Assembly (NCBI GenBank): GCA_026390115.1
Contig: JAPLGO010000038.1
Coordinates: forward strand, 1-64,000
Direction of reading: 5' to 3'
Length of the DNA: 64,000 nt
Origin: Campylobacterales bacterium
GTDB lineage: Bacteria; Campylobacterota; Campylobacteria; Campylobacterales; Sulfurimonadaceae
The notes below the pieces were generated by a model. The model made no database searches, had not been told where the DNA came from, and worked only from the letters and a program-made list of their open reading frames with translations. The position numbers were made by a program, and so were the translations under genes. Numbering within the stretch: the stretch's first letter is position 1; every line of letters begins with the position of its first letter. Below are positions 1 to 64,000 of the stretch, piece by piece.

Positions 1-161
1 GCTGATAATACTGCATCTTTCAGGTGTGGAAATGTAGGTCGCTGCCTAGTTCTCAAATTTAATCCCTTCTCCTTCTTTTATCTATCAACTCTTTTATTAT
101 ACTTTACTAGATTATTTATTCTTATTTGAACTATTGCTTTAGTTGTCTTTATTCGCCAATT

Positions 162-870
162 TCAGTTATAAGTACAACGCCTATGTTGAAAAATCTTACT
201 ATAAAAAACTTTGAATGGTGTCTTAAATCCTAATATTTTACGTGGTCTTGGTTGAGTTTGTTTTAAACCATCATGATCTATTCCGCCATAATATTTTTCA
301 GAGAACTTCTTTTTGAAAAGTATTGTCGAATTAGTGCATTTGTGTGTTCATTTAGTCCTCTTATCTATGAGTGACAGAGATGAGCGAAATACATATTAAC
401 GGCGAGCTTATCCGCCATTGTTTGATGATCAGCAAACTCTTTACCATAATTGAACGTGATGGTGTATGCAAATGTTTAATGATTGGACGCAGCATAGCGA
501 CAATATCCTGTTAAGACTTTTATTTGCGGCTTTTACAATGAGTGAGAATTTGGAGTGTCTGTCTACCAATGTTATCAATGCTTCTTTGTGGTTTTTGCCA
601 ATGATCAAATTTCCTTCAAAGTATCCAATACGATTCTTCTCTTCAACCATTAAAGGTCTATTGTCAATAGATGCCCTGCCTATGATTTAATTTCGTCTAT
701 CGGCACTTTCGTAAAACTTTTGATACTCTTTATGTTTGTGGCGTAGATGTAGTAAAGCTCGCCACTTCCCACTTATTTGCTATGAAGAGCTCTCAATGCT
801 ACACAGCAGACACAACACTTGAGTGAAGTTTTACTTGATAAATCCTTTTTACAGAGAAATAAGGTTTAAA
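162..870 (-). pseudogene. Degraded IS30-family transposase
   Basis: Relic of an insertion-sequence transposase of the DDE type. Reading the minus strand, pieces in changing frames match the IS30 family: ALLHLRHKHKEYQKFYESAD near 700-790, then an in-frame TAA directly after DRRN, then IIGRASIDNRPLMVEEKNRI and GYFEGNLIIGKNHKEALITL near 570-680, and finally KILGFKTPFKVF at the C-terminus, ending at a stop at 162-164. The TAA may be a CAA to TAA change, because the family usually has Gln there. Further frameshifts separate the middle and C-terminal parts, and the N-terminal helix-turn-helix region is not recognisable. The element is dead. No intact terminal inverted repeats were found. Bases 1-161 hold nothing else recognisable. 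Confidence 0.85.
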
Positions 871-955
871 TGAACACGTGCTCTGAACGAAGTGAGGAAA
901 TATCCTTAGGAAATGTTTTTAAGCGCCAATTTAAAAAACAAATGTAATTTTATAA

Positions 956-1759
956 TTATGCTATCTTGCGATGCTCTTTTACAAATTCATAAGCATTTTG
1001 AATAACTTGAAATCTTCTCGTGTATAGTTTTACTAAATCATCATTTTGATTATATACTATATCGGGATGATATTTTTTAAGCATATTTCTATAGTTTTTT
1101 TTCATCTCCATTGCGGTGCTATCATCCGAAATACTTAAAATCATATATGATTTTTGCAGTTTTTCTTTATAGAGATATTCTGCTGTGTAGGTATCTTCTG
1201 GATGCATACGCTTAAAACTTAATCCATGCGCTATAAAAGTTACAGGTATGTTTAAAATTTCTCTTCTTGATAAAATACTTTTTAAAAGAGATAGATGCAC
1301 CTTAGTCTTAACGGTAATATTGAAAGTTGATTTATTACTAGTAAGTGTCATAGAATCTTTAAAAATTAATTTAAAGTATTGTGTAATTTTATCTTGATGC
1401 TGATTACATGATACGCTAATCTCATATGAATTAATCTGGTCTATCGTAATAGTTGCCATCTTGCTAACAGAATTATTATTAGGAATAATCACATGTATTG
1501 GCAAATAATAAGATGTGATTAGCCGCTGAAAAAACATACTGTCTTTGTATGGATTGCCTTTTTCATATATTTTATACGCCCATTTTAAAAGATATTTTTT
1601 CTTTATTTCTTCACTGATTTCATTTAAAATGACAACACTATTTGAAAAATGATTTACTCTTTGAAAACTATAGTCTATATAGTGCAAAAGAGGCTTTAAA
1701 TTAATTGAATTATTTTTAGGTGTAAGTATAATTGCATTTTTTTCTAAAGTGATAATCAT
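956..1759 (-). CDS. Protein with C-terminal J domain
   Basis: 267 residues. The last ~65 residues form a J domain: helix II (MKKNYRNMLKKY), the HPD tripeptide in KKYHPDIV, and a helix III ending in FQVIQNAYEFVKE. The HPD loop is what stimulates the ATPase of a DnaK-type Hsp70, so an Hsp70 co-chaperone role is expected. There is no Gly/Phe linker, zinc finger or DnaJ substrate domain. The ~200-residue N-terminal part is not recognised and probably supplies the specificity. The gene is 86 bp downstream of the last gene of the chemotaxis-type cluster, on the same strand, so read-through is possible. Its own start is preceded by an AT-rich spacer with AGGAG close to the ATG. The J domain is certain; the client is unknown. 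Confidence 0.8.
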   Translation of the reverse strand: MIITLEKNAIILTPKNNSINLKPLLHYIDYSFQRVNHFSNSVVILNEISEEIKKKYLLKWAYKIYEKGNPYKDSMFFQRLITSYYLPIHVIIPNNNSVSKMATITIDQINSYEISVSCNQHQDKITQYFKLIFKDSMTLTSNKSTFNITVKTKVHLSLLKSILSRREILNIPVTFIAHGLSFKRMHPEDTYTAEYLYKEKLQKSYMILSISDDSTAMEMKKNYRNMLKKYHPDIVYNQNDDLVKLYTRRFQVIQNAYEFVKEHRKIA

Positions 1760-1846
1760 ATAATACTCCTTAACATAGCGATTTAACGCAATAGAAGCAA
1801 AATATGTACCATAAAAATATATTTATATGTTATGTCTCAATAGCAG

Positions 1847-3325
1847 TTAAAACATCTCAAAGTCATCTTCATCCTCAATAATATCTGCTTTGTTGAAAAT
1901 AAGTTCAAACTGTAAAATCGTACTAAACAAGGAACTATCTAAGTAATGAATATCATTTGTGGTTTGTTCAACAAACACATTGCGTCTCCAGTTAGATAAA
2001 TCAAGCATAATATTTGACAGATAGAGTTCTGTCTTTTTGTGTTTTGTCTCATCCAAATCATCTGCTGCAATTGTCTGCAACAACTCACCTAGAGAATTTA
2101 TTGCATAGGATAAATCTTCAAATTCAACTAATAAAGCGACACCGGCAGCATAGTTTAAAAGCTTAGTAGATATTTGACTAAGTGCATCAAAATTTTTTTC
2201 TTCATTAAACTCTCTTATAAGCTCATTTACTTCATCTTCTATTTCAGAGAGGTCTTCATTCTTTTCTAATACATAGTCGTCAATATCAGCACTAAAATCT
2301 TCCGAACTCACGGCTATATTTTCACGAGATTTTTTTAGAAGATTTTTCTCTTTATTGTTAAGCACTCTTGCTATTTTAGATGTTTCCTCTTCTTCTACCT
2401 CTTTCTTGACATGTACAATTGCTTTTTGAAAAGATTTTTCAAAGAGAATTTTATCTACCTCTTTCCCTTTGCGAAATTTTTTAATAAAATCTTCCAGACG
2501 CATACTATAATGACTTATTTTTAGCTTCTGATACTCGATTAAAGTAATATTATTCAATGTGTACATTTTTAAAGATGAATTATCCAAAAATGGTATATCG
2601 CTAACAAAAATATCAAAAATATTTATTCCCCTTCCTGTTAAGAGGGAAACTTTATTTTCTTTTCTTTGCGGGTCAATCTCTTCAATACTACTTATACAGC
2701 CTACTTTTGCATGAAAAATAGAATTTATTTGAAATTCACTTCCACAAAGTTCTGCTTTTTCTTTACTCACAAGTTTTAAAAATTTTGAGTTTGCATATTG
2801 AATATTTCTGCCATTATAGACAACGATAGGGTTAGGACTGTTTTCTAAAAAGGCAGTTAAATTTGCAATGCTCTGCTCATCTTTTTTTCTGTTTTTTTCT
2901 ACCTCTTCGGCTACCCGTTTTTCTAAAGAATTATTTAACTCTTCAAGTTCTGTTACATCCTGTCTCAGGGCAAGGTACTCAACAACATTGTTATTATCAT
3001 CCATAATAGGTATAATAATTGCCGTAACATAGTAGGTTGAGCCATTCTTAGCACGATTTTTAATCTTTCCTTTCCAGCACGATTTTCTGCTTATGGTGCC
3101 CCATAAATCTCCGTAAACCTCATCCGGAACATCTGGATGTCTGACAATATTATGGCTGCTTCCAAGCAGCTCCTCTCTTGTATAACCGGATATTCTGCAA
3201 AATTGGTCATTTACATAGGTGATTTTGCCGTTTAAATCAGTTTTGGAAACAATGGCACCCGCATCTACAACCCTTTTATACTCTTCTAAGAGCTTTGTGT
3301 TATTTTTTAACTCTTGTTCGTTCAT
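1847..3325 (-). CDS. PAS-PAS signalling protein with C-terminal X domain
   Basis: 492 residues, soluble. Residues ~15-130 are a PAS domain of the aerotaxis type (KTDLNGKITYVNDQF, SGYTREELLG, HPDVP, PAC segment up to RQDVTELE). A short coiled coil follows, then a second, weaker PAS (~160-270). Residues ~300-492 are the helical X domain seen in three other proteins here: FEDLSYAI, then W-x4-FV, then NDIHYLDSS, a spacer of ~17 residues, and an acidic tail ending DDFEMF. There is no kinase, receiver or catalytic output domain that I recognise. It is the last member of a tight run (19 bp after REC-X) behind cheB, so it probably acts on or with the CheA/CheY phosphorelay. The PAS type resembles redox or oxygen sensors, but no cofactor can be read from sequence. 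Confidence 0.8.
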   Translation of the reverse strand: MNEQELKNNTKLLEEYKRVVDAGAIVSKTDLNGKITYVNDQFCRISGYTREELLGSSHNIVRHPDVPDEVYGDLWGTISRKSCWKGKIKNRAKNGSTYYVTAIIIPIMDDNNNVVEYLALRQDVTELEELNNSLEKRVAEEVEKNRKKDEQSIANLTAFLENSPNPIVVYNGRNIQYANSKFLKLVSKEKAELCGSEFQINSIFHAKVGCISSIEEIDPQRKENKVSLLTGRGINIFDIFVSDIPFLDNSSLKMYTLNNITLIEYQKLKISHYSMRLEDFIKKFRKGKEVDKILFEKSFQKAIVHVKKEVEEEETSKIARVLNNKEKNLLKKSRENIAVSSEDFSADIDDYVLEKNEDLSEIEDEVNELIREFNEEKNFDALSQISTKLLNYAAGVALLVEFEDLSYAINSLGELLQTIAADDLDETKHKKTELYLSNIMLDLSNWRRNVFVEQTTNDIHYLDSSLFSTILQFELIFNKADIIEDEDDFEMF

Positions 3326-3344
3326 AAAAAAACCTTTATATTTT

Positions 3345-4649
3345 TTAAAAAAATTCTAAATTATCCTCTTCTTCGTTAGCTTTCTCTTCTGCAAAGATGG
3401 ACTCAATCTGCAAACATGAGCTAAGAAGAGAGGAGTCAAGATAGTGAATATCATTTGCTTCTTGCTTCACAAATAAATTCACCCTCCAACTGCTTAAATC
3501 CGATACAAGGCTAAGCATTAGAGTGATTAATTTTTTGACTTTTTTTTCATCCAACTGAGACTCTTCCAGATTTGCTAAAAAATTAGCAAGTGAAACAATA
3601 GCATAGGCGAGATGCTCAAACTCGACAAGCTCTTCTATCACCTCTACATAATCCAAAAAGAGTTCAGATAAATTTTGTAAATTTGTAACCGTGTTCTCTC
3701 TTTCAAAATCAAGCAGAGAGACATCCAATCGGTCTTCAATACTCTCTAGTGATTCAATCTTATCCATAAGAGCTATTGCCGTGGTCTCTACATACTCTGC
3801 AGCAGTTATTTTATTGAAATGAGTTTTTGAAAGAATCTCTTGATCTTGTGCTGTAATTTTTATGTCATCAGTTGTATAAGCCGAGGTTTTACCTTGTTGT
3901 GTTTGTAATGCTTTCTTTAATCTAAACGACAAAACACCATCTTTTAATATAAATGGTGTATTCTGACAATGTTTTAGTAATATGTGACGAATAACTATTT
4001 CACTAATCGAAACGAGTGATGTTTGTGTAAGATAGAGATTGCTGTCATTCTCTTCAGAAGCAATTGTAAAGGCATGATTTGTTTTTAAAAGCCATAAACC
4101 GATACCATAAATGACTCTTACTACGTCACTTATATTTTCTGCCATGCAAGTGCTGTTATTAAGGTAATAATCCCAAAAGTATGCAAGGGATGCTTCCGAA
4201 TCGATAGTAAATATTTTGGATAACGGATATACGGTATCACTGAAAAGTGAAGCTGCTTTTGTTGTATGTATTGGTTTGGCGCGCATCGATATAATCGTCA
4301 TATAATTTTTTACGCGCTGCACAAAAAGTTCTGAATTTATAGGCTTAGTAATATAATCTTCAGCACCGCTTTGTAACATCATGTTTTTAGATTTTTCGTC
4401 ATCGAGCGCGCTCAGAGCAATTATCATGGTTGAAGCAGAAAAAGCTTTAATCGCTTTGGTTGCCTCTATGCCATCTACATTCGGCATCATAATATCCATA
4501 AAAATTAAATCAAACTTGCTTTCTCTGCACATAGAGATTGCCTCGGCGCCATCGACCGCTTCTTTAATAACTGCTCCATCTATATCTTCAAGCAGAAGTT
4601 CAATAGCCATTCTATTGTCTTGATAATCATCTACGATTAAAATATTCAT
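3345..4649 (-). CDS. Response regulator with C-terminal X domain
   Basis: 434 residues. Residues 1-120 are a CheY-like receiver: N-terminal acidic pair DD in LIVDDYQDN, the phosphoacceptor Asp in LIFMDIMMPN, Ser/Thr in IIALSALD and Lys in DYITKPIN. Residues ~130-270 are an unrecognised mixed helical region. Residues ~270-434 are the X domain with FEHLAYAI, W-x4-FV, NDIHYLDSS and the terminal EEDNLEFF. The start overlaps the stop of the upstream hybrid kinase by 4 bp (ATGA), so the two are translationally coupled, and that kinase is a natural phosphodonor. No DNA-binding output exists, so signalling is by protein contact or by an unknown activity of X. Confidence 0.85.
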   Translation of the reverse strand: MNILIVDDYQDNRMAIELLLEDIDGAVIKEAVDGAEAISMCRESKFDLIFMDIMMPNVDGIEATKAIKAFSASTMIIALSALDDEKSKNMMLQSGAEDYITKPINSELFVQRVKNYMTIISMRAKPIHTTKAASLFSDTVYPLSKIFTIDSEASLAYFWDYYLNNSTCMAENISDVVRVIYGIGLWLLKTNHAFTIASEENDSNLYLTQTSLVSISEIVIRHILLKHCQNTPFILKDGVLSFRLKKALQTQQGKTSAYTTDDIKITAQDQEILSKTHFNKITAAEYVETTAIALMDKIESLESIEDRLDVSLLDFERENTVTNLQNLSELFLDYVEVIEELVEFEHLAYAIVSLANFLANLEESQLDEKKVKKLITLMLSLVSDLSSWRVNLFVKQEANDIHYLDSSLLSSCLQIESIFAEEKANEEEDNLEFF

Positions 4650-6187
4650 CTATCAACTTCCTTATTTTTATTATTCATTTCAAATAGTAATCCAAAACGG
4701 GTACCACCCATCTGCTTTGAATCTTCAAGATTATATTTTATACCTAAATCATTACATACAAGTCTTACAAAGTATAGACCGATTCCGGTTCCCTGTGTTT
4801 CTCTTTTTATTAACGATGTATTTCCTTGTTCATAGAGGTTAAAAACAGACTCTTTGTCAACAATACCTTTTCCGTTGTCTTCAATAAAAATTTCAATAGC
4901 ACTCTTTGACTTTTTTATCTCTATGCATATCTTATTGTTGCCATATTTTATCGCATTAGAGAGAATATTACCAAGAATTTGTTTTACTCTGTACTCATCA
5001 GAATGAATCTCAAACTCTTCATCAATCAATAGTTCAATCTCAATATGCTTGGCTTTGATTAACGAATCAAATTGTTCCAAAAGAGAGGTAATTAGTTTGT
5101 TGAGGCTAAATAATCTTTTAGTGTAGCTAAGCTTGTTGGCTTGAAGCTTCGATATGTCAAGAATATTATTGACATTATCTAGCATGTCATAAGCATTGGA
5201 GATAATAGATTTTAAAAGATTGGCAGTTTTAATAGGTTCAAGATATTGTGAATTGATTAATTTTGTATGAATATATTTTGAAAAATTTATAATAGCGTTG
5301 AGCGGTGTTTTAAGCTCATGGGTAAACAATACCAAAAATGCTTCCTTCGCTTCATTTATGTGCTGCTCTTCCTCTTTTTTTAACATCTCTGCGTTCATTT
5401 TTCTTTTTAAACTAACATACTCCGTAACATCTTGGCGTATAGCAATAAATTCAAAAATTTTTCCTTTGTTGTCCTCAAGGGGGATGATAATCGTATCTGC
5501 CAAAAATGAGTTTCCATTTTTATTTAAATTTTCCATACGACCACGCCACACTTGACCGCGCAGGATAGTATCCCACATCTCATTATAAATATTTTTTGGA
5601 GTGTTTGGATGTTTAAAGATATTGTGTGACTTTCCTATTAGCTCTTTTCGTGCATATCCAGAGATATTACATAAATTATCATTCACATAAGTGATGATTC
5701 CTTTTGTATCTGCTTTTGAAACAATAGAAGCTTCTGTTAACACTTGAAAATAGCGACTGTCATCATGCATGCTTTTAACCGTTTTAATATTAGATACAAT
5801 CCGATTTATTGTATTTAATAACATTTTTTTTTCAACAGGCTTGAGAAGATATGCATCTATCCCTATCTCAATGGATTCTATAAAAAATTGATTCTCTATA
5901 TATCCGGTCATAACGATGATCGGCACATCATGCTTCTGTTTTCTAATAATACGAGCCATCTCCAGCCCATTCATTCTCGGCATTTCTATATCGGTTATAA
6001 CAATATCTATATCATTTGTGCTAAAAAGATTTAAGCCCTCATCCGCATCTTTAGCGGTATAAACTTTAGCAAAGAGTTCTTCAAATATTCTATGGAACAT
6101 CTTTCTGGTTGAAGGGTCATCTTCTACATAAAGTAAACTAAGCTTTTTAGAGTAAGGTAAAAGCTCCTCTATTGAATCCATTTTCAT
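4646..6187 (-). CDS. Hybrid REC-PAS-histidine kinase
   Basis: 513 residues, no membrane segment. Order: receiver (~10-130; Asp in DIVITDIEMPRMNG, Lys in AYLLKPVEK), PAS (~145-265; same subtype as the PAS of the neighbouring PAS-PAS-X protein, with ITYVNDNLCNISGYARKEL and HPNTP), HisKA (~285-360; phosphoacceptor in FTHELKTPLNAI) and HATPase_c (~400-505; ILSNAIKYG, DNGKGI and GTGIGLYFVR boxes). All catalytic elements look intact. An N-terminal receiver on a kinase usually makes it responsive to another kinase, so it may take phosphate from CheA or from the upstream soluble kinase and pass a PAS-tuned signal to the REC-X partner, with which it overlaps by 4 bp. Confidence 0.88.
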   Translation of the reverse strand: MKMDSIEELLPYSKKLSLLYVEDDPSTRKMFHRIFEELFAKVYTAKDADEGLNLFSTNDIDIVITDIEMPRMNGLEMARIIRKQKHDVPIIVMTGYIENQFFIESIEIGIDAYLLKPVEKKMLLNTINRIVSNIKTVKSMHDDSRYFQVLTEASIVSKADTKGIITYVNDNLCNISGYARKELIGKSHNIFKHPNTPKNIYNEMWDTILRGQVWRGRMENLNKNGNSFLADTIIIPLEDNKGKIFEFIAIRQDVTEYVSLKRKMNAEMLKKEEEQHINEAKEAFLVLFTHELKTPLNAIINFSKYIHTKLINSQYLEPIKTANLLKSIISNAYDMLDNVNNILDISKLQANKLSYTKRLFSLNKLITSLLEQFDSLIKAKHIEIELLIDEEFEIHSDEYRVKQILGNILSNAIKYGNNKICIEIKKSKSAIEIFIEDNGKGIVDKESVFNLYEQGNTSLIKRETQGTGIGLYFVRLVCNDLGIKYNLEDSKQMGGTRFGLLFEMNNKNKEVDR

Positions 6188-6235
6188 TTTAGGCTCTCTC
6201 CTCTTTAAGTGGCTTTTGACAATTTTGCAAGAGGT

Positions 6236-7039
6236 TTATTGATTAAATAAAATAGAGAAAACTGTAGTGCCATCTTTTGCATCAACACTTAAAGATGCTC
6301 CGGCTACATTCTCAACCATTAATTTTGACATGTAAAGTCCTATTCCTGTGCCTTTGCCTTTGGCTTTAGTAGTAAAGTAGGGATCAAAAATCTTATTTAT
6401 AATCTCCTTAGGAATTCCACCAGCATTATCCTCAATATCTAATCGGATAGCTTTTTCATCCCATCGAGTCGAAATTTTGATCTTTTTCTCTGTTGTCTCA
6501 TCTTTGCCTTCAAAAGCATCTTTCGCATTTGTTATGATATTTAATAAAACATGCTCAATACTTTTGATATTGTGAAACACTTTCAGCTCTTTATCTACCT
6601 CTGTTTCTAACAAAATTGATTTGTTTCTCAGCTGTGGGGTAATCATTTTTATTGCTTCGTTTACGGCTTCATAAAGAAAAAATTCCCTGTTTATGTCACT
6701 CTTATTAAACTCCATAAAATCGTCTATAATTCCTGACATAGTCAGTGTCTCTTTTTGAATAAATTTGCTTATCTCTTCGATTGATTCATTCGTGAGTAGA
6801 TTAAGCTCATTCTTAAAAGAGAGATTTATAGCCGAGGCGCTAAGAGCATTCAGCGGTTGTCTCCACTGATGGGCAATCATGTTAAGCATCTCTCCCACCT
6901 GGGCAAGCTTAGCTTGTTCGAGAAGCAGATGCTCCTTTTCATAAAGCTCTTTCGTCTTCTCTTCTAATGCGGCTTGTAAAGATTGAATTATCTCTTTTAG
7001 ACGATTTTCCTCGCTATTTGTATCGTTAAACAGTGACAT
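6236..7039 (-). CDS. Soluble histidine kinase (HQWRQP type)
   Basis: 267 residues. An N-terminal coiled coil (~10-50) runs straight into the dimerisation and phosphotransfer helix with the H box MIAHQWRQPLNAL, the variant common in Campylobacterota. The ATPase domain follows (IITNAKDAF N box, DNAGGIPKE G1 box, GKGTGIGLYMSK G2 box). There is no input domain, so it is probably controlled by a partner protein through the coiled coil. It lies 48 bp upstream of the REC-PAS-HK hybrid and 116 bp downstream of the REC-PAS-X gene. The short 7040-7155 gap could hold a secondary promoter. Likely receivers of its phosphate are the REC domains on either side. Confidence 0.88.
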   Translation of the reverse strand: MSLFNDTNSEENRLKEIIQSLQAALEEKTKELYEKEHLLLEQAKLAQVGEMLNMIAHQWRQPLNALSASAINLSFKNELNLLTNESIEEISKFIQKETLTMSGIIDDFMEFNKSDINREFFLYEAVNEAIKMITPQLRNKSILLETEVDKELKVFHNIKSIEHVLLNIITNAKDAFEGKDETTEKKIKISTRWDEKAIRLDIEDNAGGIPKEIINKIFDPYFTTKAKGKGTGIGLYMSKLMVENVAGASLSVDAKDGTTVFSILFNQ

Positions 7040-7155
7040 AAAACCTCCTCTCTCACACTCTTAAGAACATTACATAACTTTGCATTTTTGTGCATCGTAA
7101 CCATCTTTTCTGTGTAAATAATCAATATAACATATCTAAAAATAACTTAAATAAA

Positions 7156-8628
7156 CTAAAATAATTCTAAATCATTCTCTTCGGATTCCATCTCGTTGAT
7201 ATCAGAAGACAAAATCAGTTCAATCTGAAGACATGCACTAAATAGTGAACTATCAAGATAGTGAATATCCTGAGCGCTTTTTTCTATAAAAATAAGTTGG
7301 TACCAGTCGGCGAGGTCAGACTCTATAGCCCCAAGGAAAAGGGATATCTTTTTTATATCTTTATCACGAAGCTCTTTCTCTTTTATTGAACTCAACAGTT
7401 CAGAAAGGGAACGCACTGCATAAGAGAGATCTTCAAATTCAAACAGAAGATTGATTACATGCGCATATTTGGATAGATAAATTACTATCTCATCAATTAC
7501 TGCAATATTTTTGTCATCTTGAAATACTTTTGCACTGTATTTAAACTCTTTGCCCAACTGGTCAAGCTCTTGGAGCTCATTTAATATCTCATCGTCAAGC
7601 TCTTTTACATATTCGCCAGCCGATGTTTTATAGAGGTGAGAGCGTCGCAGTAAAGCATTTTCTTGGTCGCTGATTTTCATTTTAGAAGTTGCAGAGGGCG
7701 CAGTTAATTTCAAACTCTTTTCTTCTGACACAACTTTTTTCTTTGGAGAGATACGGTATCTGTTACTAAAGATAATCTCTTCTAAAAGCTCAGAGTAGTT
7801 CTTGATTTTTATCTTTTGATACTCTTCCCAGGTAATATCATTGAATGTGTACATTTGACTCAGGCTGGAATCTATGCTTACGTCAATCTCTCGTTGAATG
7901 ACACTATAGATTTTACGTCCTTTCTTTCCCTCTATTGTGACTCTATTTTTTATTTTATTTTTCTCATTATAATCTTTAAGAGAATCCATAAAGCCCTCTC
8001 TTTTACTGAAGAGATTATTTATGTTTATTTTTTTTTGTAAGAATTGCTCAAACTCATTTTCTTGAAACAGGTTGCAGAATGCATCATTAATGTACCGTAC
8101 ATCTTCGCCGTTCAAAATAATACAGGGGTTAGGAAAGCCATCTGCAATTTTCATAATAAGCTGGTCAGAAATACGGTTTATTTTCTCTTTTATTTGTAAA
8201 ATCTCCAGCTCTTTTGCACGTGCTCTATCAAACAAAAGTTTAGAAATATCATAAAGAACATCTCTGACATGCTCTAAATTCATGGGTTTGAGTATATATT
8301 TGTCAACCTTTAAATCTATGGATTTTATAAAAAAATCCTGTTCATTAAAAGCTGTTGTGATTACAATCGGAATATCGCTGGAGTGTTCCCGTATGATTTT
8401 CACCATTTCAAGTCCGCTCATGTTTGGCATCTGAATATCACTTATAATAAAATCAATCCTGTTTTTATGAAACTTTTCTAATCCATCCAAGCCATCGACC
8501 GCTACAAATACTTGATTAAATATTTTTTCAAAAAAATCTACCATATTGGTTCTGATACTTTTTTCGTCTTCCACATAGAGGACATTATATTTTTTTGTCA
8601 GTCCCATAATTTCAGTAAATGATTTCAT
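7156..8628 (-). CDS. REC-PAS protein with C-terminal X domain
   Basis: 490 residues. Receiver at ~10-130 (DE in LYVEDEKSI, Asp in DFIISDIQMPNMSG, Lys in KYILKPMN). A PAS-like segment lies at ~155-275, with the same PNP.I..N....YIN/YAN wording as PAS2 of the PAS-PAS-X protein. A Lys-rich linker follows, then the X domain (~310-490: SAGEYVKEL, FEDLSYAV, W-x4-FI, AQDIHYLDSS, terminal EENDLELF). It therefore combines the input modules of the two other X proteins of this cluster. The ATG is 1 bp after the stop of cheB, so it is clearly part of the che operon and probably works on CheB/CheA-linked signalling. The biochemical activity is unknown. Confidence 0.85.
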   Translation of the reverse strand: MKSFTEIMGLTKKYNVLYVEDEKSIRTNMVDFFEKIFNQVFVAVDGLDGLEKFHKNRIDFIISDIQMPNMSGLEMVKIIREHSSDIPIVITTAFNEQDFFIKSIDLKVDKYILKPMNLEHVRDVLYDISKLLFDRARAKELEILQIKEKINRISDQLIMKIADGFPNPCIILNGEDVRYINDAFCNLFQENEFEQFLQKKININNLFSKREGFMDSLKDYNEKNKIKNRVTIEGKKGRKIYSVIQREIDVSIDSSLSQMYTFNDITWEEYQKIKIKNYSELLEEIIFSNRYRISPKKKVVSEEKSLKLTAPSATSKMKISDQENALLRRSHLYKTSAGEYVKELDDEILNELQELDQLGKEFKYSAKVFQDDKNIAVIDEIVIYLSKYAHVINLLFEFEDLSYAVRSLSELLSSIKEKELRDKDIKKISLFLGAIESDLADWYQLIFIEKSAQDIHYLDSSLFSACLQIELILSSDINEMESEENDLELF

Positions 8629-8629
8629 T

Positions 8630-9679
8630 TTAAGCTCTCTCCTCTTCCCCGATTAATTCAAGAATTTTTTTTGGGATATTTTGCAGTGAGGTTTGTATGT
8701 CAACCCCGCCCAATTCATAAGCTACCCTCGGCATGCCGTACACAACGCAGCTTTTTTCATCCTGCCCTATGGTACGAGCACCTGCATTGTGCATGTTTAA
8801 CATTCCCTTCGCTCCATCGCTTCCCATCCCTGTGAGAATAACACCTACTGCATTTGAACCGGCGCTCTTTGCAACGGAGTTAAAAAGCACATCTACCGAT
8901 GGTCTGTGACCGCTCACTTTTTCACCTGTTCCCAGCTGTATATAATAACGGTGTCCGGAACGGCGCAGTACCATGTGCATATCACCGGGAGCTAAAAGTA
9001 CTTGACCAATACCTATTGTGTCACCGTTTCTTGCCTCTTTCACGTCTACTGCACAGAGTGAATTGAGGCGCTCTGCGAACTGTCCTGTAAAGTTGGCAGG
9101 CATGTGCTGCACTATAATAATCCCTGGGCTGTTTCTAGGCAACTGAACTAAGACATCTTTGAGTGCCTCGGTTCCGCCCGTAGATGCTCCAATCGCCACA
9201 ATTTTCTGGGTAGTTTCTGAGAGTGCGCCGCGATAGGTCAACGGCTGAACCTTTGTGATATCAACATGCTGCACTTGCACCTTCGCTCGCGCGGCTGCTT
9301 TTACTTTTGCCAGCAGCTCCAAGCGTATCTCATCTGAACCGTCATAAATATTGGAATGCGGTTTTGCAACAAAATCAATGGCGCCTGCTTCGAGGGCATC
9401 GAGTGTTGTTCTTGCTCCTTTTTGTGTCAGTGATGAAACCATAACAACAGGAGTGGGCATGTATTGCATCAGTTTTTTTAAGAAAGTTATTCCGTCCATT
9501 CGAGGCATTTCTACATCAAGGCAGATAACATCAGGTTTAAATTTAAGAATCTTATCTCGTGCCACGTAGGCATCAACAGCCGTTTCAACACTGCTTATGT
9601 CAGAATCTTTTGACAATATATCTGTCAAAACTGCTCTGGCAGTAGCACTGTCATCTACTATTAATACCTTGATACCCAT
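8630..9679 (-). CDS. cheB: CheB receptor methylesterase / glutaminase
   Basis: 349 residues, normal full length. The receiver (1-125) has phosphoacceptor Asp55 in VICLDVEMPRMDG. The C-terminal methylesterase (~158-345) has the catalytic triad Ser166 (AIGASTGG), His192 (VQHMPANFT) and Asp288 (LTGMGSDGA). It hydrolyses glutamate methyl esters on chemoreceptors, which resets adaptation, and is activated by CheA phosphorylation. The start overlaps the cheD stop by one base (TAATG), so the two adaptation enzymes are coupled. Identity is certain. The presence of a receiver on CheB matters here because some Campylobacterota CheB proteins lack it. Confidence 0.97.
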   Translation of the reverse strand: MGIKVLIVDDSATARAVLTDILSKDSDISSVETAVDAYVARDKILKFKPDVICLDVEMPRMDGITFLKKLMQYMPTPVVMVSSLTQKGARTTLDALEAGAIDFVAKPHSNIYDGSDEIRLELLAKVKAAARAKVQVQHVDITKVQPLTYRGALSETTQKIVAIGASTGGTEALKDVLVQLPRNSPGIIIVQHMPANFTGQFAERLNSLCAVDVKEARNGDTIGIGQVLLAPGDMHMVLRRSGHRYYIQLGTGEKVSGHRPSVDVLFNSVAKSAGSNAVGVILTGMGSDGAKGMLNMHNAGARTIGQDEKSCVVYGMPRVAYELGGVDIQTSLQNIPKKILELIGEEERA

Positions 9680-10143
9680 TACTCACTCTCTTTTATGTAT
9701 TTGAGTAATATTTTTCCTGAATCGCTTACCATAAGAATGCGTCTGCCTTGCCCGCCACCGACATCCTGTGCGATAATGGGGATTTTATACTCATTGAGTA
9801 TCTCTTTGGCAATAATTATATTTTTGCGTCCAACCATCATATTCTCTTGCGCAATGGTATCAATTACATTCGCGCCGCCAAATATCTTCGCTTCCATATT
9901 ATTGAGCTTGCAGCCGATGTTGAGCATTCCCTCAACCAGTCTATGAATGGCTATGTTCCCATACTTCGGGCTTTGAAGACCGTTACCATTCCACAGAGGT
10001 ACAAGATAGTGGTTCATTCCGCCAATCATCTCTGCTTTGTCATAGATACACACGGAAACGCATGAACCTAAGATAGTACTTATTTCAGTCGGTCTTACTC
10101 CGATGTAAAACTCACCGACATGAATAAACTTTTTAATAATCAT
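9679..10143 (-). CDS. cheD: CheD chemoreceptor glutamine deamidase
   Basis: 154 residues. The N-terminal signature is clear: VGEFYIGV, then LGSCVSVCIYD with the catalytic Cys, and GGMNHYLVP with the catalytic His. CheD deamidates specific glutamines on receptors and, in other bacteria, is often sequestered by CheC~CheY-P. No CheC is present in this cluster, so its regulator here is unknown. It overlaps the upstream His-less kinase gene and the downstream cheB by one base on each side (TAATG junctions). Confidence 0.96.
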   Translation of the reverse strand: MIIKKFIHVGEFYIGVRPTEISTILGSCVSVCIYDKAEMIGGMNHYLVPLWNGNGLQSPKYGNIAIHRLVEGMLNIGCKLNNMEAKIFGGANVIDTIAQENMMVGRKNIIIAKEILNEYKIPIIAQDVGGGQGRRILMVSDSGKILLKYIKESE

Positions 10144-11036
10144 TAGAATTCCATCATTCCATTATCTGATGTCTCAGCAAAAAACTCATCTGACCCAAGC
10201 CCCTCTGAAAGCGAAAGACTCGCCTCATCTTTATGGGAGAGTTTTACCAAAAAGACTGTTTTGTCATCTTCACTGAAGTGATCAATTGAGCCATCGAGTG
10301 ATTCTGCAAGCTCTTTTACAACACTCAGACCAAGACCAAGACCTTGCCCAGGGCGAGTTTTTCCGGTATTGTGTTTATAGAAGCGGTTGTAGATATTTTT
10401 GCTATGCGCAGCATAAACTCCCTCTCCGAAATCTTCAACCCGCAATGTATAAAAGCCATTCTCTGATGCAAAAATAATATTTATATCTGCGTTAGGATAA
10501 GAGTATTCGCAAGCGTTTGAAAGAAGGTTAAGAAGTATAAGATAGAGCTTCTGTCCATCTGTCACCATCTTTCCTTCAATACTGTTTTTCACTCGCACGG
10601 TGAGTGACTTCTCTTTAATAAGGTGTCCAAAATACTCTATGGTTTCGTCTGCTACATCTTCGGGGGTAATGCGTGCAAAATCATTTCCCATCTCTCCATA
10701 CTCTATCTCAGAAGCTGCAAAGATATTTTTCAGACTGAAATCCAGATAGGTGAGTTCACTGCGCATCATCGAACCTATGGCATCAAGCCGCTCAACGTCC
10801 ACATCTTTTTTAATCTTTTTCGCAAGACTGAGAAGGGAAGAGAGAGGATTATTAAACTCATTTTTTATCAGTGATAAAAAGTAGCTTTTTGCCGCTTCAA
10901 CCTCTTTACTTCTCTCGTTCATCTCAAGAAGTTTTTTTGTCATAAACTCCATCTCTGCAATTGAAGCACTCTTCTCTTCAAATCTTCGTCCTATCTCTTT
11001 TAAGAGTTCCTTATCACTGATATTTATAATTTCCAT
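10143..11036 (-). CDS. Histidine-kinase-like protein lacking the phosphoacceptor His
   Basis: 297 residues, soluble. A coiled coil (~15-50) precedes a HisKA-like helix reading FLSLIKNEFNNPLSSLL. Compared with the usual S-H-E-L-x-T-P-L, the His position is Asn59 (codon AAT, complement of 10860-10862; a C to A change from CAT would produce it). The ATPase domain keeps all boxes: LLNLLSNACEYS, VEDFGEGVY and GQGLGLGLSVVKEL. It could bind ATP but not autophosphorylate at the standard site. The tail ends NGMMEF, like the aromatic acidic tails of the MCP and X proteins of this cluster. It sits between cheR and cheD, so it is probably a structural or allosteric partner of the signalling array, or a phosphatase. 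Alternatively it is a decaying kinase, although the frame is intact. Confidence 0.85.
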   Translation of the reverse strand: MEIINISDKELLKEIGRRFEEKSASIAEMEFMTKKLLEMNERSKEVEAAKSYFLSLIKNEFNNPLSSLLSLAKKIKKDVDVERLDAIGSMMRSELTYLDFSLKNIFAASEIEYGEMGNDFARITPEDVADETIEYFGHLIKEKSLTVRVKNSIEGKMVTDGQKLYLILLNLLSNACEYSYPNADINIIFASENGFYTLRVEDFGEGVYAAHSKNIYNRFYKHNTGKTRPGQGLGLGLSVVKELAESLDGSIDHFSEDDKTVFLVKLSHKDEASLSLSEGLGSDEFFAETSDNGMMEF

Positions 11037-11045
11037 GGTGCTTCC

Positions 11046-11867
11046 TTATTGTTTCATGTAGATAGATGACTTGACTAATTTTAGGTTTTTAACACTCGGC
11101 GGTATAGATTCAGAGTGACCGATAAACATCAATCCTCCACTTTGTAAAAGTGATGCGAGATGTATATTAATCTGTGTCTGCACTGCTTTATCAAAATAAA
11201 TCATTACATTACGACAGAAAATTATATCAATCGGGTTCGAAAACATGCCGTAGTTCCCGTACACCAAATTAAATTTTCTAAATGTAATCATTTTTTTTAT
11301 AGAGTCATTCACCGCAAACTCTTTGGATGTTCCGCTTTTTTTGAGAGTGAAATATTTTTGCATGATATTGTGTGATAATCCTTCCATGGACTTTTCAGAA
11401 TAAACTCCAAGCATCGCTTTTTTTAAAATCTCTTCAGAGATATCCGTCGCCAATATTTTAATATCCCATGTTTCAATATTGGGTATATTCTCATGTAAGA
11501 AGATGGCGATACTGTATGGCTCTTCACCGCTTGATGAGGCACTTGACCAGATGCGAAGCTTCTTTTTCTCTTTTTTTAGGAGAGTGTTTTTTATATACTC
11601 TTTAAAATAGACCCACTGCTCTTTTTCACGAAAAAAAGAGGTCACATTGGTAGTGATGGCATCTTCAAGTTCATGGTCTATGATGCTTCCGCTATGATGC
11701 ACAAAGTAGTCATAAAGTTCCATGTAGCTGTTTAACCGTTTTTTAGTGAGCAGTTTGCTGAGCCTTGATTGCATCATTGAAACTTTCTGGTCACTCAGGG
11801 AGATGCCTAATCTGTCATAGACAAGCTCTCTGAAGAGGTCAAACTCTTTTTTCTTCAATTGAAGCAT
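11046..11867 (-). CDS. cheR: CheR receptor methyltransferase
   Basis: 273 residues. The N-terminal helical CheR_N domain (FDLFRELVYDRLGISL) is followed by the SAM-binding Rossmann domain with the family motif WSSASSSGEEPYSIA and the late motif DIIFCRNVMIYFD. It transfers methyl groups from S-adenosylmethionine to receptor glutamates, opposing CheB. It sits 3 bp after cheA and 9 bp before the His-less kinase, inside the operon. CheR in several bacteria docks on a C-terminal receptor pentapeptide; the MCP encoded in this operon ends DLKEF, which could play that role. Confidence 0.97.
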   Translation of the reverse strand: MLQLKKKEFDLFRELVYDRLGISLSDQKVSMMQSRLSKLLTKKRLNSYMELYDYFVHHSGSIIDHELEDAITTNVTSFFREKEQWVYFKEYIKNTLLKKEKKKLRIWSSASSSGEEPYSIAIFLHENIPNIETWDIKILATDISEEILKKAMLGVYSEKSMEGLSHNIMQKYFTLKKSGTSKEFAVNDSIKKMITFRKFNLVYGNYGMFSNPIDIIFCRNVMIYFDKAVQTQINIHLASLLQSGGLMFIGHSESIPPSVKNLKLVKSSIYMKQ

Positions 11868-11870
11868 TTA

Positions 11871-14087
11871 TTAATTCACTTTTATTTTAAAGAGTGCATC
11901 AACATTTAAGATAAGAGCAATATCGCCATTGCCCATAACTGCTCCGCCCGTGATTCCTTCGAGTTTTGCAAGTGCCTTGCCTAAAGGTTTAATAACTACC
12001 TGCTGGCGTCCGACCAAGTCATCAATCAGAAGTGCATATTTACCGTCTTCACTCTCTACACAGATAAGAGTTGACTCCCAAATTTCCGGTCGTTTTGCAT
12101 TGATTCCAAGTATCTCATTGAGACGCATAACTGGAATCATCTCTCCGCGAAGGTCAACAAACTCTCCCTTGTTTCGGGCTGTATGCACAATATCTTTTGC
12201 AGGTATAAACGACTCAACTACGCTCAGTGTAGGAATAATAAACATGTCTCCCGCACTCTTGACTATCATTCCGTCTATAATCGCCAAAGTAAGTGGCAGC
12301 AAAATCGTAAATACAGAACCTTCGCCTACTTTGGAATCTATCTCCACTTTGCCTTGGAGCTTCTCAATGGAAGATCTCACAACATCCAAACCAACTCCGC
12401 GACCCGAGATGTCGCTGATAACATCGGCAGTAGAGAAACCGGCCTGCATGATAAGTCCATATATCTGCTGGTCGCTCAGTACATCATCTTTGGCAATGAT
12501 ACCTCTCTCAAGTGCCTTGGCATAAACCTTCTCTTTGTTTATACCGCGCCCATCATCACGCACCTCGATAGCGATATTACCGGCTTTGTGGTAGGCACGC
12601 AGAAGAACACGACCTTTTGGGTTTTTACCTTTTGCTATGCGCTCTTCTGCAGTAGCTTCTATTCCATGGTCTATCGCATTTCTGATAATGTGAATTAAAG
12701 GGTCAGAGAGAGAATCAACCATAGTTTTATCTACCTCGGTCTCTTCTCCTTCTATTCTTAATTCTATATCTTTATCCACTTTTCTAGAAGCATCTCTTGC
12801 TACTCGTTTCATCTTGTCAAACGTGTCATGCACCGGCACCATTCTCAGAGCCATGACACGGTTCTGAATAAGACGGGTGATTTTGCTGAGGTTTTCAATA
12901 GTTCTGGTTAGTTTCGGGCTATTGAGATTTTTAATCTCATCATTCTCAGCCACAAAGTTTTGCGTGATTACCATTTCACCCACAGAGTCAAAGAGTTCAT
13001 CGAGCTTCTGTGTATCTATCTTTACAAAAGAGCGCTTGTCATCTTTACGGCGCTGCAAATCTGCGTCCGGTGCTTCTCTGAACTTTTCACCTTCAGCTTT
13101 TTCACTCTCTATTGTTTTGCTCTCAACTTTTTTACTCTCTATTCTTTCATTCTCCGCAGGCTGTTTTTCTATTGCCAATATTTGTGCACTAGGAGCAGTC
13201 TCTGATTGTGCAGCCGTTTGTACATTCAGTGAGCTTCTCGTTTCCACAAGAGCAGGTGGCTGTGCACTCTCCTCATTACCCATTAAAGTAATAGAAAACT
13301 CTTCCGGCTCAACAAATAAAAAGACCTCTTCAATTGAAGCAATACTCTCATGGCTCTCTAAATAGAGTTCAACTTCACCCCAGTAATTTACCTCTGCATC
13401 AAAATTTTCTATTTTTGCAATTTTAGGAAGTGTCCATTGAGATTGAAGAATATTTCCCTTTTCGCTTAAGAGTTGAAAAAAACGTCCATGGTCATATCCT
13501 CTGTGATAGATATCATTATCGAGCTTTAAAATAATTTTATATAACAGCTTCTCGTCACTAGCTACAGGTATCTCTATAGTTGCTTTTGGTTTTGTCGTCT
13601 CTTCAACAGTTTGGTTTATAACCTCGGTTGCAACAGGTGTCGTATTTATATCACCAAACTCTTCTGCAAGATTAACCATCTCCACAAACTCATTTGTAAC
13701 TTCTTTATTTTCAAGAAGATGTTTAATAGATTCTAAGGTAGAGTCATAGTTTGGAGGGACACCCTCATCGCCGTTTACCTCTAGCCAAAGAGTCTCTTTA
13801 ATAACATCTACGGCATTTAAAAATATATCGATAACATGCGCAGGTACACTTACATCGGTGTCTCGGTAATGGTCAAGCACATCTTCAAAAAGATGCACAA
13901 AACCGCCAAGACGGGTAAAACCAAATGAGTTTGCACTCCCCTTGAGGGTATGAACACCGCGAAATAACTCATTAAGCAACTCTTTATTCTCTGAATCCTC
14001 TTCATAATTGATAATATCAATATCAAGCTTCTCAATTATCTCTGTAGCTTCTTCAATAAATATAGAACGAATTTCTTCTTTAGTCAT
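11871..14087 (-). CDS. cheA: CheA chemotaxis histidine kinase
   Basis: About 738 residues from the ATG whose product begins MTKEEIRSIF. An in-frame ATG 33 bases further upstream would add a poor leader and run deeper into the preceding gene. Domains: P1 Hpt with phosphoacceptor His46 in GVHTLKGSANSFG; a long variable linker with a second small alpha/beta region; a Lys/Glu-rich linker; P3 dimerisation; P4 ATPase (NAIDHGIE, DDGRGI, GRGVGLDVV); and P5 CheW-like regulatory domain (LRGEMIPVMRLNEIL). All catalytic parts are present. It phosphorylates the CheY-like, CheB and REC-X proteins of the cluster. No C-terminal receiver is fused, unlike CheA-Y of Helicobacter and Campylobacter. The start overlaps the upstream small gene by 8 bp. 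Confidence 0.96.
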   Translation of the reverse strand: MTKEEIRSIFIEEATEIIEKLDIDIINYEEDSENKELLNELFRGVHTLKGSANSFGFTRLGGFVHLFEDVLDHYRDTDVSVPAHVIDIFLNAVDVIKETLWLEVNGDEGVPPNYDSTLESIKHLLENKEVTNEFVEMVNLAEEFGDINTTPVATEVINQTVEETTKPKATIEIPVASDEKLLYKIILKLDNDIYHRGYDHGRFFQLLSEKGNILQSQWTLPKIAKIENFDAEVNYWGEVELYLESHESIASIEEVFLFVEPEEFSITLMGNEESAQPPALVETRSSLNVQTAAQSETAPSAQILAIEKQPAENERIESKKVESKTIESEKAEGEKFREAPDADLQRRKDDKRSFVKIDTQKLDELFDSVGEMVITQNFVAENDEIKNLNSPKLTRTIENLSKITRLIQNRVMALRMVPVHDTFDKMKRVARDASRKVDKDIELRIEGEETEVDKTMVDSLSDPLIHIIRNAIDHGIEATAEERIAKGKNPKGRVLLRAYHKAGNIAIEVRDDGRGINKEKVYAKALERGIIAKDDVLSDQQIYGLIMQAGFSTADVISDISGRGVGLDVVRSSIEKLQGKVEIDSKVGEGSVFTILLPLTLAIIDGMIVKSAGDMFIIPTLSVVESFIPAKDIVHTARNKGEFVDLRGEMIPVMRLNEILGINAKRPEIWESTLICVESEDGKYALLIDDLVGRQQVVIKPLGKALAKLEGITGGAVMGNGDIALILNVDALFKIKVN

Positions 14088-14346
14088 GATATATCCAATG
14101 CACGCTGCCATAATGAGCAAGCTTCAGCACTCCCTCGTCAATCATAGGAATGCGGATTTCAGGCTTGCTTTTTTTAATACTAAACAGAAGAGCAAAAAGA
14201 GAAGAAGAGACAAATACCTCCCGCTCTCCTACTATTTCTATAGATTCAATATATTCCAAACGGGGTTCGACAAACTTTTTCAGTTCAATCACTTCACCCA
14301 AATCCATGTCCAGTTCTATCTCAAGAACATCGCCATCTATTGTCAT
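14080..14346 (-). CDS. Small STAS-like protein in che operon
   Basis: 88 residues. Alternating strands and helices, with a VSSSLFALLFSIKKS segment followed by RIPMIDEGVLKLAHYG, recall a STAS (anti-sigma-antagonist-like) fold, where a Ser/Asp loop precedes a helix. The match is weak and rests on pattern only. It sits immediately after the MCP stop and overlaps cheA by 8 bp, so it is co-expressed with the receptor and kinase. Small STAS proteins occur in some alternative chemotaxis clusters as partner switches. A role as a scaffold or adaptor is a guess. Coding is well supported by operon fit and lack of internal gaps. Confidence 0.7.
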   Translation of the reverse strand: MTIDGDVLEIELDMDLGEVIELKKFVEPRLEYIESIEIVGEREVFVSSSLFALLFSIKKSKPEIRIPMIDEGVLKLAHYGSVHWIYHD

Positions 14347-16308
14347 TTAGAACTCCTTCAAGTCCTCATCATCCAGAGGAAATACATCGTTGCTACTGCC
14401 TTTAGAGGCTTTTTTAGGAGCTATTGTCGCTCTTTTTGGCTGGTTATACGCTATATTCTTTGTCGGTTTTGATGTACGACGTACTTGTTGCGTGTTTTGT
14501 TGTGCGCCTACAATTCCAACCATAGCTGCTATTACTGCAACCATGTCTTGCATAGCAACAGCTTGAGCATTGAGTTCTTCAGACGCCGCTGCCGCTTCTT
14601 CGGATGTTGCCGCGTTTTGTTGCGTGACTTGATCAATGTTGCCCATCGCCTGTGCAATCTGGCTCATACCCTCACTCTGCTCTTTAGTAGAGATAGAGAT
14701 TTCGCTGATAAGATTTGAAGTCTTTTTAATCTTTTCATCAATATTTCCAAATGCTTCATTTGTTTTCTTCGCTACATCCAGACCGTTTCTAATCTGTTTA
14801 ATAGATTGTTCGATTATTTCCGATGTTTCAGTTGCAGCATTCGCCGAACGCTGAGCAAGCCCTTTAACTTCATCCGCAACAACTGCAAATCCTAAGCCAT
14901 GTTCACCTGCACGTGCCGCTTCAACTGCAGCGTTGAGGGCTAGAAGTTTTGTTTGGGATGCAATCTCATCAATCGTTTTAATAATTTTTGCGATTCTTTC
15001 ACTGGAGTTGTTAATCTCTTCCATTGCAGCCATAAGTTCCGTACCTCTTGCAAAACCTTCGGATGCCGCTTCTTTGGTATCTTTTGCCAAGATGTCAGCT
15101 TCACGAGAGTTGTCAGCGTTCTGATTATTGATAGCTGTTGCCTCTTCTACGGTCGCACTTACTTCTTCGATGGAGCTTGCTTGTTGTGAAGCACCCTCTG
15201 CAAGTGCTTGTGAAGATTCAGAAATTTCTCCTGCTGCACTTACTACCTGTGAGTTTGCGCTTGTGATTGACTCGACCGCACGGATGATAGGACCTGTAAT
15301 ACTTCTAATTAAGTAAATAGCTAAAGAGATACCGATTACAAGAGCTGCAATTAGACCCACAATCATGATAAATGCTGAAGAGGATAGGCTGGCAGCCGAA
15401 TCTTTTGAAGTAGTTGCAGTTTGATCCATTGCTGTTTTAGCTGTCTCTTGAGCCGCTTCTAATACTTCGCTTCCTACTGTAGTACGTTTTTTTCCAACCT
15501 CTTGCAGTTCAATCCAGCTTTTAATAAAACCATTTACAGCTTCCTGATATTGGTTAGCCGCAAGCTTAATCTCTTCAAGCTGCTTAAGGTTCTCGGCTTT
15601 GTGAACTATTTTCCCAAGACGGGCAAATATTGCATCCATTTTAGGAAAGTTTTTTTGCGCATCATAGATAATAGACGGATCTCTTAAAGCCTGTGATTTA
15701 AATGTCTTAATTCTTGTATCATTCCCTATATCAATTACATCATTGATAACTGTGATTTTTTCAAGTCTTTCTGCCAACTTTTCCGGAGGTAGCTTAGCAG
15801 CAATCTCATTTTTCATATCCTCATTCTGACCGGTTAAAAAGTCATTACAGTTGGTCATATACTTTTTAGCACCACTGTCTAACTCAGCTCTGTATTTCGT
15901 CAGCGCATCCAACAAACTTTCTGTCTGCTTGATAAGAGCTTCATACTCCAAAGTTTTTATTCTGGCATGCTTTTCATGCTCTGTAAGTTTGGTAAGTGAA
16001 TACTTTTCTGCGTGTGCTTTTGCTTCATCCAGATAGCGTTTTACTTCACTTAATTTTTTATTACCTTCTTCCAGAAAAGTTTTATCATCGGCATAAGCGT
16101 AACCTCTGATGGCATACATGGTTAAAAGAGCGTTTCTTTCAACATTATTTCCTACCGATACTTCTGGAACATATATCTCTGAAAGTTTCTTGGAGTCACC
16201 CTCAACACTCTTCATATTAAAAATAGCCATTGAACCCAAAACAAGGGTAATCATCAGCAGTAAAATAAACCCTATACTAATCTTATATGTTAACGTTAAA
16301 TTTTTCAT
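14347..16308 (-). CDS. Transmembrane methyl-accepting chemotaxis protein
   Basis: 653 residues. TM1 is at ~11-30. A ~280-residue all-helical periplasmic sensor follows, consistent with a four-helix or helical bimodular ligand domain. TM2 is at ~308-335 (IMIVGLIAALVIGISLAIYL), then HAMP, then the coiled-coil signalling domain with the conserved hairpin tip (DEIASQTKLLALNAA and GLGFAVVADEVKGLAQRSA, ~440-490). After the coiled coil comes a flexible ~50-residue tail that is Lys/Pro-rich and ends PLDDEDLKEF. It is the only receptor in the cluster and lies between cheW and the STAS-like gene, so it is probably dedicated to this CheA. The ligand is not deducible. Confidence 0.95.
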   Translation of the reverse strand: MKNLTLTYKISIGFILLLMITLVLGSMAIFNMKSVEGDSKKLSEIYVPEVSVGNNVERNALLTMYAIRGYAYADDKTFLEEGNKKLSEVKRYLDEAKAHAEKYSLTKLTEHEKHARIKTLEYEALIKQTESLLDALTKYRAELDSGAKKYMTNCNDFLTGQNEDMKNEIAAKLPPEKLAERLEKITVINDVIDIGNDTRIKTFKSQALRDPSIIYDAQKNFPKMDAIFARLGKIVHKAENLKQLEEIKLAANQYQEAVNGFIKSWIELQEVGKKRTTVGSEVLEAAQETAKTAMDQTATTSKDSAASLSSSAFIMIVGLIAALVIGISLAIYLIRSITGPIIRAVESITSANSQVVSAAGEISESSQALAEGASQQASSIEEVSATVEEATAINNQNADNSREADILAKDTKEAASEGFARGTELMAAMEEINNSSERIAKIIKTIDEIASQTKLLALNAAVEAARAGEHGLGFAVVADEVKGLAQRSANAATETSEIIEQSIKQIRNGLDVAKKTNEAFGNIDEKIKKTSNLISEISISTKEQSEGMSQIAQAMGNIDQVTQQNAATSEEAAAASEELNAQAVAMQDMVAVIAAMVGIVGAQQNTQQVRRTSKPTKNIAYNQPKRATIAPKKASKGSSNDVFPLDDEDLKEF

Positions 16309-16310
16309 CT

Positions 16311-16835
16311 CTATTCTCCTACCTTTTCAATTTTATTACTTGATTTACTCTCTTCAAACGAACTCATCTGAGTCAATTCATCATCTTCAAAAATCTTCTC
16401 CATGTCAAGGATTAAGATAACATCCGATCCAACCTCTGCAACACTTTGAATAAAAGAAGTGTCTATATGTGAACCAAATTTCGGCGGTTCGCTTAAATCT
16501 TTGTCGGCAAATGTGAGTACATCTTCTACTCTGTCTACGATAAAACCGATATTCACACCGCTCACTTCATTTATAATAATTGCAGTATTCATGTCATGCT
16601 CTTTTCTTTCAAGACCGAATTTCCCCCGGATATCTACAATCGGAATGATAGAACCCCGAAGATTAATAACACCCTCCACAAAAGAGGGAGTTCTCGGAAC
16701 GTGTGTAATCTTCATCATCGCAATGATTTCATTAATATGCGATATCTCTATTCCGTACTGCTCATCTTGGACAAAAAAACTCAAATAACGGTGTCTATGA
16801 CCGGCTTCTTCACTCTCTAAATCTTTTGTTCTCAT
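16311..16835 (-). CDS. cheW: CheW adaptor protein
   Basis: 174 residues, one CheW SH3-like domain. Recognisable parts are FFVQDEQYGIEISHINEII at the start, VINLRGSIIPIVDIRGKFG in the middle, and GFIVDRVEDVL. It couples the MCP to CheA in the signalling array. The C-terminal ~25 residues are charged and Ser-rich, beyond the usual domain. The ATG overlaps the last base of the upstream CheY-like gene, and the stop lies 2 bp before the MCP start. Confidence 0.96.
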   Translation of the reverse strand: MRTKDLESEEAGHRHRYLSFFVQDEQYGIEISHINEIIAMMKITHVPRTPSFVEGVINLRGSIIPIVDIRGKFGLERKEHDMNTAIIINEVSGVNIGFIVDRVEDVLTFADKDLSEPPKFGSHIDTSFIQSVAEVGSDVILILDMEKIFEDDELTQMSSFEESKSSNKIEKVGE

Positions 16836-17221
16836 TAAATCCCCAATACCATTTTTACAGCCTTTGTCAGCTTTTCATCACTAAACGGCTTAACCATCCA
16901 CCCTGTGACGCCTATCTCCTTACCTCGCTCTTTCATGGCAGGAGAACTCTCTGTGGTCAGAATCAGAATAGGTTTGTTTTTAAAGCGTTCATCTGCTTTT
17001 AATGTTGCTGCCAAATCTAATCCATTCATTTGCGGCATATTTATATCACTTATTAGCATGTCAAAGTTTTCACTCCCCCCCATTAATAAATCAAGCAACT
17101 CTGCCGGATTTTGATATGTAACTAAAGTAACGCTCCCGCTACTTTCCATCTCTTCTAAAGCCATTTGAGCTGTAGCCAGAATAGTTTTTGAATCATCTAC
17201 TAAAATAACTCTTTTTGCCAA
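16835..17221 (-). CDS. CheY-like single-domain response regulator
   Basis: About 128 residues from a TTG codon at 17219-17221, product beginning MAKRVILVDDSKTI. This start is chosen because a GGAT ribosome-binding site lies 5 bases upstream and receivers of this class begin there; an ATG at 17269 would add an unlikely leader. The receiver has acidic DD, phosphoacceptor Asp in DMLISDINMPQMNG, Thr in ILILTTESS and Lys in WMVKPFSDE. It is the promoter-proximal gene of the chemotaxis-type operon and overlaps cheW by one base. It probably carries the CheA output signal; the target (flagellar switch or other) is not in this window. Confidence 0.9.
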   Translation of the reverse strand: MAKRVILVDDSKTILATAQMALEEMESSGSVTLVTYQNPAELLDLLMGGSENFDMLISDINMPQMNGLDLAATLKADERFKNKPILILTTESSPAMKERGKEIGVTGWMVKPFSDEKLTKAVKMVLGI

Positions 17222-17319
17222 GACAAATCCTTTTATATAATGTAACCTTATATCCATAACCACTAGCATGCTCTTGCAAACGGTTCGGAATTTAAATTTT
17301 TTGAAATAAAAAATAATAA

Positions 17320-17343
17320 ATTATATTCAATAATTTGAATATA
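17320..17343. promoter_or_regulatory. Inverted repeat over the che operon -10
   Basis: In the divergent region between the che operon and the HD-GYP gene, TATATTCAA (17322-17330) and TTGAATATA (17335-17343) form a perfect 9-bp inverted repeat with a 4-bp centre. On the minus strand the arm at 17322-17330 runs into a consensus -10 TATAAT (complement of 17320-17325). A dimeric regulator bound here would block or modulate che operon transcription. The regulator is unknown. AT-rich palindromes can occur by chance, so confidence is moderate. Confidence 0.5.
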
Positions 17344-17509
17344 GTACAGGAAAATTATATCTGATTTTTTCAAAAAACTATTAAAAATTATTACAATTAG
17401 GAAACAATTTAATTTAAGGTGACGATGCATAAGCGCTATAAGTTCTTAAAAGATAATTTATGTTATCCTCTCATGCATTAGAGTCGGAATGACATTAGAG
17501 GAGTGGGTA

Positions 17510-19012
17510 ATGGTCGATATTAAGAAATTAAAAGAGCTGTCCAAAAGCTTCACAGTCTTATATGTTGAAGATGATAGAGCAATAAGAAATTTCACTACTA
17601 CTTATCTTGGAAAAATATTTTTGAGTGTCACGACAGCTTCTGATGGAGTTGAAGGCTTAGAAAAATACAGGGCAAAAGAATTTGAGATAGTTATAACCGA
17701 TTTGTCCATGCCTAAAATGAACGGATTAGATATGATAGCAAAGATAAAAGAGATAGATGAGAATCAGGCGATATTGATTACGACTGCACATGCCGATTCA
17801 GATAACATGCTTAAAGCTATAAGGTTAGGGGTGGACGGCTACATTATAAAACCTTTTGAATATGAACAGTTAAATATTGAACTTTATAAGATAGTAGAAA
17901 AATTAAATATTTTTGCCCAAAATGAGCAGTACAAAAAAAATTTAAAACAGATGGTTGAGAAAAAAACATCAGAAATAACCCAAATGATGCTTTTTAAAAA
18001 CGACAATTATGAAAAAACACTTCTCTCGATGGTAGAGATGATAGAAGACCGAGACACATACACTGCAGGGCACAGCAAAAGAGTTGCACACTATTGCAAA
18101 GCAATAGCAGAGCAGATGGGGCATAGCGAGGAGGAGTGCACAAAACTTTACCAAGCAGGAATCTTGCATGATGTAGGAAAAATTGCTACTCCTGATGCAG
18201 TTCTTTTAAATCCAAAAAGTTTAAATGAGATAGAATATACGCTCATTAAGGAGCATGTGGAAGTAGGATTTAAACTGCTTGACCATATTCCTATGTTTGA
18301 GTCTTTGGCAGATATTGTGCACTCGCACCACGAGAGGTATGACGGAAGAGGCTATCCAAGGGGTTTGAGCGGTGATGAAATACATCCTCTGGCAAGAGTG
18401 ATGATAGTGGCGGATGCCTTTGATGCCATGACAACGAATAGAATTTATAAAACAAGAAAAAGCGTTCAAGAGGCATTAGATGAGCTGGTAAAATTTAAGT
18501 TGCATCAGTTTCATCCAGAAGTTGTAGATGGCGCACTGATAGCACTTCGTGATATAAAAATTGACGAAACTATAAGCCAAATTCCACGAACAAAGCTAGA
18601 GCAGGAGAGGTTCGCATATTTTTATAAAGATAGGCTCACTGATACCTATAATCAAAACTATTTAGAGATAATTTTGAAAAAAAACAGCTATGAAAAAGAG
18701 TTCAATCATATAGATGTTTTTTTATTGAATAATTTCTCAAAATATAACAAAGAGGTCGGCTGGAACACGGGTGATGAATTTTTGCATACACTTGGTGCAT
18801 TTTTGAGTGATTATTTTAAAGAATCTCTTGTGTTCAGAGTTTTTGGAGATGATTTTGCTGTTCTTAGCAAACAGGAGATAAATTTAAGTGATTTACAGAA
18901 AAAGCTTGACGGTATGATGACAGAAATCTGCCTTGGATATGTAATAAAAAGTATTGAAATAGAAGCAAATAATATTCATTCCGTTTCTCAACTTGAAGAA
19001 CTTGTTAATTGA
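17510..19012 (+). CDS. REC/HD-GYP c-di-GMP phosphodiesterase-type regulator
   Basis: 500 residues from the ATG at 17510, which has AGAGGAG six bases upstream; an ATG at 17489 lacks a site. The receiver (~10-130) has Asp in EIVITDLSMPKMNG and Lys in YIIKPFEY. A coiled-coil linker precedes an HD-GYP domain (~180-360) with HDVGKIATPD and HHERYDGRGYPRGLSG, so the metal ligands and the GYP motif are intact and c-di-GMP hydrolysis is expected. The C-terminal ~130 residues look like a degenerate GGDEF domain: RLTDTYNQNYL matches the start and RVFGDDFAVLS sits at the GGDEF position. It faces the che operon divergently and may lower c-di-GMP in step with chemotaxis-type signalling. Confidence 0.92.
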   Translation: MVDIKKLKELSKSFTVLYVEDDRAIRNFTTTYLGKIFLSVTTASDGVEGLEKYRAKEFEIVITDLSMPKMNGLDMIAKIKEIDENQAILITTAHADSDNMLKAIRLGVDGYIIKPFEYEQLNIELYKIVEKLNIFAQNEQYKKNLKQMVEKKTSEITQMMLFKNDNYEKTLLSMVEMIEDRDTYTAGHSKRVAHYCKAIAEQMGHSEEECTKLYQAGILHDVGKIATPDAVLLNPKSLNEIEYTLIKEHVEVGFKLLDHIPMFESLADIVHSHHERYDGRGYPRGLSGDEIHPLARVMIVADAFDAMTTNRIYKTRKSVQEALDELVKFKLHQFHPEVVDGALIALRDIKIDETISQIPRTKLEQERFAYFYKDRLTDTYNQNYLEIILKKNSYEKEFNHIDVFLLNNFSKYNKEVGWNTGDEFLHTLGAFLSDYFKESLVFRVFGDDFAVLSKQEINLSDLQKKLDGMMTEICLGYVIKSIEIEANNIHSVSQLEELVN

Positions 19013-19794
19013 GAAGCCTAATCTTGACTAAAATAGACGATATTTACATGCCGGAGCTTGCAATTTATCATAGTCTGAGAGAGAGTGCCTTTCGGGAGGA
19101 TAACAGTTTTGTGGCTGACAGCCCAAAGGTGGCAAATATACTTTTGAAAACCTCCATGGAGATTAAAAGCATTTTGGCGACCAGAGAGTATTACGAGGAG
19201 TTTGAGGAGATGCTTGCACAAAAGAGTATCCCTAAACTTTTCATTACAGATAAAAACGAGATGCAAAAAATTGTCGGGCATAAGATACATCACAATGTTA
19301 TGATGCATGGAATCCGTCCATCCAACTCCCCTTTGAATGCGTTAGGCGACAACATAATCATGGTGGACAACATCTCTTCAAGCGAAAATATCGGCTCACT
19401 CGCAAGAAGTGCCGCAGCGCTTGGAATAGACTCTTTTGTTGTGCCAAGAGAGGCTCCGCACCCTTACAACAGACGTGCACTCAGGGTTTCTATGGGGTAT
19501 GTGAGTATGTTGAGAGTCCATATTTATGAGGATATATTTTCTACATGTCAGGCTCTAAAAACTATGGGATATAAAATTTTTGCCGCCGAGGTAACGCAAA
19601 ACTCAACGCCGTTATGGCATGTGAAAGTTCCAAAAAAGTGGGTACTGCTTATGGGAAATGAGGGAAGAGGGCTGAGTAGAGAGATTTTAGAGATTTGCGA
19701 TGAGGTTGTAACCATAGAGATGCAAGAGGGCGTAAGAAGCTTCAATGTAAGTGTAGCCGCATCAATTATGATGTATCAGTTTAAAAATAGATAA
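19009..19794 (+). CDS. SpoU/TrmH-family RNA 2'-O-methyltransferase
   Basis: About 261 residues. The C-terminal SPOUT domain shows the three family motifs: SSENIGSLARSAAALG, LLMGNEGRGLS and SFNVSVAASIMMY. The N-terminal part is a substrate-binding extension. It methylates a ribose in rRNA or tRNA using SAM; the exact target cannot be told. The start is a TTG, either at 19009, overlapping the upstream stop by 4 bp, or at 19024, preceded by GAGAAG; I could not decide between them. ywbE follows 10 bp later, so the two probably form a unit with the HD-GYP gene. Confidence 0.9.
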   Translation: MRSLILTKIDDIYMPELAIYHSLRESAFREDNSFVADSPKVANILLKTSMEIKSILATREYYEEFEEMLAQKSIPKLFITDKNEMQKIVGHKIHHNVMMHGIRPSNSPLNALGDNIIMVDNISSSENIGSLARSAAALGIDSFVVPREAPHPYNRRALRVSMGYVSMLRVHIYEDIFSTCQALKTMGYKIFAAEVTQNSTPLWHVKVPKKWVLLMGNEGRGLSREILEICDEVVTIEMQEGVRSFNVSVAASIMMYQFKNR

Positions 19795-19804
19795 GGCAAA
19801 AAAA

Positions 19805-19996
19805 ATGAATGGAACGAAACGAGCAGATATAAAACATGGAATGAGTGTGGCAATTGTCCTTAAACAGGATCAACAGAGCGGAAGATTGACAGACGGGATA
19901 GTGCGCGATATTCTGACTTCATCTCCAATGCATCATCATGGCATAAAAGTGCGCTTAATGAGCGGTGAAGTGGGGCGAGTCAAAGAGATTTATTAA
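19805..19996 (+). CDS. YwbE family small protein
   Basis: 63 residues matching the YwbE family (DUF2196): KRADIKHGMSVAIVLKQDQ, a central TDGIVRDIL, HHHGIKVRLMSGEVGRV. These are small basic OB/SH3-like proteins of unknown function, usually next to RNA-modification genes, as here after a SpoU methyltransferase. The stop overlaps the 3' end of the convergent response regulator gene by 4 bp. Confidence 0.88.
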   Translation: MNGTKRADIKHGMSVAIVLKQDQQSGRLTDGIVRDILTSSPMHHHGIKVRLMSGEVGRVKEIY

Positions 19997-20400
19997 TCTG
20001 GATTGCTGAGCAGTTTGCCCCTCAGAGATTCAAGGGTTTTTAAAAAATCTGTAAACATAACAGGTTTATTCAAGTAGGCATCACAGACTGTGGTTGTTAC
20101 ATCTACATTACTGTCAGAGGCACTCATGACTATTAAGACAGCATCTTTATTTATTTCGCGAATCTTATACAGCATCTCCCGTCCGTTCATCTTTGGCATC
20201 TTCAAATCGGCTATAACGAGCCTATACCCTTTTTCTTTAAAAAGTTTCAACCCCTCTTCCCCGTTTATAGCACTATCAACACAGCTGAATATTTTTTTTA
20301 AAAATTTTAGGGTTTCTTCGCGTATCTTTTCTTCATCTTCAACGTAAAGCACGCAGATAGAGCTTAAATCTTCACGAAGTTGTTTAAATTCACTCATCAT
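19993..20400 (-). CDS. Single-domain response regulator
   Basis: 135 residues from the ATG pair at 20395-20400, which follows AAAGGA by about 5 bases; longer forms run deep into the kinase gene. CheY-like receiver: DE in LYVEDEEKI, Asp in LVIADLKMPKMNG, Ser in VMSASDS and Lys in AYLNKPVM. There is no output domain, so it signals by protein contact or passes phosphate on. It overlaps the upstream HAMP kinase gene by about 11 bp and is its obvious partner. Confidence 0.9.
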   Translation of the reverse strand: MMSEFKQLREDLSSICVLYVEDEEKIREETLKFLKKIFSCVDSAINGEEGLKLFKEKGYRLVIADLKMPKMNGREMLYKIREINKDAVLIVMSASDSNVDVTTTVCDAYLNKPVMFTDFLKTLESLRGKLLSNPD

Positions 20401-21760
20401 TTTTTCCTTTTTTTGGAAGAGAGATAACAAAACATACCCCGCCCTCTTCAATATTTTCTGCATGAAGCGTTCCAAGCAAATGTTTCTCTACGATTATTTT
20501 ACTCATGTAAAGCCCCAACCCCGTACCAGTTTTTTCATCTTTTGTAGAAAAATAAGGTTCGTATATTTTAGCAACTATTGCTTTATCAATTCCTTTACCA
20601 TTGTCACAAATTGAAATATACACCTGTTCCTCATCTTCTCTTGTGATGACAGAGATAATAGGATTCTCAATGTTTGCACTCAAAAGAGCCTCTTTTGCAT
20701 TCTTGATTATATTTATAAAAACCTGCAACAACTCTCTTGAGAAGAGGGAGATAGGCGTTTTTGAACCGTAACTTCTTTTTATGGCGATGTTGTGGTTTTC
20801 AAGACTCTTCTCAATTATTGTAAATGTCTCCTCAAGAACATCATTTACCAATACTGTCTCTCTCTGTTTGTTAGGTCGGAAAAAGTTTTTAAAATCATCA
20901 ATTGTTTTTGAGAGATGCATCGCCTGATCCAGCATCAGCTCTGCACCCTCTTTTACATTTTTTGGCTCCAGTGCATCCAGCTCAATATCTATAAGCATAT
21001 TATTCGCACCCATGGCAATTGCCGCAATAGGCTGTCGCCATTGATGGGCAATCATGCTAATCATTTCACCCATCGCTGCATGGCGCGATTGTGCGAGCAT
21101 CATCTCCTCTTTTTCATGAACACTTTGCACCATATTGTTAAAGCCTTGTGCAAGCTCACCTATCTCGTCATCATGAATAATTTCAGCCTTCTGCGTGAAG
21201 TCACCTTTTGCAATTGCTTTTACACTCTTAAAAATTGAATTGATAGGGTTAAGCACAAAATAGTCTAAAATCAGATAAAGGGCTAAAATTAAAAAGAGTA
21301 TTAATATTATGCCGCTTCCTAAATAGGCTATTTTCTGATCAAAGAGATACTCATCAAGATATTTCTTAGTAATATAGATGGAAACGGTTCCTATAACTTC
21401 ATCGTCATGCATGATAGTAGTATAACGCTCTAGTCTCTCATCTTTCATATTTTTGGCGCGTTCCTTGCTTATATTGATGTTGCCTTTGCCTATTACATAG
21501 ACGGCACCAAGCTCTTTATTCTCCATTTCTATATAAAGGACAGTGCTTATCCATTTTTCATCAAGTTCCCATAGGGGAGCTACTAAATTTTGCGTTAATC
21601 TTTTTGTGACTCTGTTTGCATAAGCTTCTAATCTTTCTTGTTCATGCTCTTTTACTGTATTGTAACGATAAGTAAAAAAAAGGCTAAATATAATCGTAAT
21701 ACCGAAAATTAGAAGAAGTGTGACTTTGACCTTGATATTTTTGACTAGTATGCTTTTCAT
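20390..21760 (-). CDS. Membrane histidine kinase with HAMP
   Basis: 456 residues. TM1 is at ~10-28, then a small periplasmic or extracytoplasmic domain (~30-140; QNLVAPLWELDEKWI) and TM2 at ~143-170. HAMP (YFVLNPINSIFKSVKAIAKG) follows, then HisKA with HQWRQPIAAIAM and HATPase_c with NIIKNAKEAL, DNGKGI and GTGLGLYMSK. It lies 6 bp downstream of two genes for free periplasmic binding proteins and overlaps the regulator gene. The ligand-loaded binding proteins may therefore dock on its periplasmic domain. All catalytic boxes are intact. Confidence 0.93.
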   Translation of the reverse strand: MKSILVKNIKVKVTLLLIFGITIIFSLFFTYRYNTVKEHEQERLEAYANRVTKRLTQNLVAPLWELDEKWISTVLYIEMENKELGAVYVIGKGNINISKERAKNMKDERLERYTTIMHDDEVIGTVSIYITKKYLDEYLFDQKIAYLGSGIILILFLILALYLILDYFVLNPINSIFKSVKAIAKGDFTQKAEIIHDDEIGELAQGFNNMVQSVHEKEEMMLAQSRHAAMGEMISMIAHQWRQPIAAIAMGANNMLIDIELDALEPKNVKEGAELMLDQAMHLSKTIDDFKNFFRPNKQRETVLVNDVLEETFTIIEKSLENHNIAIKRSYGSKTPISLFSRELLQVFINIIKNAKEALLSANIENPIISVITREDEEQVYISICDNGKGIDKAIVAKIYEPYFSTKDEKTGTGLGLYMSKIIVEKHLLGTLHAENIEEGGVCFVISLPKKGKNDE

Positions 21761-21766
21761 AGGCCC

Positions 21767-22582
21767 TTATTCCTCATCCATTTTGTAGAGTTGTTCAAAT
21801 CGTTCCAACTCTTTAAACCAGCCATCAGGAAGCGTTCCTTTGAGATAATATTTGCTTAGTATCTTTTCATAGGTACCGTTTTGAATAATCTTTTTTAGCC
21901 CTTGACGGTACTTTTTGGCAATGTTTTTTGCATCAGGATACTCATTTGCAAGCATAATTGCAATAGGCTCAGAAGCAGTCATCATATCAACTTGTATAAA
22001 ATTATCTATCTCCTGCGGATAAAGTTGTTTGAGCGTCTGCTGAGCTACTAAATCTATTTCAATAACCATGTCAAGGCGTCCGAGTTTGAGCTTTTTAAAA
22101 AGTGATTCATGCGAATAGCTCTCTTCAAAGTGAATACCCTCTTGCTGAAAATAGGAGCTATCTATGAGCGTTCCCTTGAGTACGCCGATTTTTTGCCCTT
22201 TTAAATCATTCAATGATTTGAACTTAAATGTATCTTTGTGCATTGAATCATAGTAATATAAAGAAACATGGTAGAGTGCAATAGGAATAATTGCTGCAAA
22301 ATCTTGATTAGCCATAAAAAAGGCTGGATTTCCAAGGTCGTTATTTGTATCATCTTCTATCATTCTTGAAAGAGGTTTAAACACTATCTCAGAGTTTAAA
22401 CCGCATGCCTTGGAGAGGGCATAGACAATTTCACCTATTATGCCATCATTTGACAATGTTTTTGACAAATAGGGCGGAGCTTCGTTTGCGTCAAGCACTA
22501 CTATACTCACCCTTTCTTGAGCGTAGAGTGAAGATTGTAGGATGAACAGCAGTAAAAATAGAAAATTTCGAAGCATTTGCAA
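21767..22582 (-). CDS. Periplasmic solute-binding protein (SBP_bac_3 type)
   Basis: 271 residues with a hydrophobic signal peptide (NFLFLLLFILQSSLYA). The mature part reads like a type 3 extracellular solute-binding (Venus flytrap) domain: DANEAPPYLSK at the start, GIIGEIVYALSKA, LNDLKGQKIGVLKG, the hinge-like LKLGRLDMVIEID, and a C-terminal QGLKKIIQNGTYEKILSKY. These proteins bind amino acids or small organic ligands. No ABC permease or ATPase is nearby. The gene is sandwiched between a paralogue and a histidine kinase, which points to sensing rather than uptake. The ligand is unknown. Confidence 0.85.
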   Translation of the reverse strand: MQMLRNFLFLLLFILQSSLYAQERVSIVVLDANEAPPYLSKTLSNDGIIGEIVYALSKACGLNSEIVFKPLSRMIEDDTNNDLGNPAFFMANQDFAAIIPIALYHVSLYYYDSMHKDTFKFKSLNDLKGQKIGVLKGTLIDSSYFQQEGIHFEESYSHESLFKKLKLGRLDMVIEIDLVAQQTLKQLYPQEIDNFIQVDMMTASEPIAIMLANEYPDAKNIAKKYRQGLKKIIQNGTYEKILSKYYLKGTLPDGWFKELERFEQLYKMDEE

Positions 22583-22586
22583 CCAT

Positions 22587-23405
22587 TTATTTCAAGAATT
22601 TTTGTATATTTTGTGCCTGCATATTCACGGTATCGGGGTTTTTTATATATTTGCCCAATATTTTAGCATATTCTCCATTCTTCACAATAGTTCTCAAACC
22701 ATTTTTAAAACCTTCTGCACTCTTTTGTCCATCAGGATTATTAAGATTGAAATAGATTGAGATATCAGCTGTCACACTCTTTGTCTGCATGGTTGCAAAA
22801 TCATCCTTATGTTCTGCAAACTTGTTTTGTAAAAACCATTGTGCACTCTCATCCGGCAGGCTTACAAAATCAATTGTGCCGCTTTGGAGTTTTTTGAAAA
22901 GTGAGAGCGTTCGTCCTTTTACTACGGTTATTCCGGCTTCTAGATATTTACCGGTCTCTTCGCCTTCCGAAGCACCATATGTAAGCCCTTTGAAGATTGA
23001 TAGCTCTCCTTTGTATTCAAGCCCTTTTTGGTGTTTCGACTTAGAATAAAGATAACTCTCTTGTGCAGTGTAAAGCGGTATTGTTATTACTGATTTTTTA
23101 TCTTCCGCATTCAAGTCCATGTACCGTCCTATAATTACCATTGCCTTCTCCTGCGTAAGGTAGTATCTGACCATGCTATATAACGGCAATATGGTAATCA
23201 CGGTATCAATTTTTGCTTCTTTAAAAGCGGCAACGGCAATCTCATTCAGCATTCCGCCATTCTCCACTTCAATGGAAATGAATGGGGGAGCATCAAGAGC
23301 AAAGACTTCTTTTTTATCCGGTGAGATTGCGCTTTTTGTAATACGCGGTCCTGTCGCCATAAGCGGTATGCTAAAAAAAAGTAGCGTTAATAGTATAAGT
23401 TTCAT
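22587..23405 (-). CDS. Periplasmic solute-binding protein, paralogue
   Basis: 272 residues with signal peptide (LILLTLLFFSIPLMATG). Same SBP_bac_3 plan as the next gene: DAPPFISIEV, GGMLNEIAVAAFKEA, IFKGLTYGASEG, LFKKLQSGTIDFVSLPD, and EGFKNGLRTIVKNGEYAKIL at the C-terminus. The two proteins are clearly related but diverged, so they may bind different ligands or form a pair. It lies 9 bp after the serine hydrolase gene and 4 bp before the second binding protein. Confidence 0.85.
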   Translation of the reverse strand: MKLILLTLLFFSIPLMATGPRITKSAISPDKKEVFALDAPPFISIEVENGGMLNEIAVAAFKEAKIDTVITILPLYSMVRYYLTQEKAMVIIGRYMDLNAEDKKSVITIPLYTAQESYLYSKSKHQKGLEYKGELSIFKGLTYGASEGEETGKYLEAGITVVKGRTLSLFKKLQSGTIDFVSLPDESAQWFLQNKFAEHKDDFATMQTKSVTADISIYFNLNNPDGQKSAEGFKNGLRTIVKNGEYAKILGKYIKNPDTVNMQAQNIQKFLK

Positions 23406-23414
23406 TTTTACTTC

Positions 23415-24731
23415 CTAATCATTAATTGCTGAATTTGATAATACAAGCAATTTGTCCCACAGTTCAAAATGCATGCCAAATGGTGATGTCTGACTCATGA
23501 AAATTGTGATTTTATCCTCTTTTGGATCAATGCTAAAACGGGTTGAGTAGATGCCCGCCCACTCATAGACACCTTCGCTTCCACTGTCAACATCGTGCTT
23601 TCTGTCTTCTTGAATGGCAAAGCCAAGCCCGAATTTCCAGCCGTGACTATGTAAAAATGTGGCATCAAAATCACCGATATGGTTTGTCGCAGTCATAAGC
23701 TCCACTGTTTTTCTACTTAAGAGGCGTACACCGTCCAGCTCGCCATTATTAAGGAGCATCTGCGCAAATCGGTAGTAATCATATACCGTGGAGAGAACAC
23801 TTCCTCCCCCTGCAAGATATTTTCCTGAAGTTGCATAGGCATCCATCGGACAGAGCGCCAAGTTGTTATCAATAAGCGGTTCATTCCCGACTCTCTTGAG
23901 TGAACCCTTCCAGTCGCTCAGCCAAACCGCCGAGATCCGTTCCTGCTTCTCTTGAGGAACATAAAAATAGCTGTCTTTCATTTTTAAAGGTTTAAAGATG
24001 TGTTCATCCATAAACTTGTCAAATTTCATGCCGGAAACTACTTCAATTAAGTAGCCTAAAATATCGCTGTTGAGTCCATATTCCCAAACTTCGCCTGGGT
24101 TTTCATAGAGAGGAAGTCGTGCAAGACGCTTCACCATGTCTCCTATCTCTTCATCCGGACGGCAAAAACCGTCGGTTATATCTGCCTCTTTATAAAGGTC
24201 AACAAGCATAAGGCGCTTTTTGTCAGGATAGTAGTTGGCGGGAAAGAGATAGAGAATTCCTGATGAGTGGCTGAGAAGGTCACGAACCGTAACCTCACGC
24301 TTGGCATCCACAAGCTTATACTTAAACTCTGAGCCCTCCGGTTCTGGCACTATCACTTTTGGATTCTTAAATTCAGGGATATATTTTGATACTGGGTCGG
24401 AGAGGAGAAGTTTCCCCTCTTCATAAAGCATCATAATTGCGACGCTTGCAAGGGGTTTCGTCATAGAGACTACACGAAAAATAGTATCTTTTTGCATCGG
24501 CTTGCCAACATCTGCACTCCCAGCGGCACGAAAATACTCAATCTCACCTTTGCGTGCAACCAAAACAACTGCACCCGCTATCTTCTTCTCTTCTATATGT
24601 TTATCAATAAGTGTATCAATCCGTTTTAGACGCTCAGAGGACAATCCCACCTCTTCAGGACTATATTCAGCAATCAACACAGTCGGCATTAGAAAAACCA
24701 AAATCATAATAAATACAGCATGTAACATCAT
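23415..24731 (-). CDS. Exported beta-lactamase-family serine hydrolase
   Basis: 438 residues with an N-terminal signal segment (AVFIMILVFLMPTVLIAE). Class C beta-lactamase / EstB-type fold: nucleophile motif S-x-x-K in VSMTKPLASVA (~90), general-base Tyr in WEYGLNSDILG, and late active-site strand WAGIYSTRFSID. Typical features such as VRDLLSHSSGI are present. Family members are esterases, DD-peptidases or D-aminopeptidases more often than true antibiotic-degrading enzymes, so resistance should not be assumed. It heads the operon with two binding proteins and a two-component pair, so it might release the ligand they sense (inference). Confidence 0.9.
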   Translation of the reverse strand: MMLHAVFIMILVFLMPTVLIAEYSPEEVGLSSERLKRIDTLIDKHIEEKKIAGAVVLVARKGEIEYFRAAGSADVGKPMQKDTIFRVVSMTKPLASVAIMMLYEEGKLLLSDPVSKYIPEFKNPKVIVPEPEGSEFKYKLVDAKREVTVRDLLSHSSGILYLFPANYYPDKKRLMLVDLYKEADITDGFCRPDEEIGDMVKRLARLPLYENPGEVWEYGLNSDILGYLIEVVSGMKFDKFMDEHIFKPLKMKDSYFYVPQEKQERISAVWLSDWKGSLKRVGNEPLIDNNLALCPMDAYATSGKYLAGGGSVLSTVYDYYRFAQMLLNNGELDGVRLLSRKTVELMTATNHIGDFDATFLHSHGWKFGLGFAIQEDRKHDVDSGSEGVYEWAGIYSTRFSIDPKEDKITIFMSQTSPFGMHFELWDKLLVLSNSAIND

Positions 24732-24820
24732 CGTAGAACCCCTTTAACTGTTTGAACTAATTGTATCATATTTTATTATGTTGCTGTGAAAATAATAATA
24801 GTCGATAGCGTTTAAGATGC

Positions 24821-24826
24821 TATAAT
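24821..24826 (+). promoter_or_regulatory. -10 element for dbpA
   Basis: A perfect TATAAT lies 14 bases before the ATG at 24840 in the divergent gap with the hydrolase gene. No convincing -35 is seen, as is usual in Campylobacterota. The predicted leader is very short (under about 12 bases), which is odd and may favour the second in-frame ATG at 24846. Confidence 0.45.
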
Positions 24827-24839
24827 TTCGTAAAAAAGA

Positions 24840-26216
24840 ATGCACATGAACTCTAAAAACTTCTCAACTCTCCCACTTCCACATGCTATGATAAATAACC
24901 TTAATGAAATAGGTTACACAGAGATGACGCCGGTCCAAGCTGAGGCGCTTCCTTTTATTTTGGATGGCAGGGACGTAATCGCTCAGGCAAAAACAGGAAG
25001 CGGTAAAACAGCCGCTTTTGGCATAGGGCTGCTCAGTAAATTGGATGTAAAAAAGTTTAGAGTGCAGGCTCTTGTTCTTTGTCCTACCCGTGAACTCGCC
25101 GACCAAGTAGCAAAAGAGCTTCGCACTCTTGCACGGTTTGCCCACAATATTAAGATTTTAACCCTTTGCGGAGGTGCTGCTTTTGGACCGCAACTCGGCT
25201 CACTTCGTCATGGCGCACATATCATAGTCGGAACGCCGGGGCGGATTTTAAAACACCTCAATAAAGAGACTCTAAACCTAGAAAATCTGGAAACTCTCGT
25301 ACTTGATGAAGCAGACAGAATGCTTGATATGGGGTTTATTGAAGAGATTGATAAAGTTTTAGAATATGTTCCAAAAGAGAAACAGACGCTTCTCTTTTCG
25401 GCGACCTACACGGATGAGATAATCGGAATCAGCAATAAGCTTCAAAAAGATGCGGTAAGTGTGAAAACTGTTTCTACCGAGGTGGCTAACAAAATAAGTG
25501 AACGATTTTATGAAGCACAAAAAGGCAATAAATTAGAGACTCTCATCAAAATTTTCAGCACTTACAAACCTGAGAATGTTATAGTTTTTACTAACACCAA
25601 ACTCGATGCAAAAGAGATTGCAGAGAACCTGCAAAAAAACAAAATTGATGCACTCGCTATTCACGGCGATTTAGAGCAGTATGAGCGAAACGATGTGTTA
25701 GTTCAGTTTGCTAACAAAAGCTGCCCTGTGTTAGTCGCCACAGATGTAGCTGCTCGAGGATTAGATATAAAAGAGCTCTCCATGGTTGTAAATTATGACA
25801 TTCCACATGGAGCAGAAACTTACACTCACCGTATAGGGCGAACCGGAAGAGCAGGACAGGAAGGAATCGCAATAACACTTTACAGTGAATATGAGGTTCA
25901 AAATGCTCTTGAGTATAAAAATGAGAACCGCATTTTTGAGGAGTCGGAGAGTTTAAAAAAAGAGAACGGCTTTGAGATGAAACCGCAATTTATCACTCTC
26001 GTAATAGAGGGCGGCAAAAAAGATAAAGTGCGTGCAGGAGATTTATTAGGCGCACTTACGGGAGATGCAGGACTCTCCGGCGAAGATATAGGCAAAATCG
26101 ACATCTACGAAAAACAAAGTTATGTTGCAATTAAAAGTAAATTTATAGATCAAGCACATAAAAAACTTCAGCATGGAAAGATAAAAGGGAAAAAATTTTC
26201 TGTATGGGTTCTCTAA
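24840..26216 (+). CDS. dbpA: DbpA-like DEAD-box RNA helicase
   Basis: 458 residues (starts possible at the ATGs at 24840 or 24846). Helicase core motifs in order: Q motif (MTPVQAEALP), I (AKTGSGKTAA), Ia (PTRELADQV), II (LDEADRMLDMG), III (FSATYT), IV (VIVFTNTK), V (ATDVAARGLD), VI (HRIGRTGRAG). The C-terminal ~75 residues form a DbpA RRM-like RNA-binding domain (GGKKDKVRAGDLLGALTGD), the part that targets hairpin 92 of 23S rRNA in the family. The role is ATP-dependent remodelling during large-subunit assembly. The 3' end overlaps the start of the broken metallopeptidase gene. Confidence 0.93.
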   Translation: MHMNSKNFSTLPLPHAMINNLNEIGYTEMTPVQAEALPFILDGRDVIAQAKTGSGKTAAFGIGLLSKLDVKKFRVQALVLCPTRELADQVAKELRTLARFAHNIKILTLCGGAAFGPQLGSLRHGAHIIVGTPGRILKHLNKETLNLENLETLVLDEADRMLDMGFIEEIDKVLEYVPKEKQTLLFSATYTDEIIGISNKLQKDAVSVKTVSTEVANKISERFYEAQKGNKLETLIKIFSTYKPENVIVFTNTKLDAKEIAENLQKNKIDALAIHGDLEQYERNDVLVQFANKSCPVLVATDVAARGLDIKELSMVVNYDIPHGAETYTHRIGRTGRAGQEGIAITLYSEYEVQNALEYKNENRIFEESESLKKENGFEMKPQFITLVIEGGKKDKVRAGDLLGALTGDAGLSGEDIGKIDIYEKQSYVAIKSKFIDQAHKKLQHGKIKGKKFSVWVL

Positions 26217-26715
26217 AATATCTCAATCACTACAACGACCAGACAAAAACAGAAGTTCAAAAGCTTATTAACGAAGATAAGTTGGGCTTCATCTTCTAAA
26301 CAAATATAAAACTTCACATGGCATCAAAAATGATAAAGCACTCTTCGCGTATGTCAATGAACTCAAAAATGAGCATCTCAAAAAATCACTTCCACTGAGC
26401 AAAGTCCTCTATGACGGTAAAATAAATGTCATTCACAACGCCCTAGGCACACATCATTTCATTTCAAGAGTGCAGGGAAGCAAGCTCAAAGCAAAAAACG
26501 AGATTAAAATCTCTTCCATGTTTCGGAGTGTTCCGGAGGAGTTTTTGAAGATGATTGTCGTGCATGAACTCGCCCATTTCAAAGAGAAAGAACATAACAA
26601 AGCCTTCTACAAGCTATGCCAATTTATGCAGCCCTCCTATCATCAGGCAGAATTTGATTTGCGACTTTATCTGACGCACATGGAGATGAATAAAAAGATT
26701 GAGGAGTGGGTTTAA
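26204..26715 (+). pseudogene. Frameshifted YgjP-type metallopeptidase
   Basis: The ATG at 26204 opens MGSLKYLNHYNDQTK and stops at 26297. The next frame continues the family sequence as LHLLNKYKTSHGIKNDKAL and runs to the TAA at 26713-26715. It contains SLPLSKVLYDGKINVIHN, SRVQGSKLKAKNEI and the zinc-protease motif HELAHFKEKEHNKAF. The whole is collinear with YgjP/M48-like zinc metallopeptidases (~170 residues). A single base appears to be missing in the TTGGGC run at about 26281-26286. Either the gene was recently inactivated or this is a sequencing error. A shorter ORF from 26470 keeps the HELAH site but lacks the N-terminal half. Confidence 0.85.
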
Positions 26716-26742
26716 TTTATCCAATAAAAAAAAAGATAGTGC

Positions 26743-26748
26743 TATACT
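26743..26748 (+). promoter_or_regulatory. Candidate -10 for the MASE3 kinase gene
   Basis: TATACT within GTGCTATACTTATT, about 50 bases before the TTG start at 26797, in an 81-bp gap after the metallopeptidase relic. It is a single hexamer with no clear -35, so the assignment is tentative. Confidence 0.35.
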
Positions 26749-26796
26749 TATTAAAAGCAAATTTTATGTTTGAGAGATAAGTGAGGGGGGATAGAT

Positions 26797-29766
26797 TTGA
26801 GAGAAACAATAAAACAAGAATTTTTTAGGACTTCGGCAGTTCCATTTATATTTATCTTTACTATTGTAGTTTCACGCTACTTTGGGGGGCACCTCCTTTT
26901 TCATAGTTTGGCTGAAATTTTTTCTGTTTTAGTCGGATTTATGATTATTATAATTTCCTACTACACCTATCAATTTACAAAAAATAATTTTTTGCTCTAT
27001 CTTGGAATCGGCTATTTTTGGATTGCGATTCTTGATCTTTTCCACATGCTTACTTTTAAGGGTATGATGATTTACTCAATAGAAAGTTCTAATATAACGC
27101 TGGCATTTTGGGTACTTACCCGCTTTTTGGAAGCTTTGTTGTTAATGAGTGCACCTTTTGTATCTTTTTCACATATTCCAAAACTTAAGATTTTCATTTT
27201 ATTCGGTCTTGTCTCCAGTGTTGTCTATTGGATTTCATTTTCAGGGTATTTACCTGATTTATTTGTAGAGAATGAGGGTTTGACATTTTTTAAGATTGGA
27301 TTTGAGTATGTAATTATCGCTTTACTTTTAGTTGCGATATTCATATACAAAAAATTTAAAGAGAAATTTGAGACAACACTCTATCACTACATTATTGCAT
27401 CAATGATTTTTACAATTTGTTCCGAATTTACACTTACTTTTTATACAGATTTTTATGGTTTAAGCAGTATGTTCGGACACCTGTTTAAATTTTTATCTTA
27501 TTGGATGATATTCTTATCTATAGCTCAAATATCATTAGAAAAGCTATTTAAATTGATGGCGCATGAGATCAGTACATACGACGCAATTCCTGTTCCGGTG
27601 GTAATCGTTGACGCAGATGGGATTATCCGCCAAGCCAACCGTGCCGCCAAATCGTTTCTGAACTTATCAAAATATGAGATTATAAATCATTCTAATCATC
27701 TTCTGTTTCATAATAAAAAGACAGAAGAGAATGCATGTGAACTTTGTATCTTCATAAAAAACATGAAAACGGTTTCATTGTATGAGTTCCATAATGATTC
27801 ACATACATACAGCTTTACAATCAGTCCTATCATTTTGGCAAATCAAATAGAAGGAACTGTTCAGGTCTGCATAGATATATCTGAACTGAAAAATATCGAA
27901 AAACAGTTAAAGCGTGAAAGTACTTTATTGGAAACAATTATTAATACGGTTCCTATATCGATTTTTTGGAAAGATAGAGACTTTAAATATTTAGGGTGTA
28001 ATAAAATATTTGCGGAAGAATTAAATCTAGCTTCTGAAAAGGATATTGTAGGCAAATCTGATTATGACATGCCATGGATAGAAGAAGCGGAACTTTATTT
28101 AGCAGATGACAGAGAAGTAATGGAGTCAAAAAGAAGCAAAATAAACTATGAGGAGCCACAAACAAAATTGGATGGCTCAAAAATATGGCTTAACAGCTCG
28201 AAAGTGCCTTTGATAGATGAATATGGAGTAGCGTACGGTGTTATAGGCGCACACTTCGATATAACAGATAGAAAAAACTATGAAGAAAAACTTAACTCAG
28301 CATATAAGATGCTTAGTGATGCAGAACGAATAGGACATATCGGCAGTTGGGAGATGGACTTGAAGACAAAAGAAATAGTTTTGTCTGATGAAGTTTTTAG
28401 AATATTCGGTGAAGAAATAGAATCATTTGTTCCTCAGTTTGAAGTTTTAATGAGCTACTTCGCCCAATCGGATCAAAATAAAATAATCAATCTGATTGCA
28501 AGGATTAGAGAGGGAAAAACAGAAAAAGAAGAGATAGAGTGCGTACTCAAAAGAAGAGACAATACTGAGCGTAATGTTAAAATGAAAAATGAGGTTGTTA
28601 AATCTGCTCAGGGTGTTCCTGTAAGAATAACAGGTATTATCATAGATACAACAGAGCATGTGGCTTCAGAGCAGGAGCTTAAAAAACTTAAAACAGCTAT
28701 TGAGCAGAGCCCCGTATCTATTGTCATAACAGATATAGATGGAAACCTTGAATATGTAAACCCATTTTTTACAAAAGCTACCGGTTACACTTCGGAGGAA
28801 GTTCTTGGACATAATCCAAGAGTGTTAGCATCAGGCGCTACAAGTCAAGAGGAATATGCCCAGCTTTGGAATAAGTTAATAAATGAAGAAACATGGTCAG
28901 GCACCTTTAAAAATATTAAGAAAAACGGTGAAGTGTATTGGGAATCGGCAATTATCTCTCCTATAAAAGATAAAAATGGGAAGATTGTAAACTATATAGG
29001 AATTAAGCAGGACATCTCAAATAGAATTATCATGGAGCAGGAGCTAAAACAAAAAGATGAGATGATGATAGCACAGTCACGTTCGGCGGCCATGGGGGAG
29101 ATGATAAGCATGATAGCGCATCAGTGGCGTCAACCCATAAGTGTTATATCCATGAGTGCAAATAATATGTTGCTTGATTTAGAACTTGGAAATTTGGATG
29201 ATGATGAAGTGCAGCAAGAAGCAAACGATATTTTAGAACAAACGAGGTATCTGTCAAATACGATAGATGACTTTAGAGATTTTTTTAAGCCAAGCAAGGA
29301 GTTAGAAGAGGTAAATGTAGAAGAGCTGTTAGAGAATTCATTAAAAATGATGTCCAAAAGCTTGGAAAACAGCAGTATTGTTTATAAAATAAATGTTGCT
29401 CCTACTCCTAAGATAAAAGTGTATTCACGCGAGTTAGTGCAGGTATTTATAAATATACTAAAAAATGCTAAAGAAGCTTTGGTAGAAAATAGGAAGGAAG
29501 AAGAAAGAGAGATAACAATAAGCATAAAAGAGAGCGAAAATAGTATAATTATAAATATGAGTAATAATGGCGGACCAATAGAAGAGCGCAATCTCTCTAA
29601 AATATTTGATCCCTATTTTTCAACGAAAGAGAGTAAAAGTGGCACGGGAATAGGTTTATATATGTCAAAGATGATTATAGAAAAACATATTAATGGCACA
29701 TTGAGTGTTACAAACACAAAAGATGGCGTAGATTTTTGCATTGAATTGCAAAAAAGCAGAGGGTAG
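26797..29766 (+). CDS. MASE3-PAS4 membrane histidine kinase
   Basis: 989 residues from a TTG start preceded by GAGGGGGG. Residues ~10-255 hold about seven to eight hydrophobic helices of the MASE3 type (SYYTYQFTKNNFLLYLGIGY, LDLFHMLTFKGM). Four PAS/PAC domains follow (~265-370, 375-500, 505-630, 635-745); the last has EYVNPFFTKATGYTSEEVLG. A coiled coil leads to HisKA with MIAHQWRQPISVISM (~773) and HATPase_c with NILKNAKEAL (~885) and GTGIGLYMSK (~949). Such multi-PAS membrane kinases integrate redox, light or small-molecule cues. The HD-GYP regulator 6 bp downstream is the obvious phosphoacceptor, giving a kinase that controls c-di-GMP. Confidence 0.93.
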   Translation: MRETIKQEFFRTSAVPFIFIFTIVVSRYFGGHLLFHSLAEIFSVLVGFMIIIISYYTYQFTKNNFLLYLGIGYFWIAILDLFHMLTFKGMMIYSIESSNITLAFWVLTRFLEALLLMSAPFVSFSHIPKLKIFILFGLVSSVVYWISFSGYLPDLFVENEGLTFFKIGFEYVIIALLLVAIFIYKKFKEKFETTLYHYIIASMIFTICSEFTLTFYTDFYGLSSMFGHLFKFLSYWMIFLSIAQISLEKLFKLMAHEISTYDAIPVPVVIVDADGIIRQANRAAKSFLNLSKYEIINHSNHLLFHNKKTEENACELCIFIKNMKTVSLYEFHNDSHTYSFTISPIILANQIEGTVQVCIDISELKNIEKQLKRESTLLETIINTVPISIFWKDRDFKYLGCNKIFAEELNLASEKDIVGKSDYDMPWIEEAELYLADDREVMESKRSKINYEEPQTKLDGSKIWLNSSKVPLIDEYGVAYGVIGAHFDITDRKNYEEKLNSAYKMLSDAERIGHIGSWEMDLKTKEIVLSDEVFRIFGEEIESFVPQFEVLMSYFAQSDQNKIINLIARIREGKTEKEEIECVLKRRDNTERNVKMKNEVVKSAQGVPVRITGIIIDTTEHVASEQELKKLKTAIEQSPVSIVITDIDGNLEYVNPFFTKATGYTSEEVLGHNPRVLASGATSQEEYAQLWNKLINEETWSGTFKNIKKNGEVYWESAIISPIKDKNGKIVNYIGIKQDISNRIIMEQELKQKDEMMIAQSRSAAMGEMISMIAHQWRQPISVISMSANNMLLDLELGNLDDDEVQQEANDILEQTRYLSNTIDDFRDFFKPSKELEEVNVEELLENSLKMMSKSLENSSIVYKINVAPTPKIKVYSRELVQVFINILKNAKEALVENRKEEEREITISIKESENSIIINMSNNGGPIEERNLSKIFDPYFSTKESKSGTGIGLYMSKMIIEKHINGTLSVTNTKDGVDFCIELQKSRG

Positions 29767-29772
29767 TTTGAG

Positions 29773-31269
29773 ATGAAAAGTGTACAAGAGTTAAAAAACA
29801 TTTCTAAAAATATTTCTATTATCTATGCAGAAGATGAAGATAAATTAAGAGAAAAATTTGAAAAGTACTTAAGTAACTTTTTTGAAGATATAAGAGCTGT
29901 CTCTGATGGACAAAAAGCTTTGGATGTCTATAAAGAAAGAGCTTGTGATATTGTTATTACAGATATCAGAATGCCCAATTTAAACGGTATTGATTTGATA
30001 AAAAAGATTAAAGAAATCAACCCCGCACAAGATATTATCATTACCTCTGCATATACGGAAAGCGATTATTTGATTGATTCGATAAAGCTTGGCGTAGGCT
30101 CTTACATTGTAAAACCCTTCCAAAATGACCAAATGCTGGATACTCTCTATCAGTTAGTCAGTAAAATAAATGAAACAAAAGAAAACAGACTTTATCATCA
30201 ACATTTAGAAGAGTTGGTTGAAAAAGAGATAAAAAAACGTGAAGCCATACAGATAGAACAGATTGACAACTATGAACAAACGCTCATTGCACTTATTGAC
30301 CTGATAGAACGTCGTGACAGCTACACGGCAGGGCACTCTCAACGTGTTGCCGATTACTCTAGGATGATAGCCAAAGAGATGAAGTACAGTGATGAAGATT
30401 GTAATCTGATTTACAGAGCCGGAATACTTCACGATATAGGAAAAGTTGCTACTCCGGATTCAATACTTTTAAAACCGGGCAAACTGAATGAAATTGAGTA
30501 CAAATTAATTCAAGAGCATGTCAGCGTAGGCTTTGATATGTTAAATAAAATTCCTATGTTTAAAATAATATCAAATATTATAAATTCCCACCATGAGCGT
30601 TATGACGGAAAAGGGTATCCAAAAGGGTTAAAAGGGGAAGAGATTAACGAACTTTCGCAAATTATGATTGTTGCGGATTCTTTTGATGCGATGACTACAA
30701 GCAGAATTTACAAAAGCAGAAAGAATCTTAGCGAAGCATTGGAAGAGTTGCAGAAGCTGTCCAACATACAGTTTCATGAAAAAGTAGTAGAGAGTGCAGT
30801 AAAAGTGCTGTCAAAGGTGGTTTTAAAAGAGAGTGCTACGCAATTGCCGGAGAGTGAGCTAGAACATGAGCGCTTTGTGTATTTCTTCAATGACAGAGTA
30901 ACGGAGCTGTTTAATCAGGATTATTTGAATATTGTCTTCATTAAGAACAGCATTAGTAATGTTTATAAATATGTAGATATAGTTTTTTTACATAATTTTA
31001 AAGAATACAACGCTAAATATGGTTGGGAGATGGGAAATCAGTTACTTTTTGATTTTGCCAAGCTTTTAAAAGAGATGTTTCCAAACTCGCTTCTTTTTAG
31101 AATACATGCAAATGATTTTGTGATTTTAAGCAGTGATTCTCAAGAGATAGATCTTACTTTAATCCCATATCATGATATTTTCAATAAAGAAAAGATAACA
31201 ACATCCCTAAAGCATTTAGATATTGAAGATGGGCAGATGTTAAATATTGCCATGATGGAAAAAAATTAA
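29773..31269 (+). CDS. REC/HD-GYP c-di-GMP phosphodiesterase-type regulator
   Basis: 498 residues, a paralogue of the 17510-19012 protein. Receiver (~10-130): Asp in DIVITDIRMPNLNG, Lys in YIVKPFQN. HD-GYP (~180-360): HDIGKVATPD and HHERYDGKGYPKGLKG, all metal and GYP residues present. The C-terminal domain aligns with a GGDEF fold (RVTELFNQDYL) but has FRIHANDFVILS where GGDEF should be, so it cannot be a cyclase. It may be a sensor or dimerisation module. Co-transcribed with the MASE3 kinase (6-bp gap). Confidence 0.92.
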   Translation: MKSVQELKNISKNISIIYAEDEDKLREKFEKYLSNFFEDIRAVSDGQKALDVYKERACDIVITDIRMPNLNGIDLIKKIKEINPAQDIIITSAYTESDYLIDSIKLGVGSYIVKPFQNDQMLDTLYQLVSKINETKENRLYHQHLEELVEKEIKKREAIQIEQIDNYEQTLIALIDLIERRDSYTAGHSQRVADYSRMIAKEMKYSDEDCNLIYRAGILHDIGKVATPDSILLKPGKLNEIEYKLIQEHVSVGFDMLNKIPMFKIISNIINSHHERYDGKGYPKGLKGEEINELSQIMIVADSFDAMTTSRIYKSRKNLSEALEELQKLSNIQFHEKVVESAVKVLSKVVLKESATQLPESELEHERFVYFFNDRVTELFNQDYLNIVFIKNSISNVYKYVDIVFLHNFKEYNAKYGWEMGNQLLFDFAKLLKEMFPNSLLFRIHANDFVILSSDSQEIDLTLIPYHDIFNKEKITTSLKHLDIEDGQMLNIAMMEKN

Positions 31270-31278
31270 TTTTTAGAG

Positions 31279-31310
31279 CTTTACGCACTTTATTGAAAAA
31301 GTGGGTAAAG
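31279..31310. terminator. Hairpin between convergent genes
   Basis: CTTTACGCACTTT (31279-31291) pairs with AAAGTGGGTAAAG (31298-31310), 12 of 13 pairs, with a 6-base loop. It sits 9 bases after the HD-GYP stop and 8 bases before the 3' end of the convergent membrane protein gene, so it could terminate both. Neither side has a strong T-run. Confidence 0.5.
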
Positions 31311-31317
31311 TCAGATA

Positions 31318-31953
31318 CTAAAATTTATAATTTACACCTACAAACATATTTGTAAGTTTATCTACTTTTGCTGTTTCTTTTAAAGTTGCCGGATAACCAT
31401 AGGCCGTGTCACTGTAGGAAGCGGATTGTTCCATGTTCGATTTCATAAAACGGTAACCCGCTTCCAAAGAGATATTTGCATTTAATATATAACTTACTCC
31501 AACTTGTGCACCATAATTTATGGCAGAAGCATCTAAATTATTTTTAGAGTCATTGATACTGCTGCGTCCCGCAAAAACTCCTAAGAAAGGTTGAAATGAA
31601 CTCTCACCTATTAAATAATCATACCCGACACCATACATTGAAACTTTTATATCTTCGGCACTGCTATTTTGATAAAACACCATGGCACTGTTGTTTGCAT
31701 TAAACATGTATCCCAGTTTCAGTGTTTGAGAAAAACCGCTACTTGTATCACTGAGACTGCTAGAATTACTTTTTGCTAAAGCAGGTACATTTACATTATT
31801 CGTAACTTTGGTTTCTAACTGCGTACTCCCAATATCCACTCCAATATATAATTTATCAATGAATGTATTTGAGTCCGTTTGTGTTTCTGACGCAATTAAT
31901 CCAGCGTTTAAAGCAATAATAATGGCTAATGTGACTATTTTCATGTTCTTCAT
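31318..31953 (-). CDS. Small outer-membrane beta-barrel protein
   Basis: 211 residues. Signal peptide (IVTLAIIIALNAGLIASE). The mature chain alternates short amphipathic strands with polar loops (LYIGVDIGSTQLETK, KLGYMFNANNSAMVFY, YGVGYDYLIG, LEAGYRFM) and ends in the outer-membrane signature MFVGVNYKF with terminal Phe. This matches an 8-stranded OmpA/Opa-like barrel with no periplasmic domain. The function is unknown. It lies 56 bp downstream of the giant adhesin gene on the same strand and may be surface-related. Preceded by AAAGGA. Confidence 0.8.
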   Translation of the reverse strand: MKNMKIVTLAIIIALNAGLIASETQTDSNTFIDKLYIGVDIGSTQLETKVTNNVNVPALAKSNSSSLSDTSSGFSQTLKLGYMFNANNSAMVFYQNSSAEDIKVSMYGVGYDYLIGESSFQPFLGVFAGRSSINDSKNNLDASAINYGAQVGVSYILNANISLEAGYRFMKSNMEQSASYSDTAYGYPATLKETAKVDKLTNMFVGVNYKF

Positions 31954-32009
31954 ATTTTTCCTTTTTTTATCTTAATTTTGTTTTCATAATATGGGGCAGA
32001 ACCCCATTT

Positions 32010-35000
32010 TTAACCTATAATCGCATCCGTTGGATAATGGCTTCCGACAAGAGAGATGAGATTATCAATTATCACAATATTGCTTCCGTCACTAAAGAGA
32101 ATCGATTCAAAATTCTTGAGTTCGTTCATAGTTCCGTTGATGAGCGATGTGATTTCTACTCCTGTCTGCGTTTGCTCTACTCTAAAGTCTTTAAAGTTTC
32201 CGGTAACATTTAAAGTATCGTTTCCGCCTTTGGCATCTACGCTTAAGCCGTATAAATTATCAGCCAATTGATAGGTATCATTTGCACTTGTCCCTGCTAC
32301 GGTTTGTATCAACGGCACATATAAAATTTCTGATTTATCATGTCCTAATGCTAATAATATTTTTTGTTGTGCGATGTTATTGGCAACATACAAGATTTCC
32401 CCATTATTGAAGTGGATTTCATTTATATCTTTAAGTGTATCTATACTATGACTAGTTTTATCGGTCATAACAATAGTTCCGTTTGCTATTTGGATGGAGT
32501 AATCTGATTTACTCCCCTCTTGCAGTGCCGTATCGTATCCGAGTCCTCCATTGATAGCATCACTTCCCTCTCCGCCTGAGAGAGTGTCCCATCCAGAACC
32601 TCCAAATACAGTGTCGTTACCTTCATCACCATAAACAGTATCGTTACCACTCACAGAACCGACAATATCATCTCCTGCTCCAGCATGCAATATATCATCC
32701 TCTTTACCTAGAACAATGTTTTGAGAACCTGCTCCTGAAAAGAAAATATTGGCTCCTGCTCCACCTCTCACAGTGATACCATCGCCTACAAGAACTGCAA
32801 ACTCAATATTTTGAAGATTGAGATAGCTTTCTTGTGGAAGAGTGCTTGCATCTATTACGATTGCTTCAACCGGAGCACTGGTACCAGTTGAAGTTGTAAT
32901 AGAATTTGCAGTTCCGTTTATAGTGACAGGGGTATGTGAAGCAATTCCGCTGTCGTTTGTAAGAGTTATTTTATTAACAATAAGAGTGGATACATTGCTT
33001 AATAAATCGAGAAAGCTTGACCCTCCTCCTAGCTGATTCGATTTACTCATATCCGCAGCAGGTGTCGTTGTATCAATATAATAGAGTAAGTCTCCCAATG
33101 CTGATGCTATCGTTTGATTTACTGTTGGTGCACGGGAACCTTCGGAGACTAAGCCGATTCCAACTGGAATATTGGCTGTAGTCGCCCATTCGGTTCGAGA
33201 ACTCTCACCCCAGAATAATGGAATATCTGCAGTAGTTGTTGTTCCTGTTGAGTCTGTTCGTGTTTCACTCACTGTAGGAATTATTAATTGTTCAGTTGTG
33301 ACGCTTGTTGTTACTGTATTGCCATTTGTATCGGTGGTTGTTCGTGTTTCTGTTACTGTTCCAGTATTTACTTGCACTCCATCCACAATTGTAGGTGATG
33401 TTGGTGTCGGCGTCGGAGCAACTGGCTCTGGAACAACTGGCTCTGGAAGAACTGGTGTCGGAGCAACTGGCTCCGGAACAACTGGTGTCGGAGTTGAACT
33501 ACCACCGCCTGAGTTTCCGCCACCTGAATTCCCACCACCCGATGGTGTACCTGTTGCACTGCTTTCAAGCTCGCTATACGCACCGTTGGTTACATCTTCA
33601 TAACCTACTGTTACGCGGATTTGTAGACCGTTTTCTGCTGCTGTGACCTCAAATGTTGCATTGTATGCACCGTCAATATTTACCCACTCTGAAGTTTGAG
33701 TATCATAAACTTGCCATTGGAATGACATGTCATTTTCGGATACATAACCGTTAGGATTATCTGCTGTAACCAAATCTGGGTCTTTGATGGTATCAAGTCC
33801 TGCTGCACTGAGTGTAGAGCCGGTTAATGGCGTACCGGAAACAGTAACTGTACCGCTGATGTCGCCATCATTTGCCCCTTCGATTTTGATGTAAGTGGTT
33901 GAAGCCACTTCTTCATCATTTCCGTCGTTATAAGTCCATGCGAGATTGACTTCGCCTGCATCATAACCAGGATTAATATTGTTTGTGTCCTTGTAAGAAA
34001 TGCTAGCGGTAACGGCATCCACGAGTGCTTGGGTAGCATCTGAACTTGTAAAATGGATAACTAATTGTCCCGCAGTACCTGTATCGAATGTTGCAAATGT
34101 TTGATTTGCGTGCTTAATATTGCCGGTTGTAGCCGATGTCCCTTCCAGTGTGATTCCAGCCGTAGTCATCGCTGAAGAGTTTGAAGTATCAAAACGAATA
34201 AGGTCTTCACTATTTGCACCACCGTCTCTATGAACCGTTAGCGTTCCGCCCGAGTAATTGTCTAGTGCATTTTGCTCTACATCGTAAATAGTCGGAAGAA
34301 AATCCGAATAATCGGAGCCGCCAATAGTTACCGCATCGCCATCCTCCTCAAAAGCAGTCGTATTTGCTTGTTCCACAGTATTCACTGGATAACCGAATTG
34401 AGAATCCGGTATTCCTGTTGTGCTATCCAAGCGTGTTACAACGAAATCACTATAATTAATGTCTGCATTCCAATAAGAAGGATAAGAATCTCCGCCCGTG
34501 ACTACAACTTTTCCATCCGGCTGGACAAGTATATTTTGCCCATACGCACTATCACTATCGTACAAATTACCACTCGCGACATAATCAGGCATATAAATAC
34601 CGCCATTGCCAAAGTTTGCATCCAATATACCACTGCTGTTATACTTGGCTACTGCCATGAAGCTAGCAGTTATCGAATCTCCGGCGAAGTTCTCTCCGAT
34701 ATAACTGAATTGTCCGCTGACATAGATATTGCCTTCTTTATCCAGTGTCACACCGTAGCCTATGTCGTCACCGTTTGTGACAGGCACATCAAATTCACCA
34801 AGTAGAGTGTGAATCTGGCTAAGTATAACTTTGCCGCCGGTTCCAAAATTAGTATCTAACGAACCGTCCGTATTAAAACGCGCCAATGCAATATCATAAT
34901 CGCCGTCGGCAGTATTATTGGATGTACCCACAGCTACAATTTTGCTATCTGACTGTATAGCCAATCCATCTGCGCCGGTTTCAGTTCCAAAATCGACTGT

Positions 35001-38000
35001 TTTGATACCTGTAGTGTTAAAAGAGGTATCGAGCGTTCCATCGGCATTGAAGCGAGAGACAGCGAAATCACCTGCGACACTGCCGGCGATTACAATCTTA
35101 CCATTGGTATCAATAGCTACGGCTGACGCATCGTCAGCATTATTACTCCCCATATCCTGAATCACTACACCATTGCTTCCAAAGCCAGTATCCAAAGTTC
35201 CATCGGCGTTGTAGCGCACCAGTGCAACATCACCGCCGTCTCCACCATCAGGATTTTGGGTGCCTGCGACGAGAATCTTGCCATCGGGTTGTAATGTTAC
35301 TTGTGTTACACCCAGAGAATTAAGTCCGGTATCATCGGTAACATCAATAAATCCATCATTGCCAAAGTTACCATTTCCATATTCATCAAATCTGGCGATA
35401 AAGGCATTCTCATTGACATCTATTCCGGCAATTAAAATGTTACCATCGGGCTGAATTGCAACCGATTCTGCACCGTAATAACCTTGAATTGCAAGTTCAC
35501 CGTCATGACCAAAACTCGCATCCAGTGTACCGTCAAGATGTGTGCGAGTTATTGCTAAATAAGGATCGCCTCCGTCCATCTCTGCATAACCAACCGATAC
35601 AAGTTTGCCATAAGGCTGTAAAGCACTTGCATAGGCTTCGGCGTAACTATCGGCATTGTCATAATAATAACCGCCTGAAAAATCATCTGCAAAGGTTCCA
35701 AATGAATGATTAAAGGTCGGTGCATCGTTGATGATGCTAATATTAACTGCTGCGCTATCAACCACAGCGTCGGCTATGCCGTCGGATGTTGTCATGGTTA
35801 ATGTCGCGGCGTTATCGCCGTTGGCATTTGCTACAGCATAATAATCTACGCCATCCGCCAACATTGCATTAATAGAATCTACGCTACCACTAAAACTAAT
35901 GCTTCCATCCAGACCATTGTCATCAATTACCGTAATATCTGCTGCTGTATTGATATTTGCAATATTAATTGTTCCATGGTTTACGCTTAGTGTTACGCTA
36001 AGTGTGTTGTTATCAGCATCGGCAATAGTAAGGTCAGTTATAGATTTAACCGTATCTTCGCTAGTGGTATAACTTTCAGAAATGGTGTTTACAGGGACTG
36101 TATTTGCTGTTGCTACTGGTGCTGTCAAGGTAACATCATTGCCATCACCGCCATTATAGTGAATGGTCATGTCCACACCGTTAACGGTGACAGTTGCCCC
36201 TTCATCCAGTCCAGAGAAAGTCCCAGTGACGCTATCAGACAAATCGTTACTGATTAGAACTATTTCTGTACCTGCCGTAACAGCGTATGTGGTATCCACT
36301 ACCGTTAGCGTGGCACCTGCAATATCCACTGCACCGACTACCTTAAGTTGGTCATAAGTTGAACCTGCAGTATTGCCTTTAATATTGAAATGAAGCGTAC
36401 TGCCAGCTTCTGCTGTTAGTCCACCCTTGAGGTCGATATCTGCAACCGAGGTTGCATAACCACTTATATTACCAGCCCCCAGCGTACCGCCACTTTTCAC
36501 CGTAACCAAACCCAATGCCGTACCATCACCGGTCAAAAGTCCAGTGTCATCGACTATGATAGCACCACTGAGATTCCCACCGGATCCCAGAAGAAGCTTG
36601 CCGTTGCTGTTCACGGTTGTTATCCCAGTGAAATTGCTCATCGAAGCTGCATTTGAGTTCACGGTAAAGGTATGATTTGAGTTGCTTTGAATGACTAGAT
36701 TACCGCTACCAACCAAACTGACATCAAAAATACTATCACCGCTGCCACTCACTGTCAGTGTGTTGCTGCCGATTTCAAGGCTGCCACCGTTTGAATACAG
36801 GTTGCCGATGGTTTCGCTGTCTTGGTTAAGAATGACTGTCCCCAACAAAATCCCAAGATTAGCGGTATCTGCAATTGCGCTGTTAGTTGTGCTAGAGAGA
36901 GTCAATGTAGCATTTTCACTGACAGACACCCCTCCGGCATTGGTATTGGTGCCGCTGAAAATAACTTGCGAATCAGTGCCATCTGAATAGATAGAAAAAC
37001 TAGTATCGCCACTCATGTTGCCTGAGAACTCCACGGACTTTCCACTACCGATAACCAAATCGTGATTACTGTTCTTCAAGATGACTACATTGTCGATGGT
37101 GGTGTCATTCGTAATAATCAGACCACCTGAAGTCAACTCCAGTGCACCAGTACCAAGATTACTATCACCGGCGATCATGACATAACCCATGTTCTGTGAA
37201 TTAGTGTGCGCCATATCGACAATAGTTTTGCCGTCAAAAGTATTGGTACCGGAGAGTTGGATGATTGGCATCACTGAATTATCAGCGCCACCTTCGCTTT
37301 GCAGTGTCAAATTGCCGGATGCGGTGCCGGAAATTACGCCGCTAATTATGGTGGCGACACCGCTGTCGCCCGCAACCTGTATGACCCCGCCATTCAGATT
37401 ATTTATAGTAATAGCGCTAGTGATGGTGGTATTAGAGGTGTTGGTAAGACATAGCGTTGCAGGCGTTTGGTTTGATGTAGAAACAAAGTTTATATCGCCT
37501 GAACCTATGTTTGCCTGCCCGGCAATTTCAAGCGTGCCAGAGAAAAGAGTGGTACCGCCGCTATAGGTGTTTGTACCGCCGAGTTGCACTGTGCCGTAGG
37601 CTTTGTTGATAATACCGCCTGCACCGGTAAGCACACCATTGAAATTCAGGGTTTTATCGAAATGGTTGTCGCTAAAGGAAAGATATTTGCCGCTACTAAT
37701 CGATAGCGTTCCCCCACTCACGGTGGTGCTATTTGCGTAGTTGTAGAGCGTAAACGATTCACCCAGCGTGGTGGCACCGGACATGGACACTGTTTGCCCT
37801 CCCATACTGCTATCAAGGTAAAGTTTGTTGCTGATAATATTATCCGCTGCCGCGATGGAGATGGCCTCGCTAAAACTAACTCCATTAGTGCGGTCAATGG
37901 TGGTCGTATCAGTGGCATTGTCGATATACACTTGTTCAGAAGTGACCGTCACATCCGCTGTCGTGCTACCGCCTTGACCATCACTCAAAGTAAAACGTAA

Positions 38001-39926
38001 ATCGGCAGAACCATAAGGTTTGGCATTTTCATAATAAACGCCGTTGATAATCTGCTGAACGACATCGTTATCGGGAATTCCGCCATTTTCACCTGTGAAG
38101 TTCACTGTCAGCGTGCCGTTGATGCTGGTGTAAGTGCCGACAACATGTCCGCCATAAGAGAGTTTATGCGTAATTTCATTTACAGCAACAGTCGCAGGTG
38201 CAATAGTAATGACATCGCTTGCCACAGCACCGCCGACACGCTCTACAGTGAGGGTAGCACCTGTCCAGTCACTCGTATAGTCGTTGTTGCCCGCCTCATC
38301 GTCCAGTTCAGAGTCAAAAATAGTGGCATTCTGAGTTACATCTAAATAAATACCACTAGAAGATAAGGCAAATGTATCGCCATCGAGGTCAGTGATGACC
38401 GGGGCTGTATTAGGTGTTCCAACAACAACTGTAAAAGTAGCTACATTTGATAAGTCGGTACCGTTATCGCTAACAGTAGTCTCAAAGGTTCTTGTTCCAG
38501 CGGTATTAGAGCTATATTGAAGGGTTTCAAGAATTGTACTTATACAATTCGGCGTAGCACCAGCGTTTAAATCAATACGCAAATCAGCACCATTTTGACC
38601 ATCTAACTGATCAACCACACCAATTTTTACCCAGCCAGCCATCGTCATTACATATACATCGTTTCCATGTGCAGGAGTTCCGCTGGCAGAGACGGGGGTA
38701 TCGTTGCCGTCTAAACCTGTACCTGACGCATTGAACAATACGACAGAGTCAATAGCACTAAAATTACCGTCCGTAGTACCCGTCGCCTGATGGATTAATA
38801 AATAACCGTTATTAAAGTTTGCAGAATCGCTGTCCGTAACCCACGCATTGTTAGGCATTTGATCGGCATCGATCATACCGACTTCGCCTGGTGCAACCGA
38901 AACGCTGTCGCCGTTGAGGTTGGTAATGACCGGTGCAGCATTTGTCACAGGAAAATCCACCGTAAAATCATCGATATATAAACCAGAAATCGCACCTCCA
39001 CTCCAACCTTCGATATAAAGATTGGTTGCCCCTGTAAACATACTTAAATCGATAGTTGCAAAGCTTGATCCAGATAAGGCAGTGTTCCAAACATACTTTT
39101 CTTGGTTGCTTGAAGCATCATTCATCCAGTTTAAGTTATCTCTATTCGTCAGATTTGAAGTTATCATCAGATTGGCACTATCTTCATCATTGAATTTTTC
39201 AAGCTTAATCGACGAAGCGTCAAATGTTGCACCATCCGTAAAATGCAAATGTATTGTTCCTGTAGCGGATGTGTTTGCACTCAAATAGTGTCCCATATTG
39301 GTTACGGTTCCGTTTGATGAGCTTGTATCTAATGTATGATCATTCGCTGCAAAAGTGACTTCGTTAGTATCAACTTGCGTTGCGGGACCTTCAAAATCGT
39401 AAACCGGGCTACCGCTAGGTGCCAATACCCATTCAAATTCATTTGCACTTATCGCTTGAGCTTCTACACTTCCAGTATGCGCCTCCAGCACCCAATCCCC
39501 GCCTTTATCACTCGATCCAGTCAAATCATCCGAAGCCGCAATATCTGCTCCCGTGGCTTGAGAAAGTTTTGAGATAAACTCAACTCCACTTTGCCCCTGC
39601 GCCACATTGCACCCATAAAGCAAAATATCGCCGCTTTGGCTGAGTGATGAACCGATTTGTGCTAAAATGGTGGCATGATTGTTTAGATTTGAACTATCGA
39701 GCGTTATAGAACCGAGATCGAGGGCTCCGTCGGAACCATGGGAGTAGAGATGGATCGCGTCTAGATTCGAATAACCGGACGTAATCGTTGCTATTTGCGC
39801 GAGGACGTCGCCGCTGCTCTCTAGTACATAAACGGGGGTTTCGGAAGGGATTCCCGCAACGAGGGTCTGATTATCGGCAACATTGTCGAGGACAAAGGCG
39901 ATTTGTTGGTGTGTAGTAGTATTCAT
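32010..39926 (-). CDS. Giant RTX-type repeat adhesin
   Basis: 2638 residues, predicted secreted surface protein. Order: DUF4347 domain (~1-165; AIHLYSHGSDGALDLGS, ILLYGCNVAQG), Ig/cadherin-like segments with NGDS / TNLNGDSV motifs (~330-690), autotransporter-type beta-strand repeats (~725-1275; GGTTLFSGTLEIAGQ, GTNTNAGGVSVSENATL), a cadherin-like domain (~1290-1400), delta-60 beta-propeller repeats (~1400-1850), another Ig-like part, a Gly/Ser then Pro-Glu-Val linker (~2120-2185), and RTX nonapeptides (~2380-2470) near the C-terminus. No Sec signal is seen, which fits C-terminal-signal type I secretion. No T1SS genes are in the window. SD AAGGAG precedes the ATG. The divergent two-component system at 40097-42675 is its likely regulator. 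Function in attachment or biofilm is inferred. Confidence 0.9.
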   Translation of the reverse strand: MNTTTHQQIAFVLDNVADNQTLVAGIPSETPVYVLESSGDVLAQIATITSGYSNLDAIHLYSHGSDGALDLGSITLDSSNLNNHATILAQIGSSLSQSGDILLYGCNVAQGQSGVEFISKLSQATGADIAASDDLTGSSDKGGDWVLEAHTGSVEAQAISANEFEWVLAPSGSPVYDFEGPATQVDTNEVTFAANDHTLDTSSSNGTVTNMGHYLSANTSATGTIHLHFTDGATFDASSIKLEKFNDEDSANLMITSNLTNRDNLNWMNDASSNQEKYVWNTALSGSSFATIDLSMFTGATNLYIEGWSGGAISGLYIDDFTVDFPVTNAAPVITNLNGDSVSVAPGEVGMIDADQMPNNAWVTDSDSANFNNGYLLIHQATGTTDGNFSAIDSVVLFNASGTGLDGNDTPVSASGTPAHGNDVYVMTMAGWVKIGVVDQLDGQNGADLRIDLNAGATPNCISTILETLQYSSNTAGTRTFETTVSDNGTDLSNVATFTVVVGTPNTAPVITDLDGDTFALSSSGIYLDVTQNATIFDSELDDEAGNNDYTSDWTGATLTVERVGGAVASDVITIAPATVAVNEITHKLSYGGHVVGTYTSINGTLTVNFTGENGGIPDNDVVQQIINGVYYENAKPYGSADLRFTLSDGQGGSTTADVTVTSEQVYIDNATDTTTIDRTNGVSFSEAISIAAADNIISNKLYLDSSMGGQTVSMSGATTLGESFTLYNYANSTTVSGGTLSISSGKYLSFSDNHFDKTLNFNGVLTGAGGIINKAYGTVQLGGTNTYSGGTTLFSGTLEIAGQANIGSGDINFVSTSNQTPATLCLTNTSNTTITSAITINNLNGGVIQVAGDSGVATIISGVISGTASGNLTLQSEGGADNSVMPIIQLSGTNTFDGKTIVDMAHTNSQNMGYVMIAGDSNLGTGALELTSGGLIITNDTTIDNVVILKNSNHDLVIGSGKSVEFSGNMSGDTSFSIYSDGTDSQVIFSGTNTNAGGVSVSENATLTLSSTTNSAIADTANLGILLGTVILNQDSETIGNLYSNGGSLEIGSNTLTVSGSGDSIFDVSLVGSGNLVIQSNSNHTFTVNSNAASMSNFTGITTVNSNGKLLLGSGGNLSGAIIVDDTGLLTGDGTALGLVTVKSGGTLGAGNISGYATSVADIDLKGGLTAEAGSTLHFNIKGNTAGSTYDQLKVVGAVDIAGATLTVVDTTYAVTAGTEIVLISNDLSDSVTGTFSGLDEGATVTVNGVDMTIHYNGGDGNDVTLTAPVATANTVPVNTISESYTTSEDTVKSITDLTIADADNNTLSVTLSVNHGTINIANINTAADITVIDDNGLDGSISFSGSVDSINAMLADGVDYYAVANANGDNAATLTMTTSDGIADAVVDSAAVNISIINDAPTFNHSFGTFADDFSGGYYYDNADSYAEAYASALQPYGKLVSVGYAEMDGGDPYLAITRTHLDGTLDASFGHDGELAIQGYYGAESVAIQPDGNILIAGIDVNENAFIARFDEYGNGNFGNDGFIDVTDDTGLNSLGVTQVTLQPDGKILVAGTQNPDGGDGGDVALVRYNADGTLDTGFGSNGVVIQDMGSNNADDASAVAIDTNGKIVIAGSVAGDFAVSRFNADGTLDTSFNTTGIKTVDFGTETGADGLAIQSDSKIVAVGTSNNTADGDYDIALARFNTDGSLDTNFGTGGKVILSQIHTLLGEFDVPVTNGDDIGYGVTLDKEGNIYVSGQFSYIGENFAGDSITASFMAVAKYNSSGILDANFGNGGIYMPDYVASGNLYDSDSAYGQNILVQPDGKVVVTGGDSYPSYWNADINYSDFVVTRLDSTTGIPDSQFGYPVNTVEQANTTAFEEDGDAVTIGGSDYSDFLPTIYDVEQNALDNYSGGTLTVHRDGGANSEDLIRFDTSNSSAMTTAGITLEGTSATTGNIKHANQTFATFDTGTAGQLVIHFTSSDATQALVDAVTASISYKDTNNINPGYDAGEVNLAWTYNDGNDEEVASTTYIKIEGANDGDISGTVTVSGTPLTGSTLSAAGLDTIKDPDLVTADNPNGYVSENDMSFQWQVYDTQTSEWVNIDGAYNATFEVTAAENGLQIRVTVGYEDVTNGAYSELESSATGTPSGGGNSGGGNSGGGSSTPTPVVPEPVAPTPVLPEPVVPEPVAPTPTPTSPTIVDGVQVNTGTVTETRTTTDTNGNTVTTSVTTEQLIIPTVSETRTDSTGTTTTADIPLFWGESSRTEWATTANIPVGIGLVSEGSRAPTVNQTIASALGDLLYYIDTTTPAADMSKSNQLGGGSSFLDLLSNVSTLIVNKITLTNDSGIASHTPVTINGTANSITTSTGTSAPVEAIVIDASTLPQESYLNLQNIEFAVLVGDGITVRGGAGANIFFSGAGSQNIVLGKEDDILHAGAGDDIVGSVSGNDTVYGDEGNDTVFGGSGWDTLSGGEGSDAINGGLGYDTALQEGSKSDYSIQIANGTIVMTDKTSHSIDTLKDINEIHFNNGEILYVANNIAQQKILLALGHDKSEILYVPLIQTVAGTSANDTYQLADNLYGLSVDAKGGNDTLNVTGNFKDFRVEQTQTGVEITSLINGTMNELKNFESILFSDGSNIVIIDNLISLVGSHYPTDAIIG
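32520..32785 (-). repeat. RTX nonapeptide repeats in the adhesin
   Basis: Encodes about eight GGxGxDxxx-type units (GAGDDIVG, GDEGNDTVFG, GGEGSDAING, GGLGYDTA). In this family they form Ca2+-bound beta-rolls that fold after type I secretion and precede the C-terminal secretion signal. Confidence 0.9.
33385..33545 (-). repeat. Gly/Ser then Pro-rich linker in the adhesin
   Basis: Encodes GGGNSGGGNSGGG followed by tandem PEPVAPTP / PEPVVPEP units. The DNA is a short tandem repeat on the minus strand, so unit number may vary by slippage. The linker probably spans the outer layers of the cell or separates the projecting domains from the C-terminal RTX part. Confidence 0.8.
34380..35720 (-). repeat. 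Delta-60 beta-propeller repeats in the adhesin
   Basis: About eight copies of a ~55-residue unit with the pattern LQPDGKILVAGT ... ALVRYNADGTLDTGFGSNG. These delta-60 / SBBP-like units build propeller-like modules in secreted bacterial proteins. Units differ clearly from each other at the DNA level, so they are old rather than recent expansions. Confidence 0.85.
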
Positions 39927-39939
39927 TATTAACTACTCC

Positions 39940-39971
39940 TTGTAAGATGCTTTCTACCTCAAATCTTACAA
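39940..39971 (-). promoter_or_regulatory. Inverted repeat in the adhesin leader
   Basis: TTGTAAGAT (39940-39948) and ATCTTACAA (39963-39971) are a perfect 9-bp inverted repeat 14 bp apart, just upstream of the adhesin ATG at 39926. In the mRNA the 3' arm abuts and partly includes the AAGGAG ribosome-binding site, so the hairpin could control translation. It could equally be a DNA operator. Confidence 0.5.
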
Positions 39972-40038
39972 AAGACAAATCATTTCCCCATCACATCAAT
40001 ATCATATTGGCGTCACATTTATTGAGTGATTTTGGAAT

Positions 40039-40056
40039 ATGATGTAGAAATGATGT
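40039..40056. promoter_or_regulatory. Tandem ATGATGT repeats, OmpR-type site
   Basis: ATGATGT occurs at 40039-40045 and 40050-40056, an 11-bp period that matches the helical spacing of OmpR/PhoB-type dimer sites. Related TGATGT and ATGAT units lie on the other strand at 39993-40006. They sit in the divergent gap between the adhesin and the OmpR-type regulator gene, so autoregulation and adhesin control by that regulator are plausible. Confidence 0.45.
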
Positions 40057-40064
40057 TAAAGCTT

Positions 40065-40070
40065 TATAAT
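40065..40070 (+). promoter_or_regulatory. -10 element of the regulator gene
   Basis: Perfect TATAAT in GCTTTATAATGTCG, 26 bases before the ATG at 40097 and 8 bases after the tandem ATGATGT repeats, so a factor bound to those repeats would sit in the -35 region. Confidence 0.5.
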
Positions 40071-40096
40071 GTCGCATAAATTTATACGGAGCGGAT

Positions 40097-40783
40097 ATGC
40101 AGTCTACATCTGAGATATTAAAAACTTTAAATATACTTTATGCTGAGGATGACGAATCGACTCGTAAAAATACCATTAAAACACTCTCTCTCTTTGCAGG
40201 CCATGTTTTTGAAGCGAACAACGGTGTCGATGCATTGAGAATGTTTCAGAAAAAAAATATCCATATCGTTATACTCGATTATGTGATACCCTTCATCGAC
40301 GGATATGCCGTCGCACTGGAGATACGCAAAACCGATCCGGATATCCCGATTATTATCACGAGCAGTTTTACTGAAAAAGATAAACTGCTCAGTGTCATAG
40401 GTTTTAATCTCGTCAGCTATCTCAAAAAACCCCTCCAGTTCAACGATCTGATGGAATCGCTGAAACAATCGGTTGAGCGGCTGAACCATAAAGGGAAACT
40501 GAAAATTGCTCTTTCGGAAGAGATCGTCTATGACTCAATCCGCAAACAGCTCCTCATCAAGGGAACAGAAGAGCCACTCACCAAAAACGAATATCTGTTT
40601 CTTGAAATTCTCCTTGCCAAACGCTCGATGCTCGTAATGACCGAATATATCGAAGAATGTATCTATGAGGGGAGCGTCGCTCCAAATACCTTGCGAAACA
40701 TGGTCTATCGGCTACGCAAAAAACTTCCCCTTGATTTGATTGTAACGATTAAAGAGATCGGCTATATGTTGAAACCCCTATGA
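40097..40783 (+). CDS. OmpR-family response regulator
   Basis: 228 residues. Receiver (~8-125): acidic pair in LYAEDDEST, Asp in HIVILDYVIPFIDG, Ser in IITSSFTE, Lys in SYLKKPLQ. The C-terminal winged helix (~135-228) has TKNEYLFLEILLAKR and the recognition-helix region VAPNTLRNMVYRLRKKL, the usual Trans_reg_C pattern. SD CGGAGC is near the ATG. Its ATG-TGA end overlaps the kinase gene by 4 bp. It faces the giant adhesin gene and probably activates or represses it. The codon choice looks richer in G+C than in the che cluster, hinting at a separate origin. Confidence 0.93.
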   Translation: MQSTSEILKTLNILYAEDDESTRKNTIKTLSLFAGHVFEANNGVDALRMFQKKNIHIVILDYVIPFIDGYAVALEIRKTDPDIPIIITSSFTEKDKLLSVIGFNLVSYLKKPLQFNDLMESLKQSVERLNHKGKLKIALSEEIVYDSIRKQLLIKGTEEPLTKNEYLFLEILLAKRSMLVMTEYIEECIYEGSVAPNTLRNMVYRLRKKLPLDLIVTIKEIGYMLKPL

Positions 40784-42675
40784 AAACAGTAATTCTGTTT
40801 TTATTTCTACTCTCTCTGCGTCTAGCAGCCGACCCTATCGTCTTGCATGAAAATTTCGCCCCCGTTATGACCCGTACGCATCAAATAGCAATCGAAGATG
40901 CCAACGCTACCCTCACCTCCCAAGATGTACTGGAGGGGAGATATGCCTCGACATATCCCAAATATTTTACAAGTTACACCCGCTCCGTATTTTGGACGAA
41001 GGTAACGGTTAAGAACGGCTCCGACAAACCGCAAAATTTATTTTTTAGAAATCCTAGGACGGGAACCAACATTGATGCTACTATTTATCAAGGAAAAACC
41101 ATCAAAGCTTCGTATACATTAGGAGGTTTACGGAATCAAAAATTTCATTCCATCGCCTCCACTAAAAGCGTATTTGAATTAAGCCTCAATCCGGGCGAAG
41201 AGGTAAACGTTATTACACGCTTCGAATCCTTAGGTGCTATGAATCTGGAGTGGGAAATATTAACGCCACAAAAATACTCCTACAGCACTATCATGGAGAT
41301 CTCCCTTTATGCATTCTTCGGCGGAGTAATGCTCGCTCTCGTCATTTACAACATGTCGATGTTTCTGAGTTTAAAAGAGCCGGTTTATCTGATGTATATT
41401 TTACATGGGATAACTCTGATATGGTATCAATATTCAATTAACGGGATGTTTTACTTTTTAGACATCGGTATAAATTTCTATTTCATCATGATCAGCACGT
41501 GGATAAGCCCTTTTTTAGTGACCGTCTTTTTTGTTTTATTGACAAACACCTTTTTTAAATTTTATGATAAAAACAAAAAAATATTCTCTGCGTTGATTTT
41601 TTTGGGATCGGTCAATTTCGTCATTTTTTTACTTATGGTTTATCAGTTAATCGATCCGAGTCTACTCCTGTACACAGCCTATTTTATGCCTATACCGTTG
41701 ATCACAGGCTTTTTTATTATCCTCGTCAGTCTCTATGCCCTTACTAAAAAATATGTGGGTGCACTCTATTTTCTTATCGGCGAAGGACTCTATATGTTGA
41801 CTGTAGTTTATGTCGCATTTGCCACCGGCGGTTATTCTAGCCCATCAGCTTTGCCAGCGTACGTCCTTGTCCCCTTTGCCGTTCTCATTGAAATGATTTT
41901 GTTGTTCATGGCACTTGCACAACGCGTTGCGCAAATCAAATCCGATAATGATCTGAAAAGCAGTCTCCTGATTGAAGAGGAAAAATTCGTATCAGTCGGA
42001 AAAACTATCGGGAACGTCACTCATCAGTGGAAAGAACCCATCTCTCAACTGAGCTCATACCTGATGTATTTTGAAAGCCTCTACCGCCTCAAAAAACATG
42101 ATACGCTGTTAGCAGAATTCGGCTCCAACATCGAAAAAATGAATACTGCTTTAGTCTATATGAAAGGTACGGTCGATGATCTGTACGATTTTTACAGCAA
42201 CAGTGATCATCAAAATAGCTTCAATCTCAAAAAACAGATCGACATGGCGTGCAAACTTCAGCGAGACAATCTAATCCTCTATCATATAGACGTTGTTATG
42301 AATTGTCCTGAAAATATTATAGTATCGGGGGCGAAACATGCTTTTGCCAATATTTTGATGATATTGTTTGACAACAGTATCTATCAGCTTACCCATGCCG
42401 CAATCAACTGTCCTGTAATCACCATTACCGTAACAAAAACGGATGATACCGTAGAAATTTGCTTCGGTGATAACGGAAGCGGTATCGATCCTAAAGTAAT
42501 CACTAAAATATTTACATCTCCCTACACGACTAAAGGGGAGAACGGGTGTGGAATTGGTCTACCTTTAGCAAAAAAACTGATTAATGAACGGCTGAATGGA
42601 TCGATAAATGTTACCAACGACACGTATGGGGCACTATTTACCATGACACTCAAACAGCCATATATTAATCATTAA
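40780..42675 (+). CDS. 7TMR-DISM histidine kinase
   Basis: 631 residues. A signal-like start (LFLFLLSLRLAADP) leads into a periplasmic 7TMR-DISMED2 beta-sandwich (~20-165; YFTSYTRSVFWTKVTVKNG, FRNPRTGTNIDATIY). Seven membrane helices (~175-390) follow. A cytoplasmic H box NVTHQWKEPISQLSS and an HATPase_c domain with MILFDNSIYQL, DNGSGIDPK and GCGIGLPLAKKL complete it. DISMED2 domains are carbohydrate-binding-like sensors, so a sugar or envelope signal is possible. It is translationally coupled to the OmpR-type regulator and likely tunes the adhesin. Confidence 0.92.
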   Translation: MKTVILFLFLLSLRLAADPIVLHENFAPVMTRTHQIAIEDANATLTSQDVLEGRYASTYPKYFTSYTRSVFWTKVTVKNGSDKPQNLFFRNPRTGTNIDATIYQGKTIKASYTLGGLRNQKFHSIASTKSVFELSLNPGEEVNVITRFESLGAMNLEWEILTPQKYSYSTIMEISLYAFFGGVMLALVIYNMSMFLSLKEPVYLMYILHGITLIWYQYSINGMFYFLDIGINFYFIMISTWISPFLVTVFFVLLTNTFFKFYDKNKKIFSALIFLGSVNFVIFLLMVYQLIDPSLLLYTAYFMPIPLITGFFIILVSLYALTKKYVGALYFLIGEGLYMLTVVYVAFATGGYSSPSALPAYVLVPFAVLIEMILLFMALAQRVAQIKSDNDLKSSLLIEEEKFVSVGKTIGNVTHQWKEPISQLSSYLMYFESLYRLKKHDTLLAEFGSNIEKMNTALVYMKGTVDDLYDFYSNSDHQNSFNLKKQIDMACKLQRDNLILYHIDVVMNCPENIIVSGAKHAFANILMILFDNSIYQLTHAAINCPVITITVTKTDDTVEICFGDNGSGIDPKVITKIFTSPYTTKGENGCGIGLPLAKKLINERLNGSINVTNDTYGALFTMTLKQPYINH

Positions 42676-42695
42676 AACTAAAAAATATAAATAAA

Positions 42696-42857
42696 AGGAA
42701 CCCAGATTATGAAACATTTTTTACCGCTTTTGAGAGTTATATAACAGACAAACATGGCGGAACAGGAATCAGGCTTTTTATTGCAAAAATGATTATTGAA
42801 TAGAAATTGTATGCAAAAATAGAAGTTTACAATACTAAAGATGGAGCAGTTTCTAGC
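42696..42857 (+). pseudogene. 3' relic of a histidine kinase gene
   Basis: In one frame the bases read NPDYETFFTAFESYITDK, HGGTGIRLFIAKMIIE, stop, then KLYAKIEVYNTKDGAV. This is the G2 box and final strands of an HATPase_c domain (family form GTGIGLYIAKMIIEEKL) with a nonsense codon and a truncated end. No start or upstream domain is left. It is not derived from the intact kinase just before it, whose end reads differently. It marks the edge of a rearrangement. Confidence 0.75.
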
Positions 42858-44688
42858 CCTCAAGCTTCTCTAATTTTTTATTATAACTCTCTAAAATTTC
42901 ATCTAGCTTGTTTTGAGTAATCTCTAAAAGTTCAAACTTGCTCTCTATCTCTTTCTCCGACTTTGCAATAAGCTGTGAAATTTCCATAATTTTGGAGTTG
43001 TCCGATTTATTTGAAGCCTGTATTAAATCTGCATGATAAATCTCCAGCATCTCCTCACTCTCAATGATGAACTTCTCCAGTTTTTCAACCTCTTTTTTAA
43101 GGGAGGAGGTTGCTTTACTTCGCTCTTGAACAAGAGAAGCTCTTAGCTTTTTATTCTCCTGTTTATTCCCTTTTGGAACAGATTTTACCTTCTCTTCTGC
43201 TTCTTCCTCTTCCCAGCCTATTTTTTCTAAAAAGAGATCATATCCGCCGTCAAAATATTCAGCTCCCTCTTTTGCGAAGATTATCAGTCTGTCGCAAACT
43301 CTTCGAAGCAGCTCCTCGGAGTGGGTAACGATAATTACCGAGCCTTTGAAGTTCTGTATGGCTATTGTTAGTGCCTCTATGGAGTCCATGTCGAGGTGAT
43401 TTGTGGGTTCATCCAAGAAGAGCAGGTTGACATTTCGAGCCAAAATCTGCCCAAGCATGACACAGCTTTTCTCTCCGCCTGAGAGAAGTGAAATTTTCTT
43501 TTTTGCACTCTCGCCGCTAAACATCATTCCGCCGCAGATGCTTCTCACATTGGACTCCGAGAGGTTAGGATTTCCCACATAAATCTCATCCATGACCGTA
43601 TTTTTAGGGTTGAGATGTGCAATGTTTGTCTGTCCGAAGTGGGCGTATGCAGTCGTAGTGTGAAATTTCACTTCTCCTTTGAGTGGCTTTAACTCTCCGG
43701 CAATCGTATTTAAAAGAGTCGATTTACCTTTACCGTTTTTTCCGATGATTCCTAAACACTCCCCTTTTTCAAGAGCAAATGAGATGTTTTTGAAGAGAAT
43801 ATTGTCGGGTGTATAACCGAAGCTTAAATCTTTGACCTCAAGCAGAACTTTTGCAGGAGTATCTTTGAAGTTAAAATCAAACTTCAGAGTCGAGTCAAAG
43901 CCTAAATCTTCCAGTAAATCCATCTTCTCTAGCTGTTTTACTTTTGACTGGGCAAGAGCTGCCGTGGAAGCTCGGGCTTTATTTTTGGCTATAAACTCCT
44001 CAAGCTCTTTTACCTTCTTGTCTTGGGAGATTTTCTGCTTCTCGTAAAGTTCCTCATTTGCTTTGAGCTGGGCATAAAATTTATGTGTGTCGCCTTGAAT
44101 CAGATTTAATGATTTGCGGATGATTCCCATGGTGTGGGTTGTTATGCTGTCCATGAAGTCCCTGTCATGGGTCACTAAAATTATCTCCCCTTCAAAAGCC
44201 TTCAAAAAAGCCCTAAGCCAGCGAAGAGAGACAATGTCAAGGTAGTTGGTAGGCTCATCCAAAAGAAGGAGGTTTGGTTCAGTTACAAGAAGCTTTGCAA
44301 GGTTTATCCGTATCTGATAGCCGCCGGAGAATGAGAGCGGATTTTTTTCTAAATCCTCATGGGTAAACCCTAAACCAAAAAGAATCTTTTCCACTTTATA
44401 GAGGCTAAACTTATCGTCCTCCGCCAAAGCCAAAGCGGCTTCTTCTCTAAGTGTCGGCTCACTGAACTCAAGGTGCTGTTTAAGCGCTCCGATTTTATAC
44501 CCTTTTGGTATTATTATTTCGCCGCTATCGGGGGTGTCTTCACCCAAAATCAGTTTAAAAAGTGTTGACTTTCCGCTTCCATTTCTTCCAACCAAACCTA
44601 TCTTATTGCCAGAGTTCAGCTTAAAGTTGAGGTCAGAAAAAAGCTCTTGCGAGGTAAAGCTTTTAGAAATATTAATAAGTTGTATCAT
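42853..44688 (-). CDS. ABC-F family ATPase
   Basis: 611 residues. Two ABC domains in one chain: Walker A GLVGRNGSGKST and GIIGKNGKGKST, signatures LSFSGGYQIRI and LSGGEKSCVML, Walker B with LLLDEPTNYLD and LFLDEPTNHLD. The family's inter-domain linker lies between them (~210-260, KNKARASTAALAQSK), and a C-terminal coiled coil of about 80 residues is present. There are no membrane segments. ABC-F proteins of the Uup/EttA type act on the ribosome; the C-terminal coiled coil favours the Uup side. It is 28 bp downstream of the diguanylate cyclase gene. The 3' end touches the kinase relic. Confidence 0.93.
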   Translation of the reverse strand: MIQLINISKSFTSQELFSDLNFKLNSGNKIGLVGRNGSGKSTLFKLILGEDTPDSGEIIIPKGYKIGALKQHLEFSEPTLREEAALALAEDDKFSLYKVEKILFGLGFTHEDLEKNPLSFSGGYQIRINLAKLLVTEPNLLLLDEPTNYLDIVSLRWLRAFLKAFEGEIILVTHDRDFMDSITTHTMGIIRKSLNLIQGDTHKFYAQLKANEELYEKQKISQDKKVKELEEFIAKNKARASTAALAQSKVKQLEKMDLLEDLGFDSTLKFDFNFKDTPAKVLLEVKDLSFGYTPDNILFKNISFALEKGECLGIIGKNGKGKSTLLNTIAGELKPLKGEVKFHTTTAYAHFGQTNIAHLNPKNTVMDEIYVGNPNLSESNVRSICGGMMFSGESAKKKISLLSGGEKSCVMLGQILARNVNLLFLDEPTNHLDMDSIEALTIAIQNFKGSVIIVTHSEELLRRVCDRLIIFAKEGAEYFDGGYDLFLEKIGWEEEEAEEKVKSVPKGNKQENKKLRASLVQERSKATSSLKKEVEKLEKFIIESEEMLEIYHADLIQASNKSDNSKIMEISQLIAKSEKEIESKFELLEITQNKLDEILESYNKKLEKLEG

Positions 44689-44716
44689 CTGAATCTTCTT
44701 GTGTATTTAAATTTTT

Positions 44717-46078
44717 TTAGTTAAAAACTACGCAGTTTCTGCCGGATGCTTTTGCTTTGTAGAGTTTTTGGTCGGCTTCATCTATTATCTCTTCAACATA
44801 TTCACAATTTTCTTTATTTGACAAAGCAACGCCAAAAGAGGTTGTTAGATTAAATCTTAAACCAGAATCGCCTACTATTATCGGGGTATTCTCAATAATC
44901 TTTCTGATTCTTTGAGAAAAATTTATCAACTCTTCAATATTTGTGTCAGGTACGAGAATCAAAAACTCTTCTCCGCCCCATCTGCAAGCTATATCTGACT
45001 CTCTCGCACTCTTTTTTATAATTGTTGCCACTGATTTAAGCGCTATATCACCGACTTCATGCCCATAATTGTCATTCACTTTTTTGAAAAAATCAATATC
45101 TCCCATTACAATTCCATAAGGCTGATTGTGTCTTTTTGCCTGAGCCTGAATGACTTTAATTGTTGAGTAGAAGTAGTTTCTGTTGTACAGTTTTGTAAGA
45201 AAATCTGTAGTTGCTGTCGTTTGCAGCTCTTTTATAAGCTTTTTGTTTTGTTTAAAGAGTCTGGAATGATCAAGCAGAATATTCATGCGTGTTAAAAATT
45301 CTTCATTTTTTATAGGTTTATCAACATAGTCGTTCGCTCCTGTTTTTAGCAGCTGCGCAACCAGCGAATGTTTATTAGAACCAGAGAGTGCCAGAATAGG
45401 AAGTTCGCTTGTATTATATCTGTGTCGTATGTGACGGATAAGATCAATCCCGTCCATATTGGGCATGATTACATCCGTAATGAGCAGATCTATTTTCAGA
45501 TTCTTGTTTACGATACACTCATAAGCCTGCTGCCCATCCTCCAGCTCAATATAAGCAAGGTTCTGGCTCACTACCTCTTGCTTAATCATCAGTCTGGATG
45601 TTCTGGAATCATCGCAGATAATTACGGTTGCATTTGCATTTGCCTGAAGTCTGATGATAGAGTTTATAAGATAGTTAATTATGCTTTTTTCATCCATTTT
45701 GTAAAGATAGTCAACTATTTGCAGGGAGATAAGTTTTTCACGATTCTCTTCGTTATCTGAATCTGTAATTATAATAATACGATTTTTTTCATGCACCAGA
45801 TAACTTATTAAGTTCCCGCTGCTGTCAGAGAGATGGAGGTCCGTAATTATTAAATCGTATCTGTTCTTTTGCAACAACTCCATTGTCTCTTTTTCAGTGC
45901 TTGCCGCATCACAGTTAATCTCTAATATATCATTAATACTTTTTTTTATATTATCTCGAAGGAGGGCAGAGCCTTCAATGATTAATACGTTACTTATATT
46001 TGAGCAATGCTCTCTTTGAATTTTTATATCATCACAATTAAACAAAATTTCATTCTCCCACATTTTTTTTTGTATCAA
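44717..46078 (-). CDS. Double-receiver diguanylate cyclase
   Basis: 453 residues. REC1 (~27-145) has Asp in DLIITDLHLSDSSG but otherwise weak similarity. REC2 (~150-270) is canonical, with ICDDSRTSR, LLITDVIMPNMDG, ALSGSN and YVDKPIKN. The GGDEF domain (~285-453) has TDFLTKLYNRNYF and the active RWGGEEFLILVP. It makes c-di-GMP under control of phosphorylation, in the style of PleD/WspR. No RxxD inhibitory site is obvious. It opposes the two HD-GYP phosphodiesterases of this window. Confidence 0.92.
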   Translation of the reverse strand: MIQKKMWENEILFNCDDIKIQREHCSNISNVLIIEGSALLRDNIKKSINDILEINCDAASTEKETMELLQKNRYDLIITDLHLSDSSGNLISYLVHEKNRIIIITDSDNEENREKLISLQIVDYLYKMDEKSIINYLINSIIRLQANANATVIICDDSRTSRLMIKQEVVSQNLAYIELEDGQQAYECIVNKNLKIDLLITDVIMPNMDGIDLIRHIRHRYNTSELPILALSGSNKHSLVAQLLKTGANDYVDKPIKNEEFLTRMNILLDHSRLFKQNKKLIKELQTTATTDFLTKLYNRNYFYSTIKVIQAQAKRHNQPYGIVMGDIDFFKKVNDNYGHEVGDIALKSVATIIKKSARESDIACRWGGEEFLILVPDTNIEELINFSQRIRKIIENTPIIVGDSGLRFNLTTSFGVALSNKENCEYVEEIIDEADQKLYKAKASGRNCVVFN

Positions 46079-46122
46079 ATGTTATACATCATACCATAGA
46101 GTTATTTTGATAAATATATAAT

Positions 46123-48234
46123 TTAGCCTTTAATAAGGCTTAATCCGACTTTACCTTTTTCATGGTCGATAGAAATGACTTCAATTTGAGGCAGATATTG
46201 GTTGAGTGAGAGCACTTCAAGCGGGTGGGAGATGCGCGAAGCACTCATCTTTGAGACATGTATCATTCCGTCATTTTTCAGTCCAATATCCACAAAAGCT
46301 CCAAAGTCTGCAATATTTCGTACAACGCCGGAGACAAAACTGCCGATACTCAGCATTTTGATGTCCGTGATGCCATCTTTAAATGGAATTGCCGGAAGCT
46401 CTTCCCGTGGGTCAAATCCAGGTTTTTTAAGCTCTTTGACTATGTCTTTGAGCGTTTCAACTCCCACATGCCAAGCCTCTGCTTTTTCATCAACATTCAA
46501 AGTTGCCAAGTCCAAACCGTCAAGTTTTTTTGCTATCTCATAACTCTCAGGGTGAATTCCACTGTTGTCAAAAATACTTCTTCCATCTTTAATGCGGATA
46601 AATCCAGCCGCCTGTTCATATGCTTTTTTGCCTAAGCCTTTTACTTTGAGGAGATGCTCTTTGCTTATAAAGTTGCCGTTGGTCTCTCTGTGGGCGATAA
46701 TATTTTGAGCCACTTTTGCACCCACTCCGGCAACATAGGAGAGCAGTGAAGCAGAAGCGGAATTTATATCAACACCCACGCGGTTTACAAGGTCTTGCGT
46801 AACATCCGTCAGCTTTTTCTCCAAAAGCTTTTGGTCAACATCATGTTGATACTGTCCGATTCCAAGAGATTTGGGATCAATTTTCACAAGTGCAGCCATC
46901 GGATCTCTGAGTCTCGCAGCGATTGATATTGCACCTCTGATTGTCACATCAAGGTTCGGATACTCCTCGGATGCGATTTTGGAAGCGGAATAGACTGAAG
47001 CGCCGGCTTCTGAAACAACGGTGTAGCTCAATTTTGTACCATCTTCTCTATTGATGCGGGCAAAAAACTCTTGCGTCTCTCTTGAGCCCGTTCCGTTTCC
47101 TATGGCGATGCCTGTGATATTGTATTTGCCCACAAGTTGCAATATTTTCTTTTTAGAGTTTTCGTAATCCTTTTGCGGCTCTGTCGGGTAAATTACGGCG
47201 GATTCCAGATAGTTGCCGTTCTCATCAATCACAGCCAGTTTGCATCCAGACCTAAAAGCAGGGTCAACGCCTAAAAGAACTCTTTTTGTAACAGGAGGAG
47301 TCATGAGAAGCTGGTTGAGATTTTTGCCAAAAACAGCGATTGCGGAGATGTCCGCTTTCTCCTTGAGTTCCGCCTGAACTTCTCTCTCTATTGAGGGAAG
47401 CAGAAGCCGTTTCAATCCATCTTTGTAGGCTTCAAAAAGCAGCTCTTTTGAGCTTGAAGCGTTGCGCGGGATTTTGTATTGTCTGATATTCTCTTCCACA
47501 TGTTCCGTATCAATACTTATTTTTACAGAGAGTTCCTTCTCTTTTACCCCGCGCATAATCGCTAAGTAACGGTGAGAGGGCATGTAAGCAACTTTTTCAC
47601 TCTTTGCATCTTTGGCACCGAAGTTTTTGAAAGTTCCGTTCTCATCAAAGTTTTTTGTTCTTTTTATCTCCAGCACTCCATGACGCATCATCATGTTTCG
47701 CAAGGCTTCGCGTTCTTTTGGCAAATCGGAGTATCGCTCTGCTAAAATATCTTGCGCCCCTTTTATCGCCTCATCTGCCGAAGTTACAGCATCTTTTATA
47801 AAGTTTTTGGCATGTGAATGCATCTCTTGAAGCGAGAGTTTCGCATTCTCTAAGGCATCGGCGAGAGGAGTTAATCCGTTTTCTATGGCGGAAGCCGCAC
47901 GGGAGCTTTTTTTCTCTTTGTACGGGCGATAAATATCCTCTAAAACTCTCAAACTGTCCGCTTCTTCAATACTCTTTTTTATAGCCTCACTCAGGGTTGC
48001 TCTCTCTGCGATAAGTCTTAAAACTTCCTCTTTTCGTTCTAAAAGTTTTTTACTGCTCATGTAGATAGTCTCAAAATCACGGAGTACTTCATCGTCCGCT
48101 CCTCCGGTCATCTCTTTGCGGTATCGTGCGATGAAAGGAATGGTCGAACCCTCCTCTAAAAGCTTTAAAATATTTTCTATATATTCTTTTTTAAGGGCTG
48201 TTTTTTTTACTAATAGGTTTATTAAATTGTTCAT
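46123..48234 (-). CDS. tex: Tex-type S1 RNA-binding transcription accessory protein
   Basis: 703 residues from the ATG whose product begins MNNLINLLVKKTALKKEYIE; it overlaps the upstream stop by 4 bp. Order: N-terminal HtH region (STIPFIARYRKEMTGG), YqgF-like RNase H fold (LLGVDPAFRSGCKLAVID), helix-hairpin-helix (LLSYVAGVGAKVAQNIIAHR), and a C-terminal S1 domain (GSFVSGVVRNIADFGAFVDIG). Full length for the family. Tex binds nucleic acid and affects transcription and stress survival. Confidence 0.95.
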   Translation of the reverse strand: MNNLINLLVKKTALKKEYIENILKLLEEGSTIPFIARYRKEMTGGADDEVLRDFETIYMSSKKLLERKEEVLRLIAERATLSEAIKKSIEEADSLRVLEDIYRPYKEKKSSRAASAIENGLTPLADALENAKLSLQEMHSHAKNFIKDAVTSADEAIKGAQDILAERYSDLPKEREALRNMMMRHGVLEIKRTKNFDENGTFKNFGAKDAKSEKVAYMPSHRYLAIMRGVKEKELSVKISIDTEHVEENIRQYKIPRNASSSKELLFEAYKDGLKRLLLPSIEREVQAELKEKADISAIAVFGKNLNQLLMTPPVTKRVLLGVDPAFRSGCKLAVIDENGNYLESAVIYPTEPQKDYENSKKKILQLVGKYNITGIAIGNGTGSRETQEFFARINREDGTKLSYTVVSEAGASVYSASKIASEEYPNLDVTIRGAISIAARLRDPMAALVKIDPKSLGIGQYQHDVDQKLLEKKLTDVTQDLVNRVGVDINSASASLLSYVAGVGAKVAQNIIAHRETNGNFISKEHLLKVKGLGKKAYEQAAGFIRIKDGRSIFDNSGIHPESYEIAKKLDGLDLATLNVDEKAEAWHVGVETLKDIVKELKKPGFDPREELPAIPFKDGITDIKMLSIGSFVSGVVRNIADFGAFVDIGLKNDGMIHVSKMSASRISHPLEVLSLNQYLPQIEVISIDHEKGKVGLSLIKG

Positions 48235-48587
48235 TTGATTACTCTTTTTTGTAAATCTGAAGCGCACTTGGTGCAGTAGCTTGATTCCGGAAGTATCAAA
48301 AGTCGCTGATAGGGAATGTCCTCTTCGCACTCCATACATATACCGTACTCATCGCCGTCCACTTTATTTATAGTATATTTTAGTTTTGTGATTCGTATTT
48401 TTGCTTCATACAAGATACGTTCAAAAACTTCCTGTTCGCTCATCATCTCAAAGCGTTCATCACTTCCGATGCAACAGTCGGGAATTATGGGCTTCATTTT
48501 CTCTTCAAGCTCGATTACTTCACGCTCGAGGAAGTCCAAATCCTCTGAAATCTTTTTTTTCAGTTCTTGCTTTTGCGCTAAAGTCAT
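48231..48587 (-). CDS. DksA/TraR-type zinc finger protein
   Basis: 118 residues from the ATG at 48587; a GTG at 48614 would add nine residues and overlap the upstream gene. Long N-terminal coiled coil (KQELKKKISEDLDFLEREV), then a four-cysteine zinc finger CMECEE-x15-CTKC (GICMECEEDIPYQRL, SYCTKCA) and a C-terminal helix. This is the DksA/TraR plan, binding in the RNA polymerase secondary channel. A coiled-coil tip Asp pair typical of DksA is not evident, so the effect on transcription may differ. Coupled to tex (4-bp overlap), a second transcription factor. Confidence 0.88.
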   Translation of the reverse strand: MTLAQKQELKKKISEDLDFLEREVIELEEKMKPIIPDCCIGSDERFEMMSEQEVFERILYEAKIRITKLKYTINKVDGDEYGICMECEEDIPYQRLLILPESSYCTKCASDLQKRVIK

Positions 48588-48592
48588 AGTTT

Positions 48593-49504
48593 TTAGTATC
48601 TCTTGCCGATGCACTCTATGAAATCTTTTTCGCTCAAATCTTCTACAAGCGTTTTAAAATTTTTGAGCGCATAGAGTTTCAGCTCGTCACCTTTCTCATT
48701 TTTTAGTTCGTTTGAAAAGCCGCTTTTAGAAAAAAGTACGAAAATATCGGGTGTAAGCTCAGCTGCTTCACACTTCTCTTTGAGTTTTGTGAGATCGCTC
48801 TTGTTTGCTTTTGAGTTTGAGTATTTGCAGGCTCCGGCTACGATTTTGCCGGACTTTGTTTTTGCCAAAATATCTATCTCGACATCTCTGTCCCAATAGC
48901 TTCCAATTTCGACAATACGGTCTTCTTTGAAGCTCTTCTTTAGCAGCTCTTTTGAGAGTCTCTCAAAAATAAGGCTAGAAAATCCGCTCTCACGGTTGGC
49001 AAATTTTTCTTTAACCTCTTTAAAATCTCCCTCTTTAATGCTTTTAAAATAGGGTGAAATAAAGGCAAACCAAAAACGCATAAAAGGTACGGAAAAATTG
49101 AGTTTATCGGCTATCTCCTCACCGTTTGGAGGAGTTTCCAAAGAGCGTTCAATGCTCATAAACCCCATCTCACATAGGGAATCGATTACACTCTCTCCCT
49201 CAGCTTTTGTGATGCGGGCTCTTTTAAATGCAGAGTGTGTACGACGGTCTCCGGAGGCTACTCCACTCAGCAGTGCATGGCTGATTTTATCGCTCTTTGT
49301 AACCTTGGTAATATCGCCATGAATGTAAGTGTAGTTTCTCAAAAGCTTACTTTCGATGAGATTAATCAGCGGTACCGATGTGTCAACATCCCATCCCATT
49401 CCGCCAAAAATAGAAAAATATTCAATTGCCTCTTCAAGGTCTTTAGGATTGTTTTGATAGTAAAATGAGCGAAATTGTTCTAAGAGTGTAGGATATTTTG
49501 CCAT
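48593..49504 (-). CDS. DUF234-type protein with PD-(D/E)xK-like site
   Basis: 303 residues. N-terminal winged-helix region (~75-130, SKSDKISHALLSGVASGDRR and IDSLCEMGFMS) followed by a DUF234 domain (~185-300). This has EIGSYWDRDVEIDILA followed by GACKYSNSKA, an E...D-x-E-x-D...C-K arrangement resembling a restriction-nuclease-like core. The P-loop ATPase that normally precedes these domains in archaeal and bacterial ATPases is absent, and the ORF begins with a normal ATG. The gene is upstream of dksA-like and tex in the same orientation. The function is unknown. Confidence 0.75.
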   Translation of the reverse strand: MAKYPTLLEQFRSFYYQNNPKDLEEAIEYFSIFGGMGWDVDTSVPLINLIESKLLRNYTYIHGDITKVTKSDKISHALLSGVASGDRRTHSAFKRARITKAEGESVIDSLCEMGFMSIERSLETPPNGEEIADKLNFSVPFMRFWFAFISPYFKSIKEGDFKEVKEKFANRESGFSSLIFERLSKELLKKSFKEDRIVEIGSYWDRDVEIDILAKTKSGKIVAGACKYSNSKANKSDLTKLKEKCEAAELTPDIFVLFSKSGFSNELKNEKGDELKLYALKNFKTLVEDLSEKDFIECIGKRY

Positions 49505-49534
49505 GGAGAAGCCTTATTTTGTTTTTGTAATTAT

Positions 49535-49850
49535 ACTTGAATTATGTTGAAACAGCGGTTTGAGGGCTTCATGCTGGCTCATCCATAAGCAAAATTCTTG
49601 GTCGCTTCATGAGAGAGCGGCAGAGTGCGACACGCTGCTTTTGTCCGCCGCTGAGCGTGCTTGGAAGGCATTTTTGCAGCTCTGTGAGTTCGAGCAGATG
49701 CAAAGCCAGTTTTTTTATCATTTGCTACAAATAAAAGATTTTCCAAAACGCTCATGTTTGCAAAGAGCGGTCGCTTTAAAAATCCACAGAGAGTTGTTCT
49801 TTTGTTTTTCGCAATGGCATTGAAACCATACTTCCTTTTCGAGAATTCAT
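49535..49850 (-). pseudogene. Broken second molybdate ABC ATPase (modC-like)
   Basis: On the minus strand, pieces in shifting frames read [20 protein letters not shown], then [46 protein letters not shown], then after a gap EALKPLFQH. They are collinear with the intact modC just upstream (NYALFENMSVLQNLLFA, TLSGGQRQRVALARSI, ILLLDEPLSALD) but clearly diverged. Walker A and the N-terminus are missing, and at least two frameshifts are present. It is a relic of a second ABC ATPase gene, lying directly 3' of the molybdate operon. Confidence 0.8.
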
Positions 49851-49854
49851 CTCT

Positions 49855-50724
49855 TTATCTTATTTTGATGATAGGTGCAAATGCTTTTGTGCTGACATTT
49901 ATTATGTTGCCCACTTGTAACTCTTGCACCTCACTTTCGTCAACAACAACTTCTACAATTTGCTTATCGATGCCGATAGTAACCACATAAATAACATCTT
50001 TTTTTTCAATATTTAGTATCTCTCCCTCAAAAGAGAATTTGCTAGAACTGGTTTTTGATAAAAAAATCTCTTTTGGTTTACCTATTTGAAAAATTTTCCC
50101 TTCTTTAAGCCATAATACTTGGTCGGATAGTTTAAAAACTTCTAAGCGGTCATGTGAAACCATTAGACTAGTAAGTTTAAAAATTTCATGTGTCTTTTTG
50201 AGTTCATCTTGCAATCTGCTTCGTGTCAAAGCATCTAATGCTGAGAGAGGTTCATCAAGCAGTAAAATTTTGGGTTCTTGAGCGATAGAACGAGCCAAGG
50301 CTACCCTTTGTCTTTGACCGCCTGAAAGAGTATTCGGTACTCTCTCTTTTAGAGCCAATAATCCCATTGCCTCTAAAATTTCTTCGGCTTTAGAGATATT
50401 TTTGTGCGGCTGTGCAAAAAGAAGATTTTGTAACACACTCATATTCTCAAAAAGAGCATAGTTTTGAAAAACAAATCCTACTTTTCGTTTTTGGGGTATA
50501 AGATTGATTTTTTTTTCGCTATCAAACCATACTTCACCATCCATCTTGATACTTCCTTTATCAGGTGTTTCAAGTCCTGCTATCATTCTAAGAAGCGTTG
50601 TCTTTCCAATCCCTGACTCTCCAAAGATAGTCCAAAATTCCTCTTTTTCAAAGTTGCATATAAGCTCAAAATCAATTACACCTGTCGCACCAAGTAGTTT
50701 TTTAGAGATAGAAATTTCAAGCAT
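49855..50724 (-). CDS. modC: Molybdate ABC transporter ATP-binding protein
   Basis: 289 residues. Walker A GESGIGKTTLLRMI, Q loop in GFVFQNYALF, signature NTLSGGQRQRVALARSI, Walker B ILLLDEPLSALD, H switch MVSHDR. The C-terminal ~65 residues are a single Mop/TOBE oxyanion-binding domain (VVDESEVQELQVGNIINVSTK), typical of ModC. It powers uptake of molybdate, or tungstate, through ModB. The start overlaps the modB stop by 8 bp. Confidence 0.93.
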   Translation of the reverse strand: MLEISISKKLLGATGVIDFELICNFEKEEFWTIFGESGIGKTTLLRMIAGLETPDKGSIKMDGEVWFDSEKKINLIPQKRKVGFVFQNYALFENMSVLQNLLFAQPHKNISKAEEILEAMGLLALKERVPNTLSGGQRQRVALARSIAQEPKILLLDEPLSALDALTRSRLQDELKKTHEIFKLTSLMVSHDRLEVFKLSDQVLWLKEGKIFQIGKPKEIFLSKTSSSKFSFEGEILNIEKKDVIYVVTIGIDKQIVEVVVDESEVQELQVGNIINVSTKAFAPIIKIR

Positions 50725-51412
50725 GGAAACTTCCTTTTACTTCGTTGCCAAGTTTGACATAAACCAACCATAAAATCGCGAATGAAAAAGCAAAAAGAAT
50801 CAAAGAGTAGCTATGTGCCATACTATAATTGAGTGCTTCAACCTCATTGTAGATAGCGATAGAAGCAACTTTTGTTTCACCATCAATATTGCCACCAATC
50901 ATCAAAACAACTCCAAATTCACCTACTGTATGAGCGAAAGAGATAACACCACCTGTCGCTAAAGAGGATTTTATAGCTGGTAAAATAACTTTTAAAAGCG
51001 TTTGAAACTTACCTTTACCCATAGTATGTGCTGCTTCTATTTGAAATTTATCCATCGCTTTGAATCCGCTAAGAAGTGGATGCACCATAAATGGTAAACT
51101 AAAGATTATAGAGCCTATAACTAAACCATCAAAGTGAAATGCCAATTGATGCCCAAACAAATCCTTCCACAAAGCCCCTAAGAAGCCATTTTGGCTGAAA
51201 GCAAGTAAAAAATAAAATCCTAAAACAGATGGAGGAAGAACTAAAGGCATTGCAATAATTGCTTCTAAAACAGCACGAAAGCGAAATTTTGTGTAGGCAA
51301 GATAATAGGCAATCGGAATGCCTACAAGATACAAAAAAAATGTTGTGATAAAAGCTAATTTTATTGTTAAACCAAAAGGTTCCCAAAAAGTAGGGTTTAA
51401 CAGTTCACTCAT
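50717..51412 (-). CDS. modB: Molybdate ABC transporter permease
   Basis: 231 residues, five to six membrane helices. The EAA loop that contacts the ATPase reads AMDKFQIEAAHTMGKGK. PLVLPPSVLGFYFL and the terminal FAILWLVYVKLGN fit the ModB family, and length is normal. It overlaps the mop gene upstream by 4 bp and modC downstream by 8 bp. Confidence 0.94.
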   Translation of the reverse strand: MSELLNPTFWEPFGLTIKLAFITTFFLYLVGIPIAYYLAYTKFRFRAVLEAIIAMPLVLPPSVLGFYFLLAFSQNGFLGALWKDLFGHQLAFHFDGLVIGSIIFSLPFMVHPLLSGFKAMDKFQIEAAHTMGKGKFQTLLKVILPAIKSSLATGGVISFAHTVGEFGVVLMIGGNIDGETKVASIAIYNEVEALNYSMAHSYSLILFAFSFAILWLVYVKLGNEVKGSFHA

Positions 51413-51804
51413 AGTGCTTCTTCTAATGAAACTTCGGTTGCTTTAATGAAAATTTTTACTTCATCCCCTAAACCTAAAGTCAATTGTTCTACAGCATTTG
51501 TAGTGATAATAGAACCAATATTTATGCCATCCACATCAATGTTTACTTTAGAAAGTATTTTGCCTTTATTTAGGAACAAGATGGTACCTTGCAAGAGATT
51601 TGAAAAACTAATTTCTCCTTTAAAATTTTTAGCAATTCCCACTTCAGTTTCTTTAAAAATAACATTTACTTCACTGCCTATTTTAAAAGAAGTAGGAAGT
51701 TCGAGTGTTATTGCAGTAAGTTTATTTTTACCACTTGTAAGTAAAACTCGTGTGATACCATCGTGTGTTTCGATGGTATCAATCAAGGCTTTTATTTTAT
51801 TCAT
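51409..51804 (-). CDS. Di-Mop molybdate-binding protein
   Basis: 131 residues from the ATG at 51802-51804 (product MNKIKALIDT); a start six codons earlier is possible. Two Mop/TOBE repeats: LPTSFKIGSEVNVIFKETEV in the first and EQLTLGLGDEVKIFIKATEV in the second. Di-Mop proteins assemble to store or buffer molybdate in the cytoplasm or sense it. Being between modA and modB, it is part of the uptake operon. No helix-turn-helix is fused, so it is not ModE itself. Confidence 0.88.
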   Translation of the reverse strand: MNKIKALIDTIETHDGITRVLLTSGKNKLTAITLELPTSFKIGSEVNVIFKETEVGIAKNFKGEISFSNLLQGTILFLNKGKILSKVNIDVDGINIGSIITTNAVEQLTLGLGDEVKIFIKATEVSLEEAL

Positions 51805-52552
51805 TTGGTAAAACAAATCCATATTTTTTAAAAATTTCTCTTGCTTTTGGAGTTTCTATGAAAGCTTCAAATTTTTTAGCAACAGGATTACTTTCTCCTT
51901 GTTTTAAAAGGGCATATCCTTGAATAATGTCATTATGCCAATTTGCTGGTAAGAGATAAAAATTCCCTTCTTGTTTTAAAACTTCGGAATATCCTAAAGA
52001 GATAGGTAAAATTCCAACTTCTGCTGCACCAGTTTGAACAAATTGCGCTGCTTGAGATACATTCTCGCCCAAAACAAATTTTTCTTTCACTTTGTCATAA
52101 TACTTTTGACTTTGAAGAGCATTGACTGCAGCCACTCCATAAGGTGCATGCGCTGGGTCGGCAATGGCTAGGCGTTTTACTTTTGGGTCTAAAAGTACAT
52201 CAAACCCTTTGGTTACATCAATACCGCTATTTTTAGGTGTCCAAAGTCCTATGCGTCCATAAGCGTAAGGTTTTGGATTCGCACTAATTAATCCTGCATC
52301 TTTAAGTTTTTGAACATACCCCATATCAGCAGCAAAGTACATATCGTATGGTGCTCCGTTCACAATTTGCGTGTAAGCTTTACCCGTTGATCCAAAAGCA
52401 ATTATTGCCGTATCCTCAGGATTTTCCATTTCAAATACACTTTTCATCTCTTTAAACGCATAAACCAAATCTGCCGCTGCAGTAATACGAACTTCTCCTG
52501 CTTGTAAGTTAACAAAAGCCGCAAGCAGGAGTGTGATAACTGTTTTTTTCAT
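51797..52552 (-). CDS. modA: Molybdate-binding periplasmic protein
   Basis: 251 residues with a signal peptide (KKTVITLLLAAFVNLQAG). Family motifs: ITAAADLVYAFKEM at the start of the mature chain, FGSTGKAYTQIVNGAPYDMY, AIADPAHAPYGVAA, FVQTGAAEVGILPISL. Binds molybdate or tungstate and delivers it to ModB. It starts 9 bp after the porin gene, so both are expected on one mRNA. Confidence 0.95.
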   Translation of the reverse strand: MKKTVITLLLAAFVNLQAGEVRITAAADLVYAFKEMKSVFEMENPEDTAIIAFGSTGKAYTQIVNGAPYDMYFAADMGYVQKLKDAGLISANPKPYAYGRIGLWTPKNSGIDVTKGFDVLLDPKVKRLAIADPAHAPYGVAAVNALQSQKYYDKVKEKFVLGENVSQAAQFVQTGAAEVGILPISLGYSEVLKQEGNFYLLPANWHNDIIQGYALLKQGESNPVAKKFEAFIETPKAREIFKKYGFVLPNE

Positions 52553-52561
52553 TATTTATTC

Positions 52562-54163
52562 TTAAAATAAATAATTGGCTTCTAAACGAAGCTCATGGTT
52601 AGAGGTGTTGTTTCCGTATCCCTCAGATTTTGCACCACTGTTGCCTGCAATATTATCTGTTGCAGCAAGTATTTGATTATCTTGAATCATATATCTAGCT
52701 TTTAATTCCAGCCCTTTCATGCTTGCAACAGCATATTTAGCATCAATGTTCCATTGTCTTGTATCGCCGTTGTTGTAGTAGCGGTCTGTTGCCCCTTGGT
52801 AGCCCACTTTTGATGGGTCGCGGTCATAGAAGCTGTAACTCACAAATGCGCTAAGTCCAGAAACTAATGCATTAAAGTTGTAGTCAAACTGTGCTTTGTA
52901 TGAAGAAGTATTTGCGTTCCAATCCGTAACTGTCATTGAACGAGTGTAGCCCTCTGTCGGAAATCCGCGCCATGGAGCGATTAAATCTCCTCCATTGTTT
53001 GTGTGTGAATAGGCTACTAAAAATTTAGATGCACCATAAGCAGTGACAGCACGTAAAGCGTACATATTGGTATCTACACTGTTATCATTATCGCCTTTTC
53101 TTTGTACTTTTGAAGCTGCACCTAAGGGACTTGTAGCTGTAACTGCACCCGTTGCATAAGGAGAGGAACCATCTTTTGGTGTGATGATATTGCCGGCACC
53201 ATGGTCAAACTGCTGCATATATCTTGCACCAAGAGTCGTAGTAGTGGACCCCATCTTAATTGCGTAGTTTGCCTCCATTAGCCCCTGATCAATAATATCA
53301 GCCCAGTGCATGTAACCCGCTTGAAGATCAAGAGAGTCTATTGATTTGTTTTTAGCTCCTAAAATTTCAACTGCGGGAGCAGCTTCTTGCCCAAATTTTG
53401 CTTGGTCTGCAAGGTCAGCTGCTCCTGTGGTAATTCCAGAAGTTGTATAGTGCGTGCGATAGTAGTTTTTAATCGCATCAGGAGTATCCCCGGTATCTGC
53501 CATGGAGCCGAAGTAGGTCATACCGCGCTCTTTGATTTTATTAGCAAAATCGAGTTGGATGGTTGTGTTAGCAATATCGTTTGAGATTGCCTGTGCACCC
53601 TGAATAGCAATCGGAATCATCTTTGTATCATTTGGATTAATCCATGGATTCGTCATCAAGAATTGACCGCCCTTAATTTTACTTTTTGCAAAATCATATT
53701 GGAGGTAGGATTGAGCTAATACCGCATATCCTGCACCAAAATTTGTATCTGCACCGGGTCCACGGGCAAAAAGGTCTGATGCAGTTGTATTTTTAGCAAA
53801 TCCGGCAATCTTGCCATTTGTATCGTCAGTAAACATTCCAGTTCCCTGTGTTGTGTACAAACCTGCACCCGCACTAAAACCGGAGAGTTGTGCTGTTTGA
53901 TAGATTAAACTTCCTCCGACTGCCGTACCTCTGCTGTCTCCATCAGGCTTAGTTCCCCAGTCGTTTGTGTTCCAGTCTGTATTGAAGTATTGAAGACGAA
54001 CTCGCCCATCAAGTTTCCCCTCTTTAAACATATCTGCGAAGTTGTCAACTGATTTGTTTCCATATTCTACTCCCTGTTTAGAAGCTTCATCTGCTCCAAA
54101 AGCCACTGTTGCCATGAGTACAGCAGCAATTGCTACAATACTTAATTTAATATTTCTTTTCAT
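52562..54163 (-). CDS. OprD-like porin, first gene of the molybdate operon
   Basis: 533 residues. Signal peptide (LSIVAIAAVLMATVAFGA); mature protein rich in aromatic-ended strands (GRVRLQYFNTDW, SAFVSYSFYD, ELRLEANYLF) with terminal Phe, as in the epsilonproteobacterial OprD-type major porins. The next gene, modA, begins 9 bp later on the same strand, and a ModE-type operator lies ~100 bp upstream. That makes a molybdate or tungstate channel across the outer membrane likely. SD AGGGG precedes the ATG. Confidence 0.88.
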   Translation of the reverse strand: MKRNIKLSIVAIAAVLMATVAFGADEASKQGVEYGNKSVDNFADMFKEGKLDGRVRLQYFNTDWNTNDWGTKPDGDSRGTAVGGSLIYQTAQLSGFSAGAGLYTTQGTGMFTDDTNGKIAGFAKNTTASDLFARGPGADTNFGAGYAVLAQSYLQYDFAKSKIKGGQFLMTNPWINPNDTKMIPIAIQGAQAISNDIANTTIQLDFANKIKERGMTYFGSMADTGDTPDAIKNYYRTHYTTSGITTGAADLADQAKFGQEAAPAVEILGAKNKSIDSLDLQAGYMHWADIIDQGLMEANYAIKMGSTTTTLGARYMQQFDHGAGNIITPKDGSSPYATGAVTATSPLGAASKVQRKGDNDNSVDTNMYALRAVTAYGASKFLVAYSHTNNGGDLIAPWRGFPTEGYTRSMTVTDWNANTSSYKAQFDYNFNALVSGLSAFVSYSFYDRDPSKVGYQGATDRYYNNGDTRQWNIDAKYAVASMKGLELKARYMIQDNQILAATDNIAGNSGAKSEGYGNNTSNHELRLEANYLF

Positions 54164-54264
54164 TTTTTCCCCTTATTTTTTATCTATTATACTTTTGCTT
54201 CTTTGTTTTTAAGGTAATTTGCTCCGATTTATTATCTCTTTCTCCTTTTAGAATTACGATTTGT

Positions 54265-54292
54265 ATCGTTATGTTTTTTATTATATAACGAT
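54265..54292 (-). promoter_or_regulatory. ModE-type operator upstream of porin-modA operon
   Basis: Half-sites ATCGTTATGTT (54265-54275) and TATATAACGAT (54282-54292) are separated by 6 bp. The inner 9 bases form a perfect inverted repeat, TATCGTTAT / ATAACGATA. As I recall it, the ModE consensus is ATCGNTATATA, six bases, TATATAACGAT; the second half is exact and the first differs in two or three bases. A partial third arm (ACGAT at 54256-54260) lies alongside. A Mo-loaded ModE dimer here would repress the operon. No modE gene is in the window. Confidence 0.85.
54280..54285 (-). promoter_or_regulatory. -10 element inside the ModE box
   Basis: On the minus strand TATAAT (complement of 54280-54285) lies within the operator, so bound ModE would block RNA polymerase. 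A second TATAAT (complement of 54186-54191), closer to the porin ATG, is an alternative. Confidence 0.5.
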
Positions 54293-54365
54293 ATGTTCTA
54301 AAAATGCAACTTTTGTTCTACTAAATTTTTACAATATTGTTTGAATGTTTATAAATGAAACAGTT

Positions 54366-54965
54366 TTAGGAGACAGAACCATCCAACCTGAACCATCCTG
54401 CTACGGAATATCTTATTTTGTTGGCTTTTAAAACTTCATGAGGGAATATATCGCTCAAAAAAATTACCATTGTGTCGGCATGTGGAGCTACTTTTGCTAA
54501 AAAGTTATTTTTTTCGTCATATACAACAAGCTCCCCTCCGTCGCCATTCACCCAATTTTCATTCAAATAATAAACTATAGTAACAACACGGTTTTTTGAA
54601 TCTTTGAAATCATCCAGATGGGTTTCATAAAAATCGCCCTCTTCATAAATAGCAAAATGGCTCTCGAAGTATTGTATTCCTATGAATAGCTCCCTGTTGA
54701 GATACTTTCCAAGTCCGTCTGTAAAGTTTAAGAATTCGCTTTGCGCTCCGTCGTCACGGTCGAGCCAGCGGATGCTGTCTCTTCTTTTTTCACTGTCTAT
54801 CTGTTTATTTACGGCTCTTGCAATGGAGGCTTTTTTGTAGTTTGTTGTCTCTTTTGCTTCGGTAAGAAGTTGGCTTTGAAGAGAGTTATGCATGGCATGT
54901 GGAATGATTATATAGCCACTGTTTACTAGCTCATCGGTAATTTTTTTATACAGCTTTTTGCTCAT
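54366..54965 (-). CDS. 2OG-Fe(II) oxygenase
   Basis: 199 residues. Double-stranded beta-helix with the iron triad H-x-D in YETHLDDFKDS and a distal His in FPHEVLKANKIRYSVAGWFR, where Arg would bind 2-oxoglutarate. VTIVYYLNENWVNGDGGEL is typical of the SM-20/prolyl-hydroxylase-like branch. Substrate unknown: it could be a protein side chain or a small molecule. The ATG is 3 bp after the stop of the X-domain protein gene, so the two are co-expressed. Confidence 0.87.
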   Translation of the reverse strand: MSKKLYKKITDELVNSGYIIIPHAMHNSLQSQLLTEAKETTNYKKASIARAVNKQIDSEKRRDSIRWLDRDDGAQSEFLNFTDGLGKYLNRELFIGIQYFESHFAIYEEGDFYETHLDDFKDSKNRVVTIVYYLNENWVNGDGGELVVYDEKNNFLAKVAPHADTMVIFLSDIFPHEVLKANKIRYSVAGWFRLDGSVS

Positions 54966-54968
54966 GTT

Positions 54969-56630
54969 TTAAAAAAATTCCATCTCTGTCTCTGAGCACT
55001 CGTTATCATTTATCAGAATGTTAATCTGTGTCACATTCGCATAAAATGAGTTATCTATGTAGTTAATATCCTCAGCATCCCCCCTTATAAAAACAGCATT
55101 TTTCCAATCTATGAGATCATCGACAACTTTATTTAAAAAAATAATCAACATACTATTCGATTCTTGCTCAAGTTCATAGTTCATTAAAGAGAGAGTCAAG
55201 ATAGATATAGAGTATGAGAGTTCTTTGAAGGCATAGAATGTACTCAGTGTTCTAGAGTAGTTTTCTAAAAACAGTATAGCAGTTTGCCTTGCCTCTTCAT
55301 CTATTCTTTCTTTATAAAGAGCATTTTTGATATCATCTTCAAGTTCAGCCAATTCATCTAACACGCTGTAATCTAGCCCGATATCTTCTAAAAACTCTCT
55401 CGCAGATGTTTTGTTGCAAACAGTATAATTGGAAATGTACTCTTTTTTTTCTTCTTTTTGCTCATATACGGCTTCGAGAGCATCCGAAAATTTATGCTCA
55501 CTGTAAAATTTAAGATAGGACTGAATGTAATACCTGAGCGCATTGTAGAAATCAAGCGAACATGCACTGAAGTTTTGTAAATCATCCTCTTCAATGGAAG
55601 CATTGAAAAGAGTGAGAGTCTCAAGCAAAAAGAGTGAAATATCTCTAATATCGTTATCGTTTTTGTTTAGCAAATAAGATATTTTTCCATCTCTTATAAA
55701 AATTTGGATAGTTTTCAAAAAGGAGGCTATCTCGCTAAAGAGTTTCTCTTTTTCTAATAAATTCGTAAATTTGGAAAAGGCATCCGCTAGATGATATGAA
55801 GTTTCAACATCCGAAGGATTTTTTAGCAGCGTCATCCCTTCGCTTATAATATTGAAGTAGTGTATCTCTAAATCTTTATGCAAGTGTCGTAAATTTTTGT
55901 AGGTCGTCTCATTCAAAAATGTACTATTAGTAAGTATTGAGTTTTCCAGAGTGTCGAAAGCTTTTTTGATAATTGTTTCGGGCTCTATACATTGTTGGGG
56001 AAAATAGTTTGCTGTAAGAGGTTTTGACATAAAGTAAATTTTTCCGATAACATTGAAAATAAATTCAACTTTAAGCTCGTTCGTTCTGAATCTCAGCAGT
56101 TTCTCATGCTCCGATTGCATCAGTTGAACCAAAAAAGTTTTTTCAAAAGTTTTTCTACTGGAGATATTTGTCTGCTTGATAGTAACAAAATATTTATCTT
56201 CAAAAGCAAAGGTATTGGCTTCGTATCTATTCGTGTTATGCGTTATCAATTCATGATAAATCGGTTGCTCAATACTTCTGGTTAAGTTATGCTTAATATT
56301 TTCGATATTTATTGTATCAATAAGATAAAGGTCAATTTTATTGTCATTCAAACCAAAACATCTTTTGCCAACCACGGTAAAGAGCCTTTTTCTTCTCTCT
56401 TCGTCATCTATTGCAGCGTTGGCTACTTCTAAAAAATAGAGTCTGTCTAGGTTTATACTTATTTGTCTAGAGTGTATATTATGCTCATCAATCTGTCGAT
56501 ACTGAAGGTAGATTATGTGATGTTTTTTGTTGTCTTCTTCTACAATAGAAATTATATTGTTAAAGCTTTTGTTGTCGTATGCAGTATCTTGTGTATTGAA
56601 TTTAAATGTGTGAGAGTGAGTATGTATCAT
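54969..56630 (-). CDS. Unknown N-terminal region plus X domain
   Basis: 553 residues, cytoplasmic. Residues ~1-200 (strand-rich; HIIYLQYRQIDEHNIHS, KYFVTIKQTNIS) and ~210-375 (helical) are not recognised. There is no receiver or PAS. The C-terminal ~170 residues match the X domain of the three che-cluster proteins: NKTSAREFLEDIG, FKELSYSI, W-x4-FI, AEDINYIDNS, and a tail ending TEMEFF. It is the most diverged copy; His of the DIHYLD motif is Asn and Leu is Ile. It is paired with a 2OG-Fe(II) oxygenase gene 3 bp downstream. This gene shows that X also works away from the che operon. Confidence 0.75.
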   Translation of the reverse strand: MIHTHSHTFKFNTQDTAYDNKSFNNIISIVEEDNKKHHIIYLQYRQIDEHNIHSRQISINLDRLYFLEVANAAIDDEERRKRLFTVVGKRCFGLNDNKIDLYLIDTINIENIKHNLTRSIEQPIYHELITHNTNRYEANTFAFEDKYFVTIKQTNISSRKTFEKTFLVQLMQSEHEKLLRFRTNELKVEFIFNVIGKIYFMSKPLTANYFPQQCIEPETIIKKAFDTLENSILTNSTFLNETTYKNLRHLHKDLEIHYFNIISEGMTLLKNPSDVETSYHLADAFSKFTNLLEKEKLFSEIASFLKTIQIFIRDGKISYLLNKNDNDIRDISLFLLETLTLFNASIEEDDLQNFSACSLDFYNALRYYIQSYLKFYSEHKFSDALEAVYEQKEEKKEYISNYTVCNKTSAREFLEDIGLDYSVLDELAELEDDIKNALYKERIDEEARQTAILFLENYSRTLSTFYAFKELSYSISILTLSLMNYELEQESNSMLIIFLNKVVDDLIDWKNAVFIRGDAEDINYIDNSFYANVTQINILINDNECSETEMEFF

Positions 56631-56754
56631 ATTTAAGCCTTCAGAAGAGTTGATATTACCTTTAACTTTGCCTAATAAAAAGCAAAAAAACTAGCTAATC
56701 TTCTGCTTTTAATCAAACTGCATAATTGTATCGAGATTACTAATAAAGATAGAA

Positions 56755-56782
56755 TTTAATAGCAGAAAATTCTGCTATTAAA
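56755..56782 (-). terminator. Hairpin overlapping the nifU stop
   Basis: Perfect 13-bp inverted repeat: the left arm is 56755-56767, the loop is AA, and the right arm is 56770-56782. The stop codon of nifU (56778-56780) lies in the arm. On the minus strand the hairpin is followed by TTCTATCTTTATT, only a weak T-run, so it may act as a terminator or an mRNA 3'-end stabiliser. Confidence 0.6.
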
Positions 56783-57752
56783 TAGGAAGAACGCGGATTC
56801 TTTTGGAGAGTTTCTCTTTTAATGTCGCTTCTATTGCATAAAGCGTACCTGTTGAAGAGGAAGCACAGCCGTTACATGCACCTAAGTAGCGGATGTAAAT
56901 GTCTATGTACTCATCGCCTTTTTTGATGTCGATAACTTCCATATTTCCGCCGTCCATGACCAAGAATTGGCGAACATTTTCATCCACGACAGCATCCACC
57001 GCTTTGATTTGCTGCACTAAAGTCATGTTTTCAAAGTCGCCTGTTGCACCAGCATCTGCTGCAGCTTTCATCTTTTCTTCGTCCATCTCACGGCGTGTGT
57101 CCGCCAAGATATCTACAAGGTAGTACTCCCTGGCTTCATGCCCGCCCGGTTTGATACATGATTTACAAAAGCCGCCTGCTTTTGTGTAGTCGGTTATCTG
57201 TTCAATTGTTTTTAAATCATTGAGTCTGATAACTTCTTTGAGTGTCCCTAAGCTTACTCTCGCACATTCACAAACGATAATCTCCGTCTCAAAGCTAGAA
57301 GCATCCACACCTTTGTAAAGTCCTGCCGCTTTTTTGATAACATCATACGCCATAACCGAACAGTGCATTTTTTGAGGCGGAACAGCCGGAATCTCTGGGC
57401 TGTCACGAAGAGCAAACTCAACATCAATGTTTGTGATTTTTACAGCCTGATCTACAGTCTTGCCGATACAGAGTTCAGTCATAACATCGGAGCTTGCAAT
57501 TGCAGTTCCGCATCCAAAACTTTTAAATTTTGAGTTTACAATTGTGTCTGTTTTCGGGTCAATCTCCCAGTACAAACGCACTGCATCCCCACAACTCTCT
57601 GCCCCAAAATCGGCAACGATAAGTTTGTTTCCGCGAGACTCTGCATCTGCTTCAAAAATCTCGCCTTGATGTTGTGGGTTATTCATTAAAGTTGTTACTT
57701 TGTTAGAGTACGCATCCCATAATGAAGCCCCTAATAAATCATTTTTTGCCAT
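56778..57752 (-). CDS. nifU: NifU-type Fe-S cluster scaffold
   Basis: 324 residues in three parts: IscU-like N-terminus with its conserved Cys (DFGAESCGDAVRL, GCGTAIASSD, KMHCSVMAYD), a BFD-like [2Fe-2S] middle (IVCECARVS, GGFCKSCIKPGG), and a C-terminal Nfu domain (LGACNGCASSSTGT). It assembles and hands on Fe-S clusters with NifS. In Campylobacterota this NIF-type pair is the general housekeeping system rather than one for nitrogenase alone; no nitrogenase genes are here. It sits 42 bp downstream of nifS. Confidence 0.95.
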   Translation of the reverse strand: MAKNDLLGASLWDAYSNKVTTLMNNPQHQGEIFEADAESRGNKLIVADFGAESCGDAVRLYWEIDPKTDTIVNSKFKSFGCGTAIASSDVMTELCIGKTVDQAVKITNIDVEFALRDSPEIPAVPPQKMHCSVMAYDVIKKAAGLYKGVDASSFETEIIVCECARVSLGTLKEVIRLNDLKTIEQITDYTKAGGFCKSCIKPGGHEAREYYLVDILADTRREMDEEKMKAAADAGATGDFENMTLVQQIKAVDAVVDENVRQFLVMDGGNMEVIDIKKGDEYIDIYIRYLGACNGCASSSTGTLYAIEATLKEKLSKRIRVLPI

Positions 57753-57794
57753 AGTTTTAATCCTTTATTTTATGTTTATAAATTGTTTCAGTAA

Positions 57795-59015
<1,221 letters not shown>

Positions 59016-59140
59016 TTAGTTTTTAAATAAGACAGATTTTGTCTGATTTGAGTTTTGATATGATAATGGCTTTGTTATTTGATAAAGCTTAAATGGAGCT
59101 GACCTATTATTTGATTTAAGGAATTAGGAAGGATTAGAGA

Positions 59141-59146
59141 TATAAT
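59141..59146 (+). promoter_or_regulatory. -10 element of the 59180 gene
   Basis: Perfect TATAAT in GAGATATAATGTC, 34 bases before the ATG at 59180; CAAAGGA follows as the ribosome-binding site. It lies in the divergent gap with nifS. No -35 is evident. Confidence 0.5.
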
Positions 59147-59179
59147 GTCAATAATAAAAGTGCAAATCAAAGGAAAAAT

Positions 59180-59686
59180 ATGTGTAATTTTAACAAACAA
59201 AGCGAAGAGACAAAGGCACTGATTCATCTATTTATGAAAAAAAGTGCAGAGACTATCGGTGGTGCTAACTTTCTTTTAGCACTCATAGAGGCTATGAAAA
59301 GCAAAAAACCAAATCCGCTTATGTTCTCGGCAAAGCAGATAGCTTCAGAGAACAGTATTATCAAATGGAATAAAGTGGTATTTAAAGATAAAGTAACTGT
59401 TTTAGAGGAGATATTATACTCTCACAAAAGCTCGGAAGAGCCTGATTTTAATATTCTGGCTAATGTGGGCGAGAAGAAGAAAAAAAGTATTATTAACATG
59501 GTGAGAGCTTTAGCACCCATAGAATTTGTAGTAACTCCGCAAAATCATAATGATGGCGGTGGCTTTAGTTTTAAAGTTTTTGAAACCATAGAAGATGATT
59601 TTGTAAAAATAAATCCTATCTTTGTTGCGATGTTTTTTTGCTCGGCAGAATTTACAAAAAAAGCTTTGAATTACGAAATAGTATAA
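59180..59686 (+). CDS. Protein of unknown function
   Basis: 168 residues, soluble. Not recognised. Mostly helical at the start (KALIHLFMKKSAETIGGANF, LLALIEAMKSKKPNP), a Lys cluster at the centre, and more strand-like near the C-terminus (FVVTPQNHNDGGGFSFKVFE). No cysteine clusters or catalytic signature. Its own -10 and AAGGA site support expression. It is followed 77 bp later by the membrane CheA-like gene, so a link is possible but the gap is large. Confidence 0.65.
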   Translation: MCNFNKQSEETKALIHLFMKKSAETIGGANFLLALIEAMKSKKPNPLMFSAKQIASENSIIKWNKVVFKDKVTVLEEILYSHKSSEEPDFNILANVGEKKKKSIINMVRALAPIEFVVTPQNHNDGGGFSFKVFETIEDDFVKINPIFVAMFFCSAEFTKKALNYEIV

Positions 59687-59763
59687 CTACTCTAAAAAGA
59701 TGAGACCAAAAAGAGACCTCGTTTTGGTATCATAACTTTTCATTATTCAAAGCAGGGGTTTTT

Positions 59764-62403
59764 ATGCGTTCATTGTCAGTCAGTAAAAAGCTAAATATCG
59801 CCATTATCGGGGTATCTTTAGCTTCCCTCGTTTCCTCATTTTTAGTTCTCTCTTGGTATGGGAAACAAATTACACAAGATGTATATCAAAGCACCGGTAA
59901 AGAACTTATAGAAAGTGCAAGCTATAAGATGGACTGCAAAGCCAGAATAGGAATAACAAACGCTATTTCTATCGCCAATGACAAAAGAATCAAAACTGCT
60001 CTGCAAACAGATGAAAGAAAATATGCAATAGAATCACTTAAAGATATTTCAATAAAAATGAAAGAGTATACGGAATTTCAAAATATAAAAGTTCAAATTC
60101 ATACAAAAAACAATATCTCATTTTTAAGAAATTGGGAGGCAGAAAAATATGGAGACGATTTGAGTTCATTCAGAGCAACCGTCGTATCTGTAAATAAAAC
60201 ACTCATTCCTATTACATCTTTAGAAGTAGGAAGATCAGGTCTTAATTTAAGGTCAGTTATACCGATTATAGGGGACAATGAAGAGCATTTGGGGTCTTTA
60301 GAATTTATTCAAGGAGTGGACTCTGTTGCAAAAGATTTTGATAAAACGAGTGTAGGCTTTTTGCTTTTAATGGACGGAAAAATTAACGACATGAGGAGTG
60401 GAGGTGAAAAATTTTTATTTACTGAGGGTGATAAATTTCAAAGCTATATTATCTCTCAAAAGTTTATAAATAAAAATTTTTTAGGGGATGCGAAAAATCT
60501 TGATATGCAAAATCTCCTAAAAAATAGCTACACGCTGAGCTCAAAATATTTTTATACTTATATGAAAGTAAAAGATTTTCAAGATAAAGAGTTAGGAATT
60601 ATACTTTTAGCAAAACCTCTTTCCGCTGTAAACAGTGTGATTGAGAAATCTCAAACCCTGATTTATCTAGCTCTTTTTGGCATCTTCATTATGGCGATAG
60701 GTATAACCTTTGTCATCATGCTGGCTGTAAAAAAGTTGGTTACAAATCCGCTTAAAATATTTGAAGAGGGACTTTCAAGCTTTTTCCTATTTTTGCAGGG
60801 TAAAAAAGATTATACAAACAACATTGAGATAAATACGGATGATGAGTTTGGACACATGGCAAACTCTTTAAAAGAGAATATTGCCGTGAGTGCAAAACTT
60901 CATGAAGAGATAAACGAGTTAAATACAAATTTAGAGGGCAAAGTCGAAGAGAAGACCAAAAAAATCGGTGCACTTTTAGATAATGCAGGTCAGGGATTTT
61001 TATCTTTTGGCTGTGATTTTATTGTTGATGGAGAACATTCTGCGGAGTGTAACAGATTTTTGGGTGAAAAAATAGCCGGCAAAAATATAGCTGAACTTCT
61101 CTTTTTGGACACAAACAAAAGAGAGTTCTTCAAAAATACCGTTTTAGATATTCATGATATGGGCAGTGATACAATCAAAAGCTCTCTTCTATCTCTGTTA
61201 CCATGTGAGATTATTTTAAATAAAAGAGCTCTGAAGTTGGACTACAAGCTTCTTAGCGACAATAAATTAATGATGATTATTACAAATATATCAGCACAAA
61301 AGAAACTTGAAAACAAAATCAAAAAAGAGCAAGAGACTCTAAAAATGATAGTTGAAGTTGTGACGCAGAGCGATATCTTTTTTGATACAAAAAGAGATTA
61401 TGAAAATTTTATAGCTACATGTATAAGCGGACTGGACAAAACAAAAACCTCACTTCACAATATAAATGAAATTTACAGAACAATTCATACATTTAAGGGT
61501 TCTTTTTCTCAGCTCTACATGAGTGACGTGGTTCGATTTTTACACTCTATTGAGGGTGAGTTATCTGCCATGATTAAAGAGAATAAACATACAAATGAGG
61601 AGCTGCTTTCGCTTTTAATAAAATTTGATTTCAAGTCCAACTTTGAAGAGGAACTGGATATCATCAAAAATATTTTGGGTGATGATTTTTTCAATTCTCA
61701 TAGTTTTGTGAAGATAGACCTCTCGACCATCAAAACTCTTGAAGCAAAAATAAATAGTCTGTTTGAACAGACAAATCTGACAACGCAAGAGGCAAAAGAG
61801 ATAATCAATCAAGTCGCAAGTTTCTCGAACCAAAGTTTATTGCAACTGCTAAAACAATATCCAACTTTAGTTGAGCAATTGGCTCAAAAACTGGAAAAGG
61901 ATATTTACGAACTTAAAATTATCGGTGATGCTAATCTGCTTATTTCAGATGAGATAAAACCATTTGTTAAATCACTTATCCATGTCTTTAGAAACGCTGT
62001 TGATCACGGCATCGAAGACCCTGATACAAGGGATGAAAACGGTAAAGATTTACAGGGAACAATCTCTTGCAGTTTTAAAGAGATTGGTAATATTATCGAA
62101 ATAATTATTTCAGATGACGGTGCGGGAATAGACAAAGAAGAGGTAAAAGCAAAAGCCTTAGAAAAAGGGCTTCTTTCAGAAGAGCAGATGAATACACTGA
62201 GCGATGATGAGATATATAATTTTATTTTTAGTGAGCAATTTTCTACAAAAGAAACTATTACCGATATTTCGGGGCGAGGTGTCGGGATGAATGCTGTTCA
62301 AGTAGAATTGGAAAAAATCGGCGGAACAATAAAAATAAACACTCAAGAGAATAGCGGAACAACATTTATCTTTACAATACCAACACAAAAAGGAGAAATA
62401 TAA
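59764..62403 (+). CDS. Membrane sensor kinase of CheA type
   Basis: 879 residues. TM1 at ~12-32; an extracytoplasmic double-Cache-like domain (~35-290; KVQIHTKNNISFLRNWE, GLNLRSVIPI, GSLEFIQGVDSVAKDF); TM2 at ~296-325; HAMP-like and coiled coil; a small PAS-like part (~405-520); then an Hpt segment with His575 in YRTIHTFKGSFSQ. Finally there is a CheA-type ATPase (~715-875) with FRNAVDHGIEDP, SDDGAGID and GRGVGMNAVQVEL. There is no recognisable CheW-like P5 domain. So phosphate would move from the ATPase to its own Hpt and then to the CheY-like protein encoded two genes later. SD AGGGG. A fusion of receptor and CheA in one chain that bypasses MCP and CheW. Confidence 0.9.
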   Translation: MRSLSVSKKLNIAIIGVSLASLVSSFLVLSWYGKQITQDVYQSTGKELIESASYKMDCKARIGITNAISIANDKRIKTALQTDERKYAIESLKDISIKMKEYTEFQNIKVQIHTKNNISFLRNWEAEKYGDDLSSFRATVVSVNKTLIPITSLEVGRSGLNLRSVIPIIGDNEEHLGSLEFIQGVDSVAKDFDKTSVGFLLLMDGKINDMRSGGEKFLFTEGDKFQSYIISQKFINKNFLGDAKNLDMQNLLKNSYTLSSKYFYTYMKVKDFQDKELGIILLAKPLSAVNSVIEKSQTLIYLALFGIFIMAIGITFVIMLAVKKLVTNPLKIFEEGLSSFFLFLQGKKDYTNNIEINTDDEFGHMANSLKENIAVSAKLHEEINELNTNLEGKVEEKTKKIGALLDNAGQGFLSFGCDFIVDGEHSAECNRFLGEKIAGKNIAELLFLDTNKREFFKNTVLDIHDMGSDTIKSSLLSLLPCEIILNKRALKLDYKLLSDNKLMMIITNISAQKKLENKIKKEQETLKMIVEVVTQSDIFFDTKRDYENFIATCISGLDKTKTSLHNINEIYRTIHTFKGSFSQLYMSDVVRFLHSIEGELSAMIKENKHTNEELLSLLIKFDFKSNFEEELDIIKNILGDDFFNSHSFVKIDLSTIKTLEAKINSLFEQTNLTTQEAKEIINQVASFSNQSLLQLLKQYPTLVEQLAQKLEKDIYELKIIGDANLLISDEIKPFVKSLIHVFRNAVDHGIEDPDTRDENGKDLQGTISCSFKEIGNIIEIIISDDGAGIDKEEVKAKALEKGLLSEEQMNTLSDDEIYNFIFSEQFSTKETITDISGRGVGMNAVQVELEKIGGTIKINTQENSGTTFIFTIPTQKGEI

Positions 62404-62404
62404 T

Positions 62405-62932
62405 ATGAAAGAAAAAAAAGCCGGCGAGATAGAATCAGAAATTTTGTTACCGATGCTAGAAAGAGCCATTAGCTTTTTAACGGATGACATGCAGATAAAA
62501 GTGACATCCAATAGCGCAGAAGTTTTTTGTCCAAATCAGGTAGAGCTCAAAAAAAATACTGCAATGATAGGCACAGGCGGAAGTATTCAAGTTATTATTA
62601 CTATGAGTTATGATGATCAGCTGCTTGAAAAATTGGTAGAAGCATTTTTAGAAGGAGAGAAAGCGGATGAAGATGAATTGGATGAAATCAGGGAAAGCGT
62701 CTCTTCTGAAATTGTAAATACGGTAGTAGGAAATGCTTTGACAAATCCGCTAGATGGCACAATGCTGACAATAACACCGCCTATTTTAATATATGAAGCA
62801 AAATCTCTTTTTAAACATAAAAGCTCTAGAATTGCGGCCGCAATTGTAACCACAGAGTTCGGCGACATGCTTTTAACTGTTATCGGACCAAAAGAATCTT
62901 TTGCCAATGCATTAAACTTCAAGGAATTATAG
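62405..62932 (+). CDS. CheX-like CheY-P phosphatase
   Basis: 175 residues. CheC/CheX/FliY-type fold with one active-site motif E-x-x-N in VSSEIVNTVVGNAL, and a matching TPPILIYEAKS and MLLTVIGPKES. A single such motif is typical of CheX. It should dephosphorylate the CheY-like protein encoded next, giving signal decay. It starts 1 bp after the kinase stop with AGGAGA upstream, so it belongs to a tight three-gene module. Confidence 0.88.
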   Translation: MKEKKAGEIESEILLPMLERAISFLTDDMQIKVTSNSAEVFCPNQVELKKNTAMIGTGGSIQVIITMSYDDQLLEKLVEAFLEGEKADEDELDEIRESVSSEIVNTVVGNALTNPLDGTMLTITPPILIYEAKSLFKHKSSRIAAAIVTTEFGDMLLTVIGPKESFANALNFKEL

Positions 62933-62933
62933 A

Positions 62934-63350
62934 ATGCTAAATGTTTTGATTGTTGATGATTCTCTAATCATTAGAAAGAATGTTAAAAAATATATTACCT
63001 CTCTCGGGCATAATGTTGTCGGCGAGGCTCAAAATGGTGCGCAGGCGATAGAAGCTTGCAAAAAACTCAAGCCAGATCTTATTACCATGGATATAACGAT
63101 GCCGGACATGGATGGTATAACGGCTGTAAAAAATATAAGAGTGTTTGACAAAGATGTAAATGTTATTATGGTAACTTCGCATGGTCAGGAAGAGATGATT
63201 GTCTCTTCACTTAAAGCAGGTGCAAAAGGGTATATCTTAAAGCCTGTTAGTGAAGAAAAGCTTGCTAAATCCATTGGAACTATATTTAAAGAGTACAATA
63301 AAGAGGTGGGTGATTCTGATGATGACCTTATGGATGATTTGGATGACTAA
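62934..63350 (+). CDS. CheY-like response regulator
   Basis: 138 residues. Receiver: DD in LIVDDSLIIRK, Asp in DLITMDITMPDMDG, Thr/Ser in VMVTSHGQ, Lys in YILKPVSE. It is followed by an unusual acidic tail, SDDDLMDDLDD, of about 15 residues. No output domain. The start is 1 bp after the CheX stop. It is the receiver of the membrane CheA-like kinase; the target is unknown. Confidence 0.93.
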   Translation: MLNVLIVDDSLIIRKNVKKYITSLGHNVVGEAQNGAQAIEACKKLKPDLITMDITMPDMDGITAVKNIRVFDKDVNVIMVTSHGQEEMIVSSLKAGAKGYILKPVSEEKLAKSIGTIFKEYNKEVGDSDDDLMDDLDD

Positions 63351-63369
63351 TAGAGCTGGCAAAGCTCTA
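63351..63369 (+). terminator. Candidate terminator after the CheA/CheX/CheY module
   Basis: TAGAGCT (63351-63357) and AGCTCTA (63363-63369) form a perfect 7-bp stem with a 5-base loop, directly after the CheY-like stop. It is followed by ATATT only, so termination may be weak. It lies between convergent genes. Confidence 0.45.
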
Positions 63370-63394
63370 TATTAGGCTTATAAAAGAGCGTATT

Positions 63395-64000
63395 TTAGTT
63401 CACTGAATAATTAATAATTCTGTACTCAGCGGGGTTTAAATCTTCAATGCTGAAGGTTCCAAAATTGAGACGATGAAGCTTTAAAACTTTGTTTCCAACT
63501 GCTCCAAACATCCTTTTGACCTGATGGTACCTCCCTTCACAAATTTCAAGTCTTACGAGTGTTGGATTAAGTATCTCCATCTTGGCAGGCAGAAGCGGTT
63601 TCTTTTCCCCGTTCAACATAAGCGTACCGCTTAAAAATATCTCTGCCTCATCCCCTCTGAGTGGTTGTGCAAGAGTAGCCTCATATATTTTAAAAATTTC
63701 ACTTTTTGGACTTGTAAGCTTGTGGTTTAACGCACCATTATCCGTAAGCAATATCGCACCTGTCGTGTCCATGTCAAGCCTGCCGATTGTAGAAATTTTT
63801 GAACTTCTCCTCTGCCATCTCTCTGGCAAAAGCGAGTAAATTAGCACTCCGGCATCTTCATGTGAACATATTACGCCGCTGGGTTTATTCATAAGAATAA
63901 GTAAACTTTCCGAGTCAAGTGGCTCATCTTCGACTGTAATATCGCTGTGATACGCTTTTTTTGTCGCATCATAAACCCGAACACCGCCAATAGAAACTCT
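63395..64000 (-). CDS. RsuA/RluB-family pseudouridine synthase, 5' end outside window
   Basis: About 201 residues visible; the frame is open to the window edge and the true start lies beyond 64000. The N-terminal visible part (RVSIGGVRVYDATKKAYHS) ends an S4-like RNA-binding domain. The catalytic domain follows, with MNKPSGVICSHEDAG, active-site Asp in IGRLDMDTTGAILLT, and YHQVKRMFGAVG with LHRLNFGTF near the end. It converts a specific uridine in rRNA to pseudouridine; 16S or 23S target cannot be decided here. Confidence 0.9.
   Translation of the reverse strand, partial: RVSIGGVRVYDATKKAYHSDITVEDEPLDSESLLILMNKPSGVICSHEDAGVLIYSLLPERWQRRSSKISTIGRLDMDTTGAILLTDNGALNHKLTSPKSEIFKIYEATLAQPLRGDEAEIFLSGTLMLNGEKKPLLPAKMEILNPTLVRLEICEGRYHQVKRMFGAVGNKVLKLHRLNFGTFSIEDLNPAEYRIINYSVN

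Follow-up and report, generated by a model that had tools for sequence, protein, structure and literature searches.

The 64,000-nucleotide stretch of Campylobacterales DNA analysed here, referred to as the window, carries a chemosensory operon, and several proteins encoded in the window end in a common C-terminal domain, called X below. An initial annotation, made from the sequence alone, had noticed X in four proteins and knew no family with its signature. This raises the question of what X is and what role it may have in chemosensory signalling.

An unnamed C-terminal domain of Campylobacterota

The four open reading frames had been placed correctly, all on the minus strand (1847-3325, 3345-4649, 7156-8628 and 54969-56630). 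Alignment of their C-termini bore out that X is common to all four, with 25-37% identity to the first copy and with W, F, D-I-x-Y-x-D-x-S and the final Phe invariant. X is a helical C-terminal domain of ~150 residues, followed by an acidic tail that ends in Phe. The copies, and a domain that precedes one of them, lie as follows.

1850..2368, minus strand: X and tail DDFEMF of the PAS-PAS-X protein (ORF 1847-3325), from alignment A3; Pfam PAS at the N-terminus only
3348..3866, minus strand: X and tail DNLEFF of the REC-middle-X protein (ORF 3345-4649), from A3; AlphaFold pLDDT 89.7, CheA P1 match
3912..4277, minus strand: middle domain between REC and X, from alignment A5
7159..7677, minus strand: X and tail NDLELF of the REC-PAS-X protein (ORF 7156-8628), from A3 and Pfam
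54972..55490, minus strand: X and tail TEMEFF behind an unrecognised N-terminus (ORF 54969-56630), from A3; no Pfam family

Three of the architectures stood as first described (PAS-PAS-X, REC-PAS-X and the unrecognised N-terminus), and the fourth needed correction, since the product of 3345-4649 contains a middle domain and is more than REC-X. The 54969 protein, the C18 protein described below and a protein of locus L121 were checked for a second X domain at their N-termini, and none was found.

Searches of the window proteins gave no Pfam or NCBIfam name for X, in agreement with the initial annotation. A PDB sequence profile search with X also returned only noise, so these searches placed X in no known sequence family. 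The shared domain does not merely reflect helix composition, because a profile of the four picked up two others in the host genome, with E-values of 1.7e-27 and 1.4e-20. These two lie at C18:187975-188433, in a protein of 312 aa that has HD-GYP and REC-GGDEF genes as neighbours, and at C12:58237-58752, in a REC-X protein whose REC phosphoacceptor is apparently replaced. At least three divergent copies were located at L156:13248-14588, C35:816-1274 and C22:42522-42971, so that the four copies originally counted are joined by at least five additional ones in the host genome.

The fixed W-to-D spacing and the Phe-ended tail, both pointed out from the four copies, extend to the family: of 107 distinct relatives, 106 kept W-x4-F-x6-D exactly, and Phe was the last residue in 103 of 107 distinct complete ones. 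The distance from the core to the end varies (25-32 residues in nearly all of the 107 distinct complete proteins), which indicates that core and tail are separate elements. By reference domains, 70 proteins were REC-X, nine had X behind an unrecognised N-terminus and two were PAS-X. The receiver of one REC-X protein (L010:3735-4778, minus strand) seems to be without its phosphoacceptor Asp (LIIASAALPD).

A six-row profile (A2) detected X in 55 of 397 sampled Campylobacterota genomes and 16 of 68 genera, with E-values outside the host genome down to 2e-57. A motif-based scan of GTDB contigs yielded 147 X loci. The 79 that were listed carried Sulfurimonas, Sulfuricurvum, Sulfurospirillum or related Campylobacterota labels, apart from a few generic or doubtful ones. 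X is a real, unnamed and phylum-restricted domain, the restriction being that seen in one motif-based scan with 79 of 147 loci listed, which is not proof. The chemotaxis proteins CheO and ChePep are also specific to Campylobacterota, and CheO interacts with the HPt domain of CheA and with CheZ (PMC9665402). X resembles them as an auxiliary chemosensory element confined to one phylum; CheO, however, occurs mainly in host-associated genera.

The second che cluster of the host genome (L156) encodes a REC-middle-X protein of a divergent branch, which was present in 14 of the 397 Campylobacterota genomes and joined the main family with an hhalign probability of 99.7%. In the L156 copy, D139 is gone; W, F and the helix start [DN][DS][ST][IL] are kept, and the protein ends in DDIFDF. 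D139 is absent from most members of this branch, whereas it is invariant in the main subfamily. The REC-middle-X proteins of both che clusters share the middle domain (in L156 at 13620-13985; A5), an unnamed unit of ~110 residues with the pattern F...FW.Y...EE.DE..Y and no recognisable PDB relative by sequence.

Gene neighbourhood of X

The window X genes belong to a chemosensory operon, for which the following features were located.

8630..17269, minus strand: operon core with cheB, cheD, pseudo-kinase, cheR, cheA, mcp, cheW and cheY; neighbourhood conserved in relatives
10143..11036, minus strand: pseudo-histidine kinase with Asn in place of the phosphoacceptor His (KNEFNNPL; Asn in 19/19 homologs); its acidic tail ends in MMEF
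14347..14373, minus strand: tail DDEDLKEF of the operon chemoreceptor, with stop codon; variant class [DE][LM][KR]EF, also in 13/20 neighbouring MCPs

Among the 79 listed GTDB loci, 44 had core che genes within 5 kb of X, a further 16 had kinase, REC or HD-GYP neighbours, and in 19 the reference set identified no signalling neighbour. In Sulfurimonas and Sulfuricurvum, a REC-X gene often directly preceded cheY-cheW-mcp-cheA, and in Sulfurospirillum it formed the end of the run cheR-pseudokinase-cheD-cheB-PAS kinase-REC-X. The F7 class gene order of these three genera has been described by Mo et al. (PMC9321776), in whose figure non-chemosensory genes and genes of unknown function are drawn as dots only. 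From the likeness in gene order, we infer that the X-linked cluster belongs to the F7 class, and by the same token the second che cluster (L156) appears F9-like.

The pseudo-kinase sits between cheR and cheD. Its ATPase domain is retained, each of the 19 aligned homologs has Asn where the phosphoacceptor His would stand, and most of these end in KEF or MEF. A phosphatase role for this protein through a retained E-x-x-N was considered and ruled out, as the E is V in many homologs.

Predicted fold of X

The initial annotation had proposed structure prediction, and for X alone this gave a five-helix bundle with a CheA P1-like match in two AlphaFold models. The model based on A3 (pLDDT 89.7), which covers the copy at 3348..3866, has five predicted helices (32-56, 60-78, 81-98, 107-133 and 144-162) and a disordered tail. 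When this window-subfamily model was compared with known structures using VIA-align, CheA P1 domains took ranks 1-3 (3kyj, Z 12.4, 2.8 Å over 124 residues; 1i5n, Z 12.4; 2ld6, Z 11.7), with 2.8-3.2 Å across 123-130 residues and all five helices covered. The following ranks were designed bundles, mostly with four helices covered. A model of the divergent branch, aligned separately (pLDDT 88), placed CheA P1 at ranks 1-7 with Z 12.6-10.0, the next match having 8.7.

For both models the P1 match comes from VIA-align only, a second-look aligner, and Z-scores of 10-12.6 can reflect the common arrangement of helical bundles. Foldseek alone returned nothing below E 0.5. CheZ was absent among the VIA-align matches listed, which is evidence neither way. 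The comparison of the X profile with CheA P1 sequences was essentially negative (1.8%), so the relation to P1 is an argument from fold and not from sequence; Pfam Hpt did not match the four window proteins or the divergent L156:13248-14588 at E<=1. The P1-like reading is preferred on account of the two models, the clean block of P1 matches and the full five-helix coverage, and X probably adopts a CheA P1-like five-helix bundle.

The phosphohistidine motif HxxKG was found in none of 86 aligned X rows, and the same rows held no conserved His in helix B. Since no member carries the motif, X resembles a pseudo-HPt. In an inferred register that anchors X F83/L86 on the G-F-x-x-L turn of P1, the His position is taken by variable residues (K, E, V and others; 18 of the 24 divergent rows have K or R). 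Conservation in X is highest in the D-I-H-Y-L-D-x-S loop that leads into the last helix, and this loop lies apart from the face through which P1 contacts CheY, a point against the adaptor explanation given below. X thus resembles CheA P1 in predicted five-helix topology, length, chemosensory context and coupling to REC. It differs in having neither HxxKG nor a Pfam Hpt match, in standing behind REC or PAS domains instead of at the head of a kinase, and in an invariant W...F...DIHYLDxS core and a tail of its own. A comparable case is plant AHP6, a pseudo-HPt of the cytokinin phosphorelay, which has an HPt-like fold without the phosphoacceptor His and is thought to act by competition. By general description, both X and AHP6 are HPt-like and without the His; AHP6 differs in having no X-type tail.

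The C-terminal tail

At the exact C-terminus, the tail follows the consensus [DE][DE]x[LIMF]E[FL]F. We analyzed its occurrence with a DNA pattern scan of the host genome and with the ORFs of the X neighbourhoods. Among the neighbourhood ORFs, it was present in 81 of 101 X proteins, and variants were found in the operon MCP (E[DN]DL[KR]EF, 13/20) and in the pseudo-kinase ([DE]MKEF, 8/17). None of 236 other recognised neighbourhood proteins carried it (CheA, CheB, CheD, CheR, CheW, CheY, other kinase, REC, PAS, HD-GYP and DnaJ proteins). Only two of 263 unassigned ORFs did, both from the L121 che cluster: a PAS-GGDEF protein ending in NDDLEFF and a possible divergent X ending in GEIDFF. The scan of the host genome gave 31 sites, and those ending ORFs of >100 aa belonged to X proteins, the MCP and a short CheZ-like protein (mini-CheZ, see below), all of them chemosensory. 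The tail is a motif of its own that can be transplanted between proteins, and among the neighbours only chemosensory ones carry it. We see two classes of it, [LM][KR]EF on the receptor and the pseudo-kinase, and [LIM]E[FL]F on X, the mini-CheZ and a cyclase. This cyclase is the PAS-GGDEF protein of the L121 che cluster (L121:5486-6223), a diguanylate cyclase that has the tail straight after GGDEF, without an X domain.

The C-terminal pentapeptides of F7 receptors (NWETF, GWEEF) are similar in being acidic, Phe-ended extreme C-termini on a flexible linker, and a variant of the X tail is borne by the receptor of the same operon. Such pentapeptides bind adaptation enzymes; GWEEF of P. aeruginosa McpB binds CheR2 (0.52 uM) and CheB2 (93 uM) (PMC7698151). 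The tail could accordingly serve as a tether for CheR, CheB and/or CheD on the receptor, the pseudo-kinase and the X proteins, with X as the presenting scaffold, a reading that we consider doubtful. The E[DN]DL[KR]EF ends of the operon receptor in 13 relatives are in its favour, as is the long beta-loop, the criterion for pentapeptide-binding CheR (PMC5907407), in most CheR proteins of X clusters. However, aromatic residues at pentapeptide positions 2 and 5 are central to CheR binding (PMC7390727, PMC7184735), and the X tails, which are borne by non-receptor proteins, do not follow the pattern x-[HFYW]-x2-[HFYW]: position 2 is aliphatic (L, I or M) in 96 of 107 and F in only nine. In addition, conservation of CheR does not extend to R197, loci L064, L095 and L104 have tails although their CheR loop is short, and a CheZ-type phosphatase and a diguanylate cyclase share the X-type tail. 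Since neither the length of the loop nor R197 follows the presence of the tail, CheR was dismissed as a universal tail receptor.

Phosphatases of the host genome

The initial annotation had suggested that X could be a missing phosphatase or, alternatively, an array-binding module, and had likened its tail to the CheY-binding peptide of CheZ. The comparison of tails proved apt, because the same genome encodes a protein of 135 residues with the CheZ hallmark and the same kind of tail. This mini-CheZ (L156:7881-8288; G000 C12) lies between two cheY genes of the second che cluster and ends in DSDEIEFF, and its motif QYQDIISQQ fits the CheZ hallmark A-x-x-[FY]-Q-D-x-x-x-Q (PMC7750401); it had no Pfam CheZ match. 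Mini-CheZ was present in 14 of 397 genomes and Phe-ended in 13 of the 14, mostly as EIEFF, with the tail at the position where CheZ binds CheY. The C-terminus of the F3 CheZ is also similar to the tail: DDIEALLAQFGQ.

The phosphatase reading itself, in which X would act on CheY-P in place of CheC, CheX or CheZ with the tail docked on CheY, fared less well, and we regard it as very unlikely. It could draw on the tail that X has in common with a CheZ-type phosphatase, on the predicted helical bundle followed by a flexible acidic tail, on D139, D144 and S146, which are invariant in the main subfamily, and on the operon itself, which has no phosphatase gene. Yet X has no DxxxQ, ExxN or universal acid/amide pair, and D139 is missing from most divergent members. 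The annotation had already noted that the CheZ active-site pattern is absent, and no DxxxQ occurs in the conserved columns of A3 and A4; likewise, there is no ExxN in those of A3 and no CheC/CheX Pfam match for any X protein. X and CheZ are thus alike in the acidic flexible linker and terminal hydrophobic peptide and differ in active site and in the predicted fold, which for X matches CheA P1. Finally, dedicated phosphatases are already present in the genome: a CheZ of the F3 type, the mini-CheZ and several CheX. The stated absence of CheX is correct for the operon; the window does contain a CheX gene (62405-62932).

Possible roles of X

Our preferred, still tentative explanation is that X may be a Campylobacterota-specific adaptor with a His-less P1/HPt fold. 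It is fused behind REC or PAS inputs, and a flexible acidic linker leads from it to a putative docking peptide at the C-terminus. The bundle and its tail would bind receivers of the same cluster (of the CheY type and possibly that of CheB) or its kinase array, with no phosphate passed on. Phosphorylation of REC or sensing by PAS in the X proteins could then tune the supply of receivers to CheA. The simplest role for a tethered, His-less P1 would be to hold or compete for receivers, or to sit beside CheA at the array; in P1, the contact with CheY is made by helices A and B together with the B-C loop (PMC2817712). Both the partners and the direction in which X would act are proposals. Docking on receivers is favoured because the mini-CheZ, which has a CheZ active site, bears an X-type tail at the CheY-binding position. 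The tail variant on the MCP speaks against it and points to CheR or CheB as the partner.

Another possibility is localisation. X and its tail might mainly serve to place REC and PAS proteins at the polar array or at a polar landmark, with phosphoryl flow unaffected. The tail common to receptor, phosphatase and cyclase would be consistent with this, as would the Helicobacter chemoreceptor TlpD, whose C-terminus is required for polar localisation (PMC13001251). However, the P1-like fold of X would be left unexplained, and the 19 listed loci without a signalling neighbour also argue against this reading, which we judge quite unlikely.

If the adaptor explanation is true, a phosphate-dead copy of CheA P1 links ordinary two-component proteins to chemosensory arrays in a group of Campylobacterota, acting together with a short docking tail found also on a CheZ-type phosphatase and a cyclase, and X is a bacterial pseudo-HPt. 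It would explain how auxiliary REC and PAS proteins feed into the arrays that Sulfurimonas, Sulfuricurvum and Sulfurospirillum have in addition to F3. A bolder and, in our view, unlikely version is that a shared C-terminal peptide code recruits unrelated chemosensory proteins to one hub, where X would be a P1 mimic gating the flow from CheA. Such a code would unite the pseudo-HPt X, a CheZ-type phosphatase, a diguanylate cyclase, a pseudo-kinase and a receptor, and would amount to a new layer of chemosensory control.

Other genes in the window

On the plus strand, the window also contains a small chemosensory-like operon (59764-63350), in which a sensor protein with an HTFKG HPt-like motif and a CheA-like ATPase region is followed by the CheX gene mentioned above and by a CheY-like gene (62934-63350). 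A gene for a DnaJ-domain protein (956-1759, minus strand) adjoins the PAS-PAS-X gene, and relatives of this protein are encoded near X genes at L019, L031, L047, L048 and L114.
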